This document shows, one piece after another, positions 1 through 37,865 of a stretch of DNA of 37,865 nucleotides. The stretch comes from Deltaproteobacteria bacterium. Lineage in GTDB: Bacteria; Desulfobacterota; Deferrisomatia; Deferrisomatales; BM512. Both the position numbers and the translations under genes were made by a program. The DNA is taken from assembly GCA_030591565.1 (NCBI GenBank), contig JAUVAU010000021.1, positions 1 through 37,865 of the forward strand, in the 5' to 3' direction. Positions within the stretch are counted from its first letter, which is position 1. Each line of letters begins with the position of its first letter. Under the pieces are notes generated by a model. That model worked only from the letters and a program-made list of their open reading frames with translations, was not told the origin of the DNA and made no database searches.

Positions 1-431
1 AGAATGCGGCGGGCCTGCTGTGCGTTGTAGCGGTCCAGATTGATCTCGGTTGGATTCTCAAGGGCCTTTTTTACGCCGCTTTTGGTGATCTCGGTGATCA
101 TCACGCGGCTTATGCTTTTTTCGCCCTTCTTGGGGCGAATCTCTTCGGCGATGTGCCAGGCGATAGCCTCGCCCTCGCGGTCCGGGTCAGGTGCGAGGTA
201 GATGTGATCGGCAGCGGCGGCGGCTTGTTTGAGCACCTTGATGACCTTGGCCTTGCCGCGAATTACCCCATACTTTGGCTCAAAGCCATTTTCGATATCG
301 ACGCCCAGGTCGCTCTTGGGCAGATCTTTTATGTGGCCCACAGACGCCTCGACCTCAAAATCCTTGCCGAGGTAGCGCTTCAGGGTTCTGGCCTTTGCGG
401 GGCTTTCTACTATAAGGAGCGATTTTGCCAT
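1..431 (-). CDS. topA: DNA topoisomerase I, N-terminal part (3' end beyond window)
   Basis: Type IA topoisomerase that relaxes negative supercoils. Only the first ~143 residues lie in the window. The reverse-strand reading from ATG 431 begins MAKSLLIVESPAKARTL, the characteristic TOPRIM opening with the catalytic Glu in VESPAKA. It continues with the family motifs SVGHIKDLPK and, near residue 88, YLAPDPDREGEAIAWHI, whose acidic triad binds Mg2+. The start is unambiguous because the VESPAK motif is always within the first dozen residues. The gene lies 71 bp downstream of dprA on the same strand; dprA-topA is a common bacterial gene pair, so cotranscription is likely. The zinc-ribbon C-terminus, if any, cannot be seen. 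Confidence 0.97.
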   Translation of the reverse strand, partial: MAKSLLIVESPAKARTLKRYLGKDFEVEASVGHIKDLPKSDLGVDIENGFEPKYGVIRGKAKVIKVLKQAAAAADHIYLAPDPDREGEAIAWHIAEEIRPKKGEKSISRVMITEITKSGVKKALENPTEINLDRYNAQQARRI

Positions 432-458
432 GTTCAATTCCACCTGCTGCGTTGAGCG

Positions 459-500
459 GGTTTAATGTTGCCGGTTTAATGTTGCCGGTTTTATGCTGTT
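459..500. repeat. Tandem 14-bp repeat between dprA and topA
   Basis: Two exact 14-bp units (GGTTTAATGTTGCC) at 459-472 and 473-486 are followed by a decayed third unit at 487-500. They fill most of the dprA-topA spacer. Slippage repeat; no function is evident. Confidence 0.7.
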
Positions 501-502
501 AA

Positions 503-1618
503 TCAATCGCCTGAAAGCCGGAACCGCTTTCCAGCCCATTCCTCGGCTCGACCGGCCAGCACCAGTTCCATCAATGCCGCCCCGGTCCTCAGCACACCCA
601 GCCCGCACTTTTGCGAAATGAGATCAATGTGCTGTGGCGATTTTTCCAGATTCAATAATACCCGATCGGCATCCGCGCCGACGGGTTTGTTTTTTTTACC
701 TTTTTTGCCCTTTGTCTCTTGCGCAAGCGACTCAAAGCCAAGCTCGCGAAGGATGTCTTCCGGTTTCTCTGCCAGCGCTGCGCCCTGCCTCAGCAGGTTG
801 TTCACCCCTTCGGAGAGGGCGGAACCGGCGATGCCCGGCACCGCAAAGACCTCCCGGCCCTGATCGAGCGCGGTGGATGCGGTAATGAGCGAGCCGCTCT
901 TGCGCGTGGCCTCGACCACCACCACACCCAAACTCAAGCCGCTGATGATCCTGTTGCGACGCGGGAAAAACCTCGCATCCGGCCTCGTCCCCGGCGGGTG
1001 TTCGCTTATCAGTGCGCCCCCTTCGGCGACGATCCGGGCGGCCAGGTCCCTGTTCCTGTACGGGTATATGACATCTATGCCCGAACCCAGCACCGCCAGT
1101 GTGATGCCCTTGCCTTCGAGCGCTCCGACGTGGGAGCAGGTGTCTATCCCCTGGGCCAGCCCGCTCACTATGGTGAACCCCTCCAGGGCGAGGCCCCGGG
1201 CGAGGTGGCGGGCGCACTTCGCGCCGTGGGGCGAGGCCTTGCGGCTGCCCACGATGGCGATTCCGCCCCGCGTGGCGCAGTCGCTTCTGTCAATTTGGCC
1301 GTTCACGTAGAGCCCCGCCGGCGGATCGTAGATTGCGGCCAATTGCTCAGGGTACCCAGGGCCACCGTAGTGGATGACCTTGACTCCTATTCCGGCTACG
1401 CTCTCCAGCAATCGTTCGGCGCTGTCCAGGTCGGGTCTTGCTCCGGCCAGCTCTCTTGCGCGCCTGGTGTCGCCCAGCGCTTCGATGAGTCCGGTCGAGC
1501 CTGCTGTCAGTACCTCTTCGGGGCTGCCAAAGTGATCGACCAGGAGTTTGAAGGTCCTGTCGCCAATGCTCTTTGTGGCCCTCAGGGCCAGGGCCCATTT
1601 GACGCGAGCCGTATCCAC
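503..1618 (-). CDS. dprA: DNA-processing protein DprA/Smf
   Basis: Single-strand DNA-binding protein that protects incoming DNA and loads RecA during natural transformation. The protein has an N-terminal helix-hairpin-helix/SAM-like region, then the DprA Rossmann fold. Its motifs are visible: GSRKASPHG, IVSGLAQGIDTCSH, AVLGSGIDVIYPYRN, FPRRNRIISGLS, and ATRKSGSLITASTALDQGR followed by EVFAVPG. After a Lys-rich linker, a C-terminal winged-helix (DML1-like) domain occupies the last ~60 residues. I chose the GTG at 1618 (start VDTARVKW) because a GAAGGGGG ribosome site lies about 7 nt upstream; an ATG at 1672 would add 18 unconserved residues and has no such site. Translation ends 71 bp before topA. 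A family this well conserved leaves little doubt, although dprA alone does not prove competence. Confidence 0.95.
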   Translation of the reverse strand: MDTARVKWALALRATKSIGDRTFKLLVDHFGSPEEVLTAGSTGLIEALGDTRRARELAGARPDLDSAERLLESVAGIGVKVIHYGGPGYPEQLAAIYDPPAGLYVNGQIDRSDCATRGGIAIVGSRKASPHGAKCARHLARGLALEGFTIVSGLAQGIDTCSHVGALEGKGITLAVLGSGIDVIYPYRNRDLAARIVAEGGALISEHPPGTRPDARFFPRRNRIISGLSLGVVVVEATRKSGSLITASTALDQGREVFAVPGIAGSALSEGVNNLLRQGAALAEKPEDILRELGFESLAQETKGKKGKKNKPVGADADRVLLNLEKSPQHIDLISQKCGLGVLRTGAALMELVLAGRAEEWAGKRFRLSGD

Positions 1619-1716
1619 CGAATTTCCCCCTTCGTCCGGATGTTGACGTTCCACGCTGCGAGGGCGGTACATTAGCCGCACTGGAAGAGTAATGCAAGAG
1701 GGTAAGCGGGTTTTTC

Positions 1717-1949
1717 GATGCTGATGAAAAATCCCGGATATCCTCCGATTGACGTTGTCAGGGGCGAAAAATGATCCTCGAAATACCTGCCAGTATGCCT
1801 GCGGTCATTTTTCTTCCCTTCCTGCCTCTCGAAGAATCTTCGGTGTTTCCAGTTTATCGTCGGCTTAGTTAATAGTTTCCCCGGCATCGGCTAAAATCTC
1901 CGGTTTAGCGTTACTCCCCGCTTCGGGAGAGTTTTTCGCAAGAGCCTCG
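1717..1949 (+). repeat. MITE-like dispersed repeat, copy A
   Basis: About 233 bp, closely matching copies at 5191-5440 and 18485-18724 in the same orientation. The left terminal inverted repeat is eroded here and the right end carries a small insertion. Internally, GAAAAATGATCCTCGAAATAC (1766-1786) pairs imperfectly with 1793-1813 to form a hairpin flanked by T-runs on both strands, and CTCCC/GGGAG near 1914-1929 forms a second hairpin followed by TTTTT. It sits 11 bp past the priA stop codon, so it lies in the likely 3' UTR of priA. Confidence 0.85.
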
Positions 1950-1959
1950 TTTTTCCGCT

Positions 1960-4371
1960 TCACATGAGGCGCAGGGGGTCGATGTCAATGGTAACCGACA
2001 CCCCTTTGGAGGGTGAGAAGGGACCCTCGGAGATAAACGCCCTGATAAGTGATTGAAGCGCGGAAGGCTCCGGGCCGGGAGCCCTCAGGAGCAGCTGGTA
2101 TCTGTAAGAGTTGCGAACTCGTTCGATGGGGGCCGGGGCGGGCCCCAGCACGTCCACGCCTGTTTTTGCACCCCTGCTCGAAAGCCATGCCCCCACCCTT
2201 GAGGCCGTGGCGGCGCACTCGCTCTTGTTTATGGAAGCGATGCGGATCACAGCGCCCCTGCGGTAGGGAGGGTAGCCCACCTCCTCTCGCTCTTCCAGCT
2301 CTGCGGTGGCGAATTTTTTGTAATCCCCCTCGGCCACGGCCTGGAGGACGGGGTGGTGGGGGTTGCGGGTCTGGATGTATACGGTTCCCCTGGACTCTCC
2401 CCGTCCCGTGCGGCCCGCCACCTGGCTCAGCGTCTGGTAGGTGCGCTCCGAGGCCCGAAAGTCGGGCAGGTGAAGGGAGTCGTCGGCCGAGACCACACCC
2501 GCCACGGTCAGCTTGGGAAAGTGGTGACCCTTGGCGACCATCTGGGTGCCCACGAGGATGTCGGCCTTGCCATCGGCAAAGTCACTCAGGACTTCCAGCC
2601 CGCCGCCCGGCCCCCTGGCCGAGTCGCGATCCAGCCGGGAGACGCGCGCGTTGGGCCACAGCCCCGATATCAGCTCCTCTATCTTCTGGGTGCCGGCCCC
2701 GACCTCCACCAGCTCGCCGGTTTCGCACTCGGGACACAGCTCCGGTCTTGGACGCGTGGCTCCGCAGTAGTGGCAGACGAGCTTTCCGCCGCCCCTGCTC
2801 TTGTGCAGCGTCAGCGCCACCGAGCAGTGGCGGCACCGCATCGGTTCGCTGCACCCGGTGCAGTAGAGCGCGGGGCTTATGCCCCTACGGTTGTGGAAGA
2901 CGAGCGCTTGCTCTCCGGCCTCCAGGCAGCGGGTGATCGCCTTTTTAAGCTGCTCGCCTATCAGCACCTGACGCCCCAGCCTGCGCTCCTCATTGCGTAT
3001 GTCCACCAGCTTTATTTCCGGCTCCTCCGCGTCGCCCACACGGTCGGGCAGGGTGAGGAGGGTGTAGCGCCCCGAGGTCGCCTGGGCGTAGTCCTCCACG
3101 TCGGGGGTGGCCGAACCCAGAACGACGGTCGCGCCATTTTTGTTAGCCAGCCAAAGCGCAGCGTGTTTGGCGTTGTATTTAAGCCCCTCGTCCTGCTTGT
3201 AGCTCTGGTCATGGGCCTCGTCCACGATGATCAGCCCCAGCCTTTTGAGCGGCGCGAAGATAGCCGAACGGGTGCCCACGACCACCCTGGCGCGGCCGCT
3301 ACGCACGGCCTCCCATTGGAGGGAGCGCTCCCTCTCGCCCAGCCCGCTATGGAGCACCGCCAACCCTTCGCCGAGCCGGTCGCCGAACCTGCCCACCAGC
3401 TGGGGGGTCAGGGTGATCTCGGGGGCCAGCACCAGCGCGGTGTGTCCCAGCCGAAGTGCTTTCGTGACCGCGTTTATGTAGACCTCGGTCTTGCCGCTGC
3501 CGGTGGTGCCGAGGAGCAGGATCGAGTTGAATTTGCCTGAGGCGACGCTATCGGCGATCTCTTTGACGCACTCGCTTTGCCGGTCGGTCAACTCTTTGGG
3601 CGGTTCACCACCGTAGCCGAGCTCTGCGGATGATTTTGGCGCGGGAGGTGTCGCCTCCAGGGTGATCCAGTTTTTCCCGGCTGCCCGCTTTATCGTATCC
3701 GGGGCGATTGCCCGGTTCTTCAGGTCGGTCACCGATTTTGGCCCCTGCTCCAGCTCTCTTAAAAGCATCGCGAGTTTGAAGCTGTTGCCCCCCAGGGTTT
3801 GGTGGGGCGGGGCGTTGTCAGTGAGAGTGGCCCAGTTTTGGGAAAAAGATGTGGGCAGGTCGGTTTGCCAGCGCCGTTCGAGCTTACCCCCGGACAACAG
3901 TCCCTCAAGCGCCTTCAACTCCGAGCGCGCTACCGAGGCCAAGGGTAACGTTTGCCTGGCGGCGATCTTCCCGAAGAGTTTGGCCGCCGGGTCGGCGTGG
4001 TCGGGTGGTGTGGTCTTGGGGAGTGGCGAGTAGGCGACACGATGCGTTGCGCGCCTTGAAGAGGGTGCGACCGCTGCGAAGGTTTCGCCGATCGGGTGGT
4101 GATAGTAGGCGGACATCCATTTGGAGAGCGCGATCAGGTCGGGGGTGAGCGCGGGCTCGGGATCGAGTACTTCAAGCAGATTTTTGACCCTGGAATCAGG
4201 GTACTCGGTCCTGTCGGCGGTGGAGAGGATTACCCCGACGACGATCCGGTTGCCCACCTCGACCAGGGCGCGGCTTCCAGGATTGGCAAACTTGGTTAGA
4301 TGTTTGGGGATGCGGTAGGTAAAGGTGTTTCTGACTGGCAGGGGCAGGGCGATGTGGGCATAGAGGCTCAT
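1960..4371 (-). CDS. priA: Primosomal protein N' (replication restart helicase PriA)
   Basis: 3'-5' superfamily 2 helicase that recognises stalled forks and reloads the replisome. The 803-residue length is slightly above the usual ~730. An N-terminal 3'-DNA-binding domain (MSLYAHIALPLPVRNTFTY) is followed by the helicase core: Walker A GTTGSGKT near residue 287 and a DEAH box near residue 382. A zinc-binding insertion holds paired cysteines (CTGC, CRHC, CHYC, CPEC) around residues 503-560. The helicase C-lobe then follows, with VGTQMVAKGHHFP and VAGRTGR motifs. The start ATG abuts the stop codon of the upstream secreted-protein gene (stop at 4372-4374), indicating translational coupling. All catalytic and zinc residues appear intact. 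Confidence 0.97.
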   Translation of the reverse strand: MSLYAHIALPLPVRNTFTYRIPKHLTKFANPGSRALVEVGNRIVVGVILSTADRTEYPDSRVKNLLEVLDPEPALTPDLIALSKWMSAYYHHPIGETFAAVAPSSRRATHRVAYSPLPKTTPPDHADPAAKLFGKIAARQTLPLASVARSELKALEGLLSGGKLERRWQTDLPTSFSQNWATLTDNAPPHQTLGGNSFKLAMLLRELEQGPKSVTDLKNRAIAPDTIKRAAGKNWITLEATPPAPKSSAELGYGGEPPKELTDRQSECVKEIADSVASGKFNSILLLGTTGSGKTEVYINAVTKALRLGHTALVLAPEITLTPQLVGRFGDRLGEGLAVLHSGLGERERSLQWEAVRSGRARVVVGTRSAIFAPLKRLGLIIVDEAHDQSYKQDEGLKYNAKHAALWLANKNGATVVLGSATPDVEDYAQATSGRYTLLTLPDRVGDAEEPEIKLVDIRNEERRLGRQVLIGEQLKKAITRCLEAGEQALVFHNRRGISPALYCTGCSEPMRCRHCSVALTLHKSRGGGKLVCHYCGATRPRPELCPECETGELVEVGAGTQKIEELISGLWPNARVSRLDRDSARGPGGGLEVLSDFADGKADILVGTQMVAKGHHFPKLTVAGVVSADDSLHLPDFRASERTYQTLSQVAGRTGRGESRGTVYIQTRNPHHPVLQAVAEGDYKKFATAELEEREEVGYPPYRRGAVIRIASINKSECAATASRVGAWLSSRGAKTGVDVLGPAPAPIERVRNSYRYQLLLRAPGPEPSALQSLIRAFISEGPFSPSKGVSVTIDIDPLRLM

Positions 4372-5091
4372 CTATTGCGCCAGCCCCTGTCCTTCTTTAT
4401 TCAATTCTTCGCCTTCGCCCTCTTCTTCCGGCTCCACCATGAGGCTGCGCCACCAATCGGGACCTACCGCCGTCGGGTCGCTTGCACTATCGGGCAGGGT
4501 GGGCTGACGGGGGCCGGAGATGAGTTGAAGCAGATCGGAGCCGCCAAGGCTTATCCATCCGGGCCAGCCTGACTCGGTGGTTGGTCCGGCGTCGGCCTGG
4601 GAGCCGTCGGGCATCCTCACGGACACCAGCCTGAAAGAGACGTTGTCGATGATCGCCTGGGGCATGGCGGGTTCAGTCTCGCCCAGCGCGCCGATGGTGA
4701 CGCCCAGCCGGTCGCCGCCTTCATCCAGGCGCACCCAGCCCCTCCTGTTCATGTCCACGCCGGAAAGTCTGAGGATATCGGCGAGGTCGTCGCCGGTCAG
4801 CCCGCTGTAAAAGTCCAGCAGACGCCAGAGCGCCTGATCTCCGCCCGGGGTCGTGGCTGCGAGGCCGGGGCCGGGGTCTACCATTACTTCACCATAATCG
4901 GGGATGAAACGATGTGCGCCGGGCCAGAGGACCTCCAGAATGCCGGGTCTGCCGTTTAGCGCTGCACGAAAGGACGCCGGACCCGAGACGGTCTTGCGAG
5001 CGCACCTGTCCAGCACCTTGTCGGGCAGGGGTACGAAGCCCGTCAGGAAGGTCAGGGCTATTATGAGGAACGCTGGAATTATTTTGCGCAT
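4372..5091 (-). CDS. Secreted protein of unknown function
   Basis: Not recognised. A 239-residue protein that starts MRKIIPAFLIIALTFLTG, a convincing export signal, so I place the start at 5091 and not at the longer upstream reading (5142). The mature part contains short motifs such as LWPGAHRFIPDYGEVMVDPGP and ends in a very acidic Glu-rich tail (about 20 residues before the stop). It carries no cysteine pairs or catalytic signature I can name. Its stop codon directly abuts the priA start codon, so it shares a transcript with priA, but nothing else links it to replication. Copy B of the dispersed repeat lies upstream. Confidence 0.7.
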   Translation of the reverse strand: MRKIIPAFLIIALTFLTGFVPLPDKVLDRCARKTVSGPASFRAALNGRPGILEVLWPGAHRFIPDYGEVMVDPGPGLAATTPGGDQALWRLLDFYSGLTGDDLADILRLSGVDMNRRGWVRLDEGGDRLGVTIGALGETEPAMPQAIIDNVSFRLVSVRMPDGSQADAGPTTESGWPGWISLGGSDLLQLISGPRQPTLPDSASDPTAVGPDWWRSLMVEPEEEGEGEELNKEGQGLAQ

Positions 5092-5190
5092 GGGGCTATC
5101 GGCTCTGTCGGCTGCTCGGTCGGCGGTTTTAAAGTGGCTCATGCCTTTAGGCCCCGTGGCCGTCCTGACTTGGTGCAGGGCCGGCCCATA

Positions 5191-5440
5191 CTAAGAGCTT
5201 CGCCGAAAAACCCCGGATATCCTCCGATTGACGTTGTCGGGGGCGAAAAATGATCCTCGAAATACTTATCAGTATGCCTGCGGTCATTTTTCTTCCCTTC
5301 CTACTCCTCGAATGATCTTCGGGGTTTCCAGTTTATCGTCGGCTTGGTTGGAGGTTTGCCCGACATCGGCTAAAATCTCCGGTTTAGCCCGGATTAGCGT
5401 TACTCCCCGCTTCGGGAGAGTTTTTCGGAGAGCCTCCTAA
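5191..5440 (+). repeat. MITE-like dispersed repeat, copy B
   Basis: A 250-bp copy nearly identical to copy C. The left end CTAAGAGCTTCGCCGAAAA and the reverse complement of the right end (CTAGGAGGCTCTCCGAAAA-like) form imperfect terminal inverted repeats. It has the same internal hairpins as copy A plus a ~10-bp insertion (CCCGGATTAG) before the last hairpin. It fills most of the 370-bp gap between dksA and the secreted-protein gene, 21 bp past the dksA stop codon; nothing else is seen in this gap. Confidence 0.9.
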
Positions 5441-5461
5441 TGGCTCCCTCGGTCGGTTGGA

Positions 5462-5821
5462 TCAGCTGTTGCTTTTCTCGATGCTCTCCATCTCGGTCTT
5501 GCAGTCGATGCACAGCGTCGTGACGGGGCGCGCCTTGAGTCTCTTGACCCCGATGTCGTCGCCGCAGTTGTCGCACTCGCCAAAGGTGCCCTCGTCTACT
5601 CTTTCGAGCGCTTCACGTATCTTGGCGATCAGCTTGCGTTCGCGGTCGCGGATGCGAAGCAGGAAGTTGCGGTCGGATTCGGCGGTGGCCCGATCGGTGG
5701 GGTCGGGGAAGTTATCCTCGCCCTCAATCAGGTCGCTGACCGTGGTGCGCGCCTCGTCGAGTAGATCATCGAGCCGCGTTTGCAATAGTTTTTTGAACTG
5801 CGCTCTTGTTTTCTTGTCCAT
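5462..5821 (-). CDS. dksA: DksA/TraR-family zinc-finger transcription factor
   Basis: RNA-polymerase secondary-channel regulator acting with ppGpp. The 119 residues form an N-terminal coiled coil with the tip motif D40-x2-D43-x-A45 (DPTDRA), the acidic tip needed for DksA activity. A C4 zinc finger follows with C83, C86, C104 and C107 (CDNC and CIDC). It is shorter than E. coli DksA (151 aa), but both functional elements are intact, so it is a true DksA-like protein and not one of the short TraR forms. It is divergent from the outer-membrane gene at 5923 and probably heads the minus-strand run towards priA, although the repeat copy B separates it from the next gene. Confidence 0.93.
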   Translation of the reverse strand: MDKKTRAQFKKLLQTRLDDLLDEARTTVSDLIEGEDNFPDPTDRATAESDRNFLLRIRDRERKLIAKIREALERVDEGTFGECDNCGDDIGVKRLKARPVTTLCIDCKTEMESIEKSNS

Positions 5822-5922
5822 ACAACACCTTGTTCACGACAGATAAATCGCCGATTGATTAGTATCATGCCAATGGGATATCATGGTACCCCCCAGAATA
5901 AAGAATGAGGGATTATAGCAAT

Positions 5923-6780
5923 ATGAAGATGAAGCGCAAACCCCTTTTAACAGCTTTGGCCTTTCTATTTTTTTATCCGACCTTTTCAGTGGCCGCTACG
6001 CCCGCCAGCGATCCGCTTCCAGAGCTGTTTCATCCCCGCGCTATGGCGCTCGGTGGCGCCGTTTCATCTATCCCCGATCCGATCATGTCTGTGCGTGCAA
6101 ATCCCGCAGGAATAGCCGCTTCACGCGGTCTTTACGGGGCTGTCACCTATATTACGCGTAACAAAGATCAGTTCGATGCGGTGTCGGTTTCCGTGGTCGA
6201 CAATAGCTCCTCCAAGTTTGCCGGGGCGTTGCAGTACACGCGTTTGGCCAGCGATCAGGAGACCGAAGATGTTGGCCTGACCTTTGCCGCAGGCCTTGGG
6301 GGCTACTATTTTGGCACCACTGTGCGATATGTTCACGGCAAAAACGCTGTAATCGACGATTGGGATGGCGAGTTCGTTGGCGATATCGGCATGATGCTCT
6401 TTCGCGATTCGGGGATAGGCATAGGCATCGTGGGCAAGGACCTTTTCGCGAACACCATCAAGACACTTGAGCAGCGCGCCACCCTTGGGGTCTCCTACAG
6501 CGGCCTCACTGATTTTATCTTCGCTGGCGACTTCACCAGATATTTCGAGGACGATTACAAGGATGGAAACGGCGGCAGTCTCGGTATTGAGTGGGCTCCG
6601 AGCCAGACCGGCCTGGCGCTGAGAATAGGCCAGATGTGGGATGGCCGCACCGATGAGGATTATCCCTCGGTGGGTTTTGGCTGGGACAATCAGAAATTTG
6701 AAATCGAATACGCCTACAGGATCACCCGCCAGCACACCCACCAGGAGATTCACTCCATTTCGCTCAGCGGCACTTTCTAG
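5923..6780 (+). CDS. PorV/FadL-like outer-membrane beta-barrel protein
   Basis: The 285-residue precursor has an N-terminal signal peptide (MKMKRKPLLTALAFLF, probable cleavage after SVAA). The motif HPRAMALGGA then NPAGIA is typical of the PorV/UPF0164/TraF-like branch of FadL-type barrels. The rest alternates short amphipathic strands rich in Gly and aromatics and ends in an aromatic residue (SLSGTF), as required by the BAM complex. I prefer the ATG at 5923 because TGAGGG lies 11 nt upstream; ATG 5905 is possible. The gene stands alone between dksA (divergent) and the metal cluster. Substrate unknown: FadL relatives move hydrophobic compounds, PorV relatives help type IX secretion, and neither can be assigned here. 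Confidence 0.8.
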   Translation: MKMKRKPLLTALAFLFFYPTFSVAATPASDPLPELFHPRAMALGGAVSSIPDPIMSVRANPAGIAASRGLYGAVTYITRNKDQFDAVSVSVVDNSSSKFAGALQYTRLASDQETEDVGLTFAAGLGGYYFGTTVRYVHGKNAVIDDWDGEFVGDIGMMLFRDSGIGIGIVGKDLFANTIKTLEQRATLGVSYSGLTDFIFAGDFTRYFEDDYKDGNGGSLGIEWAPSQTGLALRIGQMWDGRTDEDYPSVGFGWDNQKFEIEYAYRITRQHTHQEIHSISLSGTF

Positions 6781-6854
6781 AGTAATTCAGCCATGTTGAG
6801 CGTGCCCTAGCCAACAATGGCGTTTTGCGTGAAATATAATTCCTATGAACCTAC

Positions 6855-6883
6855 TTGACAATGATAAAATTATTCATTACTTT
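6855..6883 (+). promoter_or_regulatory. Candidate promoter of the metal-efflux cluster with palindrome in the spacer
   Basis: A perfect -35 hexamer TTGACA (6855-6860) is followed after 17 bp by a weak -10 TACTTT (6878-6883). The spacer contains AATGA-N9-TCATT (6859-6877), an inverted repeat in the position where metal-responsive regulators often bind. The first gene of the cluster starts 28-31 bp downstream. Sequence-based inference only. Confidence 0.5.
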
Positions 6884-6910
6884 CCCAGTAGGAGTTAACG
6901 CTGGGAAAAT

Positions 6911-7348
6911 ATGATGAAGATAAAAAAGATTTCATATCTGTTGTTGTGCTTGTTGATCGCGTTGGGGACGACTGCCCACGCCTTCAATACGTGCGACTCC
7001 CCCTGCTGCACCTCACAGGGCGGTACGAGCCACGAGTCCATGGGCCAGGATGGCCTGGGGTCGGCGGATTCCCGCGACCATGATATGGAATGGATGGGGA
7101 TCATATGGAATGGGGCCGAGGGGGATGACCTCACCGACGGCTGCAATCCCCAGGTTGTCTATCAATCCATCCCCGGCGCGACCTTGGGCCATGCCCCGCA
7201 GCTCCCGATCCAGATCGACCTGGTTACTACCTTAGTCATAGACTCACCCGATAACACCGCAAAATCCTTTCACGCCCAGGACACAACGGACCTCTCTGTC
7301 CGCTCGGGTCCACCCCTCTACGTATCAAACGCAACATTCCTCTGCTAA
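6911..7348 (+). CDS. Small Cys-containing secreted protein heading the metal cluster
   Basis: Not assignable to a family with certainty. The 145-residue protein starts with an export signal (MMKIKKISYLLLCLLIALGTT, cleavage near AHA). Directly after it comes CDSPCC, followed by a His/Met/Asp-rich stretch. The C-terminus has a GPPLY motif and ends in Cys. The layout recalls small periplasmic proteins found at the head of copper-efflux operons (DUF2946-like), but this is resemblance only. Its position as first gene after a good -35 box and before the efflux genes suggests periplasmic metal binding. An alternative start is the second ATG, 3 bp later. Confidence 0.65.
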   Translation: MMKIKKISYLLLCLLIALGTTAHAFNTCDSPCCTSQGGTSHESMGQDGLGSADSRDHDMEWMGIIWNGAEGDDLTDGCNPQVVYQSIPGATLGHAPQLPIQIDLVTTLVIDSPDNTAKSFHAQDTTDLSVRSGPPLYVSNATFLC

Positions 7349-7361
7349 CCACCTGAACAGC

Positions 7362-7379
7362 GCCGCAATGCATTGCGGC
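7362..7379. promoter_or_regulatory. Perfect 18-bp palindrome upstream of the first TolC-like gene
   Basis: GCCGCAATGCATTGCGGC is fully self-complementary and lies 14 bp after the stop of the small secreted protein. No T-run follows, so it is not a standard terminator; an operator or an mRNA hairpin that reduces read-through or protects the transcript are options. Confidence 0.5.
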
Positions 7380-7518
7380 ATTGGTTCGGTGTGGACCGTC
7401 TTGCAGCGTCCATACACGACGAAGTGTTTGGAATTCATGTGGTTTTTATGGATTCAAACAAACGTCGCACGTAGCGTTCGTAAAAAACGGTAATAGCAAA
7501 TGGAGTGTAAAATTTAAT

Positions 7519-8835
7519 ATGAATCGCTTGATAAAATTGACAGCGACCATTTTGGCGGCAGCGACCTTTTCCAGCCCCTCCCTCGCGGGGGAGTGTGGCC
7601 TGGAGGAGACTACGACCCCGGCCAAGCTGGCGAGGTACGCCTATGAGCACAACCCCTCGGTGACTGCGGCCAAGAGCGAATGGCTGGCGGCTGCCGAGCG
7701 GTACAGGGCCAGGACGAGATATCCCGACCCGCAGCTCATGGTCACCTATTTCCCCGAACCCATCGAGACGAGACTGGGGCCACAGGACTGGAATATGACC
7801 TTGAGCCAGATGGTCCCGTTTCCAGGCGAGCTTGGCAGCGAGGGCGATGTCATCGAGGCGATGGCTGGTGTGCAGCGGGTGAAGCTGGACAAGACCGTCA
7901 ACACCCTTGGCGCAGCGGTGAAGGGGTCGGCCCATGAGCTTTGGTATATAAGGCGCGCGATTGAGGCCGCAGCGGAGCAGGCGGCCCTTATCGAGCAGCT
8001 CTCCACCGTGGCTGAGACCTCCTACGCCGCTGGCGGTGCCGGAAAAACGCAGCTTGTGGATGTGGTCAAGGCCCAGTCCCAGGCGGCGCAGGTGCGCTAT
8101 GACGGGCTGCTGCTCGAAGAGCTGGAGTTCACCGAAACGGCGAGGCTGAATACGCTTCTAAACCGTAACCCGACGGCTGAGATCGGCCGGATTGAGGTGG
8201 GCGCTGTGACCCCTTTGGCCCAGGGGCTTGACGAGCTGGTTGAGCTGGCCGTGACCAAACGGGATGAGATAAAGCTGGCCCAGGCCAAGGTCAAAGTGGC
8301 CGAGGCCTCGCTTGACAAAGCAAGGTTCACGAATTATCCCGACTTCAAGCTGGGGCTCTTCTACGCAGGGATCGGTACTCCCGATGTCGCCACCCAACCT
8401 AAAGACGCCGGACGCGATGCGGTGGGGGTGCAGTTCGCCATGAGCCTGCCGCTGTGGTGGGGCAAGAACTCGGGCAAGATCGAGGCCGCCGGGGCGAGTC
8501 ACACCGCCGCACGGGCCAACAAGCGCGCGGTGACCAATCGCACCAAGGGGCTGGTGCACACCCTTTATTTCAAACTGAACAACGCACGCAGGCTCATAAC
8601 CCTCTACAGGGATGAGCTGCTGCCCCAGGCTGCGCGAGCGGTGGGGAATGCCGAGGTCTGGCACCGCGAGGGGCTTGGCGCTTTCAGCGATTTCATCGAG
8701 GCGCAAGCGGCGCTCTACAACTTCAGGCTGAGTCTCGCCAGGGCCAGGGCCGATTACGGCAAGACGCTGGCGAAGATGGAGAGCGTGGTCGGCGTGGTGC
8801 TGGGCGGTGCGGCAGCAGGGGAGGTGCAGAAATGA
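7519..8835 (+). CDS. TolC-family outer-membrane efflux channel (first of two)
   Basis: Outer-membrane factor that forms the exit duct of a tripartite RND pump. The 438-residue precursor begins MNRLIKLTATILAAATFSS with a cleavable signal. It shows the TolC pattern of long helical hairpins: KLARYAYEHNPSVTAAKSEW near the N-terminus, YPDPQLMVTYFPEP (first barrel strands), then a second repeat with KLAQAKVKVAEASLDKAR and YPDFKLGLFYAGIG. I chose ATG 7519 because the longer reading from 7381 adds 46 non-conserved residues and crosses the intergenic palindrome. The last 4 bp overlap the next gene (ATGA), so the two channel genes are translationally coupled. There is no lipobox, unlike E. coli CusC. 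Confidence 0.9.
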   Translation: MNRLIKLTATILAAATFSSPSLAGECGLEETTTPAKLARYAYEHNPSVTAAKSEWLAAAERYRARTRYPDPQLMVTYFPEPIETRLGPQDWNMTLSQMVPFPGELGSEGDVIEAMAGVQRVKLDKTVNTLGAAVKGSAHELWYIRRAIEAAAEQAALIEQLSTVAETSYAAGGAGKTQLVDVVKAQSQAAQVRYDGLLLEELEFTETARLNTLLNRNPTAEIGRIEVGAVTPLAQGLDELVELAVTKRDEIKLAQAKVKVAEASLDKARFTNYPDFKLGLFYAGIGTPDVATQPKDAGRDAVGVQFAMSLPLWWGKNSGKIEAAGASHTAARANKRAVTNRTKGLVHTLYFKLNNARRLITLYRDELLPQAARAVGNAEVWHREGLGAFSDFIEAQAALYNFRLSLARARADYGKTLAKMESVVGVVLGGAAAGEVQK

Positions 8836-10337
8836 GACAGATAATATTCGCCCTCATGGCGGTACTGGTGGCCGCCGTCGGTTACACCGACTACGACCGT
8901 ATGGTTGATGAAATAGACAACTACACCCCACCGACCTCCATCGACTCCGGCGTGGCGCTCGACGCCCCCGGACAGTCAATTGAACGGGACCGTGGGTTTG
9001 CGGACGCTTTAAAGAGTATTGAAAAGCTGACGTCCCGGCAGCTCGGGCGGTTGGAAACCCCTGAATTTTATCACCATGCAACCGGTGCCCCCCCTGTACT
9101 AACCGGTAATTTTACCCTTGGGGAGTTGGAAGCGGCGACCTTCGCTGGCAGTCCCGCCATAGAGGCGGCGCACCTAAAGGCCCGGGCAGCAATAGAGGGT
9201 TTCGGCCAGGTCGCCAGACTTGACGAGATTCTCAGCGCCTACCTGACCTTCACCGAAGGGGTCATGACCGGGGTGGGACCGATGAAGGGCAACACACCCG
9301 CCTCGATGAAGTTCCCGCTTCCCTCCATCACCTCGCTCAAGGGGCGTGTGGCGGCTGCCCGTGCGGAGGAGGCGAGGCTCGGTTACGAGAAGACGGTCCG
9401 GGACGTTCTGACCGGCGTGAGGAGTGACTACTGGAACCTCGTCTACATCGAGCAGGCGCTGGAAATACAGGGGGAGAACCTCACATTGCTCGTCAAGCTT
9501 GAGAGGGTGGTCAAGACCCTCTACGAGACGGGCAAGTCCAACTTCTCCAATGTGCTCACGGTTCAGGTCAAAGAGCGCACCCTTGAGGAGATGATAGGGA
9601 CCCTCAAAAACAAGCGTAGCACGCTAGAGGCGTCAATAGTCGCAAGGGTTGGCTTGGCTGTTGGCACGAAGATTGGATCACCCGTGGATTCCTTCACCCT
9701 CTGGCATGGCTTGAAAGTCCCCGGTATCGGCGAAGTGGCGAATATCGCCCTGGAGAACCGCCAGGAATTGTCCCTCATGCGGACCAGACTCAAAAAGATG
9801 GAGGCGATGCTGGAGATGGCCGAGACGATGGCGCTGCCCGCCTTCGACCTGGGGCTTACCCGCTTTGACGCGGTTGACACGATGCAGACAGGCTCCGCAG
9901 CAATGTCGGGCACCTTCCCCACCTCCACCAGGAGCGGTACTGGTGTGGGTACTCCCGTCAAGCCCTGGTATGGAACCCGCGACAGCTATCTGGGCGAGAT
10001 AAGGCTCAAAATAGCCGCGTTGAAAAGCGCAATCGCGCAGTTGGAGGGTTCCACCGTAGCCATGGTCACAGCCAAGTGGTCGCTCTACGACAAAGCTTTA
10101 AGAGAATACGGCCTCTATGAAGAGACGGTCATAGATTCCGCCAAAGCAGCCCTTGAAGTGTCCATGAAGGGGTATGAGGCGGGGCGGGTTGTCTTTCCTG
10201 AGGTCATCGCCGCCACCTTGCAACTGCTGAAGGCGAAGCTCGAAAGGGCGCGGCGGATGAGTGAGCTGGGAATAGCGATTAGTGAATTGGAAAAAACTGC
10301 TGGCGCGATGTTCATCACCGCCGCCGGGGAGAAATAA
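8832..10337 (+). CDS. Second TolC-family outer-membrane efflux protein
   Basis: A 501-residue protein with an N-terminal hydrophobic segment (MRQIIFALMAVLVAAVGY), then a ~90-residue unmatched region before the TolC repeats (FTLGELEAATFAGSPAIEAA; later ALENRQELSLMRTRLKKMEA). Helical segments in both halves fit an outer-membrane factor, and a Thr/Ser/Gly-rich stretch near residues 360-375 sits where the second barrel hairpin is expected. A GGGGAGG ribosome site precedes the ATG. It is clearly not a duplicate of the first channel, since length, N-terminus and motifs differ. It may be an alternative duct, or may have a periplasmic role; in that case the uncleaved-looking N-terminal anchor would make sense. 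Confidence 0.82.
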   Translation: MRQIIFALMAVLVAAVGYTDYDRMVDEIDNYTPPTSIDSGVALDAPGQSIERDRGFADALKSIEKLTSRQLGRLETPEFYHHATGAPPVLTGNFTLGELEAATFAGSPAIEAAHLKARAAIEGFGQVARLDEILSAYLTFTEGVMTGVGPMKGNTPASMKFPLPSITSLKGRVAAARAEEARLGYEKTVRDVLTGVRSDYWNLVYIEQALEIQGENLTLLVKLERVVKTLYETGKSNFSNVLTVQVKERTLEEMIGTLKNKRSTLEASIVARVGLAVGTKIGSPVDSFTLWHGLKVPGIGEVANIALENRQELSLMRTRLKKMEAMLEMAETMALPAFDLGLTRFDAVDTMQTGSAAMSGTFPTSTRSGTGVGTPVKPWYGTRDSYLGEIRLKIAALKSAIAQLEGSTVAMVTAKWSLYDKALREYGLYEETVIDSAKAALEVSMKGYEAGRVVFPEVIAATLQLLKAKLERARRMSELGIAISELEKTAGAMFITAAGEK

Positions 10338-10339
10338 TA

Positions 10340-11890
10340 ATGGAAAGCAAAAAGAGATCGGCCACGAAGGCAGTCGCCATAACCGCCATCGTCACGCTGG
10401 CGGCAGCGACCGCAGGATTCTATGGCCTATATAAAGCTGTTCTGGTCACACCGGCGGACCATGACCACACAGCTGCGACCGAAACCATGACCGAAGAAGA
10501 AGCGCAGCTCTACAGCTGCGGCATGCACCCCTGGATCATCGCCGAGGAGCCGGGCGCTTGCCCCATCTGTGGAATGGATCTGACGCCGATACGTGACCAG
10601 GCAGGGCCGAGCGCCGCGACTACGGGTGAGCGCCAAATAGTTTACTGGCGTGCGCCGATGGACCCCACCGAGATATACCACGAGCCGGGTCAATCCAAGA
10701 TGGGTATGGACCTTGTGCCGGTCTACGACGATGAACTGGTGGGCGGCGTGGATGTGAGCATCGACCCCGTTACCCAGCAGAATATGGCGGTGAGGACCGC
10801 ACCCGTGCGCACCGCCGCGCTCATCCGCACCATCCGCACCTACGGCAACGTGGCCTATGACGAGACGCGCACCGCCCATGTACACCCCCGCTTTGGCGGC
10901 TGGGTGGAGCGGATGTATGTGGACTACACAGGGCGCAGGGTCAAGAAGGGCGAGCCGCTCTTCGACATCTATTCCCCCGAGCTTGTTTCGGCCCAGGAGG
11001 AGTATCTGGCGGCCCGCAGGAACCTCTCGGGCAAGGGCGACTCCACGCTGCTGGCCTCGGCGAGAAAGCGCCTTGCATACTTTGGCGTCCATGAGCGCGA
11101 GATAGTCAAGCTGGAGAAGAGGGGTGAGGCTACCCGCACCCTGACAATACGCTCTCCCATTGCCGGCTTCGTCACCGCCAAGAAGGTGAGCGAGGGCCAC
11201 TTCGTCAAGAAGGGCGCCCCCGTCTACGAGGTGGCGGACCTTAGCAAAATCTGGCTTGAAGCCGCCATCTACGAACACGACCTCCCCTGGGTGAAAGAGG
11301 GTCAAAAGGCGCTGGTGCGCATGTCCTACCAACCCGGTGTGACCCTTGAGGGGCGCGTCACCTACATCGACCCCTACCTCAATGTGAAGACCCGCGATGT
11401 GGTCGCCCGGATCGAGTTCGACAACGCCAGCTTGAACCTCAAGCCCGGCATGTACGCCGACGTGTCCATTGAAGCGGACGAGGGGGCCCGGGGGCTTGTG
11501 ATACCCGACGAGGCGGTCATAAGAGGCGGTTCGCGCAACGTGGTGTTCATCACCAGGGGTGATGGCAAGTTTTCGCCCCGCGATGTGACCCTTGGCGTCT
11601 CGCTCGATGACGGCACTGTCCATGTGTTGACCGGGCTGGCCCCCGGCGATGAGGTGGTCGTCTCCGGTCAGTTCCTCCTCGACTCCGAATCCAAGCTCAA
11701 GGAGGCGATCCAGAAGATGCTGGAGGCCAAGTCCGGCAGTGGGCAGACCGGTGATAAGGAAGAGGACTTCTTCGGCGATATGGCTGACGGTGCCGGTGCC
11801 AACGGTGCTAGCGCCAAGGCCAAAGGCGATGACAGCTTTTTCGACGACCTGGAGGTAGACAAGGCCGGGGAGAAGAAAAGCGATGATTGA
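10340..11890 (+). CDS. cusB: CusB-like RND periplasmic adaptor with heavy-metal-binding motifs
   Basis: Membrane-fusion protein linking the inner-membrane pump to the channel. After an N-terminal anchor (residues ~10-35), a heavy-metal-binding domain occupies residues 58-84 (YSCGMHPWI...CPICGMDLTPI) with C60, C74 and C77. A second, cysteine-free version lies at 100-129 (VYWRAPMDPTEIYHEPGQSK, then MGMDLVPVY). The adaptor body follows: a lipoyl/barrel-sandwich half-motif (VHPRFGGWVERMYVDYTGRR), the alpha-hairpin (SAQEEYLAARRNL), the second half (TIRSPIAGFVTAKKVSEG) and a beta-barrel (KPGMYADVSI). The C-terminus is an unusual acidic tail with repeated FFGDM and FFDDL motifs. The last 8 bp overlap the pump gene. 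The HMBD plus the HME-type pump point to Cu/Ag, although Zn/Co systems share parts of this architecture. Confidence 0.92.
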   Translation: MESKKRSATKAVAITAIVTLAAATAGFYGLYKAVLVTPADHDHTAATETMTEEEAQLYSCGMHPWIIAEEPGACPICGMDLTPIRDQAGPSAATTGERQIVYWRAPMDPTEIYHEPGQSKMGMDLVPVYDDELVGGVDVSIDPVTQQNMAVRTAPVRTAALIRTIRTYGNVAYDETRTAHVHPRFGGWVERMYVDYTGRRVKKGEPLFDIYSPELVSAQEEYLAARRNLSGKGDSTLLASARKRLAYFGVHEREIVKLEKRGEATRTLTIRSPIAGFVTAKKVSEGHFVKKGAPVYEVADLSKIWLEAAIYEHDLPWVKEGQKALVRMSYQPGVTLEGRVTYIDPYLNVKTRDVVARIEFDNASLNLKPGMYADVSIEADEGARGLVIPDEAVIRGGSRNVVFITRGDGKFSPRDVTLGVSLDDGTVHVLTGLAPGDEVVVSGQFLLDSESKLKEAIQKMLEAKSGSGQTGDKEEDFFGDMADGAGANGASAKAKGDDSFFDDLEVDKAGEKKSDD

Positions 11891-14800
11891 ACGCATAATT
11901 GAGTGGTCGATAAACAACAAGTTCATGGTTCTCCTCGCCACTTTGTTCGCCATAGTGGGCGGCATACTGGCGATGATGAACATGTCGCTCGATGCGATAC
12001 CTGACCTCTCCGACGTACAGGTAATCATCTACACCGAGTATGCGGGCCAGGCCCCCCAGGTGGTGGAGGATCAGGTCACCTACCCGCTGACCACCGCGAT
12101 GCTCTCGGTGCCCCACGCCAAGGTGGTGCGCGGCTACTCCTTCTTCGGGCTCAGCTTCGTCTACATTATCTTCGAAGATGGGACCGATCTCTACTGGGCG
12201 CGATCGCGAGTGCTGGAATATCTCAACTTCGTCTCCGGCAGGTTGCCGCCGGGGGTGACGCCCTCGCTTGGCCCCGACGGTACCGGGGTGGGCTGGATTT
12301 ACGAGTACGTGCTCAAGGACACCACCGGCACCCATGACTTGCAGCAATTGAGGTCTATACAGGACTGGTACCTGCGCTACGAGCTGACCGCCGTGCCGGG
12401 GGTCTCCGAGGTGGCCGCGGTGGGTGGCTACGTCAAGCAGTATCAGGTGGAAGTGGACCCGGTGAAGCTCAGGGCCTACAACCTGCCGATCCAGAAGATT
12501 CGCGCAGCGATACAGCGCTCCAATAACGATGTGGGCGGCAAGCTCATAGAGATGGCTGAGGCCGAGTTCATGGTGCGTGGGCTGGGCTACATCCAGTCGA
12601 TCGAGGATCTTAATGCGATAGCCGTGGGGGTGGATTCCTCCGGCACGCCCATATTGCTTGGAAACATAGCCGACATCCACATCGGCCCGGAGCTGAGGCG
12701 GGGCGTGGCCGAGTGGAACGGCGAGGGCGAGGTAGCCGCCGGCATAGTGATCATGCGCCACGGCGAGAACGCGCTTGAGGTTATAGCGAACGTCAAGAAG
12801 AAGCTGAAAGAGTTGGAGAGCGGCCTGCCCGAAGGGGTGGAGATAGTGGAAGCCTATGATCGCTCCGGGTTGATAGAGCGCGCCATCGACACGCTCACCT
12901 GGAAGCTGATCGAGGAGATGATGGTGGTGGCGCTGATCTGCGTCATCTTCCTCCTGCACTTCCGCTCCGCCTTCGTGGCGATATTCACCCTCCCTGTGGG
13001 CATCCTGATCTCCTTCATGGTCATGTACCTTCTCGGCATCAACGCCAACATCATGAGCCTTGGCGGCATCGCCATCGCCATCGGCGTGATGGTGGACGCC
13101 TCGGTCGTGCTGGTGGAGAACGCCCATAAGCACCTTGAGCGGGACCGGGGAAAGAAGAGCCACCTGCAGATAATCGTGGACGCCTCCAAGGAGGTCGGCC
13201 CTGCGCTTTTCTACAGCCTGTTGATCATTACCGTCTCTTTCCTGCCTGTTTTTGCGCTTGAAGAGCAGTCGGGCAGGATGTTTAAACCGCTCGCCTACAC
13301 GAAGACCTTCGCGATGGGGGCCAGCTCGATCCTCGCCATCACCATTATTCCAGTATTGATGACCTTCTTTGTGCGCGACCGGACGCTGCCGGAGGGGATG
13401 ACGCGGCGCAACCGCGTGGGCGTCTGGCTCATAGCCATGTTGGGACCGCCGCTGCTGGTTATCGCGGGCGGACTCTACGGCATCAGCCTGCCCGATTGGG
13501 CGCTGACTGCGGCGCTGGGGGTGTCGATTTTCGCCGGAGTTTGCCTGATGCCCCAGAGGATAGTAGAGGAGAGGAAAAACCCGATCAGCCGCTTTTTTGT
13601 CTGGATATACAAGCCCTTCATCCATCTCGTGCTGAGCTGGCGGAAGGTCACAGTGCTCATCGCCCTGCTGGTGGTGGGGGCGACCTGGTATCCGCTCAGC
13701 CAACTTGGCAGCGAGTTCATGCCGCCGCTAAATGAGGGCGACCTGCTCTACATGCCCACCACCCTGCCCGGTGTGTCGGTGACCAAGGCGCGGGAGCTTT
13801 TGCAGCAGACCGACAAGATCATCCAGTCATTCCCGGAGGTCCACCACACGTTGGGCAAAGTGGGCCGCGCCGAGACCGCAACCGACCCCGCGCCGCTCTC
13901 CATGATCGAGACGACCATCGTCCTCAAACCCCAGATCGTATATGAGCAGGTCGCGGTGGACCGCTTCTTCTCCGCATGGCCCGGTTGGCTGAAGGGGCCG
14001 CTGACGCTGCTGTGGCCCGAGGTGGTGGATGGCGAGATGGAGAGCGAGTGGCGAAGGAAAGGGGTGGTCCGGTTCTTTTCGGGCTGGCCCGGTTTCATCA
14101 AAGCGCCGCTGGCATGGGTATGGCCCGAAGAGCGTTACATTACCACCGACGAGCTGGTGGACGACCTTGACCGCGCCATCCAGTTCCCCGGCTTGACCAA
14201 CGCCTGGACGATGCCGATCAAGACCCGCATCGACATGCTCTCCACCGGCATCAAGACCCCGGTGGGGATCAAGATCATGGGGCCGGACCTCCAGGTGCTC
14301 TCCGATCTGGGTGAGCGGATTGAAGCCGTCGTAGGCGATATCCCCGGGACGCTTTCAGCCTATGCGGAGCGGGTGACCGGCGGCAACTACATCGATTTCA
14401 ATATCGACAGACTTCAAATTGCCCGCTACGGCCTGACCGTGGCGGATGTGCAGGAGGTGATAATGAGCGCCATCGGCGGGATGAATATCACCTACACCGT
14501 GGAGGGGCTTGAGCGTTACCCGGTCAACCTGCGCTACAACCGGGAGCTGCGTGACGACCTGGGCAGGTTGAAATCGGTGCTGGTGCCGACCCCGACCGGC
14601 GCGCAGGTGCCGCTCGGTCAGCTGGCCGAGCTTTCGGTTCACAAGGGCCCGGCGGGGATCAAGAGTGAAAACGCCCGACGCACCGCCTGGGTCTACGTTG
14701 ACCTCAAAGGGGTCGATGTGGGCACCTACGTCAAGAACGCGCAGGTGGTTGTGGACAACAATGTCCAGCTGCCCGCGGGCTACTCGATCGTCTGGTCGGG

Positions 14801-15401
14801 ACAATTCGAGTACATGGAAAAAGCGCGCAAAACCCTTGAGCTGATAATACCCATCACCCTGGCGGTGATCTTCCTGCTGCTCTACATCCACTTTCACTCC
14901 GTGGCCGAGGCGATGATCGTCATGGCGAGTCTGCCCTTCGCGCTGGTGGGGGGCGTGTGGCTCATGTACCTGCTCGACTACAACGTCTCGGTGGCGGTGA
15001 TAGTGGGTTTCATCGCGCTGGCGGGGCTGGCGGCTGAGACCGGCGTCGTCATGCTTGTGTATCTGGATGAGATCTACGAGCGGCGATTGGATGACGGTAC
15101 CCTTCGCACCACCGGCGACCTGCATTTAGCCATTATCTCGGGCGCTGCCGAGCGCGTGAGGCCCAAGCTGATGACAGTGGCGACGACCTTGATAGGCCTG
15201 CTGCCGGTGATGTACGGCACCGAGACCGGCTTGGCGGTGATGAAACGCATAGCCGGACCGATGGTGGGAGGTCTCATCTCCTCCACCATCCTGACACTGG
15301 TGATAATCCCGGCTGTCTACGATATGTGGAAGCGGTGGGAGCTGCGTGGGCACATTGAAGATGGCCCCGCCGGCGATTACGGGGAAGAGGAGGTTGCGTG
15401 A
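11883..15401 (+). CDS. cusA: CusA-like heavy-metal RND efflux pump
   Basis: Inner-membrane proton-driven pump of the HME-RND family, exporting metal from periplasm and cytoplasm. The start MIERIIEWSINNKFMVLLAT is typical of the family. Transmembrane helix 4 carries IGVMVDASVVLVENAHK, the HME signature with the proton-relay Asp and Glu. At 1172 residues it is longer than E. coli CusA (1047). The extra length lies in an extended loop around residues 500-560 with added hydrophobic segments, and in a periplasmic insertion with a duplicated Trp-rich unit: RFFSAWPGWLKGPL near residue 691 and RFFSGWPGFIKAPL near residue 729. The conserved NAWTMPIKTRIDMLSTGIKT follows. Gene overlaps on both sides show tight operon structure. 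Metal choice (Cu+/Ag+ versus divalent) is inferred from neighbours. Confidence 0.95.
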   Translation: MIERIIEWSINNKFMVLLATLFAIVGGILAMMNMSLDAIPDLSDVQVIIYTEYAGQAPQVVEDQVTYPLTTAMLSVPHAKVVRGYSFFGLSFVYIIFEDGTDLYWARSRVLEYLNFVSGRLPPGVTPSLGPDGTGVGWIYEYVLKDTTGTHDLQQLRSIQDWYLRYELTAVPGVSEVAAVGGYVKQYQVEVDPVKLRAYNLPIQKIRAAIQRSNNDVGGKLIEMAEAEFMVRGLGYIQSIEDLNAIAVGVDSSGTPILLGNIADIHIGPELRRGVAEWNGEGEVAAGIVIMRHGENALEVIANVKKKLKELESGLPEGVEIVEAYDRSGLIERAIDTLTWKLIEEMMVVALICVIFLLHFRSAFVAIFTLPVGILISFMVMYLLGINANIMSLGGIAIAIGVMVDASVVLVENAHKHLERDRGKKSHLQIIVDASKEVGPALFYSLLIITVSFLPVFALEEQSGRMFKPLAYTKTFAMGASSILAITIIPVLMTFFVRDRTLPEGMTRRNRVGVWLIAMLGPPLLVIAGGLYGISLPDWALTAALGVSIFAGVCLMPQRIVEERKNPISRFFVWIYKPFIHLVLSWRKVTVLIALLVVGATWYPLSQLGSEFMPPLNEGDLLYMPTTLPGVSVTKARELLQQTDKIIQSFPEVHHTLGKVGRAETATDPAPLSMIETTIVLKPQIVYEQVAVDRFFSAWPGWLKGPLTLLWPEVVDGEMESEWRRKGVVRFFSGWPGFIKAPLAWVWPEERYITTDELVDDLDRAIQFPGLTNAWTMPIKTRIDMLSTGIKTPVGIKIMGPDLQVLSDLGERIEAVVGDIPGTLSAYAERVTGGNYIDFNIDRLQIARYGLTVADVQEVIMSAIGGMNITYTVEGLERYPVNLRYNRELRDDLGRLKSVLVPTPTGAQVPLGQLAELSVHKGPAGIKSENARRTAWVYVDLKGVDVGTYVKNAQVVVDNNVQLPAGYSIVWSGQFEYMEKARKTLELIIPITLAVIFLLLYIHFHSVAEAMIVMASLPFALVGGVWLMYLLDYNVSVAVIVGFIALAGLAAETGVVMLVYLDEIYERRLDDGTLRTTGDLHLAIISGAAERVRPKLMTVATTLIGLLPVMYGTETGLAVMKRIAGPMVGGLISSTILTLVIIPAVYDMWKRWELRGHIEDGPAGDYGEEEVA

Positions 15402-15736
15402 TGAAGATGATAGTGGCGTTTATAACCCCGAACAAGGCTGCGAAAGCCTTGGATAAACTTGGTGACCTGGGCATGAAAAATTGTGCCGTGACCGAGGTGG
15501 ATTGCGTGGGGGCGACAAATGAGGATGAAAGCTCGGTGAAGATGAACGTGATGCTTGGCCGTTATTCCTCAACGCTTTCCCGTCTTGAATTTTATTGCCC
15601 CGATGAATACGCCCAGCGCTGTGTCGAGGTGATCTGCGAGGTTGCGGACACCAAGAGAGGGGGGGCCGGAGTAGTCTCGGTTGTCAATGTGGAGCAGCTG
15701 GTCCGGGTCAGGAACTGCGAAGCAATAAACGATTGA
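15401..15736 (+). CDS. PII-like signalling protein linked to metal efflux
   Basis: A 111-residue protein (MKMIVAFITPNKAAKALDKL) with the ferredoxin-like beta-alpha-beta opening of the PII/CutA superfamily and a C-terminal GAGVVSVVNVEQLVRVR that matches the PII C-loop strand pattern. The central loop is short and lacks the canonical T-loop Tyr51 context, so it is not GlnB/GlnK. A divergent PII group (PII-NG) is known from gene neighbourhoods with CusABC-type pumps; the position here, with ATG 15401 overlapping the cusA stop and GAGGAGG upstream, fits that group. Likely a trimeric sensor of metal or nucleotide acting on the pump; the mechanism is unproven. Confidence 0.78.
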   Translation: MKMIVAFITPNKAAKALDKLGDLGMKNCAVTEVDCVGATNEDESSVKMNVMLGRYSSTLSRLEFYCPDEYAQRCVEVICEVADTKRGGAGVVSVVNVEQLVRVRNCEAIND

Positions 15737-15796
15737 TGAGCCTTTGAGAGGCGAAACCAAAAACCCTGCGCGATGCGGGGAGAAGGAGAGAAGCAG

Positions 15797-16333
15797 ATGA
15801 AGAAGCTTATGACAGGAGTGATGGTAGCTGCGGTTGCCGCAATGGTGGCTATGCCCGCCGCCGCCATGAACATGGGTTCCAAGCAGATGGAAGGGCACCA
15901 GATGAGTGGCAAAACGGATGGCAAGATGGACCACTCTAAAATGAATAGCGAAACGATGGGCGACATGATCCACGAGTCGATGGCAGGTGGTCATATGCTG
16001 GCCTACCATCTGATCGACAACAAAGCCCAAATGGACAAGATTAAAGACATGAAAGGCATGAAGGGGATGAAGATGGGCAGCGGCGCTGCCCAGATGAAGT
16101 CCCACCACCTCATGACCTATCCGATGAAGGACGGAAAACCCCTTGGCGGAGCCAAGGTCGGTTACCAGATTGAAGGCCCCGATGGAGCCAAACAGCAGGC
16201 GATGGCGATGGAGATGAAGGGCGGCTATGGGGCCGACGTCGAGCTCGGCAAGAAGGGCGTCTACAAGATCAAGATGAAAGCCGCCAAGGGCGACACCAAG
16301 ATACTGGACAGCTTCGATTACGAAGTGAAGTAA
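15797..16333 (+). CDS. Methionine-rich periplasmic protein, probable metal-binding
   Basis: A 178-residue precursor with a signal peptide (MKKLMTGVMVAAVAAMVAMP, cleavage near AAA-MN). The mature N-terminal half is packed with Met, His and Lys (for example KMDHSKMNSETMGDMIHESM and DMKGMKGMKMG), a composition seen in periplasmic Cu(I)/Ag(I) carriers. The C-terminal ~75 residues (TYPMKDGKPLGGAKVGYQIE onward) look like a small Ig-like beta-sandwich of the kind found in CopC/YtkA/FixH-type domains. ATG 15797 is chosen because AAGGAGAG lies about 8 nt upstream and the signal begins there. It likely plays the part of CusF, delivering metal to the adaptor, although it is not homologous to CusF by eye. 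Last gene of the cluster, converging on the OYE gene. Confidence 0.8.
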   Translation: MKKLMTGVMVAAVAAMVAMPAAAMNMGSKQMEGHQMSGKTDGKMDHSKMNSETMGDMIHESMAGGHMLAYHLIDNKAQMDKIKDMKGMKGMKMGSGAAQMKSHHLMTYPMKDGKPLGGAKVGYQIEGPDGAKQQAMAMEMKGGYGADVELGKKGVYKIKMKAAKGDTKILDSFDYEVK

Positions 16334-16363
16334 CGTCGGTAGCGTTCATGTGAAAAGGGTGCG

Positions 16364-17491
16364 TCACCGGCCGCCGCTAACGGCATCGCCGAAGATGTGT
16401 CTGGCCTCGCCGGTTGGCCCGCGCCAGTATTGATGGCTGCTCTGCACCTGTGCGCCAAGCGCGGCGGCGGCGCTCCATCCCCAGCGGGGGTTGTAGAGAA
16501 AGCCGCGACCCAGGGCCACGAGGTCGGCGTCGCCATCGGTGATTATCTTTTGCGCAAGCTCCGGCTCGGTAATAAGACCCACCACCGTTGTGGTAAGTCC
16601 GCTCTTCTGCTTCACCATCCGCGAGAAGGGCGCGAGGAAGCCGGGCGAGGTCTCAAAGCGCTGAAGGGGTGAGACCCCTCCGGCGGAGACGTGGACATAC
16701 TCGCAGCCAGCTTCTTTTAATCTGACTGAAAAGTCGGCGGTCTCCTCGGGAGTCCAGCCCCCCTCCACCCAGTCGGTTGCCGATACCCGGACCCCGACTG
16801 CGCCCTTGAAGACTTCGCGCACAGCCTGGACCACCTCAAGGGGGAAGCGGATGCGGTTCTCGAAGGTTCCGCCATAGTTGTCTTCGCGCTGGTTGGCAAG
16901 CGGGGAAAGAAACTGGTGAAGCAGGTAGCCGTGGGCCGCGTGGACCTCCACCGCGTCCGCGCCAACTTGGGCTGCTCTCTTTGCGGCTGAAACGAATGCC
17001 TGGAGAATCCGCTCAAGCCCCGCACCGTCAAGGGCAGTCGGGCTTCTCTCCTCCGGCTTGTGGGGGATGGCCGAGGGTGCGAGGGTCTCCCAGCCGCCAC
17101 CATCTTCGTCAAGCAGAGCTCCGCCCTCCCAGGGGCGGGCGCTGGAGCCCTTGCGCCCTGCGTGGGCCAGCTGTACGCACACCGGTGTGGGAGGGGCCAG
17201 ATATCTTGCCCTGCGGAGTTTGTCTCCAAACGCTTGCCCGGTTTTGTCGTCCCACAGTCCAAGGCAGCCGTTACTTATCCTGCCCTCGGGCGTGACCCCG
17301 GTTGCCTCTATGGTCACCATCCCCGCGCCGGAGTTGAGCAGGTTGGCCCAGTGCATCAGGTGCCAGTCCTGCGCCTCGCCGTCGACGGCGGAATACATGC
17401 ACATCGGTGCGACCACGATCCTGTTTTCCAGCTCAAGACCGTTCGGTTTACCGGGAGAGAAGAGGCAGGGAGAAAATAGCGCGCTGGTCAT
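16364..17491 (-). CDS. NADH:flavin oxidoreductase, Old Yellow Enzyme family (YqjM-like)
   Basis: FMN-dependent ene-reductase of 375 residues. The N-terminal NRIVVAPMCMYSA carries the Cys that tunes FMN in the thermophilic-like (YqjM/NamA) class. QLAHAGRKGS contributes the phosphate/FMN contacts and VEVHAAHGYLLHQFLSPLAN the substrate-binding His pair. RVSATDWVEGG and ALGRGFLYNPRW complete the TIM barrel. Length matches single-domain OYEs, so the iron-sulfur and Rossmann extensions of 2,4-dienoyl-CoA reductases are absent. The gene lies 28 bp downstream of the rarD-like gene and is probably cotranscribed. The physiological substrate is unknown; activated alkenes such as enones are typical. Confidence 0.93.
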   Translation of the reverse strand: MTSALFSPCLFSPGKPNGLELENRIVVAPMCMYSAVDGEAQDWHLMHWANLLNSGAGMVTIEATGVTPEGRISNGCLGLWDDKTGQAFGDKLRRARYLAPPTPVCVQLAHAGRKGSSARPWEGGALLDEDGGGWETLAPSAIPHKPEERSPTALDGAGLERILQAFVSAAKRAAQVGADAVEVHAAHGYLLHQFLSPLANQREDNYGGTFENRIRFPLEVVQAVREVFKGAVGVRVSATDWVEGGWTPEETADFSVRLKEAGCEYVHVSAGGVSPLQRFETSPGFLAPFSRMVKQKSGLTTTVVGLITEPELAQKIITDGDADLVALGRGFLYNPRWGWSAAAALGAQVQSSHQYWRGPTGEARHIFGDAVSGGR

Positions 17492-17519
17492 GGCTCATCC
17501 TTTTCAAGAGGGATATCCT

Positions 17520-18455
17520 TCATTTTAGGGAGGGTAACGTAAAAAAGCCAACTGTCGATTTCGCCGAAGACCTCAGCTTGTCCAGGGGCCCCAGGGTGTC
17601 CAGAGTGTAGAGCGCCAGCGCACCCCAGATGAAGAGGAAGCTGACCATGTGGGCTATCGAGAAGGTTTCGCCATACACAAACACAGCGAGCAGAAAGTGG
17701 CCGGTGGGCACGATATACTGCATGAACCCCATCGTACTGAGCCTGAGCTTCCTCATCGCCCGACCAAAAAGTAAGAGCGGCACGGCGGTGACCACCCCGG
17801 ACAGCGCCAGGGTAAAATCCATCGAAGAGTTACCGGCTAGAAAAGATGCCCCGCCCTCATTATGGAGCATCAAAAGGTAGACGAGGGCGACCGGACTTAA
17901 AAGTGCAGTTTCGATGAGCAGGCCGACCAGCGACTCCACCTTCACCACCTTTCGTAATAGCCCGTAAAGACCGAAGGAGAAAGCCAGGATGAGTGCGATG
18001 AGCGGCAACTCTCCGACTATCCAGGTCTGGATGACAACCCCCGTCGCCGCCAGCGCGATGCTGGCCCACTGGGCTTTTGTCATTTTTTCACCCAGGAAGA
18101 GGAAGCCGCACAAAACGCTCACAAGTGGATTGATGAAATAGCCGATGCTGGATTGAAGCACCTGGCCCGAACCAATGGCGTAGATGAAGGTGAACCAGTT
18201 GGTGGAGACGAGGAGGGTGGTCGCGATGAGGATGAGCAGGGTGTGTGGTTGCCTGATAGCTACCAACGCGGTGGACCACTGTTTGCTCCACAGCATAAGC
18301 GGTACGAGCAGCACGAAAGACCACACTATGCGGTGGGCCAGCACCTCAAGTGGGGTGACCTCGGCCACCAGCTTGAAGTAGATGGGGAACACACCCCACA
18401 TGAGGTAGGCGGCGAGGCCGAGCAGCGCGCCTTCACGTACTTTATCCGATGACAT
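17520..18455 (-). CDS. rarD: RarD-family EamA/DMT-superfamily permease
   Basis: A 311-residue inner-membrane protein with about ten transmembrane helices in two EamA halves. The opening LLGLAAYLMWGVFPIYFKLV and AHRIVWSFVLLV is diagnostic of RarD proteins (chloramphenicol-sensitive protein family), and LQYIVPTG-type sequence (here MQYIVPTGHFLLAVF) closes the second half. Substrate unknown for the family. It is followed at 28 bp by the OYE gene; repeat copy C separates it from moaC upstream. Confidence 0.92.
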   Translation of the reverse strand: MSSDKVREGALLGLAAYLMWGVFPIYFKLVAEVTPLEVLAHRIVWSFVLLVPLMLWSKQWSTALVAIRQPHTLLILIATTLLVSTNWFTFIYAIGSGQVLQSSIGYFINPLVSVLCGFLFLGEKMTKAQWASIALAATGVVIQTWIVGELPLIALILAFSFGLYGLLRKVVKVESLVGLLIETALLSPVALVYLLMLHNEGGASFLAGNSSMDFTLALSGVVTAVPLLLFGRAMRKLRLSTMGFMQYIVPTGHFLLAVFVYGETFSIAHMVSFLFIWGALALYTLDTLGPLDKLRSSAKSTVGFFTLPSLK

Positions 18456-18484
18456 GGCCTATGGTCCGGGGTTGGACGTTTGAA

Positions 18485-18724
18485 CTAGGAGCTTCGCCGA
18501 AAAGCCCCGGATATCCTCCGATTGACGTTGTCAGGGGCGAAAAATGATCCTCGAAATACTTATCGGTATGCCTGCGGTCATTTTTCTTCCCTTCCTAGCC
18601 CTCGAATGATCTTCGGGACTTCCAGTTTATCGTCGGCTTAGTTGGAGGTTTGACCGACATCGGCTAGAATCTTCAGTTTAGCGTTGTTCCCCGCTTCGGG
18701 AGAGTTTTTCGGAGAGCCTCCTAG
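18485..18724 (+). repeat. MITE-like dispersed repeat, copy C (best-preserved ends)
   Basis: A 240-bp element whose ends are CTAGGAGCTTCGCCGAAAA and, on the opposite strand, CTAGGAGGCTCTCCGAAAA: 19-bp terminal inverted repeats with 3 mismatches, each bounded by CTAG. Internal hairpins match copies A and B. It lies 72 bp past the moaC stop codon and occupies most of the 341-bp gap between moaC and rarD; no gene is seen in the remainder. Confidence 0.9.
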
Positions 18725-18796
18725 TGAAAAATTTAAAGAGAGGGGGAAGAGGGTAGGCCAGAGCTTCAATCGGTACGGGCAAGGCTGGACTTTCCC

Positions 18797-19282
18797 CTAC
18801 TCGGGCCTGATCCAGGTACCGCTGCGCCCGCCCTCTTTTCTCAGCAATTTGGTGTCGCCGATTATCATGGAGCGGTCGATCGCTTTGCACATGTCGTAGA
18901 TCGTCAGCGCCGCCACGGTCGCAGCCGTCAGCGCCTCCATCTCCACCCCGGTACGCGAAGCGGTCTTGGTGGTGGCCTCGATGTCGATGCGTTTGTCACC
19001 CTCGTCGATGGAAAAATCCACGTTCACCGCGTCGATTGTGATGGGGTGGCATAGCGGGATGAGGTCGGGGGTCTTCTTGGCCGCCATGATCCCGGCGAGC
19101 CGCGCGACTTGCAATACGTCGCCCTTCTTGATCCCACCGCCCTTGATGCGCTCAAGGGTCGAGGCCTCCATCCAGATACAGGAAGAGGCGACTGCGCGCC
19201 GCACGGTCACCTCTTTGTCGGTAACATCGACCATACGGGCAAAGCCATTTTCATCAAAATGGGTCAGGCCGTCTTTACTCAC
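18797..19282 (-). CDS. moaC: Cyclic pyranopterin monophosphate synthase MoaC
   Basis: Second step of molybdenum-cofactor synthesis, converting the MoaA product to cyclic pyranopterin monophosphate. The 161 residues carry all the family signatures: MVDVTDKEVTVRRAVA, KKTPDLIPLCHPI (catalytic Lys/His), TASRTGVEMEALTA, and DMCKAIDRSM with the conserved Lys. The start is a GTG that overlaps the TGA of the upstream secreted-protein gene, so the two are translationally coupled. No other moa/moe genes are in the window; the FmdE-like protein and OYE are not Mo enzymes. Confidence 0.96.
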   Translation of the reverse strand: MSKDGLTHFDENGFARMVDVTDKEVTVRRAVASSCIWMEASTLERIKGGGIKKGDVLQVARLAGIMAAKKTPDLIPLCHPITIDAVNVDFSIDEGDKRIDIEATTKTASRTGVEMEALTAATVAALTIYDMCKAIDRSMIIGDTKLLRKEGGRSGTWIRPE

Positions 19283-19713
19283 TTACCGTTCACCATTTCA
19301 AAACGGTCGACGACGATGAATTTGTAGTCATTGCCAAGGGAATCATAGGTGCCGTAGGCGCTTAGCTTTGCGCCCTTCTTGACGCCCATTAGCTCTTTGA
19401 CCTGGGGATGGTCCTTTTTGAGATAGAAACGCATCAGGTTTAGCGGTCCAAGCGCGAAGCAGAGATAATCGCGGGTGTTGATCTTGGTCTTCCTGATCTG
19501 GTAGCAAAAGTCGCTACCGGTGAAGAGGAAGGAACCTTTTACCAGCACCTTTGTGCCGTTGAGCTTCTCGCGGTCCGAGCTGAGTTGGCCCTGAGTGTAC
19601 TCAACATACTGCTCGTCACCGGCGCTTTTCTCGGCACCGGTCGCAAGGGAAGCCAGCGAAAGGGTGAGCACGAAAATCACCAGCAACCAGACAGCCGTGT
19701 GTTTTCGATACAT
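19279..19713 (-). CDS. Secreted protein of unknown function, coupled to moaC
   Basis: Not recognised. A 144-residue protein with an N-terminal signal (MYRKHTAVWLLVIFVLTLSL, cleavage near ATGA). The mature part has two cysteines (FCYQI and YLCFA), and the pattern KVLVKGSFLF...GAKLSAYGTYDS looks like a small OB-fold of the type found in short exported nucleic-acid- or ligand-binding domains. That is a fold guess from strand spacing only. It overlaps moaC by 4 bp. Confidence 0.65.
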   Translation of the reverse strand: MYRKHTAVWLLVIFVLTLSLASLATGAEKSAGDEQYVEYTQGQLSSDREKLNGTKVLVKGSFLFTGSDFCYQIRKTKINTRDYLCFALGPLNLMRFYLKKDHPQVKELMGVKKGAKLSAYGTYDSLGNDYKFIVVDRFEMVNGK

Positions 19714-19781
19714 TTATTACTCCCGTCCTTAATGAAAAGCAGAAAAACCCAATTTAACAATCCTCACTTAATTATACACAT

Positions 19782-20579
19782 TTATACAGACTTTGCACCA
19801 GTCGCAAGGTGCCAATTTTGAACAATCTTGTGTCCCTCGCCGTAGACGCGGCTGGAAAGCTCGATTAACGCCTGCTCCCGCTCGCTTTTTGCGACCCTCG
19901 GCATCAGCCCGGCAGACATCGGCTCCAACCCGTAGAAGCCGTCAAAGTCACTTTTATCCAATTCGATCGCAATGGTGCGAATAGCCACCTTGTCCAAAAG
20001 GGTCTTGAAGGAGGCTTCGACCCGCTCCCAGGGGCTGAGGGTGTGTTTGCCTGTCTCCATCCCCATCCGGGCGAGATAGTCAGCCACGGTGATGTTCAAT
20101 GGTTCGATAATGACCGAGGCCAGCGCCGAGGCCAGCACCCAGCCACCTTTTGAGAGCACGCTCCGAGCACCTTCCAGCGCCCTGTGTGCGTCGGGCAGCA
20201 TAAAAATAGAGGCATTGAAAAATACCGCGTCGAATGCGGGGGCGAAGAGCGCGCCAACCCCGCAGCCGTCACCGGCCACGAGCAGCGCCGAGGTTCCCAT
20301 CGTCTCCCTGGCCCGTTTGAGCATCCCCAGGGAAAGGTCCACCCCCACCACAAAGCCGGTCTCGCCAACCTCGCGCTCAAGAAACCGGGTGGAGATGCCC
20401 GTCCCACAGCCTATGTCGAGCACCCGCCGGTGGGCCAGCTCCGGTCCCATCGCCGCCAGTTCACCCGTGAGGCGGTCGAAAAAACGGGAGGCGGCCTCGA
20501 ACTGGTCATAGTCGTGCGCGACCCGGTCGAACCGCTCCCTTATCAGCCCTGAGATTTTTTTTTGACGCTTTGGGTCCAT
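19782..20579 (-). CDS. SAM-dependent class I methyltransferase
   Basis: The 265-residue protein contains motif I VLDIGCGTGISTRFL (SAM-binding), VVGVDLSLGMLKRA (acidic motif II) and a VAGDGCGVG-to-FFNASIFMLPDA region equivalent to motifs III-IV. This is a Methyltransf_11/25-type fold with an added C-terminal ~80-residue helical part. The opening (RERFDRVAHDYDQFEAASRF) resembles UbiE/BioC-like enzymes, but the specific substrate cannot be called. ATG 20579 is preferred over GTG 20591 by codon, not by a clear ribosome site. It is divergent from the radical-SAM gene, with palindromic repeat D between them. Confidence 0.85.
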   Translation of the reverse strand: MDPKRQKKISGLIRERFDRVAHDYDQFEAASRFFDRLTGELAAMGPELAHRRVLDIGCGTGISTRFLEREVGETGFVVGVDLSLGMLKRARETMGTSALLVAGDGCGVGALFAPAFDAVFFNASIFMLPDAHRALEGARSVLSKGGWVLASALASVIIEPLNITVADYLARMGMETGKHTLSPWERVEASFKTLLDKVAIRTIAIELDKSDFDGFYGLEPMSAGLMPRVAKSEREQALIELSSRVYGEGHKIVQNWHLATGAKSV

Positions 20580-20704
20580 TGCTTCATCCACTGAAAAAAG
20601 GGTTCAACGCAACATCACCACTGCCGAAGGTAGACTAAAGGAAGTTGGCTGAAAAATTGCCTACTTGCAACTGTTTGTCTATATACTACTCAGCCTGACA
20701 GATT

Positions 20705-20835
20705 GCTGACAAGGGCTGGATTTTCTTCGAGAACCAGGAAGGTGATAAGAAATGACCGGAGGAATACTTGTCGTATTTCGAGGATCATTTCTTAGCCTGA
20801 CGAAGTCAATCGGAGAAAAGACAGGCTTTGTCAGC
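20705..20835 (-). repeat. Palindromic repeat D, divergent relative of repeats A-C in opposite orientation
   Basis: About 131 bp forming one long imperfect palindrome. Outer arms begin GCTGACAA on both strands (20705 and, reversed, 20835), and the inner arms 20747-20768 and 20774-20795 (TAAGAAATGA...AATAC) pair with about 5 mismatches. Read on the minus strand, its core CTCCGATTGACTTCGTCAGG then AAATGATCCTCGAAATAC matches the core of copies A-C. It lies in the 362-bp space between divergent genes; the rest of that space shows no gene. Confidence 0.8.
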
Positions 20836-20941
20836 GATCTGCCCCGAGGTTTATCCCCGGGTACATTTTTGGTATACATCCACTCTCTATTTTTACCTGC
20901 CACAGCCGGATAATCGGCGTTTTGGAGTTTACAGTCCAATC

Positions 20942-22708
20942 ATGAAGCCCAAGTACGATCTGGTGCTCGTTCACGCACCCAGTGTTTACGATTTTAGAAA
21001 GAAGCCCGCAGTGTACGGGCCGATCTCCGATGTCATCCCTCCCGGCCCCAATTTCGAGATGTACCCCATCGGGTTGATCTCCATCTCCGAGCATCTCACC
21101 AAGGCCGGGTTCGAGGTGCGCATAATCAACCTCGCCATGAAGATGATAAACGATTCCAACTTCGATCCGGAGAAATTTCTTGCCGGTATCGACGCCGCCA
21201 TCTTCGGCATACCGCTCCACTGGCTGCCCCACGTCAATGGAGCCGCGGCGGTGGCTAAGATCCTCAAGAAGCTCCACCCCGACAGGCCCGTCGCCTACGG
21301 CGGTTTTTCAGCGAGCTTTTTCCACGAGGAGATTATAAGGGAACACCCCTACGTGGATTTTGTCATGCGCGGCGACTCCACCGAGGCCCCGATGGTGGAG
21401 CTGGTTGAGCGCGTCGTGAGTGGTAAGCAGAGCTGGGGCGAGGTGCAAAATCTTACCTGGCGCGGCAGTGACGGCGAGCCGGTGGTCAATGAGTTGGATT
21501 ACCGCCCCGATGACCTGGACCACGTCTTCACCAACTACGAGCACGCCATCCGCCAGACGATACGGCACATGGATTTCGTGGGCTACCAGCCCTTCGAGAG
21601 CTGGAAACGCTACCCGATCACCGCAGTGTTCACCTGCCGTGGCTGCATCCACAACTGCCGCACCTGCGGGGGCGGGGCGCACTTTTTCCATAACACGATG
21701 GGGAGGGACCGCCCGGCTTACAAGAGCCCCAAGCTGGTCGCGCAGGATATGAAGACGGCTGAGACCTACCTTTCCGCCCCGATCTTCATCATCGGCGATG
21801 TGTTGCAGCTCGGTGAGGAGTACGCCCGCGAGTTGTTGGCGGAGATCAAGCGGCTGAAGATAAAGAATGAAGTGATCATAGAGTTTTTTGACCCGCCGGA
21901 TCGTAAACTGCTCGAAATGATCGCCGACGCCATACCCAAGTTCAATATCGAGATCAGTCCGGAGAGCCACGACGAAGAGGTGCGCAAGGCCTTTGGCCGC
22001 CCCTTCGACAATGCGTCGCTGGAAAGGTTCATCGGCGACGCGCTGGAGCTGGGCTGCCGCCGCTTCGATCTCTTCTTCATGACCGGCCTGCCCAAACAGA
22101 ACGCCGAATCGGTGCTCGAAACGGTGGATTATTGCGAGGAGCTGTTGGAAAAATTCGGCTCAGATCAGCGTCTCTATCCCTTCATCAGCCCCCTCGCGCC
22201 CTTCGTGGACCCGGGCAGCGCCGTGTGGGAGCACCCCGAGAAGTGGGGGTACAAGCTGCTCTTCACCAAGCTCACCGATCTGGCCCAGGCGCTTGAGAGC
22301 CCCAGCTGGAAGTACTTTCTCAACTATGAAACCGACTGGATGACACGGGACGAGATCGTCTACACCACCTATGAAGCGGGCGTGCGGCTAAATGACGTGA
22401 AGGCGCGCTACGGCTTGGTGGGCAAAGCGGAGGCGGAGCTGGTCCGGCGCAAAAACACCGCGGCGGTGGAGATGATGAAGCGCATCGATACCGCGCTGGA
22501 GATAGAGGATGAGAGTGAGCGCGAGGCGGAGGTCGCAAGGCTACGCAACCAGATCAGCGACCTTGACGAGTCCACCGTATGCGATAAATCCGAGCTTGAC
22601 TGGCCCACCGGCTTTCTGAAGGTCAACCTCTTCAAGGTCGCGCCCATCGTACTCTCCGAGTTGGTGCGCACGATCTTCAAGGGACCGGGCCGGGGCAGGC
22701 GAGGATAG
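20942..22708 (+). CDS. B12-binding-domain radical SAM protein
   Basis: A 588-residue enzyme. Residues ~1-150 form a cobalamin-binding-like Rossmann domain (DLVLVHAPSVYDF, YPIGLISISEHLTKAGFEV, AYGGFSASFF), but without the DxHxxG cobalt-ligating motif. The radical-SAM cluster motif is CIHNCRTC (CxxxCxxC) near residue 235, preceded by another Cys (CRGCIHNC). The TIM-barrel half includes EISPESHDEEVRKAFGR, a typical SPE-type SAM contact. The C-terminal ~100 residues are charged and helical. It resembles the archaeal/bacterial Ta0216-type family of unknown reaction. ATG 20942 is used; the longer reading begins inside repeat D. It precedes the suhB-like gene by 1 bp and is certainly cotranscribed with it. 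Confidence 0.9.
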   Translation: MKPKYDLVLVHAPSVYDFRKKPAVYGPISDVIPPGPNFEMYPIGLISISEHLTKAGFEVRIINLAMKMINDSNFDPEKFLAGIDAAIFGIPLHWLPHVNGAAAVAKILKKLHPDRPVAYGGFSASFFHEEIIREHPYVDFVMRGDSTEAPMVELVERVVSGKQSWGEVQNLTWRGSDGEPVVNELDYRPDDLDHVFTNYEHAIRQTIRHMDFVGYQPFESWKRYPITAVFTCRGCIHNCRTCGGGAHFFHNTMGRDRPAYKSPKLVAQDMKTAETYLSAPIFIIGDVLQLGEEYARELLAEIKRLKIKNEVIIEFFDPPDRKLLEMIADAIPKFNIEISPESHDEEVRKAFGRPFDNASLERFIGDALELGCRRFDLFFMTGLPKQNAESVLETVDYCEELLEKFGSDQRLYPFISPLAPFVDPGSAVWEHPEKWGYKLLFTKLTDLAQALESPSWKYFLNYETDWMTRDEIVYTTYEAGVRLNDVKARYGLVGKAEAELVRRKNTAAVEMMKRIDTALEIEDESEREAEVARLRNQISDLDESTVCDKSELDWPTGFLKVNLFKVAPIVLSELVRTIFKGPGRGRRG

Positions 22709-22709
22709 C

Positions 22710-23489
22710 ATGAGCCAGACAATGCTGGAGATCGCCATAAAAGCCGCCAAAGCTGCGGGCCAGCTTCAGCGCGAGAAGTTCGGCACCGACATCTCGGTGA
22801 AAAAGAAGGGCGATATCGATCTCGTCACCGAGGTGGATATCGAGTGCGAACAGATCATCCGCTCCGTTATAGAAAGACTGGCCCCCGGCACCGCCATCCT
22901 CGGCGAGGAAGAGGGCAAGGGCGGGGGTAGTGGCAGCGACCTCTGGATCGTCGATCCCCTGGACGGGACAACCAACTACGCCCACGCCATACCGATCTTC
23001 TGCGTATCAATCGGGTTCGAGTCAGCGGGCCGGATCGTCGCCGGGGTCGTCTACGATCCCATGCGCGATGAACTCTTCGCAGCGAGCGAGGGTGGACCCG
23101 CCACCTTAAATGGCGACCCCATCATGGTAACCAGCCGACCCGACATCGACTCCTGTGTCCTTGCGACGGGCTTCCCCTACGATATACGCACAAACGAGCG
23201 CGACATCTTCGGTGCGTTGGAGACTATGGCCAAAGCGGGCCAGGGCATCCGTCGCCTTGGCGCAGCGGCGCTTGATCTGGCCTACGTGGCCGCAGGCAGA
23301 TTCGATGGTTTCTGGGAAGTGGGATTGAAACCCTGGGATGTGGCTGCCGGGAGGCTGCTGGTCGAGCGGGCGGGCGGGCGCGTGAGTGGCTTTAAAGGTG
23401 AAGCCTACGACCACCACTGCCCCGATATCCTCGCGACCAACGGCCTGATTCACAAGACCGTGCTGGAGCTGCTCTCAAAACACTTCTGA
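22710..23489 (+). CDS. suhB: Inositol monophosphatase family protein (SuhB-like)
   Basis: Mg2+-dependent, Li+-sensitive phosphatase of 259 residues. Motifs in order: DLVTEVDIECEQII, GEEEGKG (metal-binding Glu pair), LWIVDPLDGTTNYAHAIP (the WIxDPxDGTxN signature) and KPWDVAAGRLLVERAGG (second signature with catalytic Asp). All metal ligands are present. A GAGGA ribosome site precedes the ATG, 1 bp after the radical-SAM stop. Paired with that enzyme it may dephosphorylate a pathway intermediate such as an inositol or sugar phosphate, or it may act like SuhB in rRNA transcription; the sequence does not separate these. Confidence 0.93.
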   Translation: MSQTMLEIAIKAAKAAGQLQREKFGTDISVKKKGDIDLVTEVDIECEQIIRSVIERLAPGTAILGEEEGKGGGSGSDLWIVDPLDGTTNYAHAIPIFCVSIGFESAGRIVAGVVYDPMRDELFAASEGGPATLNGDPIMVTSRPDIDSCVLATGFPYDIRTNERDIFGALETMAKAGQGIRRLGAAALDLAYVAAGRFDGFWEVGLKPWDVAAGRLLVERAGGRVSGFKGEAYDHHCPDILATNGLIHKTVLELLSKHF

Positions 23490-23491
23490 TG

Positions 23492-23974
23492 CTAACCGCC
23501 CCGGGCCATCCACAGCACCAGCGCCCCCACGCCGCAAAAGAGCACCACTCGGGGCAACGTCACCAGCCAGCGGGGGAATTTTTTGGGCAGGGTGTCAAAA
23601 TATGCCCGGAACCGTTTGGCGAGCAGTATCTTCATTATCACCCCGTGGTAGATAAGGGCAACGGTGAGGATGAGCCACTTGAAATTTGGCGGCGGGCTGA
23701 TAAAGAAGGAATAGCCCCCAAACCCCAGGCTGATGATCGAGCCGACGAGCGCAAGCCACCACCCCCACCGCGCATGCTCCAACAGCCCAACCCCCGCAGC
23801 GCCGATCAGCCCGGCCAGCGCCATGGTCTGATAGTACTCCGGTTCGCTTGGGATCGGCATCGGGTGATAGAGGCCGGTCATGGAGGCCATTATCACCGCG
23901 ATGTCGGCCACCGAGGAGAGCACAAGCCATATCCCCAGCAATCTGGGCGGGGTGAAGATTCTACCCTTGTTCAT
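23492..23974 (-). CDS. Small multi-pass membrane protein, unknown function
   Basis: Not recognised. A 160-residue protein with four or five hydrophobic helices (about residues 12-33, 47-64, 70-90, 98-115 and 138-157) separated by short loops, and a basic segment KRFRAYFDTLPKKFPR before the last helix. The stop lies 2 bp from the end of the convergent suhB-like gene, and the start is 16 bp after dinB's stop, so it is probably the last gene of the dinB transcript. Confidence 0.65.
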   Translation of the reverse strand: MNKGRIFTPPRLLGIWLVLSSVADIAVIMASMTGLYHPMPIPSEPEYYQTMALAGLIGAAGVGLLEHARWGWWLALVGSIISLGFGGYSFFISPPPNFKWLILTVALIYHGVIMKILLAKRFRAYFDTLPKKFPRWLVTLPRVVLFCGVGALVLWMARGG

Positions 23975-23990
23975 TTCGTCGCCACTGTGT

Positions 23991-25202
23991 TCACTTTGTG
24001 TATCCTTTTTTATTGGAACCGCCCACGACTGCGCCGCGCTTTAACGCCCCGGCGCCGAATCTGGCTCTGATCGCATCCACCGTCTCATCGGTCCGCACCT
24101 GTTTCAAGCGCGCCTCATCCACGAAGAGGGTTGGCTGGGAATCGGTCTTGCGCACAAGTTTGCTAGCCGTCACCCCCAGCAGCCTGATCTTCACCCTGCC
24201 ATTCCATCCGGTACGGGAAAAAAGCTCCAGCGCCATGGCATAGATATCATCGGTCAAGTCGGTGGCAGCTTCAAGGGTCGCCGACCTGGTAATCGTCTTG
24301 AAATCCTCGTTACGGAACTTAAGGGTCATGGTAGCGGCCTCAAACCCCTTCTTCCTCAGCCGCGCCGCCACCTTGTCGCTGAGGTAGAGCAGGGTGGCCT
24401 TGATCTTCTCCAGCTCGTTCACATCCCGGGAGAAGGTCTCCTCATTCCCTATGGACTTCACCGCGGAGTGGGGAAGGACGGCCCGCTCGTCCTCCCCGCG
24501 AGCCAGACTGACCAGCTTCAACCCCTGATCGCCAAGGATTGATCGGGCCATTATGTCGCTTATGGCCGCGACATCGCCTATGGTCCTCAGCCCGCGAGAG
24601 AGGAGCTTTGCACCGCTCTTCTCACCGACCCCCCAGAGCCTGGTGATGGGGAGAGGGTTGAGGAAAGCGCGCACCTCGTCTGGCTCCACGACCACGAGGC
24701 CGTCGGGCTTGTCCAGATCGGAGGCGATCTTGGCCACGAACTTGTTCGAGGCCACGCCAACAGAGGCAACCAGACCTGTCTCGCCCCGAATCGTGGACTT
24801 TATCTCCCGCGCTATCGTCACCGCGTCGCCCAAGAGCGCGATGGAGCCGGTCACGTCCAGGAACGCCTCGTCGATGGATATCCCCTCGACCAGATCGGTG
24901 AAACGGCCAAATATTTCAAAAACTTCAGCGGAGACTTCGGCGTATCTCCCCATGTTCGGCTTTACGAATATCGCGTCGGGGCAGCGCTTCCACGCTTGCG
25001 AGATGGGCATGGCCGAGTGGATGCCGAACTTGCGCGCCTCGTAGGAGCAGGCCGCCACCACGCCACGGCCAGCGCCGGATTTGGGATCGGCCCCGACCAC
25101 CAGCGGAAGAGCGCGCCATTGGGGGTGGTCAAGCTGCTCGACCGACGCAAAAAAGGCGTCCATGTCGGCGTGGAGGATATATCGTCTGGGTCGTGTTTCC
25201 AT
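23991..25202 (-). CDS. dinB: DNA polymerase IV (Y-family, DinB)
   Basis: Error-prone lesion-bypass polymerase of 403 residues. The first catalytic Asp lies in YILHADMDAFFASVEQ and the second Asp/Glu pair in GISIDEAFLDVTGS. The steric motif ACSYEARKFGIHSAMP and the helix-hairpin-helix thumb (RLWGVGEKSGAKLL) are intact, followed by a little-finger domain (KLRNEDFKTITRS-like). I chose ATG 25202, which puts the catalytic motif about 10 residues from the start, as usual; the reading from 25226 would use TTG and run into the palindrome at 25221-25234. No beta-clamp pentapeptide is obvious at the Lys-rich C-terminus. Confidence 0.95.
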   Translation of the reverse strand: METRPRRYILHADMDAFFASVEQLDHPQWRALPLVVGADPKSGAGRGVVAACSYEARKFGIHSAMPISQAWKRCPDAIFVKPNMGRYAEVSAEVFEIFGRFTDLVEGISIDEAFLDVTGSIALLGDAVTIAREIKSTIRGETGLVASVGVASNKFVAKIASDLDKPDGLVVVEPDEVRAFLNPLPITRLWGVGEKSGAKLLSRGLRTIGDVAAISDIMARSILGDQGLKLVSLARGEDERAVLPHSAVKSIGNEETFSRDVNELEKIKATLLYLSDKVAARLRKKGFEAATMTLKFRNEDFKTITRSATLEAATDLTDDIYAMALELFSRTGWNGRVKIRLLGVTASKLVRKTDSQPTLFVDEARLKQVRTDETVDAIRARFGAGALKRGAVVGGSNKKGYTK

Positions 25203-25220
25203 AGCTTTCGGCGGCAAAGA

Positions 25221-25234
25221 ATTCAATATTGAAT
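25221..25234. promoter_or_regulatory. Perfect 14-bp palindrome upstream of dinB
   Basis: ATTCAATATTGAAT lies 18 bp upstream of the dinB ATG, within the untranslated leader. It could be an SOS-type or other operator; it does not match the E. coli or Gram-positive LexA boxes. Confidence 0.4.
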
Positions 25235-25268
25235 CAAAAAAGGCCGCCCCATTGGAACGGCCCTTTTT
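25235..25268. terminator. Intrinsic terminator after cysK (bidirectional form)
   Basis: A GGCCG/CGGCC stem (25242-25246 with 25258-25262) is flanked by A6 on one side and T5 on the other, so it can stop transcription in either direction. On the minus strand it follows the cysK stop codon by about 18 bp and separates cysK from dinB. Confidence 0.8.
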
Positions 25269-25285
25269 ATATATAGGATTTGCCG

Positions 25286-26221
25286 CTAGAAGTCGAAGAC
25301 ATCCGTGGACATGATGTAGCGTTCGCCGGAATCGGGGAGGATGATTACGTAAGTCTTGCCCTCGCAGTCGTTGGTCGTGGCGTGTTTTAGCGCCGCCGCC
25401 ACCGCTGCGCCGCTGGAGATGCCGCAGAGGATACCCTCTTCACGGGCCATCCTGCGAGTCATGGATATCGCTTCGTCGTCGTCCACCTGAATGATATCGT
25501 CAACCAGGTCGAGGTTGAGGTTTTCGGGTTTGAAGCCGGCTCCGATCCCCTGAATGCGGTGTGGGCCGGGAGCGCCGCCGCTTAGCACCGGACTCGCCGA
25601 GGGCTCCACCGCCACGGAGGTGATTTTTTTGTTTTTGGTGTTTTTGATGTAGTTGCTCACGCCGGTTATGGTGCCGCCGGTGCCCACTCCCGAGATGAGC
25701 ACGTCGATCTCGCCGTTGGTGTCTTCCCATATCTCGGGGCCGGTGGTCACCTCGTGTACGTAGGGGTTTGCGGGGTTTTCAAACTGGTTGGGCATGAAGT
25801 ATTCGCCTGGCCTGGAGTCGGTGATTCTGTTCGCCTCGTCAATGGCTCCGCCCATGCCCTTGTTGCCGGGGGTGAGCACCAGCTCGGCGCCAAAGGCTGA
25901 GAGCACTTTTCGGCGCTCAAGGCTCATTGTTTCGGGCATCGTGAGGATCAGCTTGTAGCCCCTGGCCGCGCAGACGTAGCCGAGCGCGATGCCGGTGTTT
26001 CCGCTGGTGGGCTCGACAACCGACATCCCGGGCTTCAGGAGTCCTTTTTTTTCTGCGGTATTTATCATGGAAGCGCCAATACGGCACTTAACTGAAAAGG
26101 AGGGGTTTCTACTCTCAATCTTGGCTAAAAAGCGTGCGTTAATTCCGCTGAATATCCGGTTGATCTGCACCAGAGGCGTGTTGCCTATACTTAGACTGTT
26201 ATCATCGTATACTCTGCTCAT
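25286..26221 (-). CDS. cysK: Cysteine synthase A (O-acetylserine sulfhydrylase)
   Basis: PLP enzyme making cysteine from O-acetylserine and sulfide. The 311 residues carry [11 protein letters not shown] with the PLP Lys, [13 protein letters not shown] (substrate loop), [15 protein letters not shown] (PLP phosphate-binding glycines) and [12 protein letters not shown] with the pyridine-N Ser region. It ends with [15 protein letters not shown], the CysK-type C-terminus. The asparagine loop motif reads as in CysK and not CysM. GAGGG precedes the ATG. It is monocistronic: a terminator follows it and a large palindrome lies upstream. Confidence 0.96.
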
Positions 26222-26273
26222 TTTTATCCCTCGGGTGTTGAGGTATGAAAGATAATTTATAAAGTAGTTGTAT

Positions 26274-26319
26274 GTGTAAACTTAACCGACTGTGTGCACA
26301 TTGGTCAAGTTGTTTACAC
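26274..26319. promoter_or_regulatory. 46-bp imperfect palindrome upstream of cysK
   Basis: Outer arms GTGTAAAC (26274-26281) and GTTTACAC (26312-26319) are perfect. Inner parts AACTTAACCGA and TTGGTCAAGTT pair with 2 mismatches once offset, and the centre TGTGCACA is itself a perfect palindrome. On the minus strand it spans positions 53-98 upstream of the cysK ATG, where a promoter or operator is expected; it could alternatively form an RNA hairpin after the mini substrate-binding gene. Confidence 0.55.
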
Positions 26320-26386
26320 CAACAAACACACAAAAATAAGTGGAATACTACTCTGCGCTGGTGTGGTATGGGCGCAACAAGGTAAT

Positions 26387-26950
26387 TTAAATGAGCTTTT
26401 TGTCTTTAAGGAAGTCGCGAACGGCTTTGGCGATATTTTCCGCTTCGGAGAGATTTTGAATCGTCTCCAGTGGAAGCAGTCCACTTGTTTTGGCGATCAG
26501 GCGGGGCAGGGCGGGGAATTTTTTCAGGGCGTGTTTCTGCGCTATGGGCGCAGCGAGGGAGGATGGGTTGGCTTCATCGCTAAAGCCCAGGGGACCCAGC
26601 CAGATTAGGTTCAGCTCCTCCTGATAAGCCTTCTTGACCGCCTTGAATGCGGCTTGGGGGTCGGCGGGAACATCCTTGCCCATCCGGGTAAGCGCGCTTG
26701 AGGCGTAGGCCAGCGCCATATCCACGTTGCCGCCGGTCATCTCTTTAAAAAGCTCGTCGCCACTTGCGTAGTCCACTATCTCAATCGTGGTTCCGGTGCG
26801 CTCGTTTATGAGGATAGCCAGCAGCTGCGCCACGACCCTGGAGCGCGCGGTGGAGTCGGTGCCTACGATAAGGGTCTTGCCCACGCAGCCAAGCGCGGGA
26901 AGGGCGACGAGGGTCAGAACCAGGAGGATGGAGAGAATTCTTCTAATCAC
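26387..26950 (-). CDS. Miniature substrate-binding protein (OpuAC-like), exported
   Basis: A 187-residue protein with a signal (MIRRILSILLVLTLVALPAL then GC, a possible but imperfect lipobox). The first mature part, TLIVGTDSTARSRVVAQLLA followed by INERTGTTIEIVDY, matches the opening of glycine-betaine/choline-type (ProX/OpuAC) binding proteins. The end, GLLPLETIQNLSEAENIAKA followed by VRDFLKDKKLI, matches their C-terminal helix. About 100 central residues, the second lobe, are missing, so it is much shorter than the usual ~280. It starts at GTG 26950 with GAGGAG upstream. No ABC permease or ATPase is nearby. It is last in the exported-protein operon, so a binding or sensory role seems likelier than transport. 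Confidence 0.65.
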   Translation of the reverse strand: MIRRILSILLVLTLVALPALGCVGKTLIVGTDSTARSRVVAQLLAILINERTGTTIEIVDYASGDELFKEMTGGNVDMALAYASSALTRMGKDVPADPQAAFKAVKKAYQEELNLIWLGPLGFSDEANPSSLAAPIAQKHALKKFPALPRLIAKTSGLLPLETIQNLSEAENIAKAVRDFLKDKKLI

Positions 26951-27025
26951 TTTTATTGCTCCTCATAACTTTCATTACTCGATTTCAGCCTGGGTGGATG
27001 CAGCACGGCATCCCGGTCAGGGGCA

Positions 27026-28843
27026 TCACTCTGGCCGCTTGTGTTCCACCAGATCGAATGCACGAACCATACCGTCGCGCCCGCCGATGAACAAGCGACC
27101 GCCGAGCACCGCCGGGGTGGTGTGGATCGGTTCATCCAATTTTATCCGGTCCAGCACGCGGCCGCCCTTAGGGTCGATAATATAGAGCGAACCGCCAAGG
27201 GTAGCAACCGCCAGGTATCCGTTGATGAGAGCCGGGGCCGAGCGTATGCCGCCGTCCAGCTTCCTCGTCCACTTGGCGGTGTCAAGGGTGACCCTGGTAA
27301 GACAGCCGCCATCGTCGGCGACGTAGACCGCATCCTTCAGCGTCGCCGGTTGTGCGTACCAGGAGGGGCCGCAAAGCCCGATGGCCGCGCTCAAACTTCC
27401 CGTCGTGGGGTCGATCACGTTCAGCTGTCCGTTCTTGTCGCCCGCGTAATAGCGCCCTTCTCGCTCCACGACGCCGGAGAGGAGCGGGGCTTCGCCGGTC
27501 CAGGAGAAAGTCTTCTCACCGGTGGCGGGGTCAAGTAGCGCCAGTTCGCCGCCGCTTGAGGGGGCTATGATCTTGCCGTCTCCAGAGATTGTCAGGTCGG
27601 CGCGGTGGGGAGCACCGCCCTCGTAGGTCCAGACCTTGGAGAGTTTGCCATCCTCCACGTTGAACCCGTGGACGTTGCCCGCCCAGGTGGCTACAAAGAG
27701 CGTCTTGCCACGGAAAACCGGCGCGGACTGGCGGTGGTCGTCGGCGTTGGATTCCACCTCGGTGAAGGTGTCCAGCACCTCCAGCGTCTCGCCATCCAAC
27801 AGTGCCAGCTTTCTGTCCCAGCTTTGTACCGCCAGATAATTTTTGCCGGAGATACGCGTCAGCGACGGTCTTGCGTCAACCGTGTCGCCCAGCTTGGTCT
27901 GGGCTATGACCTTGCCGGCGAGAAATCCCAGCCGTTTGACGTTACCCGACCAGTCGGCTGCGTAGACACCAAACTCATCCGCCATTATGTCGGCATCGAC
28001 GAACCCCTCCATTTCGGTCTGCCAGACCTTGGTGAGCATCGGCCAGTCAGCGGGTCCGACCTTCACCGTTCCCGCTGCCGGGTTCCTCTTCAGGTCGGCG
28101 TCGGTGTTGGTCTCGGCGCGAAAATCCAAGGGTTCTTTCTCCCACTGGTTGCCGGTGGTGGAGACGGTGCCAACGTAGAAGTCGCCCAGGCGAAAGGGCG
28201 TGTCGTTGCCGCTGAACCGGTTGCGGGTGATGCGGCTCCCCTTGTCTCCCTCGAAGAGGAAGATGCCCCGGCGGTTGTCCCTGAACCAGGAGTTTTTTAC
28301 GACGTTTTGGGAGGTCCTGGCGTTGTACCCCTTGCCTGTATTGTTGGCGAAGAGGCAGCGGTTGAACTCTATGTGGCTCTCGCCGATGCGTGTGCCATCC
28401 ACGTTGAAGCGCAAGATCGAGTCTTCGATCTTGCCGGCGGCAAAATGCAGGTGCAGTCCCCGCGTGGAACCCTCTATCACCACGTAAGAGGCTGAAATTT
28501 TACCAAAATCGACGCGTATCTCGCCCCACCTGCCGGGCGACACCATGCCATCGGCGGTGGTGAAAATGATCGGCTTTTTGGGTGTGCCGCGCGCCTGGAG
28601 GTCGCCTTCCAGCACGATGGAGATCTCGCCCCAGCCGTCATTGTCTTCATCCTTGAAGGCGAACCGCACCTCGGTGCCAGGCTCGATTATCAGTTTTTGC
28701 CCACGCTCCAGCCTGAAGGTCTCCTCAAGGGTGACCACCCCCGACCACCTTATCGCGTCGCCATCGAAGAGCGAGCCAAGCGAGGCGCAACCAAAGAACA
28801 GCGGAAGCGCAGCCAAAAGCATCAGGGGGCGTGCAAGTCTCAC
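27026..28843 (-). CDS. Lipoprotein with beta-helix and PQQ-like beta-propeller domains
   Basis: A 605-residue protein with a lipobox (LPLFFGC, Cys near residue 19). Residues ~35-240 form a right-handed parallel beta-helix of the pectate-lyase/NosD type: GTPKKPIIFTTADG, IEGSTRGLHLHFAAGKIEDS, NVVKNSWFRDNRRGIFLFEG. Residues ~265-600 form a PQQ-like propeller of repeated blades (VYAADWSGNVKRL, LFVATWAGNVHGFNVEDGKL, YYAGDKNGQLNVIDPTTGSL, LAVATLGGSLYIIDPKGG, LFIGGRDGMVRAFDL). This is a binding or scaffold protein on the outer membrane, not a dehydrogenase, since no PQQ-site residues are recognised. GTG start overlaps the TGA of the upstream lipoprotein gene. Confidence 0.8.
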   Translation of the reverse strand: MRLARPLMLLAALPLFFGCASLGSLFDGDAIRWSGVVTLEETFRLERGQKLIIEPGTEVRFAFKDEDNDGWGEISIVLEGDLQARGTPKKPIIFTTADGMVSPGRWGEIRVDFGKISASYVVIEGSTRGLHLHFAAGKIEDSILRFNVDGTRIGESHIEFNRCLFANNTGKGYNARTSQNVVKNSWFRDNRRGIFLFEGDKGSRITRNRFSGNDTPFRLGDFYVGTVSTTGNQWEKEPLDFRAETNTDADLKRNPAAGTVKVGPADWPMLTKVWQTEMEGFVDADIMADEFGVYAADWSGNVKRLGFLAGKVIAQTKLGDTVDARPSLTRISGKNYLAVQSWDRKLALLDGETLEVLDTFTEVESNADDHRQSAPVFRGKTLFVATWAGNVHGFNVEDGKLSKVWTYEGGAPHRADLTISGDGKIIAPSSGGELALLDPATGEKTFSWTGEAPLLSGVVEREGRYYAGDKNGQLNVIDPTTGSLSAAIGLCGPSWYAQPATLKDAVYVADDGGCLTRVTLDTAKWTRKLDGGIRSAPALINGYLAVATLGGSLYIIDPKGGRVLDRIKLDEPIHTTPAVLGGRLFIGGRDGMVRAFDLVEHKRPE

Positions 28844-29994
28844 GGAACCGCCCTTATGAGTATCGTAATCCCGTCGGTGGTGTCGCCCTGGGTCAACTTG
28901 AAACCGGTGCGCGGCGCGGACTTGGCAAACCCGATCATCTCGCCGCTGCGTGGGGGGCCGCCGAGCCGCTGGCGTGCGCCCAGGTAGAAGGTCCCCTCCC
29001 GCGTGGTCGCAAGGGTGAAGAGGCCATCGGGGCCTGTGGGTTCGCCCACCTCCAGGGGTTCGTTCAGCATGCGTGGGTTGTCATAGAGGCAGGGCCGAAA
29101 GCCCGCAGCCGGGGTGCCGCCGCTGTCTGTCACGACCCCGGTGAGCGTGGCGAAACGGGTGAGGTAACGCGACATCTTCTCCTGCGGCGGTATCTTCACG
29201 ACCTCGAAATCCGCCGTGAGGTGCTCGCCTTCACGCAGCGCCAGGGGCAGGGAGGGATGGATTCCGAAGAGATCGCCGGAGACCAGCGGCCCGGTTTGTC
29301 GTGAGCCTTGCCGGAGTCTCGCCGCCAGAAAATATCTGCCGGGTTCAAGAGCTATTTCAAAGGAGCCATCGGGGCCGGTGGGCATGCTCTTCACGTAGGG
29401 AGGGCCACGAAAGCCCTTGTCGGCGCGCAGATAGACGTAGACGTTCGCCCCCTCTACCGGAGCGCCGTCCATGAGTATTTGGCCGCTAATCGCCTCAACT
29501 CCGCTAGAAACAGCAACGGGATGAACCGGGGCCAGGGGCAGGCTGACGCCGCGCTGGTTGTAGTGCGCTCTCACGGGGTTTCGGCCAAAGAAGGCGAAGC
29601 CTCCCCCAGAGCCGTCAGAGACTCCATTAGTGGAACGGGCGACGAGCAGGTATTTCCCCGGAGGGGTTTTAAGGATGAAGCGGCCCGCGTCGCCCGAAGT
29701 CGTGGTCGCGGCGGGTTCCTGTTTGTCCGAGGGGGTGATGAATTGGTCCAGCGTATACAGTTCGACAGTTGCGCCGGAGACTCCCCGGCCATTTCGCGAT
29801 ACGAGGCCGTCGATGGCAATCGGGCCGGTGTCCGTGCCGACGGCCCCCACGGCAGTACCCATGACGGATCCGCTCGACTGGCAACCGGCCAGCAGTAGGA
29901 GGATAGCCAAAAAAAGAAGGCTGCTTTTAAACAGCCTTCTTTTAGCTATCGCTTTATGTGCCTTACCTAGCGGCAACCTCACCGGGCTCTTCAA
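28840..29994 (-). CDS. Lipoprotein with repeated carboxypeptidase-regulatory-like domains
   Basis: About 384 residues at the longest reading. The lipobox is LLLLAGC with Cys at residue 38, followed by a Ser/Gly linker and three CarboxypepD_reg-like beta-sandwich units. Each has the GxV-x-G-x-PVxGA-x-V and PGKYLLVA/PGRYFLAA pattern: DGLVSRNGRGVSGATVELY, SGQILMDGAPVEGANVYVYL, and TGVVTDSGGTPAAGFRPCLY. Such domains bind surface polymers or act as stalks. The start is uncertain: 29994 is a TTG inside the preceding gene, and GTG 29982 (GAAGAG upstream) is an equal choice. Residues 18-29 are encoded by an intrinsic terminator hairpin (29909-29943), which is odd and probably lowers expression relative to the upstream gene. 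Confidence 0.75.
   Translation of the reverse strand: MKSPVRLPLGKAHKAIAKRRLFKSSLLFLAILLLLAGCQSSGSVMGTAVGAVGTDTGPIAIDGLVSRNGRGVSGATVELYTLDQFITPSDKQEPAATTTSGDAGRFILKTPPGKYLLVARSTNGVSDGSGGGFAFFGRNPVRAHYNQRGVSLPLAPVHPVAVSSGVEAISGQILMDGAPVEGANVYVYLRADKGFRGPPYVKSMPTGPDGSFEIALEPGRYFLAARLRQGSRQTGPLVSGDLFGIHPSLPLALREGEHLTADFEVVKIPPQEKMSRYLTRFATLTGVVTDSGGTPAAGFRPCLYDNPRMLNEPLEVGEPTGPDGLFTLATTREGTFYLGARQRLGGPPRSGEMIGFAKSAPRTGFKLTQGDTTDGITILIRAVP
29909..29943 (-). terminator. Strong intrinsic terminator inside the lipoprotein signal-peptide coding region
   Basis: A 12-bp perfect stem (29912-29923 with 29932-29943) with an 8-nt loop. On the minus strand the stem ends CAGCCTTCTT and runs into seven T residues. 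It lies about 20 bp after the stop codon of the FG-GAP protein gene, exactly where a terminator belongs, yet the lipoprotein reading frame is open through it. Confidence 0.85.
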
Positions 29995-31426
29995 TCGTCA
30001 GGGTCTGACCGGTCTGGACGCCTTCGATGATCTTGCGTGCGCCGCTGGGGAAGCGAACTTCCACGGTGTAGACGCTGGTTGAGGAGGCTCCGAAGTGGAG
30101 CTCCTGGGGCGGCTGGGCGCAAAAACCGCTGGAGGTCTGAAGGTCAGCCATGCCGACCAGCCTCTCGCCCTCGCGAACCCATACGCGTGAACCTATCGCC
30201 ATGGAGTTGGAGATCGTGCCGGAGAGGCGGACCTTGATCCAGTTGGCGTCATTGGTGGTGTTGAGGAACATCTTGTTGGGAGCGCCCCAGTTGACCACGT
30301 AGAGGTCAAGGTCGCCGTCGTTGTCGATGTCGGCGAAGCTGGTGCCCTTGGTGCGCACCGAGGAGCACATCACCGCCTCGTTGTCCTGGGCGATGTCGGA
30401 GAAGGTGCCGTCGCCATTGTTGCGGTAGAGCTGGTTGGCCACCTTGCAGTCGCCCTCGTAGAGGTCAAGGTCGCCATCATGGTCGATGTCGCCAAAGGTC
30501 GGTCCCTTGCCCCAGCCGGTGTTCGCCAGCCCCGAGTCCTGGGCGGCGGGGGGGAAGTTGCCGGCGCCGTCGTTGACGTAGTAGCCGTTGGCCCCCACGT
30601 AGTTGGAGACGAAGAGGTCAAGGTCGCCATCGCTGTCGGTGTCGGCAAACGCCGCGCCGAGGCCCCAGTTGGAATCGGAGACGCCGCGTGCGACGCCTTC
30701 GCTGGTGAATTTTCCCTTGCCGTCGTTGATGTAGAGGGTGTTCGGCTCACCGGCGGGGTAGCGGCCGTTGATCACGTAGAGATCAGGCGCGCCGTCGTTG
30801 TTCACGTCGGCCCACACGGCCATCCAGGACCAGGAGCGGTCGCCTACGCCAGCCGTGTCGGTGACGTCGGTGAAGGTGCCGTTGCCGTTGTTGCGATAGA
30901 GGATGTTCTTGGCGCCGACGCCGTAGTTGGCGAGGTAGAGGTCGATGAAACCGTCGTTATTGTAGTCGGCCGCGGCTGCTGCGTAGGTGAACTCCTTGGA
31001 GCCCACACCCGCCTTGTCAGTCACATCGACGAACTTGCCGTCCACGTTCTTGAAGAGCCTGTTGGCTTCGATCTCATAGCGACCGCCCTTGGGCACGTAG
31101 AGGTCGACCCAGCCGTCGTTGTCAAAGTCGAAGAAGACCGAACCCATTGCGAACCCGGCGTCGTCCAGACCTTCGCCCGCCTCACCGGTGGCGTCGGTGA
31201 AGACACCCTTGCCGTCATTTATCATGAGACGGTTGGCGCCGCCCTTGTTCGAGATGTAGAGGTCCCAGTCACCGTCATTGTCGACGTCGGCGAAAGCCGC
31301 GCCCTTGCCGTTGCCGGGGTCGCCGGTGCCCGAGGTGTCAGTTACGTCTTTCATCAGGCCCGTTCCCGCCCAGGCAGGTATTGCCATGACGGTTGCGATT
31401 ACGAGGATCAAAACAAGGCGTTTCAT
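29963..31426 (-). CDS. Exported FG-GAP/VCBS seven-bladed propeller protein with ASPIC/UnbV domain (CRTAC1-like)
   Basis: A 487-residue protein with signal MKRLVLILVIATVMAIPAWA. It has seven repeats of the calcium-binding form DxDxDGxxDLY, for example FADVDNDGDWDLYISN, FFDFDNDGWVDLYVP, ADYNNDGFIDLYLAN, WADVNNDGAPDLYVIN, FADTDSDGDLDLFVSN, FGDIDHDGDLDLYEGD and FADIDNDGDLDLYVVN: an integrin-alpha-like beta-propeller. The last ~90 residues are an ASPIC/UnbV domain (SRVWVREGERLVGMADLQTS, VEVRFPSGARKIIEGV). A strong AAGGAG site precedes the ATG. First gene of the exported operon and followed by a terminator, so it is probably its most abundant product. Function unknown; surface ligand or matrix binding is usual. 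Confidence 0.9.
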   Translation of the reverse strand: MKRLVLILVIATVMAIPAWAGTGLMKDVTDTSGTGDPGNGKGAAFADVDNDGDWDLYISNKGGANRLMINDGKGVFTDATGEAGEGLDDAGFAMGSVFFDFDNDGWVDLYVPKGGRYEIEANRLFKNVDGKFVDVTDKAGVGSKEFTYAAAAADYNNDGFIDLYLANYGVGAKNILYRNNGNGTFTDVTDTAGVGDRSWSWMAVWADVNNDGAPDLYVINGRYPAGEPNTLYINDGKGKFTSEGVARGVSDSNWGLGAAFADTDSDGDLDLFVSNYVGANGYYVNDGAGNFPPAAQDSGLANTGWGKGPTFGDIDHDGDLDLYEGDCKVANQLYRNNGDGTFSDIAQDNEAVMCSSVRTKGTSFADIDNDGDLDLYVVNWGAPNKMFLNTTNDANWIKVRLSGTISNSMAIGSRVWVREGERLVGMADLQTSSGFCAQPPQELHFGASSTSVYTVEVRFPSGARKIIEGVQTGQTLTIEEPGEVAAR

Positions 31427-31520
31427 CGCAATCTCCTTCGTGTTGGTTGTTTGTCATCGGATATAAATCATGGCGACGTCGGGATTCCGTCCCGCCAACT
31501 CGCCTTTGTATCGTTTTCCG

Positions 31521-32474
31521 TCAGCCAAGAGCCATCCGGGCGAAGCCGAGAAGCATCGAACCCACAAGCCCTATCGCTATGTATGTTACCACAACTCTAG
31601 GCAAAAAAATCGCCGTAAGTGCGGCCATCGCCGGAATAGATGTAACCGGTCCGGCCATGAGGAATGCAAGGTCTGCGCCCACCGCTATACCCTTGGCTTG
31701 CAACCCCGCCAAAATGGGCACAACCGGTATCTGGTGCGCAGGCAGGGGCAGGGCAACTGCTGCCGCCGCCACCACCGAGCCGGGTCCTTTTACGCCGACC
31801 AGATTGGCTACCCAGTCGATCGGTACGTAAACGTGTATCGCCGCCTCCAGCACAATAGCCATCGCGACCCACATCCCCACAAACCCGCCCACATCGATGA
31901 AGCGGTCCACGAAGAAGCGGAACTTGCTCTCCCTGGGCACCACCGTCATCGTTTTCAGGCGCAGGCCGTTGTGGCAACCTATCTCATAGGCGCTTGCCAG
32001 CTGGCCGTTATCTTCATGTACTGGAGAAAGCTTGATAATGTTTCCAGAAAAATAGCCTGAACGCTCAAAAAACCATGTGATCATCCCCGCCGACATCCCT
32101 AAAAAGAGCGCTCCGCCCAGTTTCCACCACGCCAGATCGGCTCCAACGCCGCCCCAGGTAAGGAAAAACGAGGCAGGGTCCATTACCGGACTGGTTATCA
32201 GTAGCGCCATCAGGGGCGCCAGTGGCACGCCGGTGAGCGCCATGGGAATGACTATCGGGAGTATGCCGCAGGAGCAGAGCGGACTCAGCGCCCCGATAAG
32301 GGTAGCTGCCGGGATCGCCCATATCCCGAACTTGCCCACGAAACCGCGCACCTGGCGGTCCCACTGGAAGGTCTTTATCAGCGCGGCCAGCGTGATTCCC
32401 AAAAGGGTGAACCACCACATGCGCCCCGCCTCATACCAGATGACCTGGAAAAACTTCGCAAGATCGGGGCTCAC
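31521..32474 (-). CDS. SO_0444-family (DUF318-like) metal efflux permease
   Basis: A 317-residue inner-membrane protein with two bundles of about four helices each. The first bundle holds LSPLCSCGILPIVIPMALTG (C67 and C69) followed by LLITSPVMDPASFFLTWG; the second holds PLPAHQIPVVPILAGLQAKG and FLMAGPVTSIPAMAALTAIF. The CSCG motif and the GTPxAP-like repeat are the hallmarks of the permease family that includes the SO_0444 Cu/Zn efflux proteins and ArsP relatives. GTG start overlaps the TGA of the FmdE-like gene. As the last gene of the pseudo-AAA+ operon it gives the operon a transport role, probably of a soft metal or metalloid. Confidence 0.85.
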   Translation of the reverse strand: MSPDLAKFFQVIWYEAGRMWWFTLLGITLAALIKTFQWDRQVRGFVGKFGIWAIPAATLIGALSPLCSCGILPIVIPMALTGVPLAPLMALLITSPVMDPASFFLTWGGVGADLAWWKLGGALFLGMSAGMITWFFERSGYFSGNIIKLSPVHEDNGQLASAYEIGCHNGLRLKTMTVVPRESKFRFFVDRFIDVGGFVGMWVAMAIVLEAAIHVYVPIDWVANLVGVKGPGSVVAAAAVALPLPAHQIPVVPILAGLQAKGIAVGADLAFLMAGPVTSIPAMAALTAIFLPRVVVTYIAIGLVGSMLLGFARMALG

Positions 32475-32923
32475 GGCAGGATCTCCAGGGCCACTATCTT
32501 CTCTTCGTCCATGACTTCAAGGGCTTCAAGGACCTTTTCCCGCTCCTCCCGGCTACCACCGGCTCGCTTTATCTCGCCATACTTTTTGCCAAAGGCCAGC
32601 GCCTCTTCGGTGAGCGTCGCCCGCAGGAAGATGTTTTTGGCCTGGTTCTCAACTTCCAGCACGTGCAGCCCCTCGGGGCGTATCTCCAGGTTGCTGTTGC
32701 CCGGGGTCGTCCCCAACGCGGCCATTATGCCGTCGATGGCGCAGGTGGCGTGGCGATAGAGCGCTTTCAGGTCGTTGCCCTTTCTGTGGCGACCAACCCG
32801 TGAGGCTGCGGCGAGGCCAAGCCGTGCGCCCATTATCGACATGGGGCAGCGGTGGCCGTGGAGCCGCTCTAAAAATGCGAAGAACTCTTCCGCCTCAGAA
32901 GGCGTAGTGATGGGGGCAGTCAT
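32471..32923 (-). CDS. FmdE-like metal-binding protein
   Basis: A 150-residue protein with the FmdE (formylmethanofuran dehydrogenase subunit E-like, PF02663-type) core: LHGHRCPMSIMGARLGLAA with H22, H24 and C26, and HATCAIDGIMAALGTTPGNS with C61 and D64. The second family cysteine (GCTxGK) is replaced by GTT here, and the C-terminal zinc ribbon of full-length FmdE is absent. Despite the family name, no methanogenesis gene is near, so a stand-alone metal-binding role is likelier. It overlaps the AAA+ gene end by 29 bp and the permease start by 4 bp. Confidence 0.85.
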   Translation of the reverse strand: MTAPITTPSEAEEFFAFLERLHGHRCPMSIMGARLGLAAASRVGRHRKGNDLKALYRHATCAIDGIMAALGTTPGNSNLEIRPEGLHVLEVENQAKNIFLRATLTEEALAFGKKYGEIKRAGGSREEREKVLEALEVMDEEKIVALEILP

Positions 32924-33776
32924 TTTCCATTATCTCGTGGTAGACATCGACCATGTCGGGGGTGAGCCACGGTTCGATCTTTTTGAGCGCCGCTTCAAAA
33001 TCCTGGTGGCTGACCATATCATTATCGGCCTTGACCGCCTCCAGGGTGGCGCGCTTGCAAAGGCTCTCGGCATCCCAGCCCACGTAACCGGCGGTGAGTT
33101 CGGCGAGGTCCCTGGCGTTCACCGAGGGGTCGAGCTTGGGCATCTTTTTGAGGTAGATGTCCAGCATCCCCTCCCGGTCGATGGCGCGGGGGGGGTGGAC
33201 GAAGATCTTGCGGTTAAAACGCCTCTTTTCCTTGATTATCGCCTGGTCCACCGTGTCGATGCGGTAGCACGAACCCACCAGCATCACATCCTTGTGGCCC
33301 ATGATCCGGTCTATCTGGCGTATGAACAGCTCGCTGAGTTCCCTGTCGGCGAAGGTCGGGGGGATGCCCCTGAAGTTATCCTTGCCCCACTCGTAGGAGC
33401 AGCCGGCGCGGGGGCAGAGCCATTCGGTGTCGGAGATGAAGAGGACGCAGGGCGCTTCGTGAATCGCGTCGTCAAAGGCGTTCACCATCTGCTCGGGCTT
33501 CCCAAGCATCTCCTGGCCCGAGATGTAGACGAAGCCCACGCCAGCGTCGGTGGCGGCGGCCTCGGCCAGCATGGTGATGCCCACCCCCAGCGGTCCCCAC
33601 AACATTACGCCTGCGGGTATCCCCAGGCCCAGGGCTTCCATCTGCTCGGGTTTTTTAAGGGGAAGTGAGACCATATCGCGCACCAACTCCTTTACTTCGG
33701 CGAATCCCCCGATATCATCCCAGGTAAGGAGCGGTTTGCGTACCTCGTAGAATATTTTATCAAGCTTGCGGTGCAT
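32895..33776 (-). CDS. AAA+ protein of the Cdc48/FtsH type with inactivated nucleotide site (pseudo-ATPase)
   Basis: A 293-residue single AAA+ module. The lead LTWDDIGGFAEVKELVRDMV and PAGVMLWGPLGV are typical of Cdc48/VAT/FtsH-type AAA domains. However, Walker A reads GPLGVGIT (residues 61-68), with Ile in place of the essential Lys, confirmed on the DNA as ATC. Walker B reads VLFISDTEW (111-119) in place of hhhhDE, and sensor-1 Asn is replaced (VGSCYRID). Arg-finger-like residues (KRRFNR, 184-189) and the lid helices (AELTAGYVGWDAESLCKRA) remain. There is no N-domain or protease. It heads a coupled operon with FmdE and the permease, and is divergent from Hsp20. Confidence 0.9.
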   Translation of the reverse strand: MHRKLDKIFYEVRKPLLTWDDIGGFAEVKELVRDMVSLPLKKPEQMEALGLGIPAGVMLWGPLGVGITMLAEAAATDAGVGFVYISGQEMLGKPEQMVNAFDDAIHEAPCVLFISDTEWLCPRAGCSYEWGKDNFRGIPPTFADRELSELFIRQIDRIMGHKDVMLVGSCYRIDTVDQAIIKEKRRFNRKIFVHPPRAIDREGMLDIYLKKMPKLDPSVNARDLAELTAGYVGWDAESLCKRATLEAVKADNDMVSHQDFEAALKKIEPWLTPDMVDVYHEIMENDCPHHYAF

Positions 33777-33886
33777 GATTCCTCGATTTTCATTTGGGGT
33801 TTTATTGTGCGATTATATACGAGTATGCCACGAAAGGTTACAAGCAAACCTCGTGCCTTGAAGGTGGGCGGGTAAGGAGTATCGCA

Positions 33887-34357
33887 ATGGGTAGGGGCTT
33901 CGACGACGAATTGACGGACAAAGATTTATTGCAACTCCTCGGTCTGAGAGAGCGGATGAACAGGCTCTTTGACGAGCAGCAGCTCCACCTTGGTTCGGCG
34001 GCAACCGGCCCGGCCATGAACTGGACGCCCCCGGTGGACATAGTGGACGCAGGGAACAAATTCATCCTCACCGCCGAACTCCCCGGAGTGGATGAAGAGG
34101 CCGTGGACCTTGAGCTGGTCGGCGATTCGCTGATCCTCAAGGGCGAGCGCCCCCCCCACGTGACCGGCACCAATAGTTGCTACCATCGCATCGAGCGGCC
34201 CGAAGGCCCCTTTCGCCGCACCTTCACGCTGCCCGCCGGGGTGGACGCCTCGGCCATAAGCGCCGAGCTAAAGGATGGCGTGCTCGAAGTCCACCTCCCC
34301 AAGACCCCCTCGGAGGGCGACGGGGCGAAGGAGGTAGACGTGGAGATCGAAAGATGA
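33887..34357 (+). CDS. Small heat shock protein, Hsp20/alpha-crystallin family
   Basis: ATP-independent holdase of 156 residues. An N-terminal helical arm (RERMNRLFDE) precedes the alpha-crystallin domain from WTPPVDIVDAGNKFILTAEL through DLELVGDSLILKGERP, RPEGPFRRTFTLPAGVD to AELKDGVLEVHLPK, the G-x-L-E-V/I-x-L-P signature. ATG 33887 is set by TAAGGAG 8 nt upstream; the longer reading from 33794 would add 31 unrelated residues. Neither a CIRCE element nor a clear sigma-32 promoter was seen. It is divergent from the pseudo-AAA+ gene across 110 bp, an arrangement that suggests shared regulation. Confidence 0.93.
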   Translation: MGRGFDDELTDKDLLQLLGLRERMNRLFDEQQLHLGSAATGPAMNWTPPVDIVDAGNKFILTAELPGVDEEAVDLELVGDSLILKGERPPHVTGTNSCYHRIERPEGPFRRTFTLPAGVDASAISAELKDGVLEVHLPKTPSEGDGAKEVDVEIER

Positions 34358-34380
34358 CCAGCCGAAATTCCGTCAAGCCA

Positions 34381-34398
34381 GCAGGCCAGATGGCCTGC
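34381..34398. other. Inverted repeat between hsp20 and the amidotransferase gene
   Basis: GCAGGCCA-GA-TGGCCTGC is a perfect 8-bp stem with a 2-nt gap, 24 bp after the Hsp20 stop. No T-run follows, so it could be a weak terminator or a processing hairpin. Confidence 0.5.
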
Positions 34399-34418
34399 CA
34401 TTTCAAGATAGTCAGCCC

Positions 34419-35111
34419 ATGAATATCCATTACCTTCAACACGTACCCTTCGAGGGGCTTGGCGCCATTGCCCAGTGGGCCGCCGAGCGCGGACACAGCG
34501 TGACCCGTACGCGACTTTTCAATGATGACTTGCTCCCGGCGGTGGATGAAGTGGACATGCTCATCGTCATGGGCGGGCCGATGGGAGTCCATGATGGGGA
34601 AGAGCACCCTTGGCTGGCCGAAGAGAAGCGGTGCGTTCGCGAGTTTGTGGAAGCGGGCAAGCCGGTCCTGGGGATTTGCCTGGGGGCGCAGCTGATCGCC
34701 GCTGCCCTGGGCGCCAGGGTCTACAAGACCCCCTTCAAGGAGATCGGCTGGTTCCGCCTTGAATTGACGAAGGAGGGCACCGCCTCGCCGTTGGCCGGAC
34801 TTTCCGACATTGGCGCAGTCTTCCACTGGCATGGCGAAACCTATGACCTGCCCGAGGGCGCGGTGCTCCTCGCGAGCAGCGAGGGGTGCGTAAACCAGGC
34901 CTTCTCCATCAACGACAAAGTCGTCGGCCTCCAGTTCCACATCGAGATGGGGCGAGAAGAGATAGCCGCCATAGTCGAGAACTGCCCCGATGACATTACA
35001 CAGGGCAAATACGTCCAGTCCCCCGACGAGATGACGTCGGTCTCCTCCCAGACTTGCCGCAAACTCAAAGCCGTGCTTTTTGATCTGCTGGATCACTTGG
35101 TAGCACAATAA
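34419..35111 (+). CDS. Class I glutamine amidotransferase-like protein
   Basis: A 230-residue protein of the GMP-synthase-like GATase1 group. The nucleophile elbow is LGICLGAQLIAAALG with C87, and the catalytic His/Glu pair is H174 and E176 in LQFHIEM. The oxyanion region reads VMGGPMGVHDGEEHPWLAEE. All three catalytic residues are present, so hydrolysis of glutamine or a gamma-glutamyl amide is likely. There is no fused synthetase domain, and no partner synthetase is adjacent. It follows hsp20 on the same strand at 61 bp and may share its transcript. Confidence 0.92.
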   Translation: MNIHYLQHVPFEGLGAIAQWAAERGHSVTRTRLFNDDLLPAVDEVDMLIVMGGPMGVHDGEEHPWLAEEKRCVREFVEAGKPVLGICLGAQLIAAALGARVYKTPFKEIGWFRLELTKEGTASPLAGLSDIGAVFHWHGETYDLPEGAVLLASSEGCVNQAFSINDKVVGLQFHIEMGREEIAAIVENCPDDITQGKYVQSPDEMTSVSSQTCRKLKAVLFDLLDHLVAQ

Positions 35112-35132
35112 CGGGCTTTGGCTTTAGTCCGC

Positions 35133-35343
35133 CTGCCTGCGTCGCTTGCTCGTGGGCTTCGGCTTTTTACGACTGCCTGCGTCGCGTGCTCGCTCACACC
35201 CTTCGGCATAGTAAACCTATTGCCTCGGTCGTTCGCTTGTGCGTCTCCTTGCCAGCCGAAAAAATCCTTTGCCCATTGGTAAGAGCTACTGCCTCGGCTG
35301 TTCACTTGCGCGTCTCCTTACCAGCCGAAAAAATCCTTTGCCC
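35133..35343. repeat. Cluster of four degenerate direct repeats
   Basis: Two near-identical 20-mers (CTGCCTGCGTCGCTTGCTCG at 35133 and one-mismatch copy at 35173, period 40) are followed by two longer related units (TGCCTCGG... at 35221 and 35290, period 69, each ending in CCAGCCGAAAAAATCCTTTG). They fill the gap between the amidotransferase gene and the Rhs islet. No coding or CRISPR character; probably duplications at the islet boundary. Confidence 0.75.
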
Positions 35344-35366
35344 TTGGGGCGGAAACAAAATGTTAA

Positions 35367-35558
35367 AATGCGAGCCCTGACCCCCAATCTTTCCCTGACG
35401 GAGTTCTGTGGGGTTTGGAAACAGGAGAATCTCTTGGTAACCAAATACGTAATGAAATTGATGAAAGAAATGATATTATAAATGATGTAACAGGTAACAG
35501 CTATCCAAGTCCTAGCAACCCAAATCCGAGCGACCCAAATCCATGCAACACGGACTAA
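35367..35558 (+). pseudogene. Displaced Rhs C-terminal tail 1 (no core, no start codon)
   Basis: A 63-codon open frame after an in-frame TAA (35364-35366), with no ATG or GTG near its start. It reads NASPDPQSFPDGVLWGLETG and then ESLGNQIRNEIDERNDII, ending in a Pro/Asn/Ser-rich tail with a late Cys (PSPSNPNPSDPNPCNTD). It begins with Asn-Ala, exactly the residues that follow the DPLGL boundary in the second Rhs fragment 730 bp downstream (DPLGLNA). So it looks like a C-terminal tail cut off at the Rhs core junction. The small membrane protein gene follows 11 bp after its stop. Confidence 0.6.
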
Positions 35559-35569
35559 CGGAGTATAAA

Positions 35570-35872
35570 ATGATTAGCCTTACTGCTTCTGAGTTAAAAA
35601 CAATAAAACATATACAGCATATCAAAAAGTCAAAACAAGTATTAGTGGTATTGTCGTATGTCTCTATAGTCTTTGGTTTAGGTTTATTTGGACTTTCCTT
35701 TTACTTAGAAAAAGAGGCAGGTTTGTATGCTAGTGCCTTTGCTTTTTTTGCTGGTTTATATCTCCTCAGGTACACATCAATGATGTGTAAAGTTTTTGAG
35801 CTGATAAACAATCATATAGATTTAAATGAAGAGTGTGGGGAAGTAATACTTAATTCAGGTGGGGAGTCTTAG
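35570..35872 (+). CDS. Two-helix membrane protein, candidate partner of Rhs tail 1
   Basis: Not recognised. A 100-residue protein with a basic N-terminal stretch (KTIKHIQHIKKSKQ), two hydrophobic helices (VLVVLSYVSIVFGLGLFGLS and a second around LYASAFAFFAGLYLL), and a charged C-terminus. ATG 35570 has ACGGAG 6 nt upstream. It is strongly AT-rich, unlike the chromosome around it. The C-terminal end (NSGGES) runs into the truncated Rhs fragment and overlaps it by 14 bp, so its last residues may be a fusion product. Position directly behind an Rhs tail is where immunity genes are found. Confidence 0.65.
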   Translation: MISLTASELKTIKHIQHIKKSKQVLVVLSYVSIVFGLGLFGLSFYLEKEAGLYASAFAFFAGLYLLRYTSMMCKVFELINNHIDLNEECGEVILNSGGES

Positions 35873-36506
35873 GGCGGTGGTGGATACGACTGGAGTAGTC
35901 GTGAAACAAATCGAATATGATACCTTCGGGAATGTGCTGTCTGACTCGAATCCATCATTTGAAGTTCCTTTCGGTTTTGCTGGAGGACTCCATGACAGAG
36001 ATACCGGCTTAGTCAGATTCGGTTTCCGCGATTACGATCCCACCATAGGCCGTTGGACCGCCAAAGACCCGATTGATTTCGCTGGTGGAGATATTAGTCT
36101 GTACAACTACGTCCTTGGCGATCCGGTGAATTTCATTGATCCGCTGGGATTGAATGCAATTCATGTTTTTCTCAATAATTTGACAACTGCATCTAGTATT
36201 GCTTCTGCTACTTCAGTTGCTACCTTAACTCCCCAAGGTCAAATTGCTGGACTTATTTTTGGGGGAATTGGACTTCTCGCTAATAGTATAGATGTATATT
36301 TATACTCTGATGACCCGGCCTTAGATGCCGCAGTTATAATTATTAAAATGCCCCTACCAAGCAATGGTCTACTCCCAGATATGGTTGATGACCTGATGAT
36401 TGACTACAGCATTGATCGTTACAAGGATAGCCGCAACAATAATGAACTCGGCAGTCCTGGCAGCCCTGGCAGTCCTGGTGGCCCTAACAACGGTGGATGC
36501 CAATGA
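35859..36506 (+). CDS. Orphan Rhs core tip with C-terminal region 2
   Basis: A 215-residue fragment of an Rhs/YD-repeat protein. Residues 2-98 are the end of the Rhs core: GSLRAVVDTTGVVVKQIEYD, FGNVL, FAGGLHDRDTGLVRFGFRDY, DPTIGRWTAKDPIDFAGGD, and LYNYVLGDPVNFIDPLGL. Everything upstream (signal, YD repeats) is missing; the match starts at GSLRAVVD, where DHLGSLRAVVD is usual. Residues 99-215 are the variable tail, with Gly-rich hydrophobic helices (GQIAGLIFGGIGLLANSIDV), an Asp-rich segment, and a Gly/Ser/Pro tail ending in Cys-Gln. The GTG start has no convincing ribosome site, so independent expression is doubtful. Confidence 0.8.
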   Translation: MGSLRAVVDTTGVVVKQIEYDTFGNVLSDSNPSFEVPFGFAGGLHDRDTGLVRFGFRDYDPTIGRWTAKDPIDFAGGDISLYNYVLGDPVNFIDPLGLNAIHVFLNNLTTASSIASATSVATLTPQGQIAGLIFGGIGLLANSIDVYLYSDDPALDAAVIIIKMPLPSNGLLPDMVDDLMIDYSIDRYKDSRNNNELGSPGSPGSPGGPNNGGCQ

Positions 36507-36652
36507 AAACTACGGTAATGATAATTGGAACTGTATTGTCACTTGGTGCTCTGGCGCTAATGCGTGCAGATATAGCTGCATGGGTGAGATGGCTATCGAT
36601 GATAGCCTTTATAGTTGGTCTTTGGGTTATTAACAAAGGAATGCAAAGGTAA
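36503..36652 (+). CDS. 49-residue two-helix membrane protein, candidate partner of Rhs tail 2
   Basis: A short ORF whose ATG overlaps the TGA of the Rhs fragment (ATGA). It reads MKTTVMIIGTVLSLGALALM, then a loop RADIAAWVRW, then a second hydrophobic stretch LSMIAFIVGLWVINKGMQR. The first helix could alternatively be a signal anchor. The stop overlap is the standard spacing for translational coupling, as seen for toxin-immunity pairs. It is not homologous by eye to the 100-residue protein upstream, but shares position and topology. Too short to assign by family. Confidence 0.6.
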   Translation: MKTTVMIIGTVLSLGALALMRADIAAWVRWLSMIAFIVGLWVINKGMQR

Positions 36653-37073
36653 TAGTTAGGAGAGTTCGCAAGGATAGGGGGAGGCCTTTACTTTTAGGGA
36701 AGGAGAGATCATGGGGGGTGATATTAAATCAGGCTCATGCTGTCCGAGGCGAAGCCGAGTTCATGACCCGTTCCAATGCAGTTGACTCACCCTTCCCCGT
36801 CCAAGCGGAGCAGTTCAGCTCGCAGGATCAGGAGGTCATACTTTATAGCGAGCGTCACGCGAGCGGCTTTATGACCTCCCCAGAGAGATGAACGATCAGC
36901 GCAGCTTGTGGGGCGTCCGGGGATTAAAGTGGGTGGGACGAGCCACCCCTTTTACCGCTCCAGCCCTCGAAGAGGGAGAGCGGAAGCAGTTAAATACCAT
37001 AAACCCAATCCAATCAAAAAAAGGCCACGCGCCCAGCGTAAAAGCCCAGCGGCGAGCGCCTCCCCTGCGCGAC
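36653..37073. other. Gene-free stretch between the Rhs islet and pldA
   Basis: No convincing gene. A 24-codon ORF at about 36712 has an AAGGAG site but no other support. The stretch contains the inverted repeat at 36831-36879. The pldA gene ends at 37074, and a weak GC-rich hairpin before seven T residues (minus strand, about 37015-37060) may be its terminator. Confidence 0.5.
36831..36879. repeat. Perfect 10-bp inverted repeat with 29-bp loop
   Basis: GGAGGTCATA (36831-36840) and TATGACCTCC (36870-36879) are exact inverted arms. The loop has a GCGAGCG direct repeat. It lies in the spacer after the Rhs islet; a recombination boundary or an RNA hairpin are options. Confidence 0.65.
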
Positions 37074-37865
37074 TCAGCGCCAAGCCCAATCATTAATCAT
37101 GATCCCCGCTCCCACCCGGGCGTTGGGGTGGTCGTAGTCGAGCAGACTCTCGCCGTAGCCGTTGAAGTACTGCACGTAGCCTCTCATGCCGTTTAAAAAC
37201 CCTATGGGCATGGACCAGCCCAGCTCGATCGCCCCCTTGTTGCCTGTGGTGCGCAGGTTGTTGCGCCACATCATCGAGTAGACCTGATTGTCCAGCCACT
37301 CAATGTCCGTTCTCAGATTGTAAGCCGCTCTTAGCTCTCCGTAACCGTAGTACTTCTCGATATTCTTGTTGTCATCGTCTTCACTGTTCTCGGGGAAGCG
37401 GTACCATGCCTTGAGGTCAACCTTCAGGTCGGGGCGCTCGACACCAACGGAGGCATAGAGGCGGTTCCAGCTGCGCGACAGCGGACCAAGCCCCTGGCCG
37501 TTGGATTGATGCACAAAGCCCAGAGTCAACCCACTGAGCTTGAGGTCGAGAAACAGAGGCCAATCGGGGGCGTAGATGACAAACCCCTCAGGCTCGTAAT
37601 TGGTGTCGCGAAAAGGTGCGGAGTCGTCACGGAAGGTCTGCCAAAGGGATATCTGCGTATAGGCCACGTAGAGGGAAATGGGCACCCCGCCTATATTCTC
37701 ACGGATCGGGAATTTGAAACTCAGCTGGAACTTGGTCTCGTCGTAATCCAGATCGCGGCCGCCGGGGTCATTCATCTTCCACGGCTCGTTATTCGGGTGC
37801 CAATTGTAAGTGTAGAGGAAGTAATTCGGGCGGTATGGCATCACCGTCATGAAGGAGCTGTCCTC
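37074..37865 (-). CDS. pldA: Outer-membrane phospholipase A (5' end beyond window)
   Basis: OMPLA, a beta-barrel Ser/His/Asn hydrolase that removes misplaced phospholipids from the outer leaflet. The visible 263 residues match the family closely: YRPNYFLYTYNWHPNNEP, DETKFQLSFKFPI, YVAYTQISLWQTF, SAPFRDTNYEPEGFV. The catalytic His and Ser are in GFVHQSNGQG and the catalytic Asn in SRSWNRLYA. The C-terminal strand GYGESLLDYDHPNARVGAGI then MINDWAWR is intact. The reading frame is open to the right edge; only the N-terminus with signal peptide is missing. Calcium-site residues around the catalytic Ser are in place. It shows the cell has an asymmetric LPS-type outer membrane. Confidence 0.97.
   Translation of the reverse strand, partial: EDSSFMTVMPYRPNYFLYTYNWHPNNEPWKMNDPGGRDLDYDETKFQLSFKFPIRENIGGVPISLYVAYTQISLWQTFRDDSAPFRDTNYEPEGFVIYAPDWPLFLDLKLSGLTLGFVHQSNGQGLGPLSRSWNRLYASVGVERPDLKVDLKAWYRFPENSEDDDNKNIEKYYGYGELRAAYNLRTDIEWLDNQVYSMMWRNNLRTTGNKGAIELGWSMPIGFLNGMRGYVQYFNGYGESLLDYDHPNARVGAGIMINDWAWR

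Follow-up and report, generated by a model that had tools for sequence, protein, structure and literature searches.

A terminator-like hairpin in the window (the whole stretch of 37,865 nucleotides analyzed here) is probably an old, native intrinsic terminator of a gene with FG-GAP repeats and an UnbV/ASPIC domain, which has been absorbed into the signal-peptide coding sequence of the following lipoprotein gene and would act there as a partial terminator. The hairpin lies at positions 29909–29943 on the minus strand, as do the three genes around it: the FG-GAP gene (29963–31426), the lipoprotein gene (28840–29982), an open reading frame (ORF) with carboxypeptidase-regulatory-like domains that takes its signal peptide from the hairpin, and a PQQ-type beta-propeller gene (27026–28843) that overlaps the lipoprotein stop codon and keeps its place in the relatives. 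As far as the loci reach, the gene order common to the family is AAA, FmdE, ArsP, the FG-GAP gene, the hairpin, the lipoprotein gene, the propeller gene, TAXI and cysK, in which the label TAXI is a guess.

The original prediction had placed a perfect 12-bp stem and seven T residues within this range, 20 bp past the upstream stop codon. Sequence and folding agreed on the range, and by our measurement the stem begins 19 nt 3′ of the TAA of the FG-GAP gene (29965–29963). Read on the minus strand, the 5′ arm AAAAGAAGGCTG (29943–29932) and the 3′ arm CAGCCTTCTTTT (29923–29912, followed by TTT) form a GC-containing stem without mismatches around the 8-nt loop TTTAAAAG (29931–29924). The seven-T run (29915–29909), four residues of which are also paired in the stem, adjoins it directly, as is typical of intrinsic terminators. 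The 50 nt around the hairpin folded with −27.9 kcal/mol (z = −7.4), a value equaled by none of 200 shuffles. Folding also gave an extended hairpin (29902–29950, minus strand) with an outer stem, GATAGCT/GGCTATC, reaching across the T run, which was not obvious in the relatives.

A strict terminator scan of 304 kb of the window genome returned 12 sites on the two strands combined, whereas two local shuffles yielded none. With looser settings, the same genome gave 21 sites over 576 kb and one relative 18 over 372 kb; seven of these 39 lay within called ORFs. As judged by inspection, only the window hairpin among those seven sat in a real-looking gene on its own strand, the remaining ones being antisense to their ORF or located in spurious frames, including one frame across a tRNA-like sequence. 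Other sampled terminators were often located 20–31 nt beyond a stop codon. Together with the covariation described below, the shuffles and the genome sample ruled out a chance hairpin. A repeated element was likewise ruled out, since a search allowing three mismatches located a single copy of the hairpin in the genome, and an assembly error is unlikely given the identical arrangement in four other assemblies. An Rfam search of the hairpin gave nothing above threshold, the sub-threshold matches being microRNA models only.

The lipoprotein ORF (28840–29994, minus strand) comprises 384 amino acids counted from the TTG at 29994, and its frame crosses the hairpin. Reading this frame bore out the proposal that the hairpin corresponds to residues 18–29 (K18–L29; AAA AGA AGG CTG TTT AAA AGC AGC CTT CTT TTT TTG). 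Its translation, KRRLFKSSLLFL, is continued by AILLLLAGC; the basic n-region and the opening residues of the hydrophobic core come from the hairpin, and the lipobox cysteine codon of LAGC (29881–29883, minus strand) is kept in the relatives. Basic n-region, hydrophobic core and lipobox cysteine, the features of a lipoprotein signal peptide, were all found: across the five genomes of the family the n-region carries a charge of +6 to +10, the 12-residue core has a mean hydropathy of 2.8–3.2, and the lipoboxes read LAGC, LLGC, LGGC, LGGC and FFGC, the last being a poor one.

None of the five genomes offers an ATG start for the lipoprotein. In-frame starts in the window are a GTG 17 nt, a TTG 29 nt and a TTG 11 nt before the upstream stop. 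The likely start is the GTG (29980–29982, minus strand), whose equivalent is the only canonical start in G001 and G003, where GAGGA precedes it by 6 nt; the TTG at 29992–29994 (minus strand) is the alternative, and G002 and G004 have a TTG at the same 29-nt distance (and another at 62 nt). In the window, 39–51 nt separate these GTG and TTG codons from the stem downstream. Described earlier as poor, the start is weak in the window species but has a good Shine-Dalgarno sequence ahead of it in two relatives. Initiation at GTG or TTG and translation through the hairpin are likely, as judged from the reading frames. If instead the lipoprotein started downstream, with the terminator an ordinary intergenic one, or if the gene were unexpressed, the hairpin frame would be untranslated. 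The missing ATG and the position of the starts inside the upstream gene would suit such an arrangement, and the window does have one start past the hairpin, the TTG at 29911, though this would yield only MAILLLLAGC, a 9-residue signal without basic residues. In four of the five genomes, however, the stretch from the hairpin to the cysteine is free of canonical starts, while the lipobox cysteine and hydrophobic core are kept, indels come in threes and the rest of the protein is conserved, which makes an untranslated frame quite improbable. A frameshift fusion to the upstream protein was also considered unlikely, as it would bury the signal peptide.

The comparison within this family of uncultured bacteria covered the window and four other genomes (two further genera), within a class sample of 12 genomes. 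Relatives retaining the peptide and lacking the stem had been named in advance as the observation that would speak against the original prediction; all five family genomes retain both. The hairpin occupies an equivalent position in each and the frame stays open across it, with hairpin sequences that differ between genomes. The lipoprotein of the window shares 45–48% identity with the other four, and the upstream FG-GAP protein 70–74% where complete. By inspection, the distance from the upstream stop to the AAA codon is 19, 16, 19, 19 and 19 nt and the hairpin measures 33, 36, 30, 30 and 33 nt in the five genomes, all length differences being multiples of three; the lipobox cysteine is invariant, and the hydrophobic core and the domain-bearing remainder are conserved across the family. 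Outside the family, the lipoprotein at loci L006 and L008 has neither the FG-GAP gene upstream nor the hairpin; the overlap is thereby linked with the FG-GAP gene. In genome G008, the lipoprotein gene follows ArsP, the FG-GAP gene and the hairpin both being absent. The overlapped state, known in five genomes, probably goes back to a single common ancestor.

In a set of 11 hairpins drawn from four families, pairing holds in 97% of cells and six of the 12 stem pairs have changed on both sides in a compensatory manner, in an alignment set by hand with loops masked, which favors pairing counts, and with related sequences that inflate the scores. In 500 shuffles, neither the observed pairing score nor the observed covariation score was attained, and the slid controls all scored lower. 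All 11 hairpins have a T-rich tail, with four T in a row in G007 and G010. Since codons of the basic n-region (AAA, AGA) and the hydrophobic h-region (CTT, TTT) are by inspection nearly complementary, signal peptides might form chance hairpins through their composition, without any terminator being present. Synonymous recoding of the five peptides, however, gave an equal or lower energy in only 3, 11, 2, 6 and 11 of 4000 trials. The amino acid sequence by itself is therefore insufficient to explain the hairpin, and a peptide-driven fold was ruled out. With the stems covarying and the outgroups carrying the terminator outside any signal-peptide code, we regard a compositional artefact as extremely unlikely. 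A single stretch of DNA thus appears to be conserved both as a terminator and as protein code.

Families f2 and f4 have the same terminator behind their FG-GAP gene as well, with a different gene next to it; in f4 this gene encodes a membrane protein whose spermidine-synthase match is borderline, lying just under the Pfam cut-off. In family f25 (G032 and G069, the latter also with ArsP upstream), the FG-GAP gene and terminator are followed by a lipoprotein gene whose start is an ordinary ATG located past the T run. Family f25 resembles the state before the overlap, and f2 and f4 carry the terminator beside other genes. The simplest history would be that of a terminator between two genes, with the lipoprotein frame later beginning farther upstream and the stem becoming signal peptide, the direction of this change being drawn from few lineages. 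Three of 16 other terminators could be read as a signal peptide in some frame by a crude score, which lends weak support to a general rule of this kind. In f4, the membrane-protein gene after the FG-GAP gene (L068:2959–3050, and likewise in L069 and L070) was also seen to have no ATG near its start, and its nearest upstream in-frame GTG precedes the hairpin; the terminator may sit there in a second, unrelated coding sequence.

The reading as a terminator-like hairpin that doubles as signal-peptide code gained support, and such a hairpin is expected to lower transcription of the lipoprotein gene. With no usable start past the hairpin, a promoter beyond it could not produce the lipoprotein, and every useful mRNA would have to read through; provided that it causes any termination, the hairpin's position would therefore make it an attenuator. 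RNA polymerase would stop there on a fraction of transcripts, leaving mostly FG-GAP mRNA, and readthrough mRNA would yield the lipoprotein, initiated at the GTG or TTG overlapping the FG-GAP stop region, as well as the propeller protein. Less certainly, ribosomes finishing the FG-GAP gene close behind the polymerase would cover part of the stem and increase readthrough, and downstream expression would thus track upstream translation. Termination may be so efficient that only very small amounts of the lipoprotein are produced. A search of the window's own genome for tmRNA, which rescues non-stop mRNAs, gave weak matches below the cut-off.

Termination at a fixed efficiency, independent of translation, is the strongest rival to this scheme and would set a constant ratio between the FG-GAP protein and the lipoprotein plus propeller protein. 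The conserved gene order agrees with it, as does the presence of the terminator in families in which it encodes no signal peptide. In E. coli, however, the 19-nt spacing from the stop falls where ribosomes alter efficiency: terminators 17–18 nt past a stop codon had sequence-dependent efficiencies of between about 0.12 and 0.8 (PMC4824070). We consider the fixed version a serious possibility, held at somewhat less than even; the fixed and translation-sensitive versions are close in likelihood, and their confidences overlap with that of the core claim of an absorbed, partial terminator.

The original prediction had also assigned the control to ribosomes starting at the lipoprotein's own TTG or GTG, which would open the hairpin while translating the signal peptide and thereby turn on the very gene they read. 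Such autogenous attenuation, in which the lipoprotein mRNA would be completed only while its own export signal was being translated, is compatible with the start 39–51 nt ahead of the stem and with the stem lying, in all five genomes, in a frame that is presumably translated. In the pil1 locus of Streptococcus gallolyticus, downstream transcription increases when a leader ORF is lengthened into a terminator and translated, and a ribosome that arrives in time can thus control termination (PMC3894217). Translation into the terminator could act here too; pil1, however, uses a separate leader ORF with phase-variable repeats, and here the structural gene itself would be translated (PMC3894217). For an E. 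coli terminator 30 bp after a start codon, translation from that start cost only about 10% of the efficiency, which was explained by ribosomes rarely catching the polymerase so early (Li 2015, PMC4824070). This small effect, set against the range of efficiencies near stop codons, disfavors the signal-peptide ribosomes and makes those of the upstream gene the likelier agents (PMC4824070). Nor was an antiterminator common to the five genomes seen, the upstream folds of the 5′ arm differing among them. Autogenous attenuation therefore seems unlikely to us, as does the broader proposition that terminators in general supply ready material for signal peptides once the next gene moves its start farther upstream.

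The absorbed terminator shares a GC-containing stem, a T run, a position about 20 nt past a stop codon and a co-directional downstream gene with ordinary intrinsic (Rho-independent) terminators at internal operon boundaries; it differs from them in lying wholly within the frame of the next gene and encoding its signal peptide. In E. coli frdD–ampC, the terminator of the upstream gene is the attenuator of a downstream gene for an exported protein. The role proposed here is similar, but the frdD–ampC terminator precedes the ampC start codon, whereas the window hairpin lies inside coding sequence. As in the pyrBI attenuator, the terminator is within a presumably translated frame and ribosome position would matter; pyrBI, however, has a leader peptide gene with a UTP-responsive terminator (PMC4824070). 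A literature search of limited coverage turned up no described case of a signal peptide encoded by a terminator. One sequence would here be under two constraints, as an RNA stop signal and as a protein export signal, offering a testable system for the tolerance of terminators inside coding sequence and for the birth of new signal peptides.

Some further features were noticed along the way. A tiny conserved ORF with a good Shine-Dalgarno sequence is located just after the FG-GAP gene in L092, L093 and L094 of family f85 (MKKYLKPRVVGSGNVHPC), followed there by a hairpin and T run, and has a counterpart in G001 (MKKTTYVKPRVIGASTVHPC; L120, minus strand, near 12560–12620); it is possibly the precursor of a modified peptide, and an NCBIfam search of the G001 peptide gave no match. 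In G001, a strong terminator was also seen a few nucleotides past an apparent tRNA gene (L136:4735–4758, minus strand). In family f100, large palindromes resembling dispersed repeats follow the FG-GAP gene in L097 and L098, those of L097 being of the GGGGCGAGGCATGCCTCGCCC type.

Follow-up and report, generated by a model that had tools for sequence, protein, structure and literature searches.

A conserved pseudo-AAA, FmdE and permease operon and its possible place in a larger anaerobic cofactor system

What do a degenerate AAA protein, an FmdE-family protein and a membrane permease accomplish when their genes overlap? The question is raised by three genes in the window, the whole stretch of 37,865 nucleotides that was analysed. 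A preliminary description had read them as a coupled operon for a metal or metalloid handling machine.

Three overlapping genes and their products

All three genes lie on the minus strand: the pseudo-AAA gene at 32895..33776 (293 aa), the FmdE-family gene at 32471..32923 (150 aa), and the gene of an ArsP_1/DUF318-family permease at 31521..32474 (317 aa, GTG start). The open reading frames, the strand and the overlaps, 29 bp between AAA and FmdE and 4 bp between FmdE and permease, are exactly as first described. The same uninterrupted gene order is found in 17 distinct genomes, which belong to several families. The arrangement is therefore more than chance, and gene order marks the three as a real and conserved operon. 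The preliminary description had proposed a search for conserved co-occurrence, and held that the idea would fall if the genes were scattered in relatives or if FmdE and permease never came with the AAA protein. The genes were not scattered, and FmdE and permease regularly accompany AAA; the statement that the combination has no described counterpart also holds.

Close relatives of the AAA protein are encoded on 14 genome contigs, from Deltaproteobacteria, Deferrisomatales, Nitrospirae, Actinobacteria, Desantisbacteria and others; a fifteenth match (33% over 87 residues) was set aside as generic AAA. Of 395 genomes sampled from the organism's own phylum, 22 encode such a relative, as do 11 of the 12 from its own order. 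This order is probably Deferrisomatales, as the Deferrisomatales contig L007 and G285, a genome of the same order, match at the same place. The AAA gene has no adjoining FmdE and permease genes in the Nitrospirae, Actinobacteria and Desantisbacteria loci. Conversely, FmdE and a related permease are present with the GeoRSP cassette, without AAA, in genome G025.

The AAA protein is a CDC48/PAN-like single AAA module with its lid. PF00004 matches with 59.6 bits (Pfam cut-off 21.2) and the lid model PF17862 also scores over its cut-off. The predicted structure (pLDDT 90.8) is a p97/PAN-type AAA module with TM-scores of about 0.75–0.8 to classical AAA ATPases of this type, so that the fold and lid of a classical AAA ATPase are both present. 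The nearest sequence relatives are VAT and p97, VAT being the closest. The Walker A lysine, the Walker B Asp-Glu and the sensor-1 asparagine of active classical AAA ATPases are missing: alignment with VAT places Ile (GPLGxGI), [ST]-Asp (LFI[ST]D) and Tyr (GS[CA]YR, typically GSCYR) at these positions. The second arginine-finger residue, R186, is retained. The C-terminal tail, DCPHHYAF, follows the family pattern DC[PS]H[HY]Y-x-F. Motif losses and tail are kept in nearly all relatives across phyla, which bears out the earlier label of pseudo-AAA+. Having lost all three catalytic residues (Walker A Lys, Walker B Asp, sensor-1 Asn), the family is not expected to hydrolyse ATP as AAA proteins normally do. 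As the ATP chemistry is gone and yet conservation is strict, the protein must have another selected role, which may be that of a scaffold. A proteasome-docking HbYX tail was considered and rejected, as the final residues are Y-x-F and not hydrophobic-Y-x. Thus, while fold and motif order are shared with CDC48/p97, VAT and PAN, the protein differs from these in being a single short module without N domain, in the three lost catalytic residues and in its unique tail.

The FmdE protein belongs to PF02663 (65.2 bits, Pfam gathering threshold 22.9). The preliminary description had pointed to HGHRC (residues 22–26) and C61 as metal-ligand residues. Both are present and invariant, and H22, H24, C26 and C61 align with the metal ligands His15, His17, Cys19 and Cys55 of 2glz. 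By this alignment the protein keeps the four-ligand Zn/Ni site. It shares the core domain and the four ligands with the solved family members (2glz, 2gvi), and consists of the core domain only, without the C-terminal zinc-finger tail; two of three solved PF02663 members have a zinc finger. Family members have a large cleft, and a ligand of unknown identity sits at the metal-site cysteine of one of the structures (PMC2954224).

The permease consists of two membrane halves and belongs to PF03773, ArsP_1 (119.4 bits, gathering threshold 32.3). The CSCG membrane motif noted earlier is present as SPLCSCG, with C67 and C69 both invariant in six aligned sequences. The best NCBIfam matches are SO_0444 (NF033936; 93.4 bits, cut-off 300) and SaoE (80 bits, cut-off 325), and membership of either was rejected on these scores. 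The designation 'SO_0444-type' thus stands at the Pfam family level but not at that of the equivalog. An SAO organometal system was also rejected, because the permease alone resembles it; a literature search found no paper describing that system. Compared with the SO_0444 Cu/Zn efflux proteins, SaoE and ArsP, the permease has the same Pfam family and CxCG motif, but falls far below the equivalog cut-offs and forms a distinct clade tied to AAA. This clade (at least 230 bits) is found in 25 of 30 AAA-positive and in 0 of 41 AAA-negative genomes, and lies near the methylase and U32 genes in Nitrospirae. Searches against solved structures gave no sequence match and no significant fold match; the weak fold matches in the PDB (E 0.1–1), which include the anion transporters TRAP, NaS1 and VcINDY, are a hint only. 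A second, lower-scoring ArsP_1 paralogue is encoded elsewhere in the genome (G000:C92; L133 9311-10267, minus strand), and such a paralogue is present in most AAA-positive genomes.

Neighbouring genes in the window

Downstream of the permease gene, on the same strand, follow genes for a secreted FG-GAP/UnbV_ASPIC repeat protein (29963..31426), a CarboxypepD_reg-like putative lipoprotein (28840..29994) and a putative lipoprotein with beta-helix and PQQ-type repeats and a strict DDHRQ motif (27026..28843), all three recurrent neighbours. Next is a small secreted OpuAC-half protein ('C3', 26387..26950, CVGK...FLKxxKLI), found in 25 of 30 AAA-positive against 2 of 41 AAA-negative genomes. The minus-strand cysK gene (cysteine synthase A, 25286..26221) is a recurrent neighbour in the organism's own order and a candidate member of the system. 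Relatives also have DUF362 and NapH-like Fe-S membrane protein genes downstream of the operon.

An hsp20-type gene (33794..34357, plus strand) diverges from the AAA gene, as first noted. Translation of this gene probably begins at the ATG at 33888, and the divergent intergenic region (33777-33887) is short. The proposed link to stress was rejected as a feature of the whole system: an hsp20 homologue adjoins AAA in six loci, all from the organism's own order, and none adjoins it in the remaining loci of the organism's family. A scan for sigma-70 promoters was uninformative.

Elsewhere in the window, a CusABC-like heavy-metal efflux set lies at 7381-15401 on the plus strand (two TolC-type proteins, a periplasmic adaptor and an RND pump), and behind it comes a gene for a small Met/His-rich protein at 15773-16333; both were named by eye, and no link of the efflux set to the operon was seen. 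A moaC-like gene (18797-19282, minus strand) is of interest because a UbiV-like partner is encoded elsewhere in the genome near moeA. An Rhs-repeat-like, C-terminal protein fragment is encoded at 35859-36506 (plus strand).

Genes inherited together with the AAA gene

Phyletic profiling covered 71 genomes, 30 with and 41 without the AAA gene. A UbiU-like gene of a U32 subfamily (at least 150 bits) was found in 29 of 30 AAA-positive against 3 of 41 AAA-negative genomes (Fisher p = 2e-15), and a UbiV-like gene in 27 of 30 against the same three of 41 (p = 5e-13). All Fisher tests in this section are inflated by the shared ancestry of the sampled genomes, which were sorted by thresholds chosen after gaps in the scores were seen; at the family level and without the organism's own order, p was 4e-5, for about 104 families as counted from their labels. 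The U32, UbiV-like and AAA genes are directly adjacent, AAA being last, in Actinobacteria, bin676 and families f30 and f90. The only U32 protein of the organism's genome belongs to this subfamily, and its gene lies on G000:C28, away from the contig of the operon. On G000:C28 (L069), a gene of the tetrapyrrole-methylase subfamily described below (4120-4962) and the UbiU-like gene (6972-7895), both on the plus strand, are two genes apart.

Both partners keep the four cysteines of a 4Fe-4S motif, spaced CX6CX12CX35C in the UbiU-like and C..CX15CX3C in the UbiV-like protein. The published spacings are CX6CX16CX38C in UbiU and CXnCX12CX3C in UbiV (PMC6747719). The UbiU equivalog cut-off of 440 bits was not reached by the organism's own protein (60.4 bits) or its relatives (60–81 bits overall). 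The likeness to the UbiU-UbiV-UbiT system of anaerobic ubiquinone hydroxylation lies in paired U32-type proteins with matching Fe-S motifs, whereas the third partner is a pseudo-AAA protein instead of the lipid-binding UbiT, and the pair is accompanied by GeoRSP and a relative of the tetrapyrrole methylases.

The methylase is a new, weakly CobM-like subfamily of the tetrapyrrole-methylase superfamily. It occurs in 20 of 30 AAA-positive and 1 of 41 AAA-negative genomes, with a clean score gap (257 against 155 bits), and is encoded upstream of the U32 gene in most U32 loci; it is missing in f30/f90, Actinobacteria and Desantisbacteria. In the organism's order the UbiV-like gene forms an operon with moeA and mobB, and a SPASM-like protein is encoded near by; moeA, mobB and UbiV-like genes stand back to back in L135 (7362-9884, plus strand). 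The moeA and UbiV-like genes overlap in family f25 and in L143, and no moeA linkage was seen in f85 and f100. Literature searches on U32 with tetrapyrrole methylase, and on neighbourhoods of FmdE with permease, returned nothing relevant.

The GeoRSP cassette comprises PqqD (TIGR04302), radical SAM/SPASM (TIGR04303) and SPASM (TIGR04304) proteins. Among the 395 genomes of the phylum, the search for TIGR04303 gave 26 matches, in 19 of 22 AAA-positive and 7 of 373 AAA-negative genomes (p = 8e-24). Three AAA-positive genomes (G247, G343, G176) had no match in this search, and five AAA-negative genomes outside the AAA-positive families carry GeoRSP. The organism's own radical SAM protein (G000:C75) scores 406.5-406.9 bits, above the cut-off of 400, and its gene directly follows a PqqD gene, with YedE and PhnD genes upstream. 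The best PqqD (70 bits, cut-off 100) and SPASM (52 bits, cut-off 300) matches in this genome stay below their cut-offs; the latter is encoded near the UbiV-like gene. The parts of the system are spread over four contigs (C71, C28, C3, C75) in the organism itself. In two other genomes (G027 and G325), AAA, beta-helix, DUF362, PhnD and GeoRSP genes share one cluster of ~13 kb. In the AAA-negative G025, one cluster holds beta-helix, OpuAC-half, ResB-like, ArsP_1, FmdE, PhnD-like and YedE genes together with the GeoRSP PqqD, radical SAM and SPASM genes, and all three GeoRSP proteins exceed their NCBIfam cut-offs; the pseudo-AAA, the UbiU/UbiV-like pair and the methylase subfamily were not found in this genome. 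Its ArsP_1 permease has a C-terminal extension (L144, G025:C1:443500-463400), and apparent NikR and CbiM genes after the complete GeoRSP cluster hint at Ni or Co. YedE (TIGR04112) and cysteine-desulfurase-like genes are present in many loci. No paper on GeoRSP was found in the literature search. In the loci read, the interval between PqqD and radical SAM genes seemed too short to encode a small precursor peptide, in a search that was not exhaustive.

In these profiles the AAA gene is co-inherited with the UbiU/UbiV-like pair and often the methylase, and also, within the organism's phylum, with the radical SAM gene of GeoRSP. Sequence and co-occurrence together give good support to the operon's membership in a larger system. 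Its genes, about a dozen, include those for the UbiU/UbiV-like pair, the methylase, the three GeoRSP proteins, YedE and periplasmic lipoproteins.

Proposed role and competing explanations

The reading preferred here, with a probability of roughly 45%, is that the operon is the scaffold, metal-holder and export branch of a larger anaerobic system for a cofactor or modified peptide, an extended GeoRSP. Such a product is suggested by the enzyme types, namely radical SAM with PqqD, methylase and Fe-S hydroxylase-like pair; radical SAM and PqqD proteins occur together in the PQQ and mycofactocin systems. Export and use in the envelope are suggested by the permease and the secreted partners. The radical SAM/SPASM/PqqD proteins, the methylase and the UbiU/UbiV-like pair would build and hydroxylate the cofactor in the cytoplasm, hydroxylation being predicted. 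The pseudo-AAA protein, possibly as a ring, would be a scaffold on which the Fe-S pair assembles independently of nucleotide, perhaps through the invariant Cys/His tail. FmdE would hold a metal or a metal-bound intermediate, and the permease may move the product or metal across the inner membrane. In the envelope, the beta-helix/PQQ-repeat, FG-GAP, OpuAC-half and DUF362/NapH-like Fe-S proteins would use the product in a redox process. No product, precursor peptide or target enzyme was identified in the system. A more detailed version, which must be called doubtful, is an unrecognised redox-cofactor pathway in which GeoRSP, the methylase and an O2-independent UbiU/UbiV-like hydroxylase would work on the dead AAA protein, FmdE would metallate the product, ArsP_1 would export it, and periplasmic beta-helix and beta-propeller proteins would use it for envelope electron transfer.

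The metal or metalloid handling machine of the preliminary description would be self-contained and serve detoxification or trafficking, with FmdE as the metal binder, the permease as exporter and AAA as scaffold. The ArsP_1 family does include known organoarsenical and Cu/Zn exporters, the FmdE ligands and the CSCG motif are conserved, and the window also contains a CusABC-like efflux cluster. However, the permease misses the SO_0444 and SaoE cut-offs, AAA is co-inherited with biosynthesis-type enzymes and is also found in loci that lack adjoining FmdE and permease genes, and the second permease paralogue of most AAA-positive genomes could do the detoxification instead. A stand-alone three-gene machine is unlikely: as the main reading it was rejected, outweighed by the co-occurrence data that make the operon a branch of the larger system.

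The same gene set could instead mature molybdenum or tungsten, possibly selenium-bearing, enzymes, by modifying molybdopterin or loading it, or sulfur or selenium, onto an envelope enzyme. The moeA-mobB linkage in the organism's order and the moeA overlap in f25 are in keeping with this, as are an apparent tungstate ABC transporter and moeA after AAA in Actinobacteria, joined in one genome by moaA/moaC (all named by eye), and the YedE and cysteine-desulfurase-like genes. The loci examined showed no recognisable gene for a molybdo- or tungstoenzyme, though, no moeA linkage was seen in f85/f100, and the role of YedE as a selenium transporter is itself unproven (PMC11097638); this reading too appears improbable. 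Finally, AAA, U32 pair and GeoRSP might be functionally unrelated and travel together as part of the many genes that anaerobes share, most AAA-positive genomes being of one phylum and close relatives not being independent. This is very unlikely, as several families of the phylum show the pattern and so do Nitrospirae, Actinobacteria and others, adjacency comes in changing combinations, and the U32 pair is absent from 38 of the 41 AAA-negative genomes, which are of that phylum.

Under the preferred reading of a larger cofactor system, GeoRSP, a named but uncharacterised NCBI cassette, is linked by phyletic profile and shared clusters to the pseudo-AAA protein, the UbiU/UbiV-like pair, the methylase, FmdE and the permease, which joins scattered genes of 'unknown function' into one testable pathway. 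The AAA protein is a bacterial single-module pseudo-AAA under strict conservation, and its operon suggests a physiological setting in which FmdE may act. Should a new cofactor come to light, it would bear on how anaerobic bacteria, largely uncultivated ones, run their energy metabolism.

Follow-up and report, generated by a model that had tools for sequence, protein, structure and literature searches.

Several AAA+ pseudo-ATPases have been described: the torsin activators LAP1/LULL1, the inactive AAA modules of dynein, the clamp-loader subunit delta-prime and the plastid FtsHi proteins. All of them keep the AAA+ fold and have lost the use of nucleotide, and most known cases come from eukaryotes or clamp loaders. 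To our knowledge, none of them forms a stand-alone bacterial family of single-domain classical-AAA proteins associated with a radical-SAM operon. We analysed a stretch of 37,865 nucleotides from a Deltaproteobacteria bacterium (contig JAUVAU010000021.1; hereafter the window) and found a gene for a protein that also appears to have given up the use of nucleotide (Table 1). By sequence and fold this pseudo-AAA protein belongs to the AAA+ group, consisting of an AAA domain (PF00004; 59.6 bits against a cut-off of 21.2, 5.7e-16) and a lid (AAA_lid_3; 39.2 bits against 27.2, 5.1e-10), and the solved structures nearest to it in sequence are archaeal VCP-like ATPases. A promoter scan upstream of the gene found no promoter and one weak terminator-like site, and the single palindrome found in an inverted-repeat scan (within 60 bases) lies away from it. 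Literature searches, with many subscription papers outside their coverage, found no paper on the family or on its tie to the GeoRSP radical-SAM system described below, and searches on GeoRSP itself found no relevant paper.

Table 1. The pseudo-AAA gene, its diagnostic segments and the operon in the window.
Feature	Position	Strand	Remarks
Pseudo-AAA protein, 293 aa	32895..33776	(-)	ATG start, TGA stop; classical-AAA fold predicted, catalytic set missing
Former Walker A, G61-T68 (GPLGVGIT)	33573..33596	(-)	Lys replaced by Ile67, 32/32
Former Walker B, residues 111-118 (VLFISDTE)	33423..33446	(-)	Asp replaced by Ser115, Glu by Asp116
Enlarged pore-loop-2 region, residues 124-145 (AGCSYEW..N.RGIPPTFAD)	33342..33407	(-)	10/22 positions invariant, 30 members
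Tyr171 at the sensor-1 Asn position	33264..33266	(-)	32/32
Retained Arg-finger positions R186 and R189 (RFNR)	33210..33221	(-)	32/32
C-terminal tail, residues 286-293 (DCPHHYAF)	32898..32921	(-)	C287 and H289 in 30/30
FmdE-type protein, HxHxC...C metal-site residues	32471..32923	(-)	First 29 nt shared with the AAA gene
ArsP_1-type permease with PLCSCG	31521..32474	(-)	Overlaps the FmdE-type gene by 4 nt
FG-GAP / ASPIC-UnbV repeat protein	29963..31426	(-)	
CarboxypepD_reg-domain envelope protein	28840..29994	(-)	Start codon uncertain
Beta-helix and PQQ/BamB-like propeller protein	27026..28843	(-)	
Small protein, CVGKTL after a secretion-signal-like stretch	26387..26950	(-)	OpuAC match in a homologue; operon marker
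PALP-fold enzyme, pyridoxal-phosphate dependent	25286..26221	(-)	In 8/31 loci

The first-pass annotation had read the protein as a pseudo-ATPase produced by repurposing of an intact fold within an intact operon, pointing to a Walker A motif with isoleucine for lysine, a nonstandard Walker B and the loss of the sensor-1 asparagine. The Walker A stretch, residues 61-69, indeed reads GPLGVGITM, and SCYRID stands where AAA proteins carry ATNRPD. Residues 111-120 read VLFISDTEWL. In an ungapped alignment to CDC48 the place of the Walker B aspartate is taken by Ser115 and that of the catalytic glutamate by Asp116, leaving one acid and no Asp-Glu pair. When the strand is slid by one residue, with Asp116 at the aspartate position, the residue after it varies in the family among T, C, V, I and N, and thus neither register yields an acidic pair. 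The annotated loss of the pair therefore stands, refined by the finding that Asp116 keeps an acid at the catalytic glutamate. The Walker A lysine, the Walker B Asp-Glu pair and the sensor-1 asparagine of an active AAA+ ATPase are each absent, and the arginine fingers are present. From these residues we infer that the protein neither binds nor hydrolyses ATP.

A first search of relatives detected homologues in 13 of 59 genomes, the window's own included (E 1e-40). Publicly available genome contigs were then scanned, and of the 15 loci recovered 14 belong to the family; the organisms are labelled Deltaproteobacteria, Deferrisomatales, Nitrospirae, Actinobacteria/Actinomycetes/Actinomycetota, Desantisbacteria or only 'bacterium'. 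A profile built from 22 pseudo-AAA sequences was then run over whole genomes. It was positive in 22 of 395 genomes of the window's own phylum (E 1e-50), in 5 of 245 Nitrospirota genomes, all five already known, and in 4 of 246 Actinomycetota genomes (E 1e-45), of which three were known and the fourth proved to be a canonical two-domain CDC48 with intact P-loops. Members scored at least 389 bits, partial ones included, against 159.6 bits for that CDC48, the best intact-P-loop match; the few members and the wide gap mark a family that is sparse but sharply bounded. Close homologues with an intact GPPGTGKT, which the annotation had named as the observation that would overturn it, were looked for, and the homologue and profile searches found no intact-P-loop homologue closer than about 34% identity. 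We also rejected an overlooked intact relative, given the score gap and the degenerate state of the sole intermediate, L070. L070 (1866-2690, (+)) is a second, more degenerate family copy in a Desantisbacteria genome, scoring 206 bits and lacking the arginine fingers and the tail.

No relative was encoded on the viral contigs searched. Among the matches listed from phage and plasmid records, all were below 60% identity; those annotated were FtsH, a proteasome-associated ATPase, the CDC48 family and the AAA family, and several were unannotated. The anti-phage ATPase IetA was tried and rejected as an identity for the protein (36.7 bits against an NCBIfam cut-off of 510; a partial PADLOC match of 40.6 bits), as was an anti-phage role in general, since the PADLOC matches were confined to weak, partial ones to IetA and no relatives were seen on the viral contigs.

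Across 32 homologues from Deltaproteobacteria, Nitrospirota, Actinomycetota and Desantisbacteria, Leu63, Ile67, Met69, Asp116 and Tyr171 are invariant, Ser115 occurs in 31 (one Thr) and Thr68 in 29, with lysine in three Actinomycetota; two of these members are partial and some are near-copies, so the figures count sequences and not independent events. Four loci (L016-L019) were left out as apparent copies of L005, L006, L007 and L009 with identical matched sequence, and L030 was left out at 33% over 87 residues. The partial L028 and L051 were omitted from the tree and the block counts, and L070 was omitted from the per-site counts and included in the tree. In the altered blocks (former active site, pore and tail) 56 of 101 positions are invariant, compared with 20 of 192 elsewhere, the blocks having been chosen after the alignment was seen and canonical AAA proteins also being most conserved there. 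As far as the alignment tells, the altered state of the catalytic and pore blocks is held fixed across the family.

A tree was built from 45 rows; a branch with support of 100/100 and a length of 2.39 sets 31 family rows apart from the rest, and the bootstrap trees agreed on a single pseudo-AAA clade; L070 has a very long branch and its placement is unsure. The dN/dS ratios in the four closest pseudo-AAA pairs were 0.071, 0.091, 0.116 and 0.084, indicating purifying selection and not decay. The AlphaFold monomer was predicted with a mean pLDDT of 92.2 and a pTM of 0.89. Foldseek placed the PAN AAA domain on top (8.7e-21), with p97, VAT and FtsH close behind, and VIA-align gave p97 D2 as the best match (Z 27.5, rmsd 2.5, 267 residues aligned), where rows within 1 Z count as tied and the ranking thus does not fix the nearest subfamily. 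The model shows a single-domain classical-AAA protein whose predicted fold is closest to p97/CDC48 D2. Taken together, the alignments and tree show a clade in which the ATPase residues and, as set out below, pore loop 1 are missing throughout and which evolves under purifying selection.

These data bear directly on decay, strain-specific mutation or assembly error as the origin of the altered residues. Such an origin would explain the degenerate motif itself and nothing more; identical changes recur in 32 homologues from separate assemblies, close pairs are under constraint and the operon is intact. We give this origin practically no credence, and judged from the sequences it is already refuted by the conservation. 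Fixation across phyla, selection, the single clade, the fold and the operon all support the annotated repurposing. The same replacements occur in bacteria of several phyla and the gene travels with GeoRSP, which marks the family as a lasting, new type of component, as opposed to a damaged gene.

The changes extend beyond the catalytic residues, and beyond the annotation, which lacked the remodelled pore, the tail and the association with GeoRSP. Compared with 14 canonical CDC48 and FtsH domains, the pseudo-AAA family has a five-residue deletion at pore loop 1, which removes the aromatic residue of an active AAA+ ATPase, about 10 additional residues after Walker B (SYEW..N.RG.PPTFAD) and an insertion directly before the arginine fingers. 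In the lid, the alanine of the GAD motif is tryptophan (W234) in all 30 members compared. Some features of the pocket could still accommodate a ligand. Thr68, the P-loop glycines and the one remaining acid make nucleotide binding possible and speak against an ATP-independent reading, and an atypical ATPase or nucleotide binder might use Asp116, Glu118, Thr68 and the arginine fingers, with a statically bound nucleotide serving structure or sensing. The conservation of Thr68, the glycines and Asp116 fits this proposal, as does the lysine found one place later in the three Actinomycetota; set against it are the replacement of the Walker A lysine, Walker B aspartate and sensor-1 asparagine in every full member and the tryptophan in the lid. 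We consider it unlikely, though with a real chance of being right.

The retention of both arginine fingers beside a dead cis site suggests that subunits still pack side by side, the neighbour being either a further copy or a different AAA protein. The latter case corresponds to one of the annotation's candidates, a regulator of another AAA+ ring, in which the protein would be a non-catalytic subunit that tunes an active ring and offers its arginine fingers in trans. Inactive FtsH-like subunits may play such a role in plastids, and the window's genome encodes two FtsH-like proteins. These two were the sole FtsH- or CDC48-type proteins found there, and no active partner of the CDC48 or PAN type was found in the genome or the operon. 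Identity to FtsH proteins is only about 29-30%, no transmembrane part for joining FtsH is evident in the sequence, pore loop 1 is deleted and the pore-loop-2 region is rebuilt. The candidate is thereby weakened, and we regard it as quite improbable. The loss of pore loop 1 argues against threading, and together with the missing CDC48/PAN partner it favours a passive scaffold.

The C-terminal tail follows the pattern D-C-x-H-x-Y-x-F, with D286, C287, H289, Y291 and F293 each present in 30 of 30 members. HbYX is the proteasome-type C-terminal tail; the pseudo-AAA tail ends in HYxF, and we rejected this equivalence. We likewise rejected the idea that the tail is conserved only because the start of FmdE overlaps it, as 12 full-length members without FmdE nearby keep the tail. 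Going by its cysteine and histidine residues, one might guess that the tail binds metal.

The pseudo-AAA gene heads a same-strand operon, followed by genes for the FmdE-type protein, the ArsP-type permease and envelope proteins. Open reading frames in 31 loci, all with the AAA gene, were picked by homology and scanned with profiles. The neighbours were CarboxypepD_reg (22 loci), beta-helix/PQQ (21), FmdE (18), the small marker protein (17), ArsP (17), DUF362 (14), FG-GAP (11), a NapGH-like polyferredoxin (11) and U32-type genes (6-7); these counts are descriptive, since the profiles were built from these very loci, and are low where contigs end, several being short. The FmdE-type protein of the window matches PF02663 with 65.2 bits (cut-off 22.9), and no solved structure was related to it by sequence at E 0.01. 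HxHxC...C is kept in 18 of 18 FmdE neighbours and PLCxCG in 17 of 17 permeases. FmdE proteins with solved structures coordinate Zn or Ni by two histidines and two cysteines in the HxHxC...C pattern, and the same source reports that FmdE genes are mostly found beside metal-ion transporter genes (PMC2954224).

A role as a cytosolic sensor or carrier of a metal or oxyanion, acting with FmdE and the ArsP-type permease and having no part in scaffolding GeoRSP, would draw on the conserved Cys/His tail, the intact motifs of both partners, the transporter neighbourhood of FmdE genes given in that source and the TupABC-like genes in Actinomycetota loci. The persistence of the tail in members without FmdE nearby tells against such a role, and the tail accounts for the smaller share of the invariant positions, most of which fall in the rebuilt pocket and pore. 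We think it improbable, if not to be dismissed.

Several other genes lie near family members. A divergent Hsp20 gene (33794-34357, (+)) starts next to the AAA gene in the window; a tblastn match at its place was seen in L035, L037, L038, L039 and L040 and not in other loci. In the Actinomycetota loci L024, L025 and L027 the AAA gene follows a U32-type pair near tungstate-type ABC genes, with a TupA-like gene in L024 and L025 (in L024 211.6 bits, under the cut-off of 400). L035-L040 have multihaem-cytochrome model matches divergent from the AAA gene, 1.5-5.5 kb upstream on the opposite strand, and all of these except L039 have thioredoxin-like matches in the same region. Elsewhere the window encodes a CusB/CusA-type heavy-metal efflux pair (10340-15401, (+)) and a TIGR04190 B12-binding radical SAM protein (20828-22708, (+); 640.7 bits, cut-off 500).

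The operon marker was found in 38 of 395 same-phylum genomes (E 1e-15), among them 21 of the 22 with the AAA gene. Seventeen genomes had the marker and no AAA gene, and nine of these loci were examined, all by profile scans and seven by gene lists, two lying on contigs of about 5 and 3 kb. PhnD-like, YedE, ResB-like and beta-helix genes occur among them, not all in each, and one locus (L109) encodes the GeoRSP radical SAM protein TIGR04303 at 618.5 bits, above the cut-off of 400, and its neighbours include PqqD and SPASM genes. TIGR04303 was detected in 26 of the 395 same-phylum genomes at E 1e-60, 20 of them over the cut-off. It was present in 19 of 22 AAA genomes versus 7 of 373 others; Fisher's test of this association ignores kinship, 11 of the 22 being the window's own genome or from its order, and its values therefore cannot be read as if the genomes were independent events. 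Of the ten family genomes that lie outside this phylum set, GeoRSP was found in six, once as a partial match under the cut-off, bringing the total to 25 of 32 family genomes. The AAA operon and the GeoRSP genes thus occur in largely the same genomes, and the family co-occurs strongly with GeoRSP.

The association has exceptions. GeoRSP was not found in 7 of the 32 family genomes, including all three Actinomycetota and G398; the same-phylum cases are G010 (81% complete), G249 and G343. Conversely, 7 of the 395 genomes have GeoRSP and no AAA gene. In one of these (G207) the contig ends inside the marker gene, where the related loci L127 and L128 have the AAA gene next to it; another (G009) is 92% complete and also lacks the marker. 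The window's genome itself encodes the GeoRSP radical SAM protein (406.5 bits, cut-off 400), on a contig other than that of the AAA operon, in a locus (L122, G000:C75:4000-22800) with the gene order PhnD-like, TPR, YedE, beta-helix, PqqD, radical SAM. The AAA operon and GeoRSP form one run in L127 and L128 (family f30), and in L131 up to the contig end; outside a few genomes they lie kilobases or contigs apart. Hints of a cargo from the neighbours disagree, YedE, ArsP, TupA-like and NicO pointing variously to sulphur, selenium, metal and tungsten handling. Selenium, an organometal and tungsten were weighed as the cargo, and on these neighbours we favour none of the three.

Our preferred reading, held at roughly even confidence, is that the pseudo-AAA protein is an ATP-independent cytosolic scaffold of the AAA operon/GeoRSP module. 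Its subunits would still pack along the retained arginine-finger edge, a fixed partner or ligand would sit in the remodelled nucleotide pocket and the pore-loop-2 region, and the C-terminal tail would, as a guess, dock an FmdE-type protein or a metal ion. The scaffold might hand cargo to the permease and serve maturation or traffic of the GeoRSP product. The ring, the metal link and the dependence on GeoRSP are presumed from the features above. The family genomes in which GeoRSP was not found, all three Actinomycetota among them, count against the link to GeoRSP, as do GeoRSP genomes without the AAA gene and the mostly separate operons; the 13 of 31 loci without detected FmdE count against a link to FmdE. 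Bolder, and in our estimate unlikely without being far-fetched, is the idea that evolution has made a passive, pre-organised platform out of an ATP-driven AAA+ threading ring, whose old pocket and pore would bind a specific partner or cofactor and which would be an unrecognised core component of GeoRSP, connecting cytosolic maturation with the metal-handling permease and the envelope proteins. With its losses fixed across several phyla, the family offers a clean natural test of what the AAA fold can do without ATP, and it gives a second handle on GeoRSP, tying that system to defined cytosolic and envelope partners.

Besides the pseudo-ATPases named at the outset, three described systems come closest to this locus. 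With GeoRSP (radical SAM/SPASM/PqqD, TIGR04303) the window's genome shares the PqqD, PhnD-like and YedE genes, and the AAA family co-occurs with it; the two differ in that GeoRSP also exists where there is no AAA gene, and the Actinomycetota members of the AAA family come without GeoRSP. The FmdE family (PF02663) is represented by the adjacent gene with its HxHxC...C residues, a partner and not the pseudo-AAA protein itself. CDC48/p97 (VCP) D2 is the nearest in fold and in domain order, lid included, and TIGR01243 is the best NCBIfam match, at 141.9 bits far below its cut-off of 802.65. Unlike CDC48, with its two AAA domains, the pseudo-AAA protein has one, and it differs from D2 in lacking the catalytic residues and pore loop 1 and in carrying a conserved Cys/His tail.
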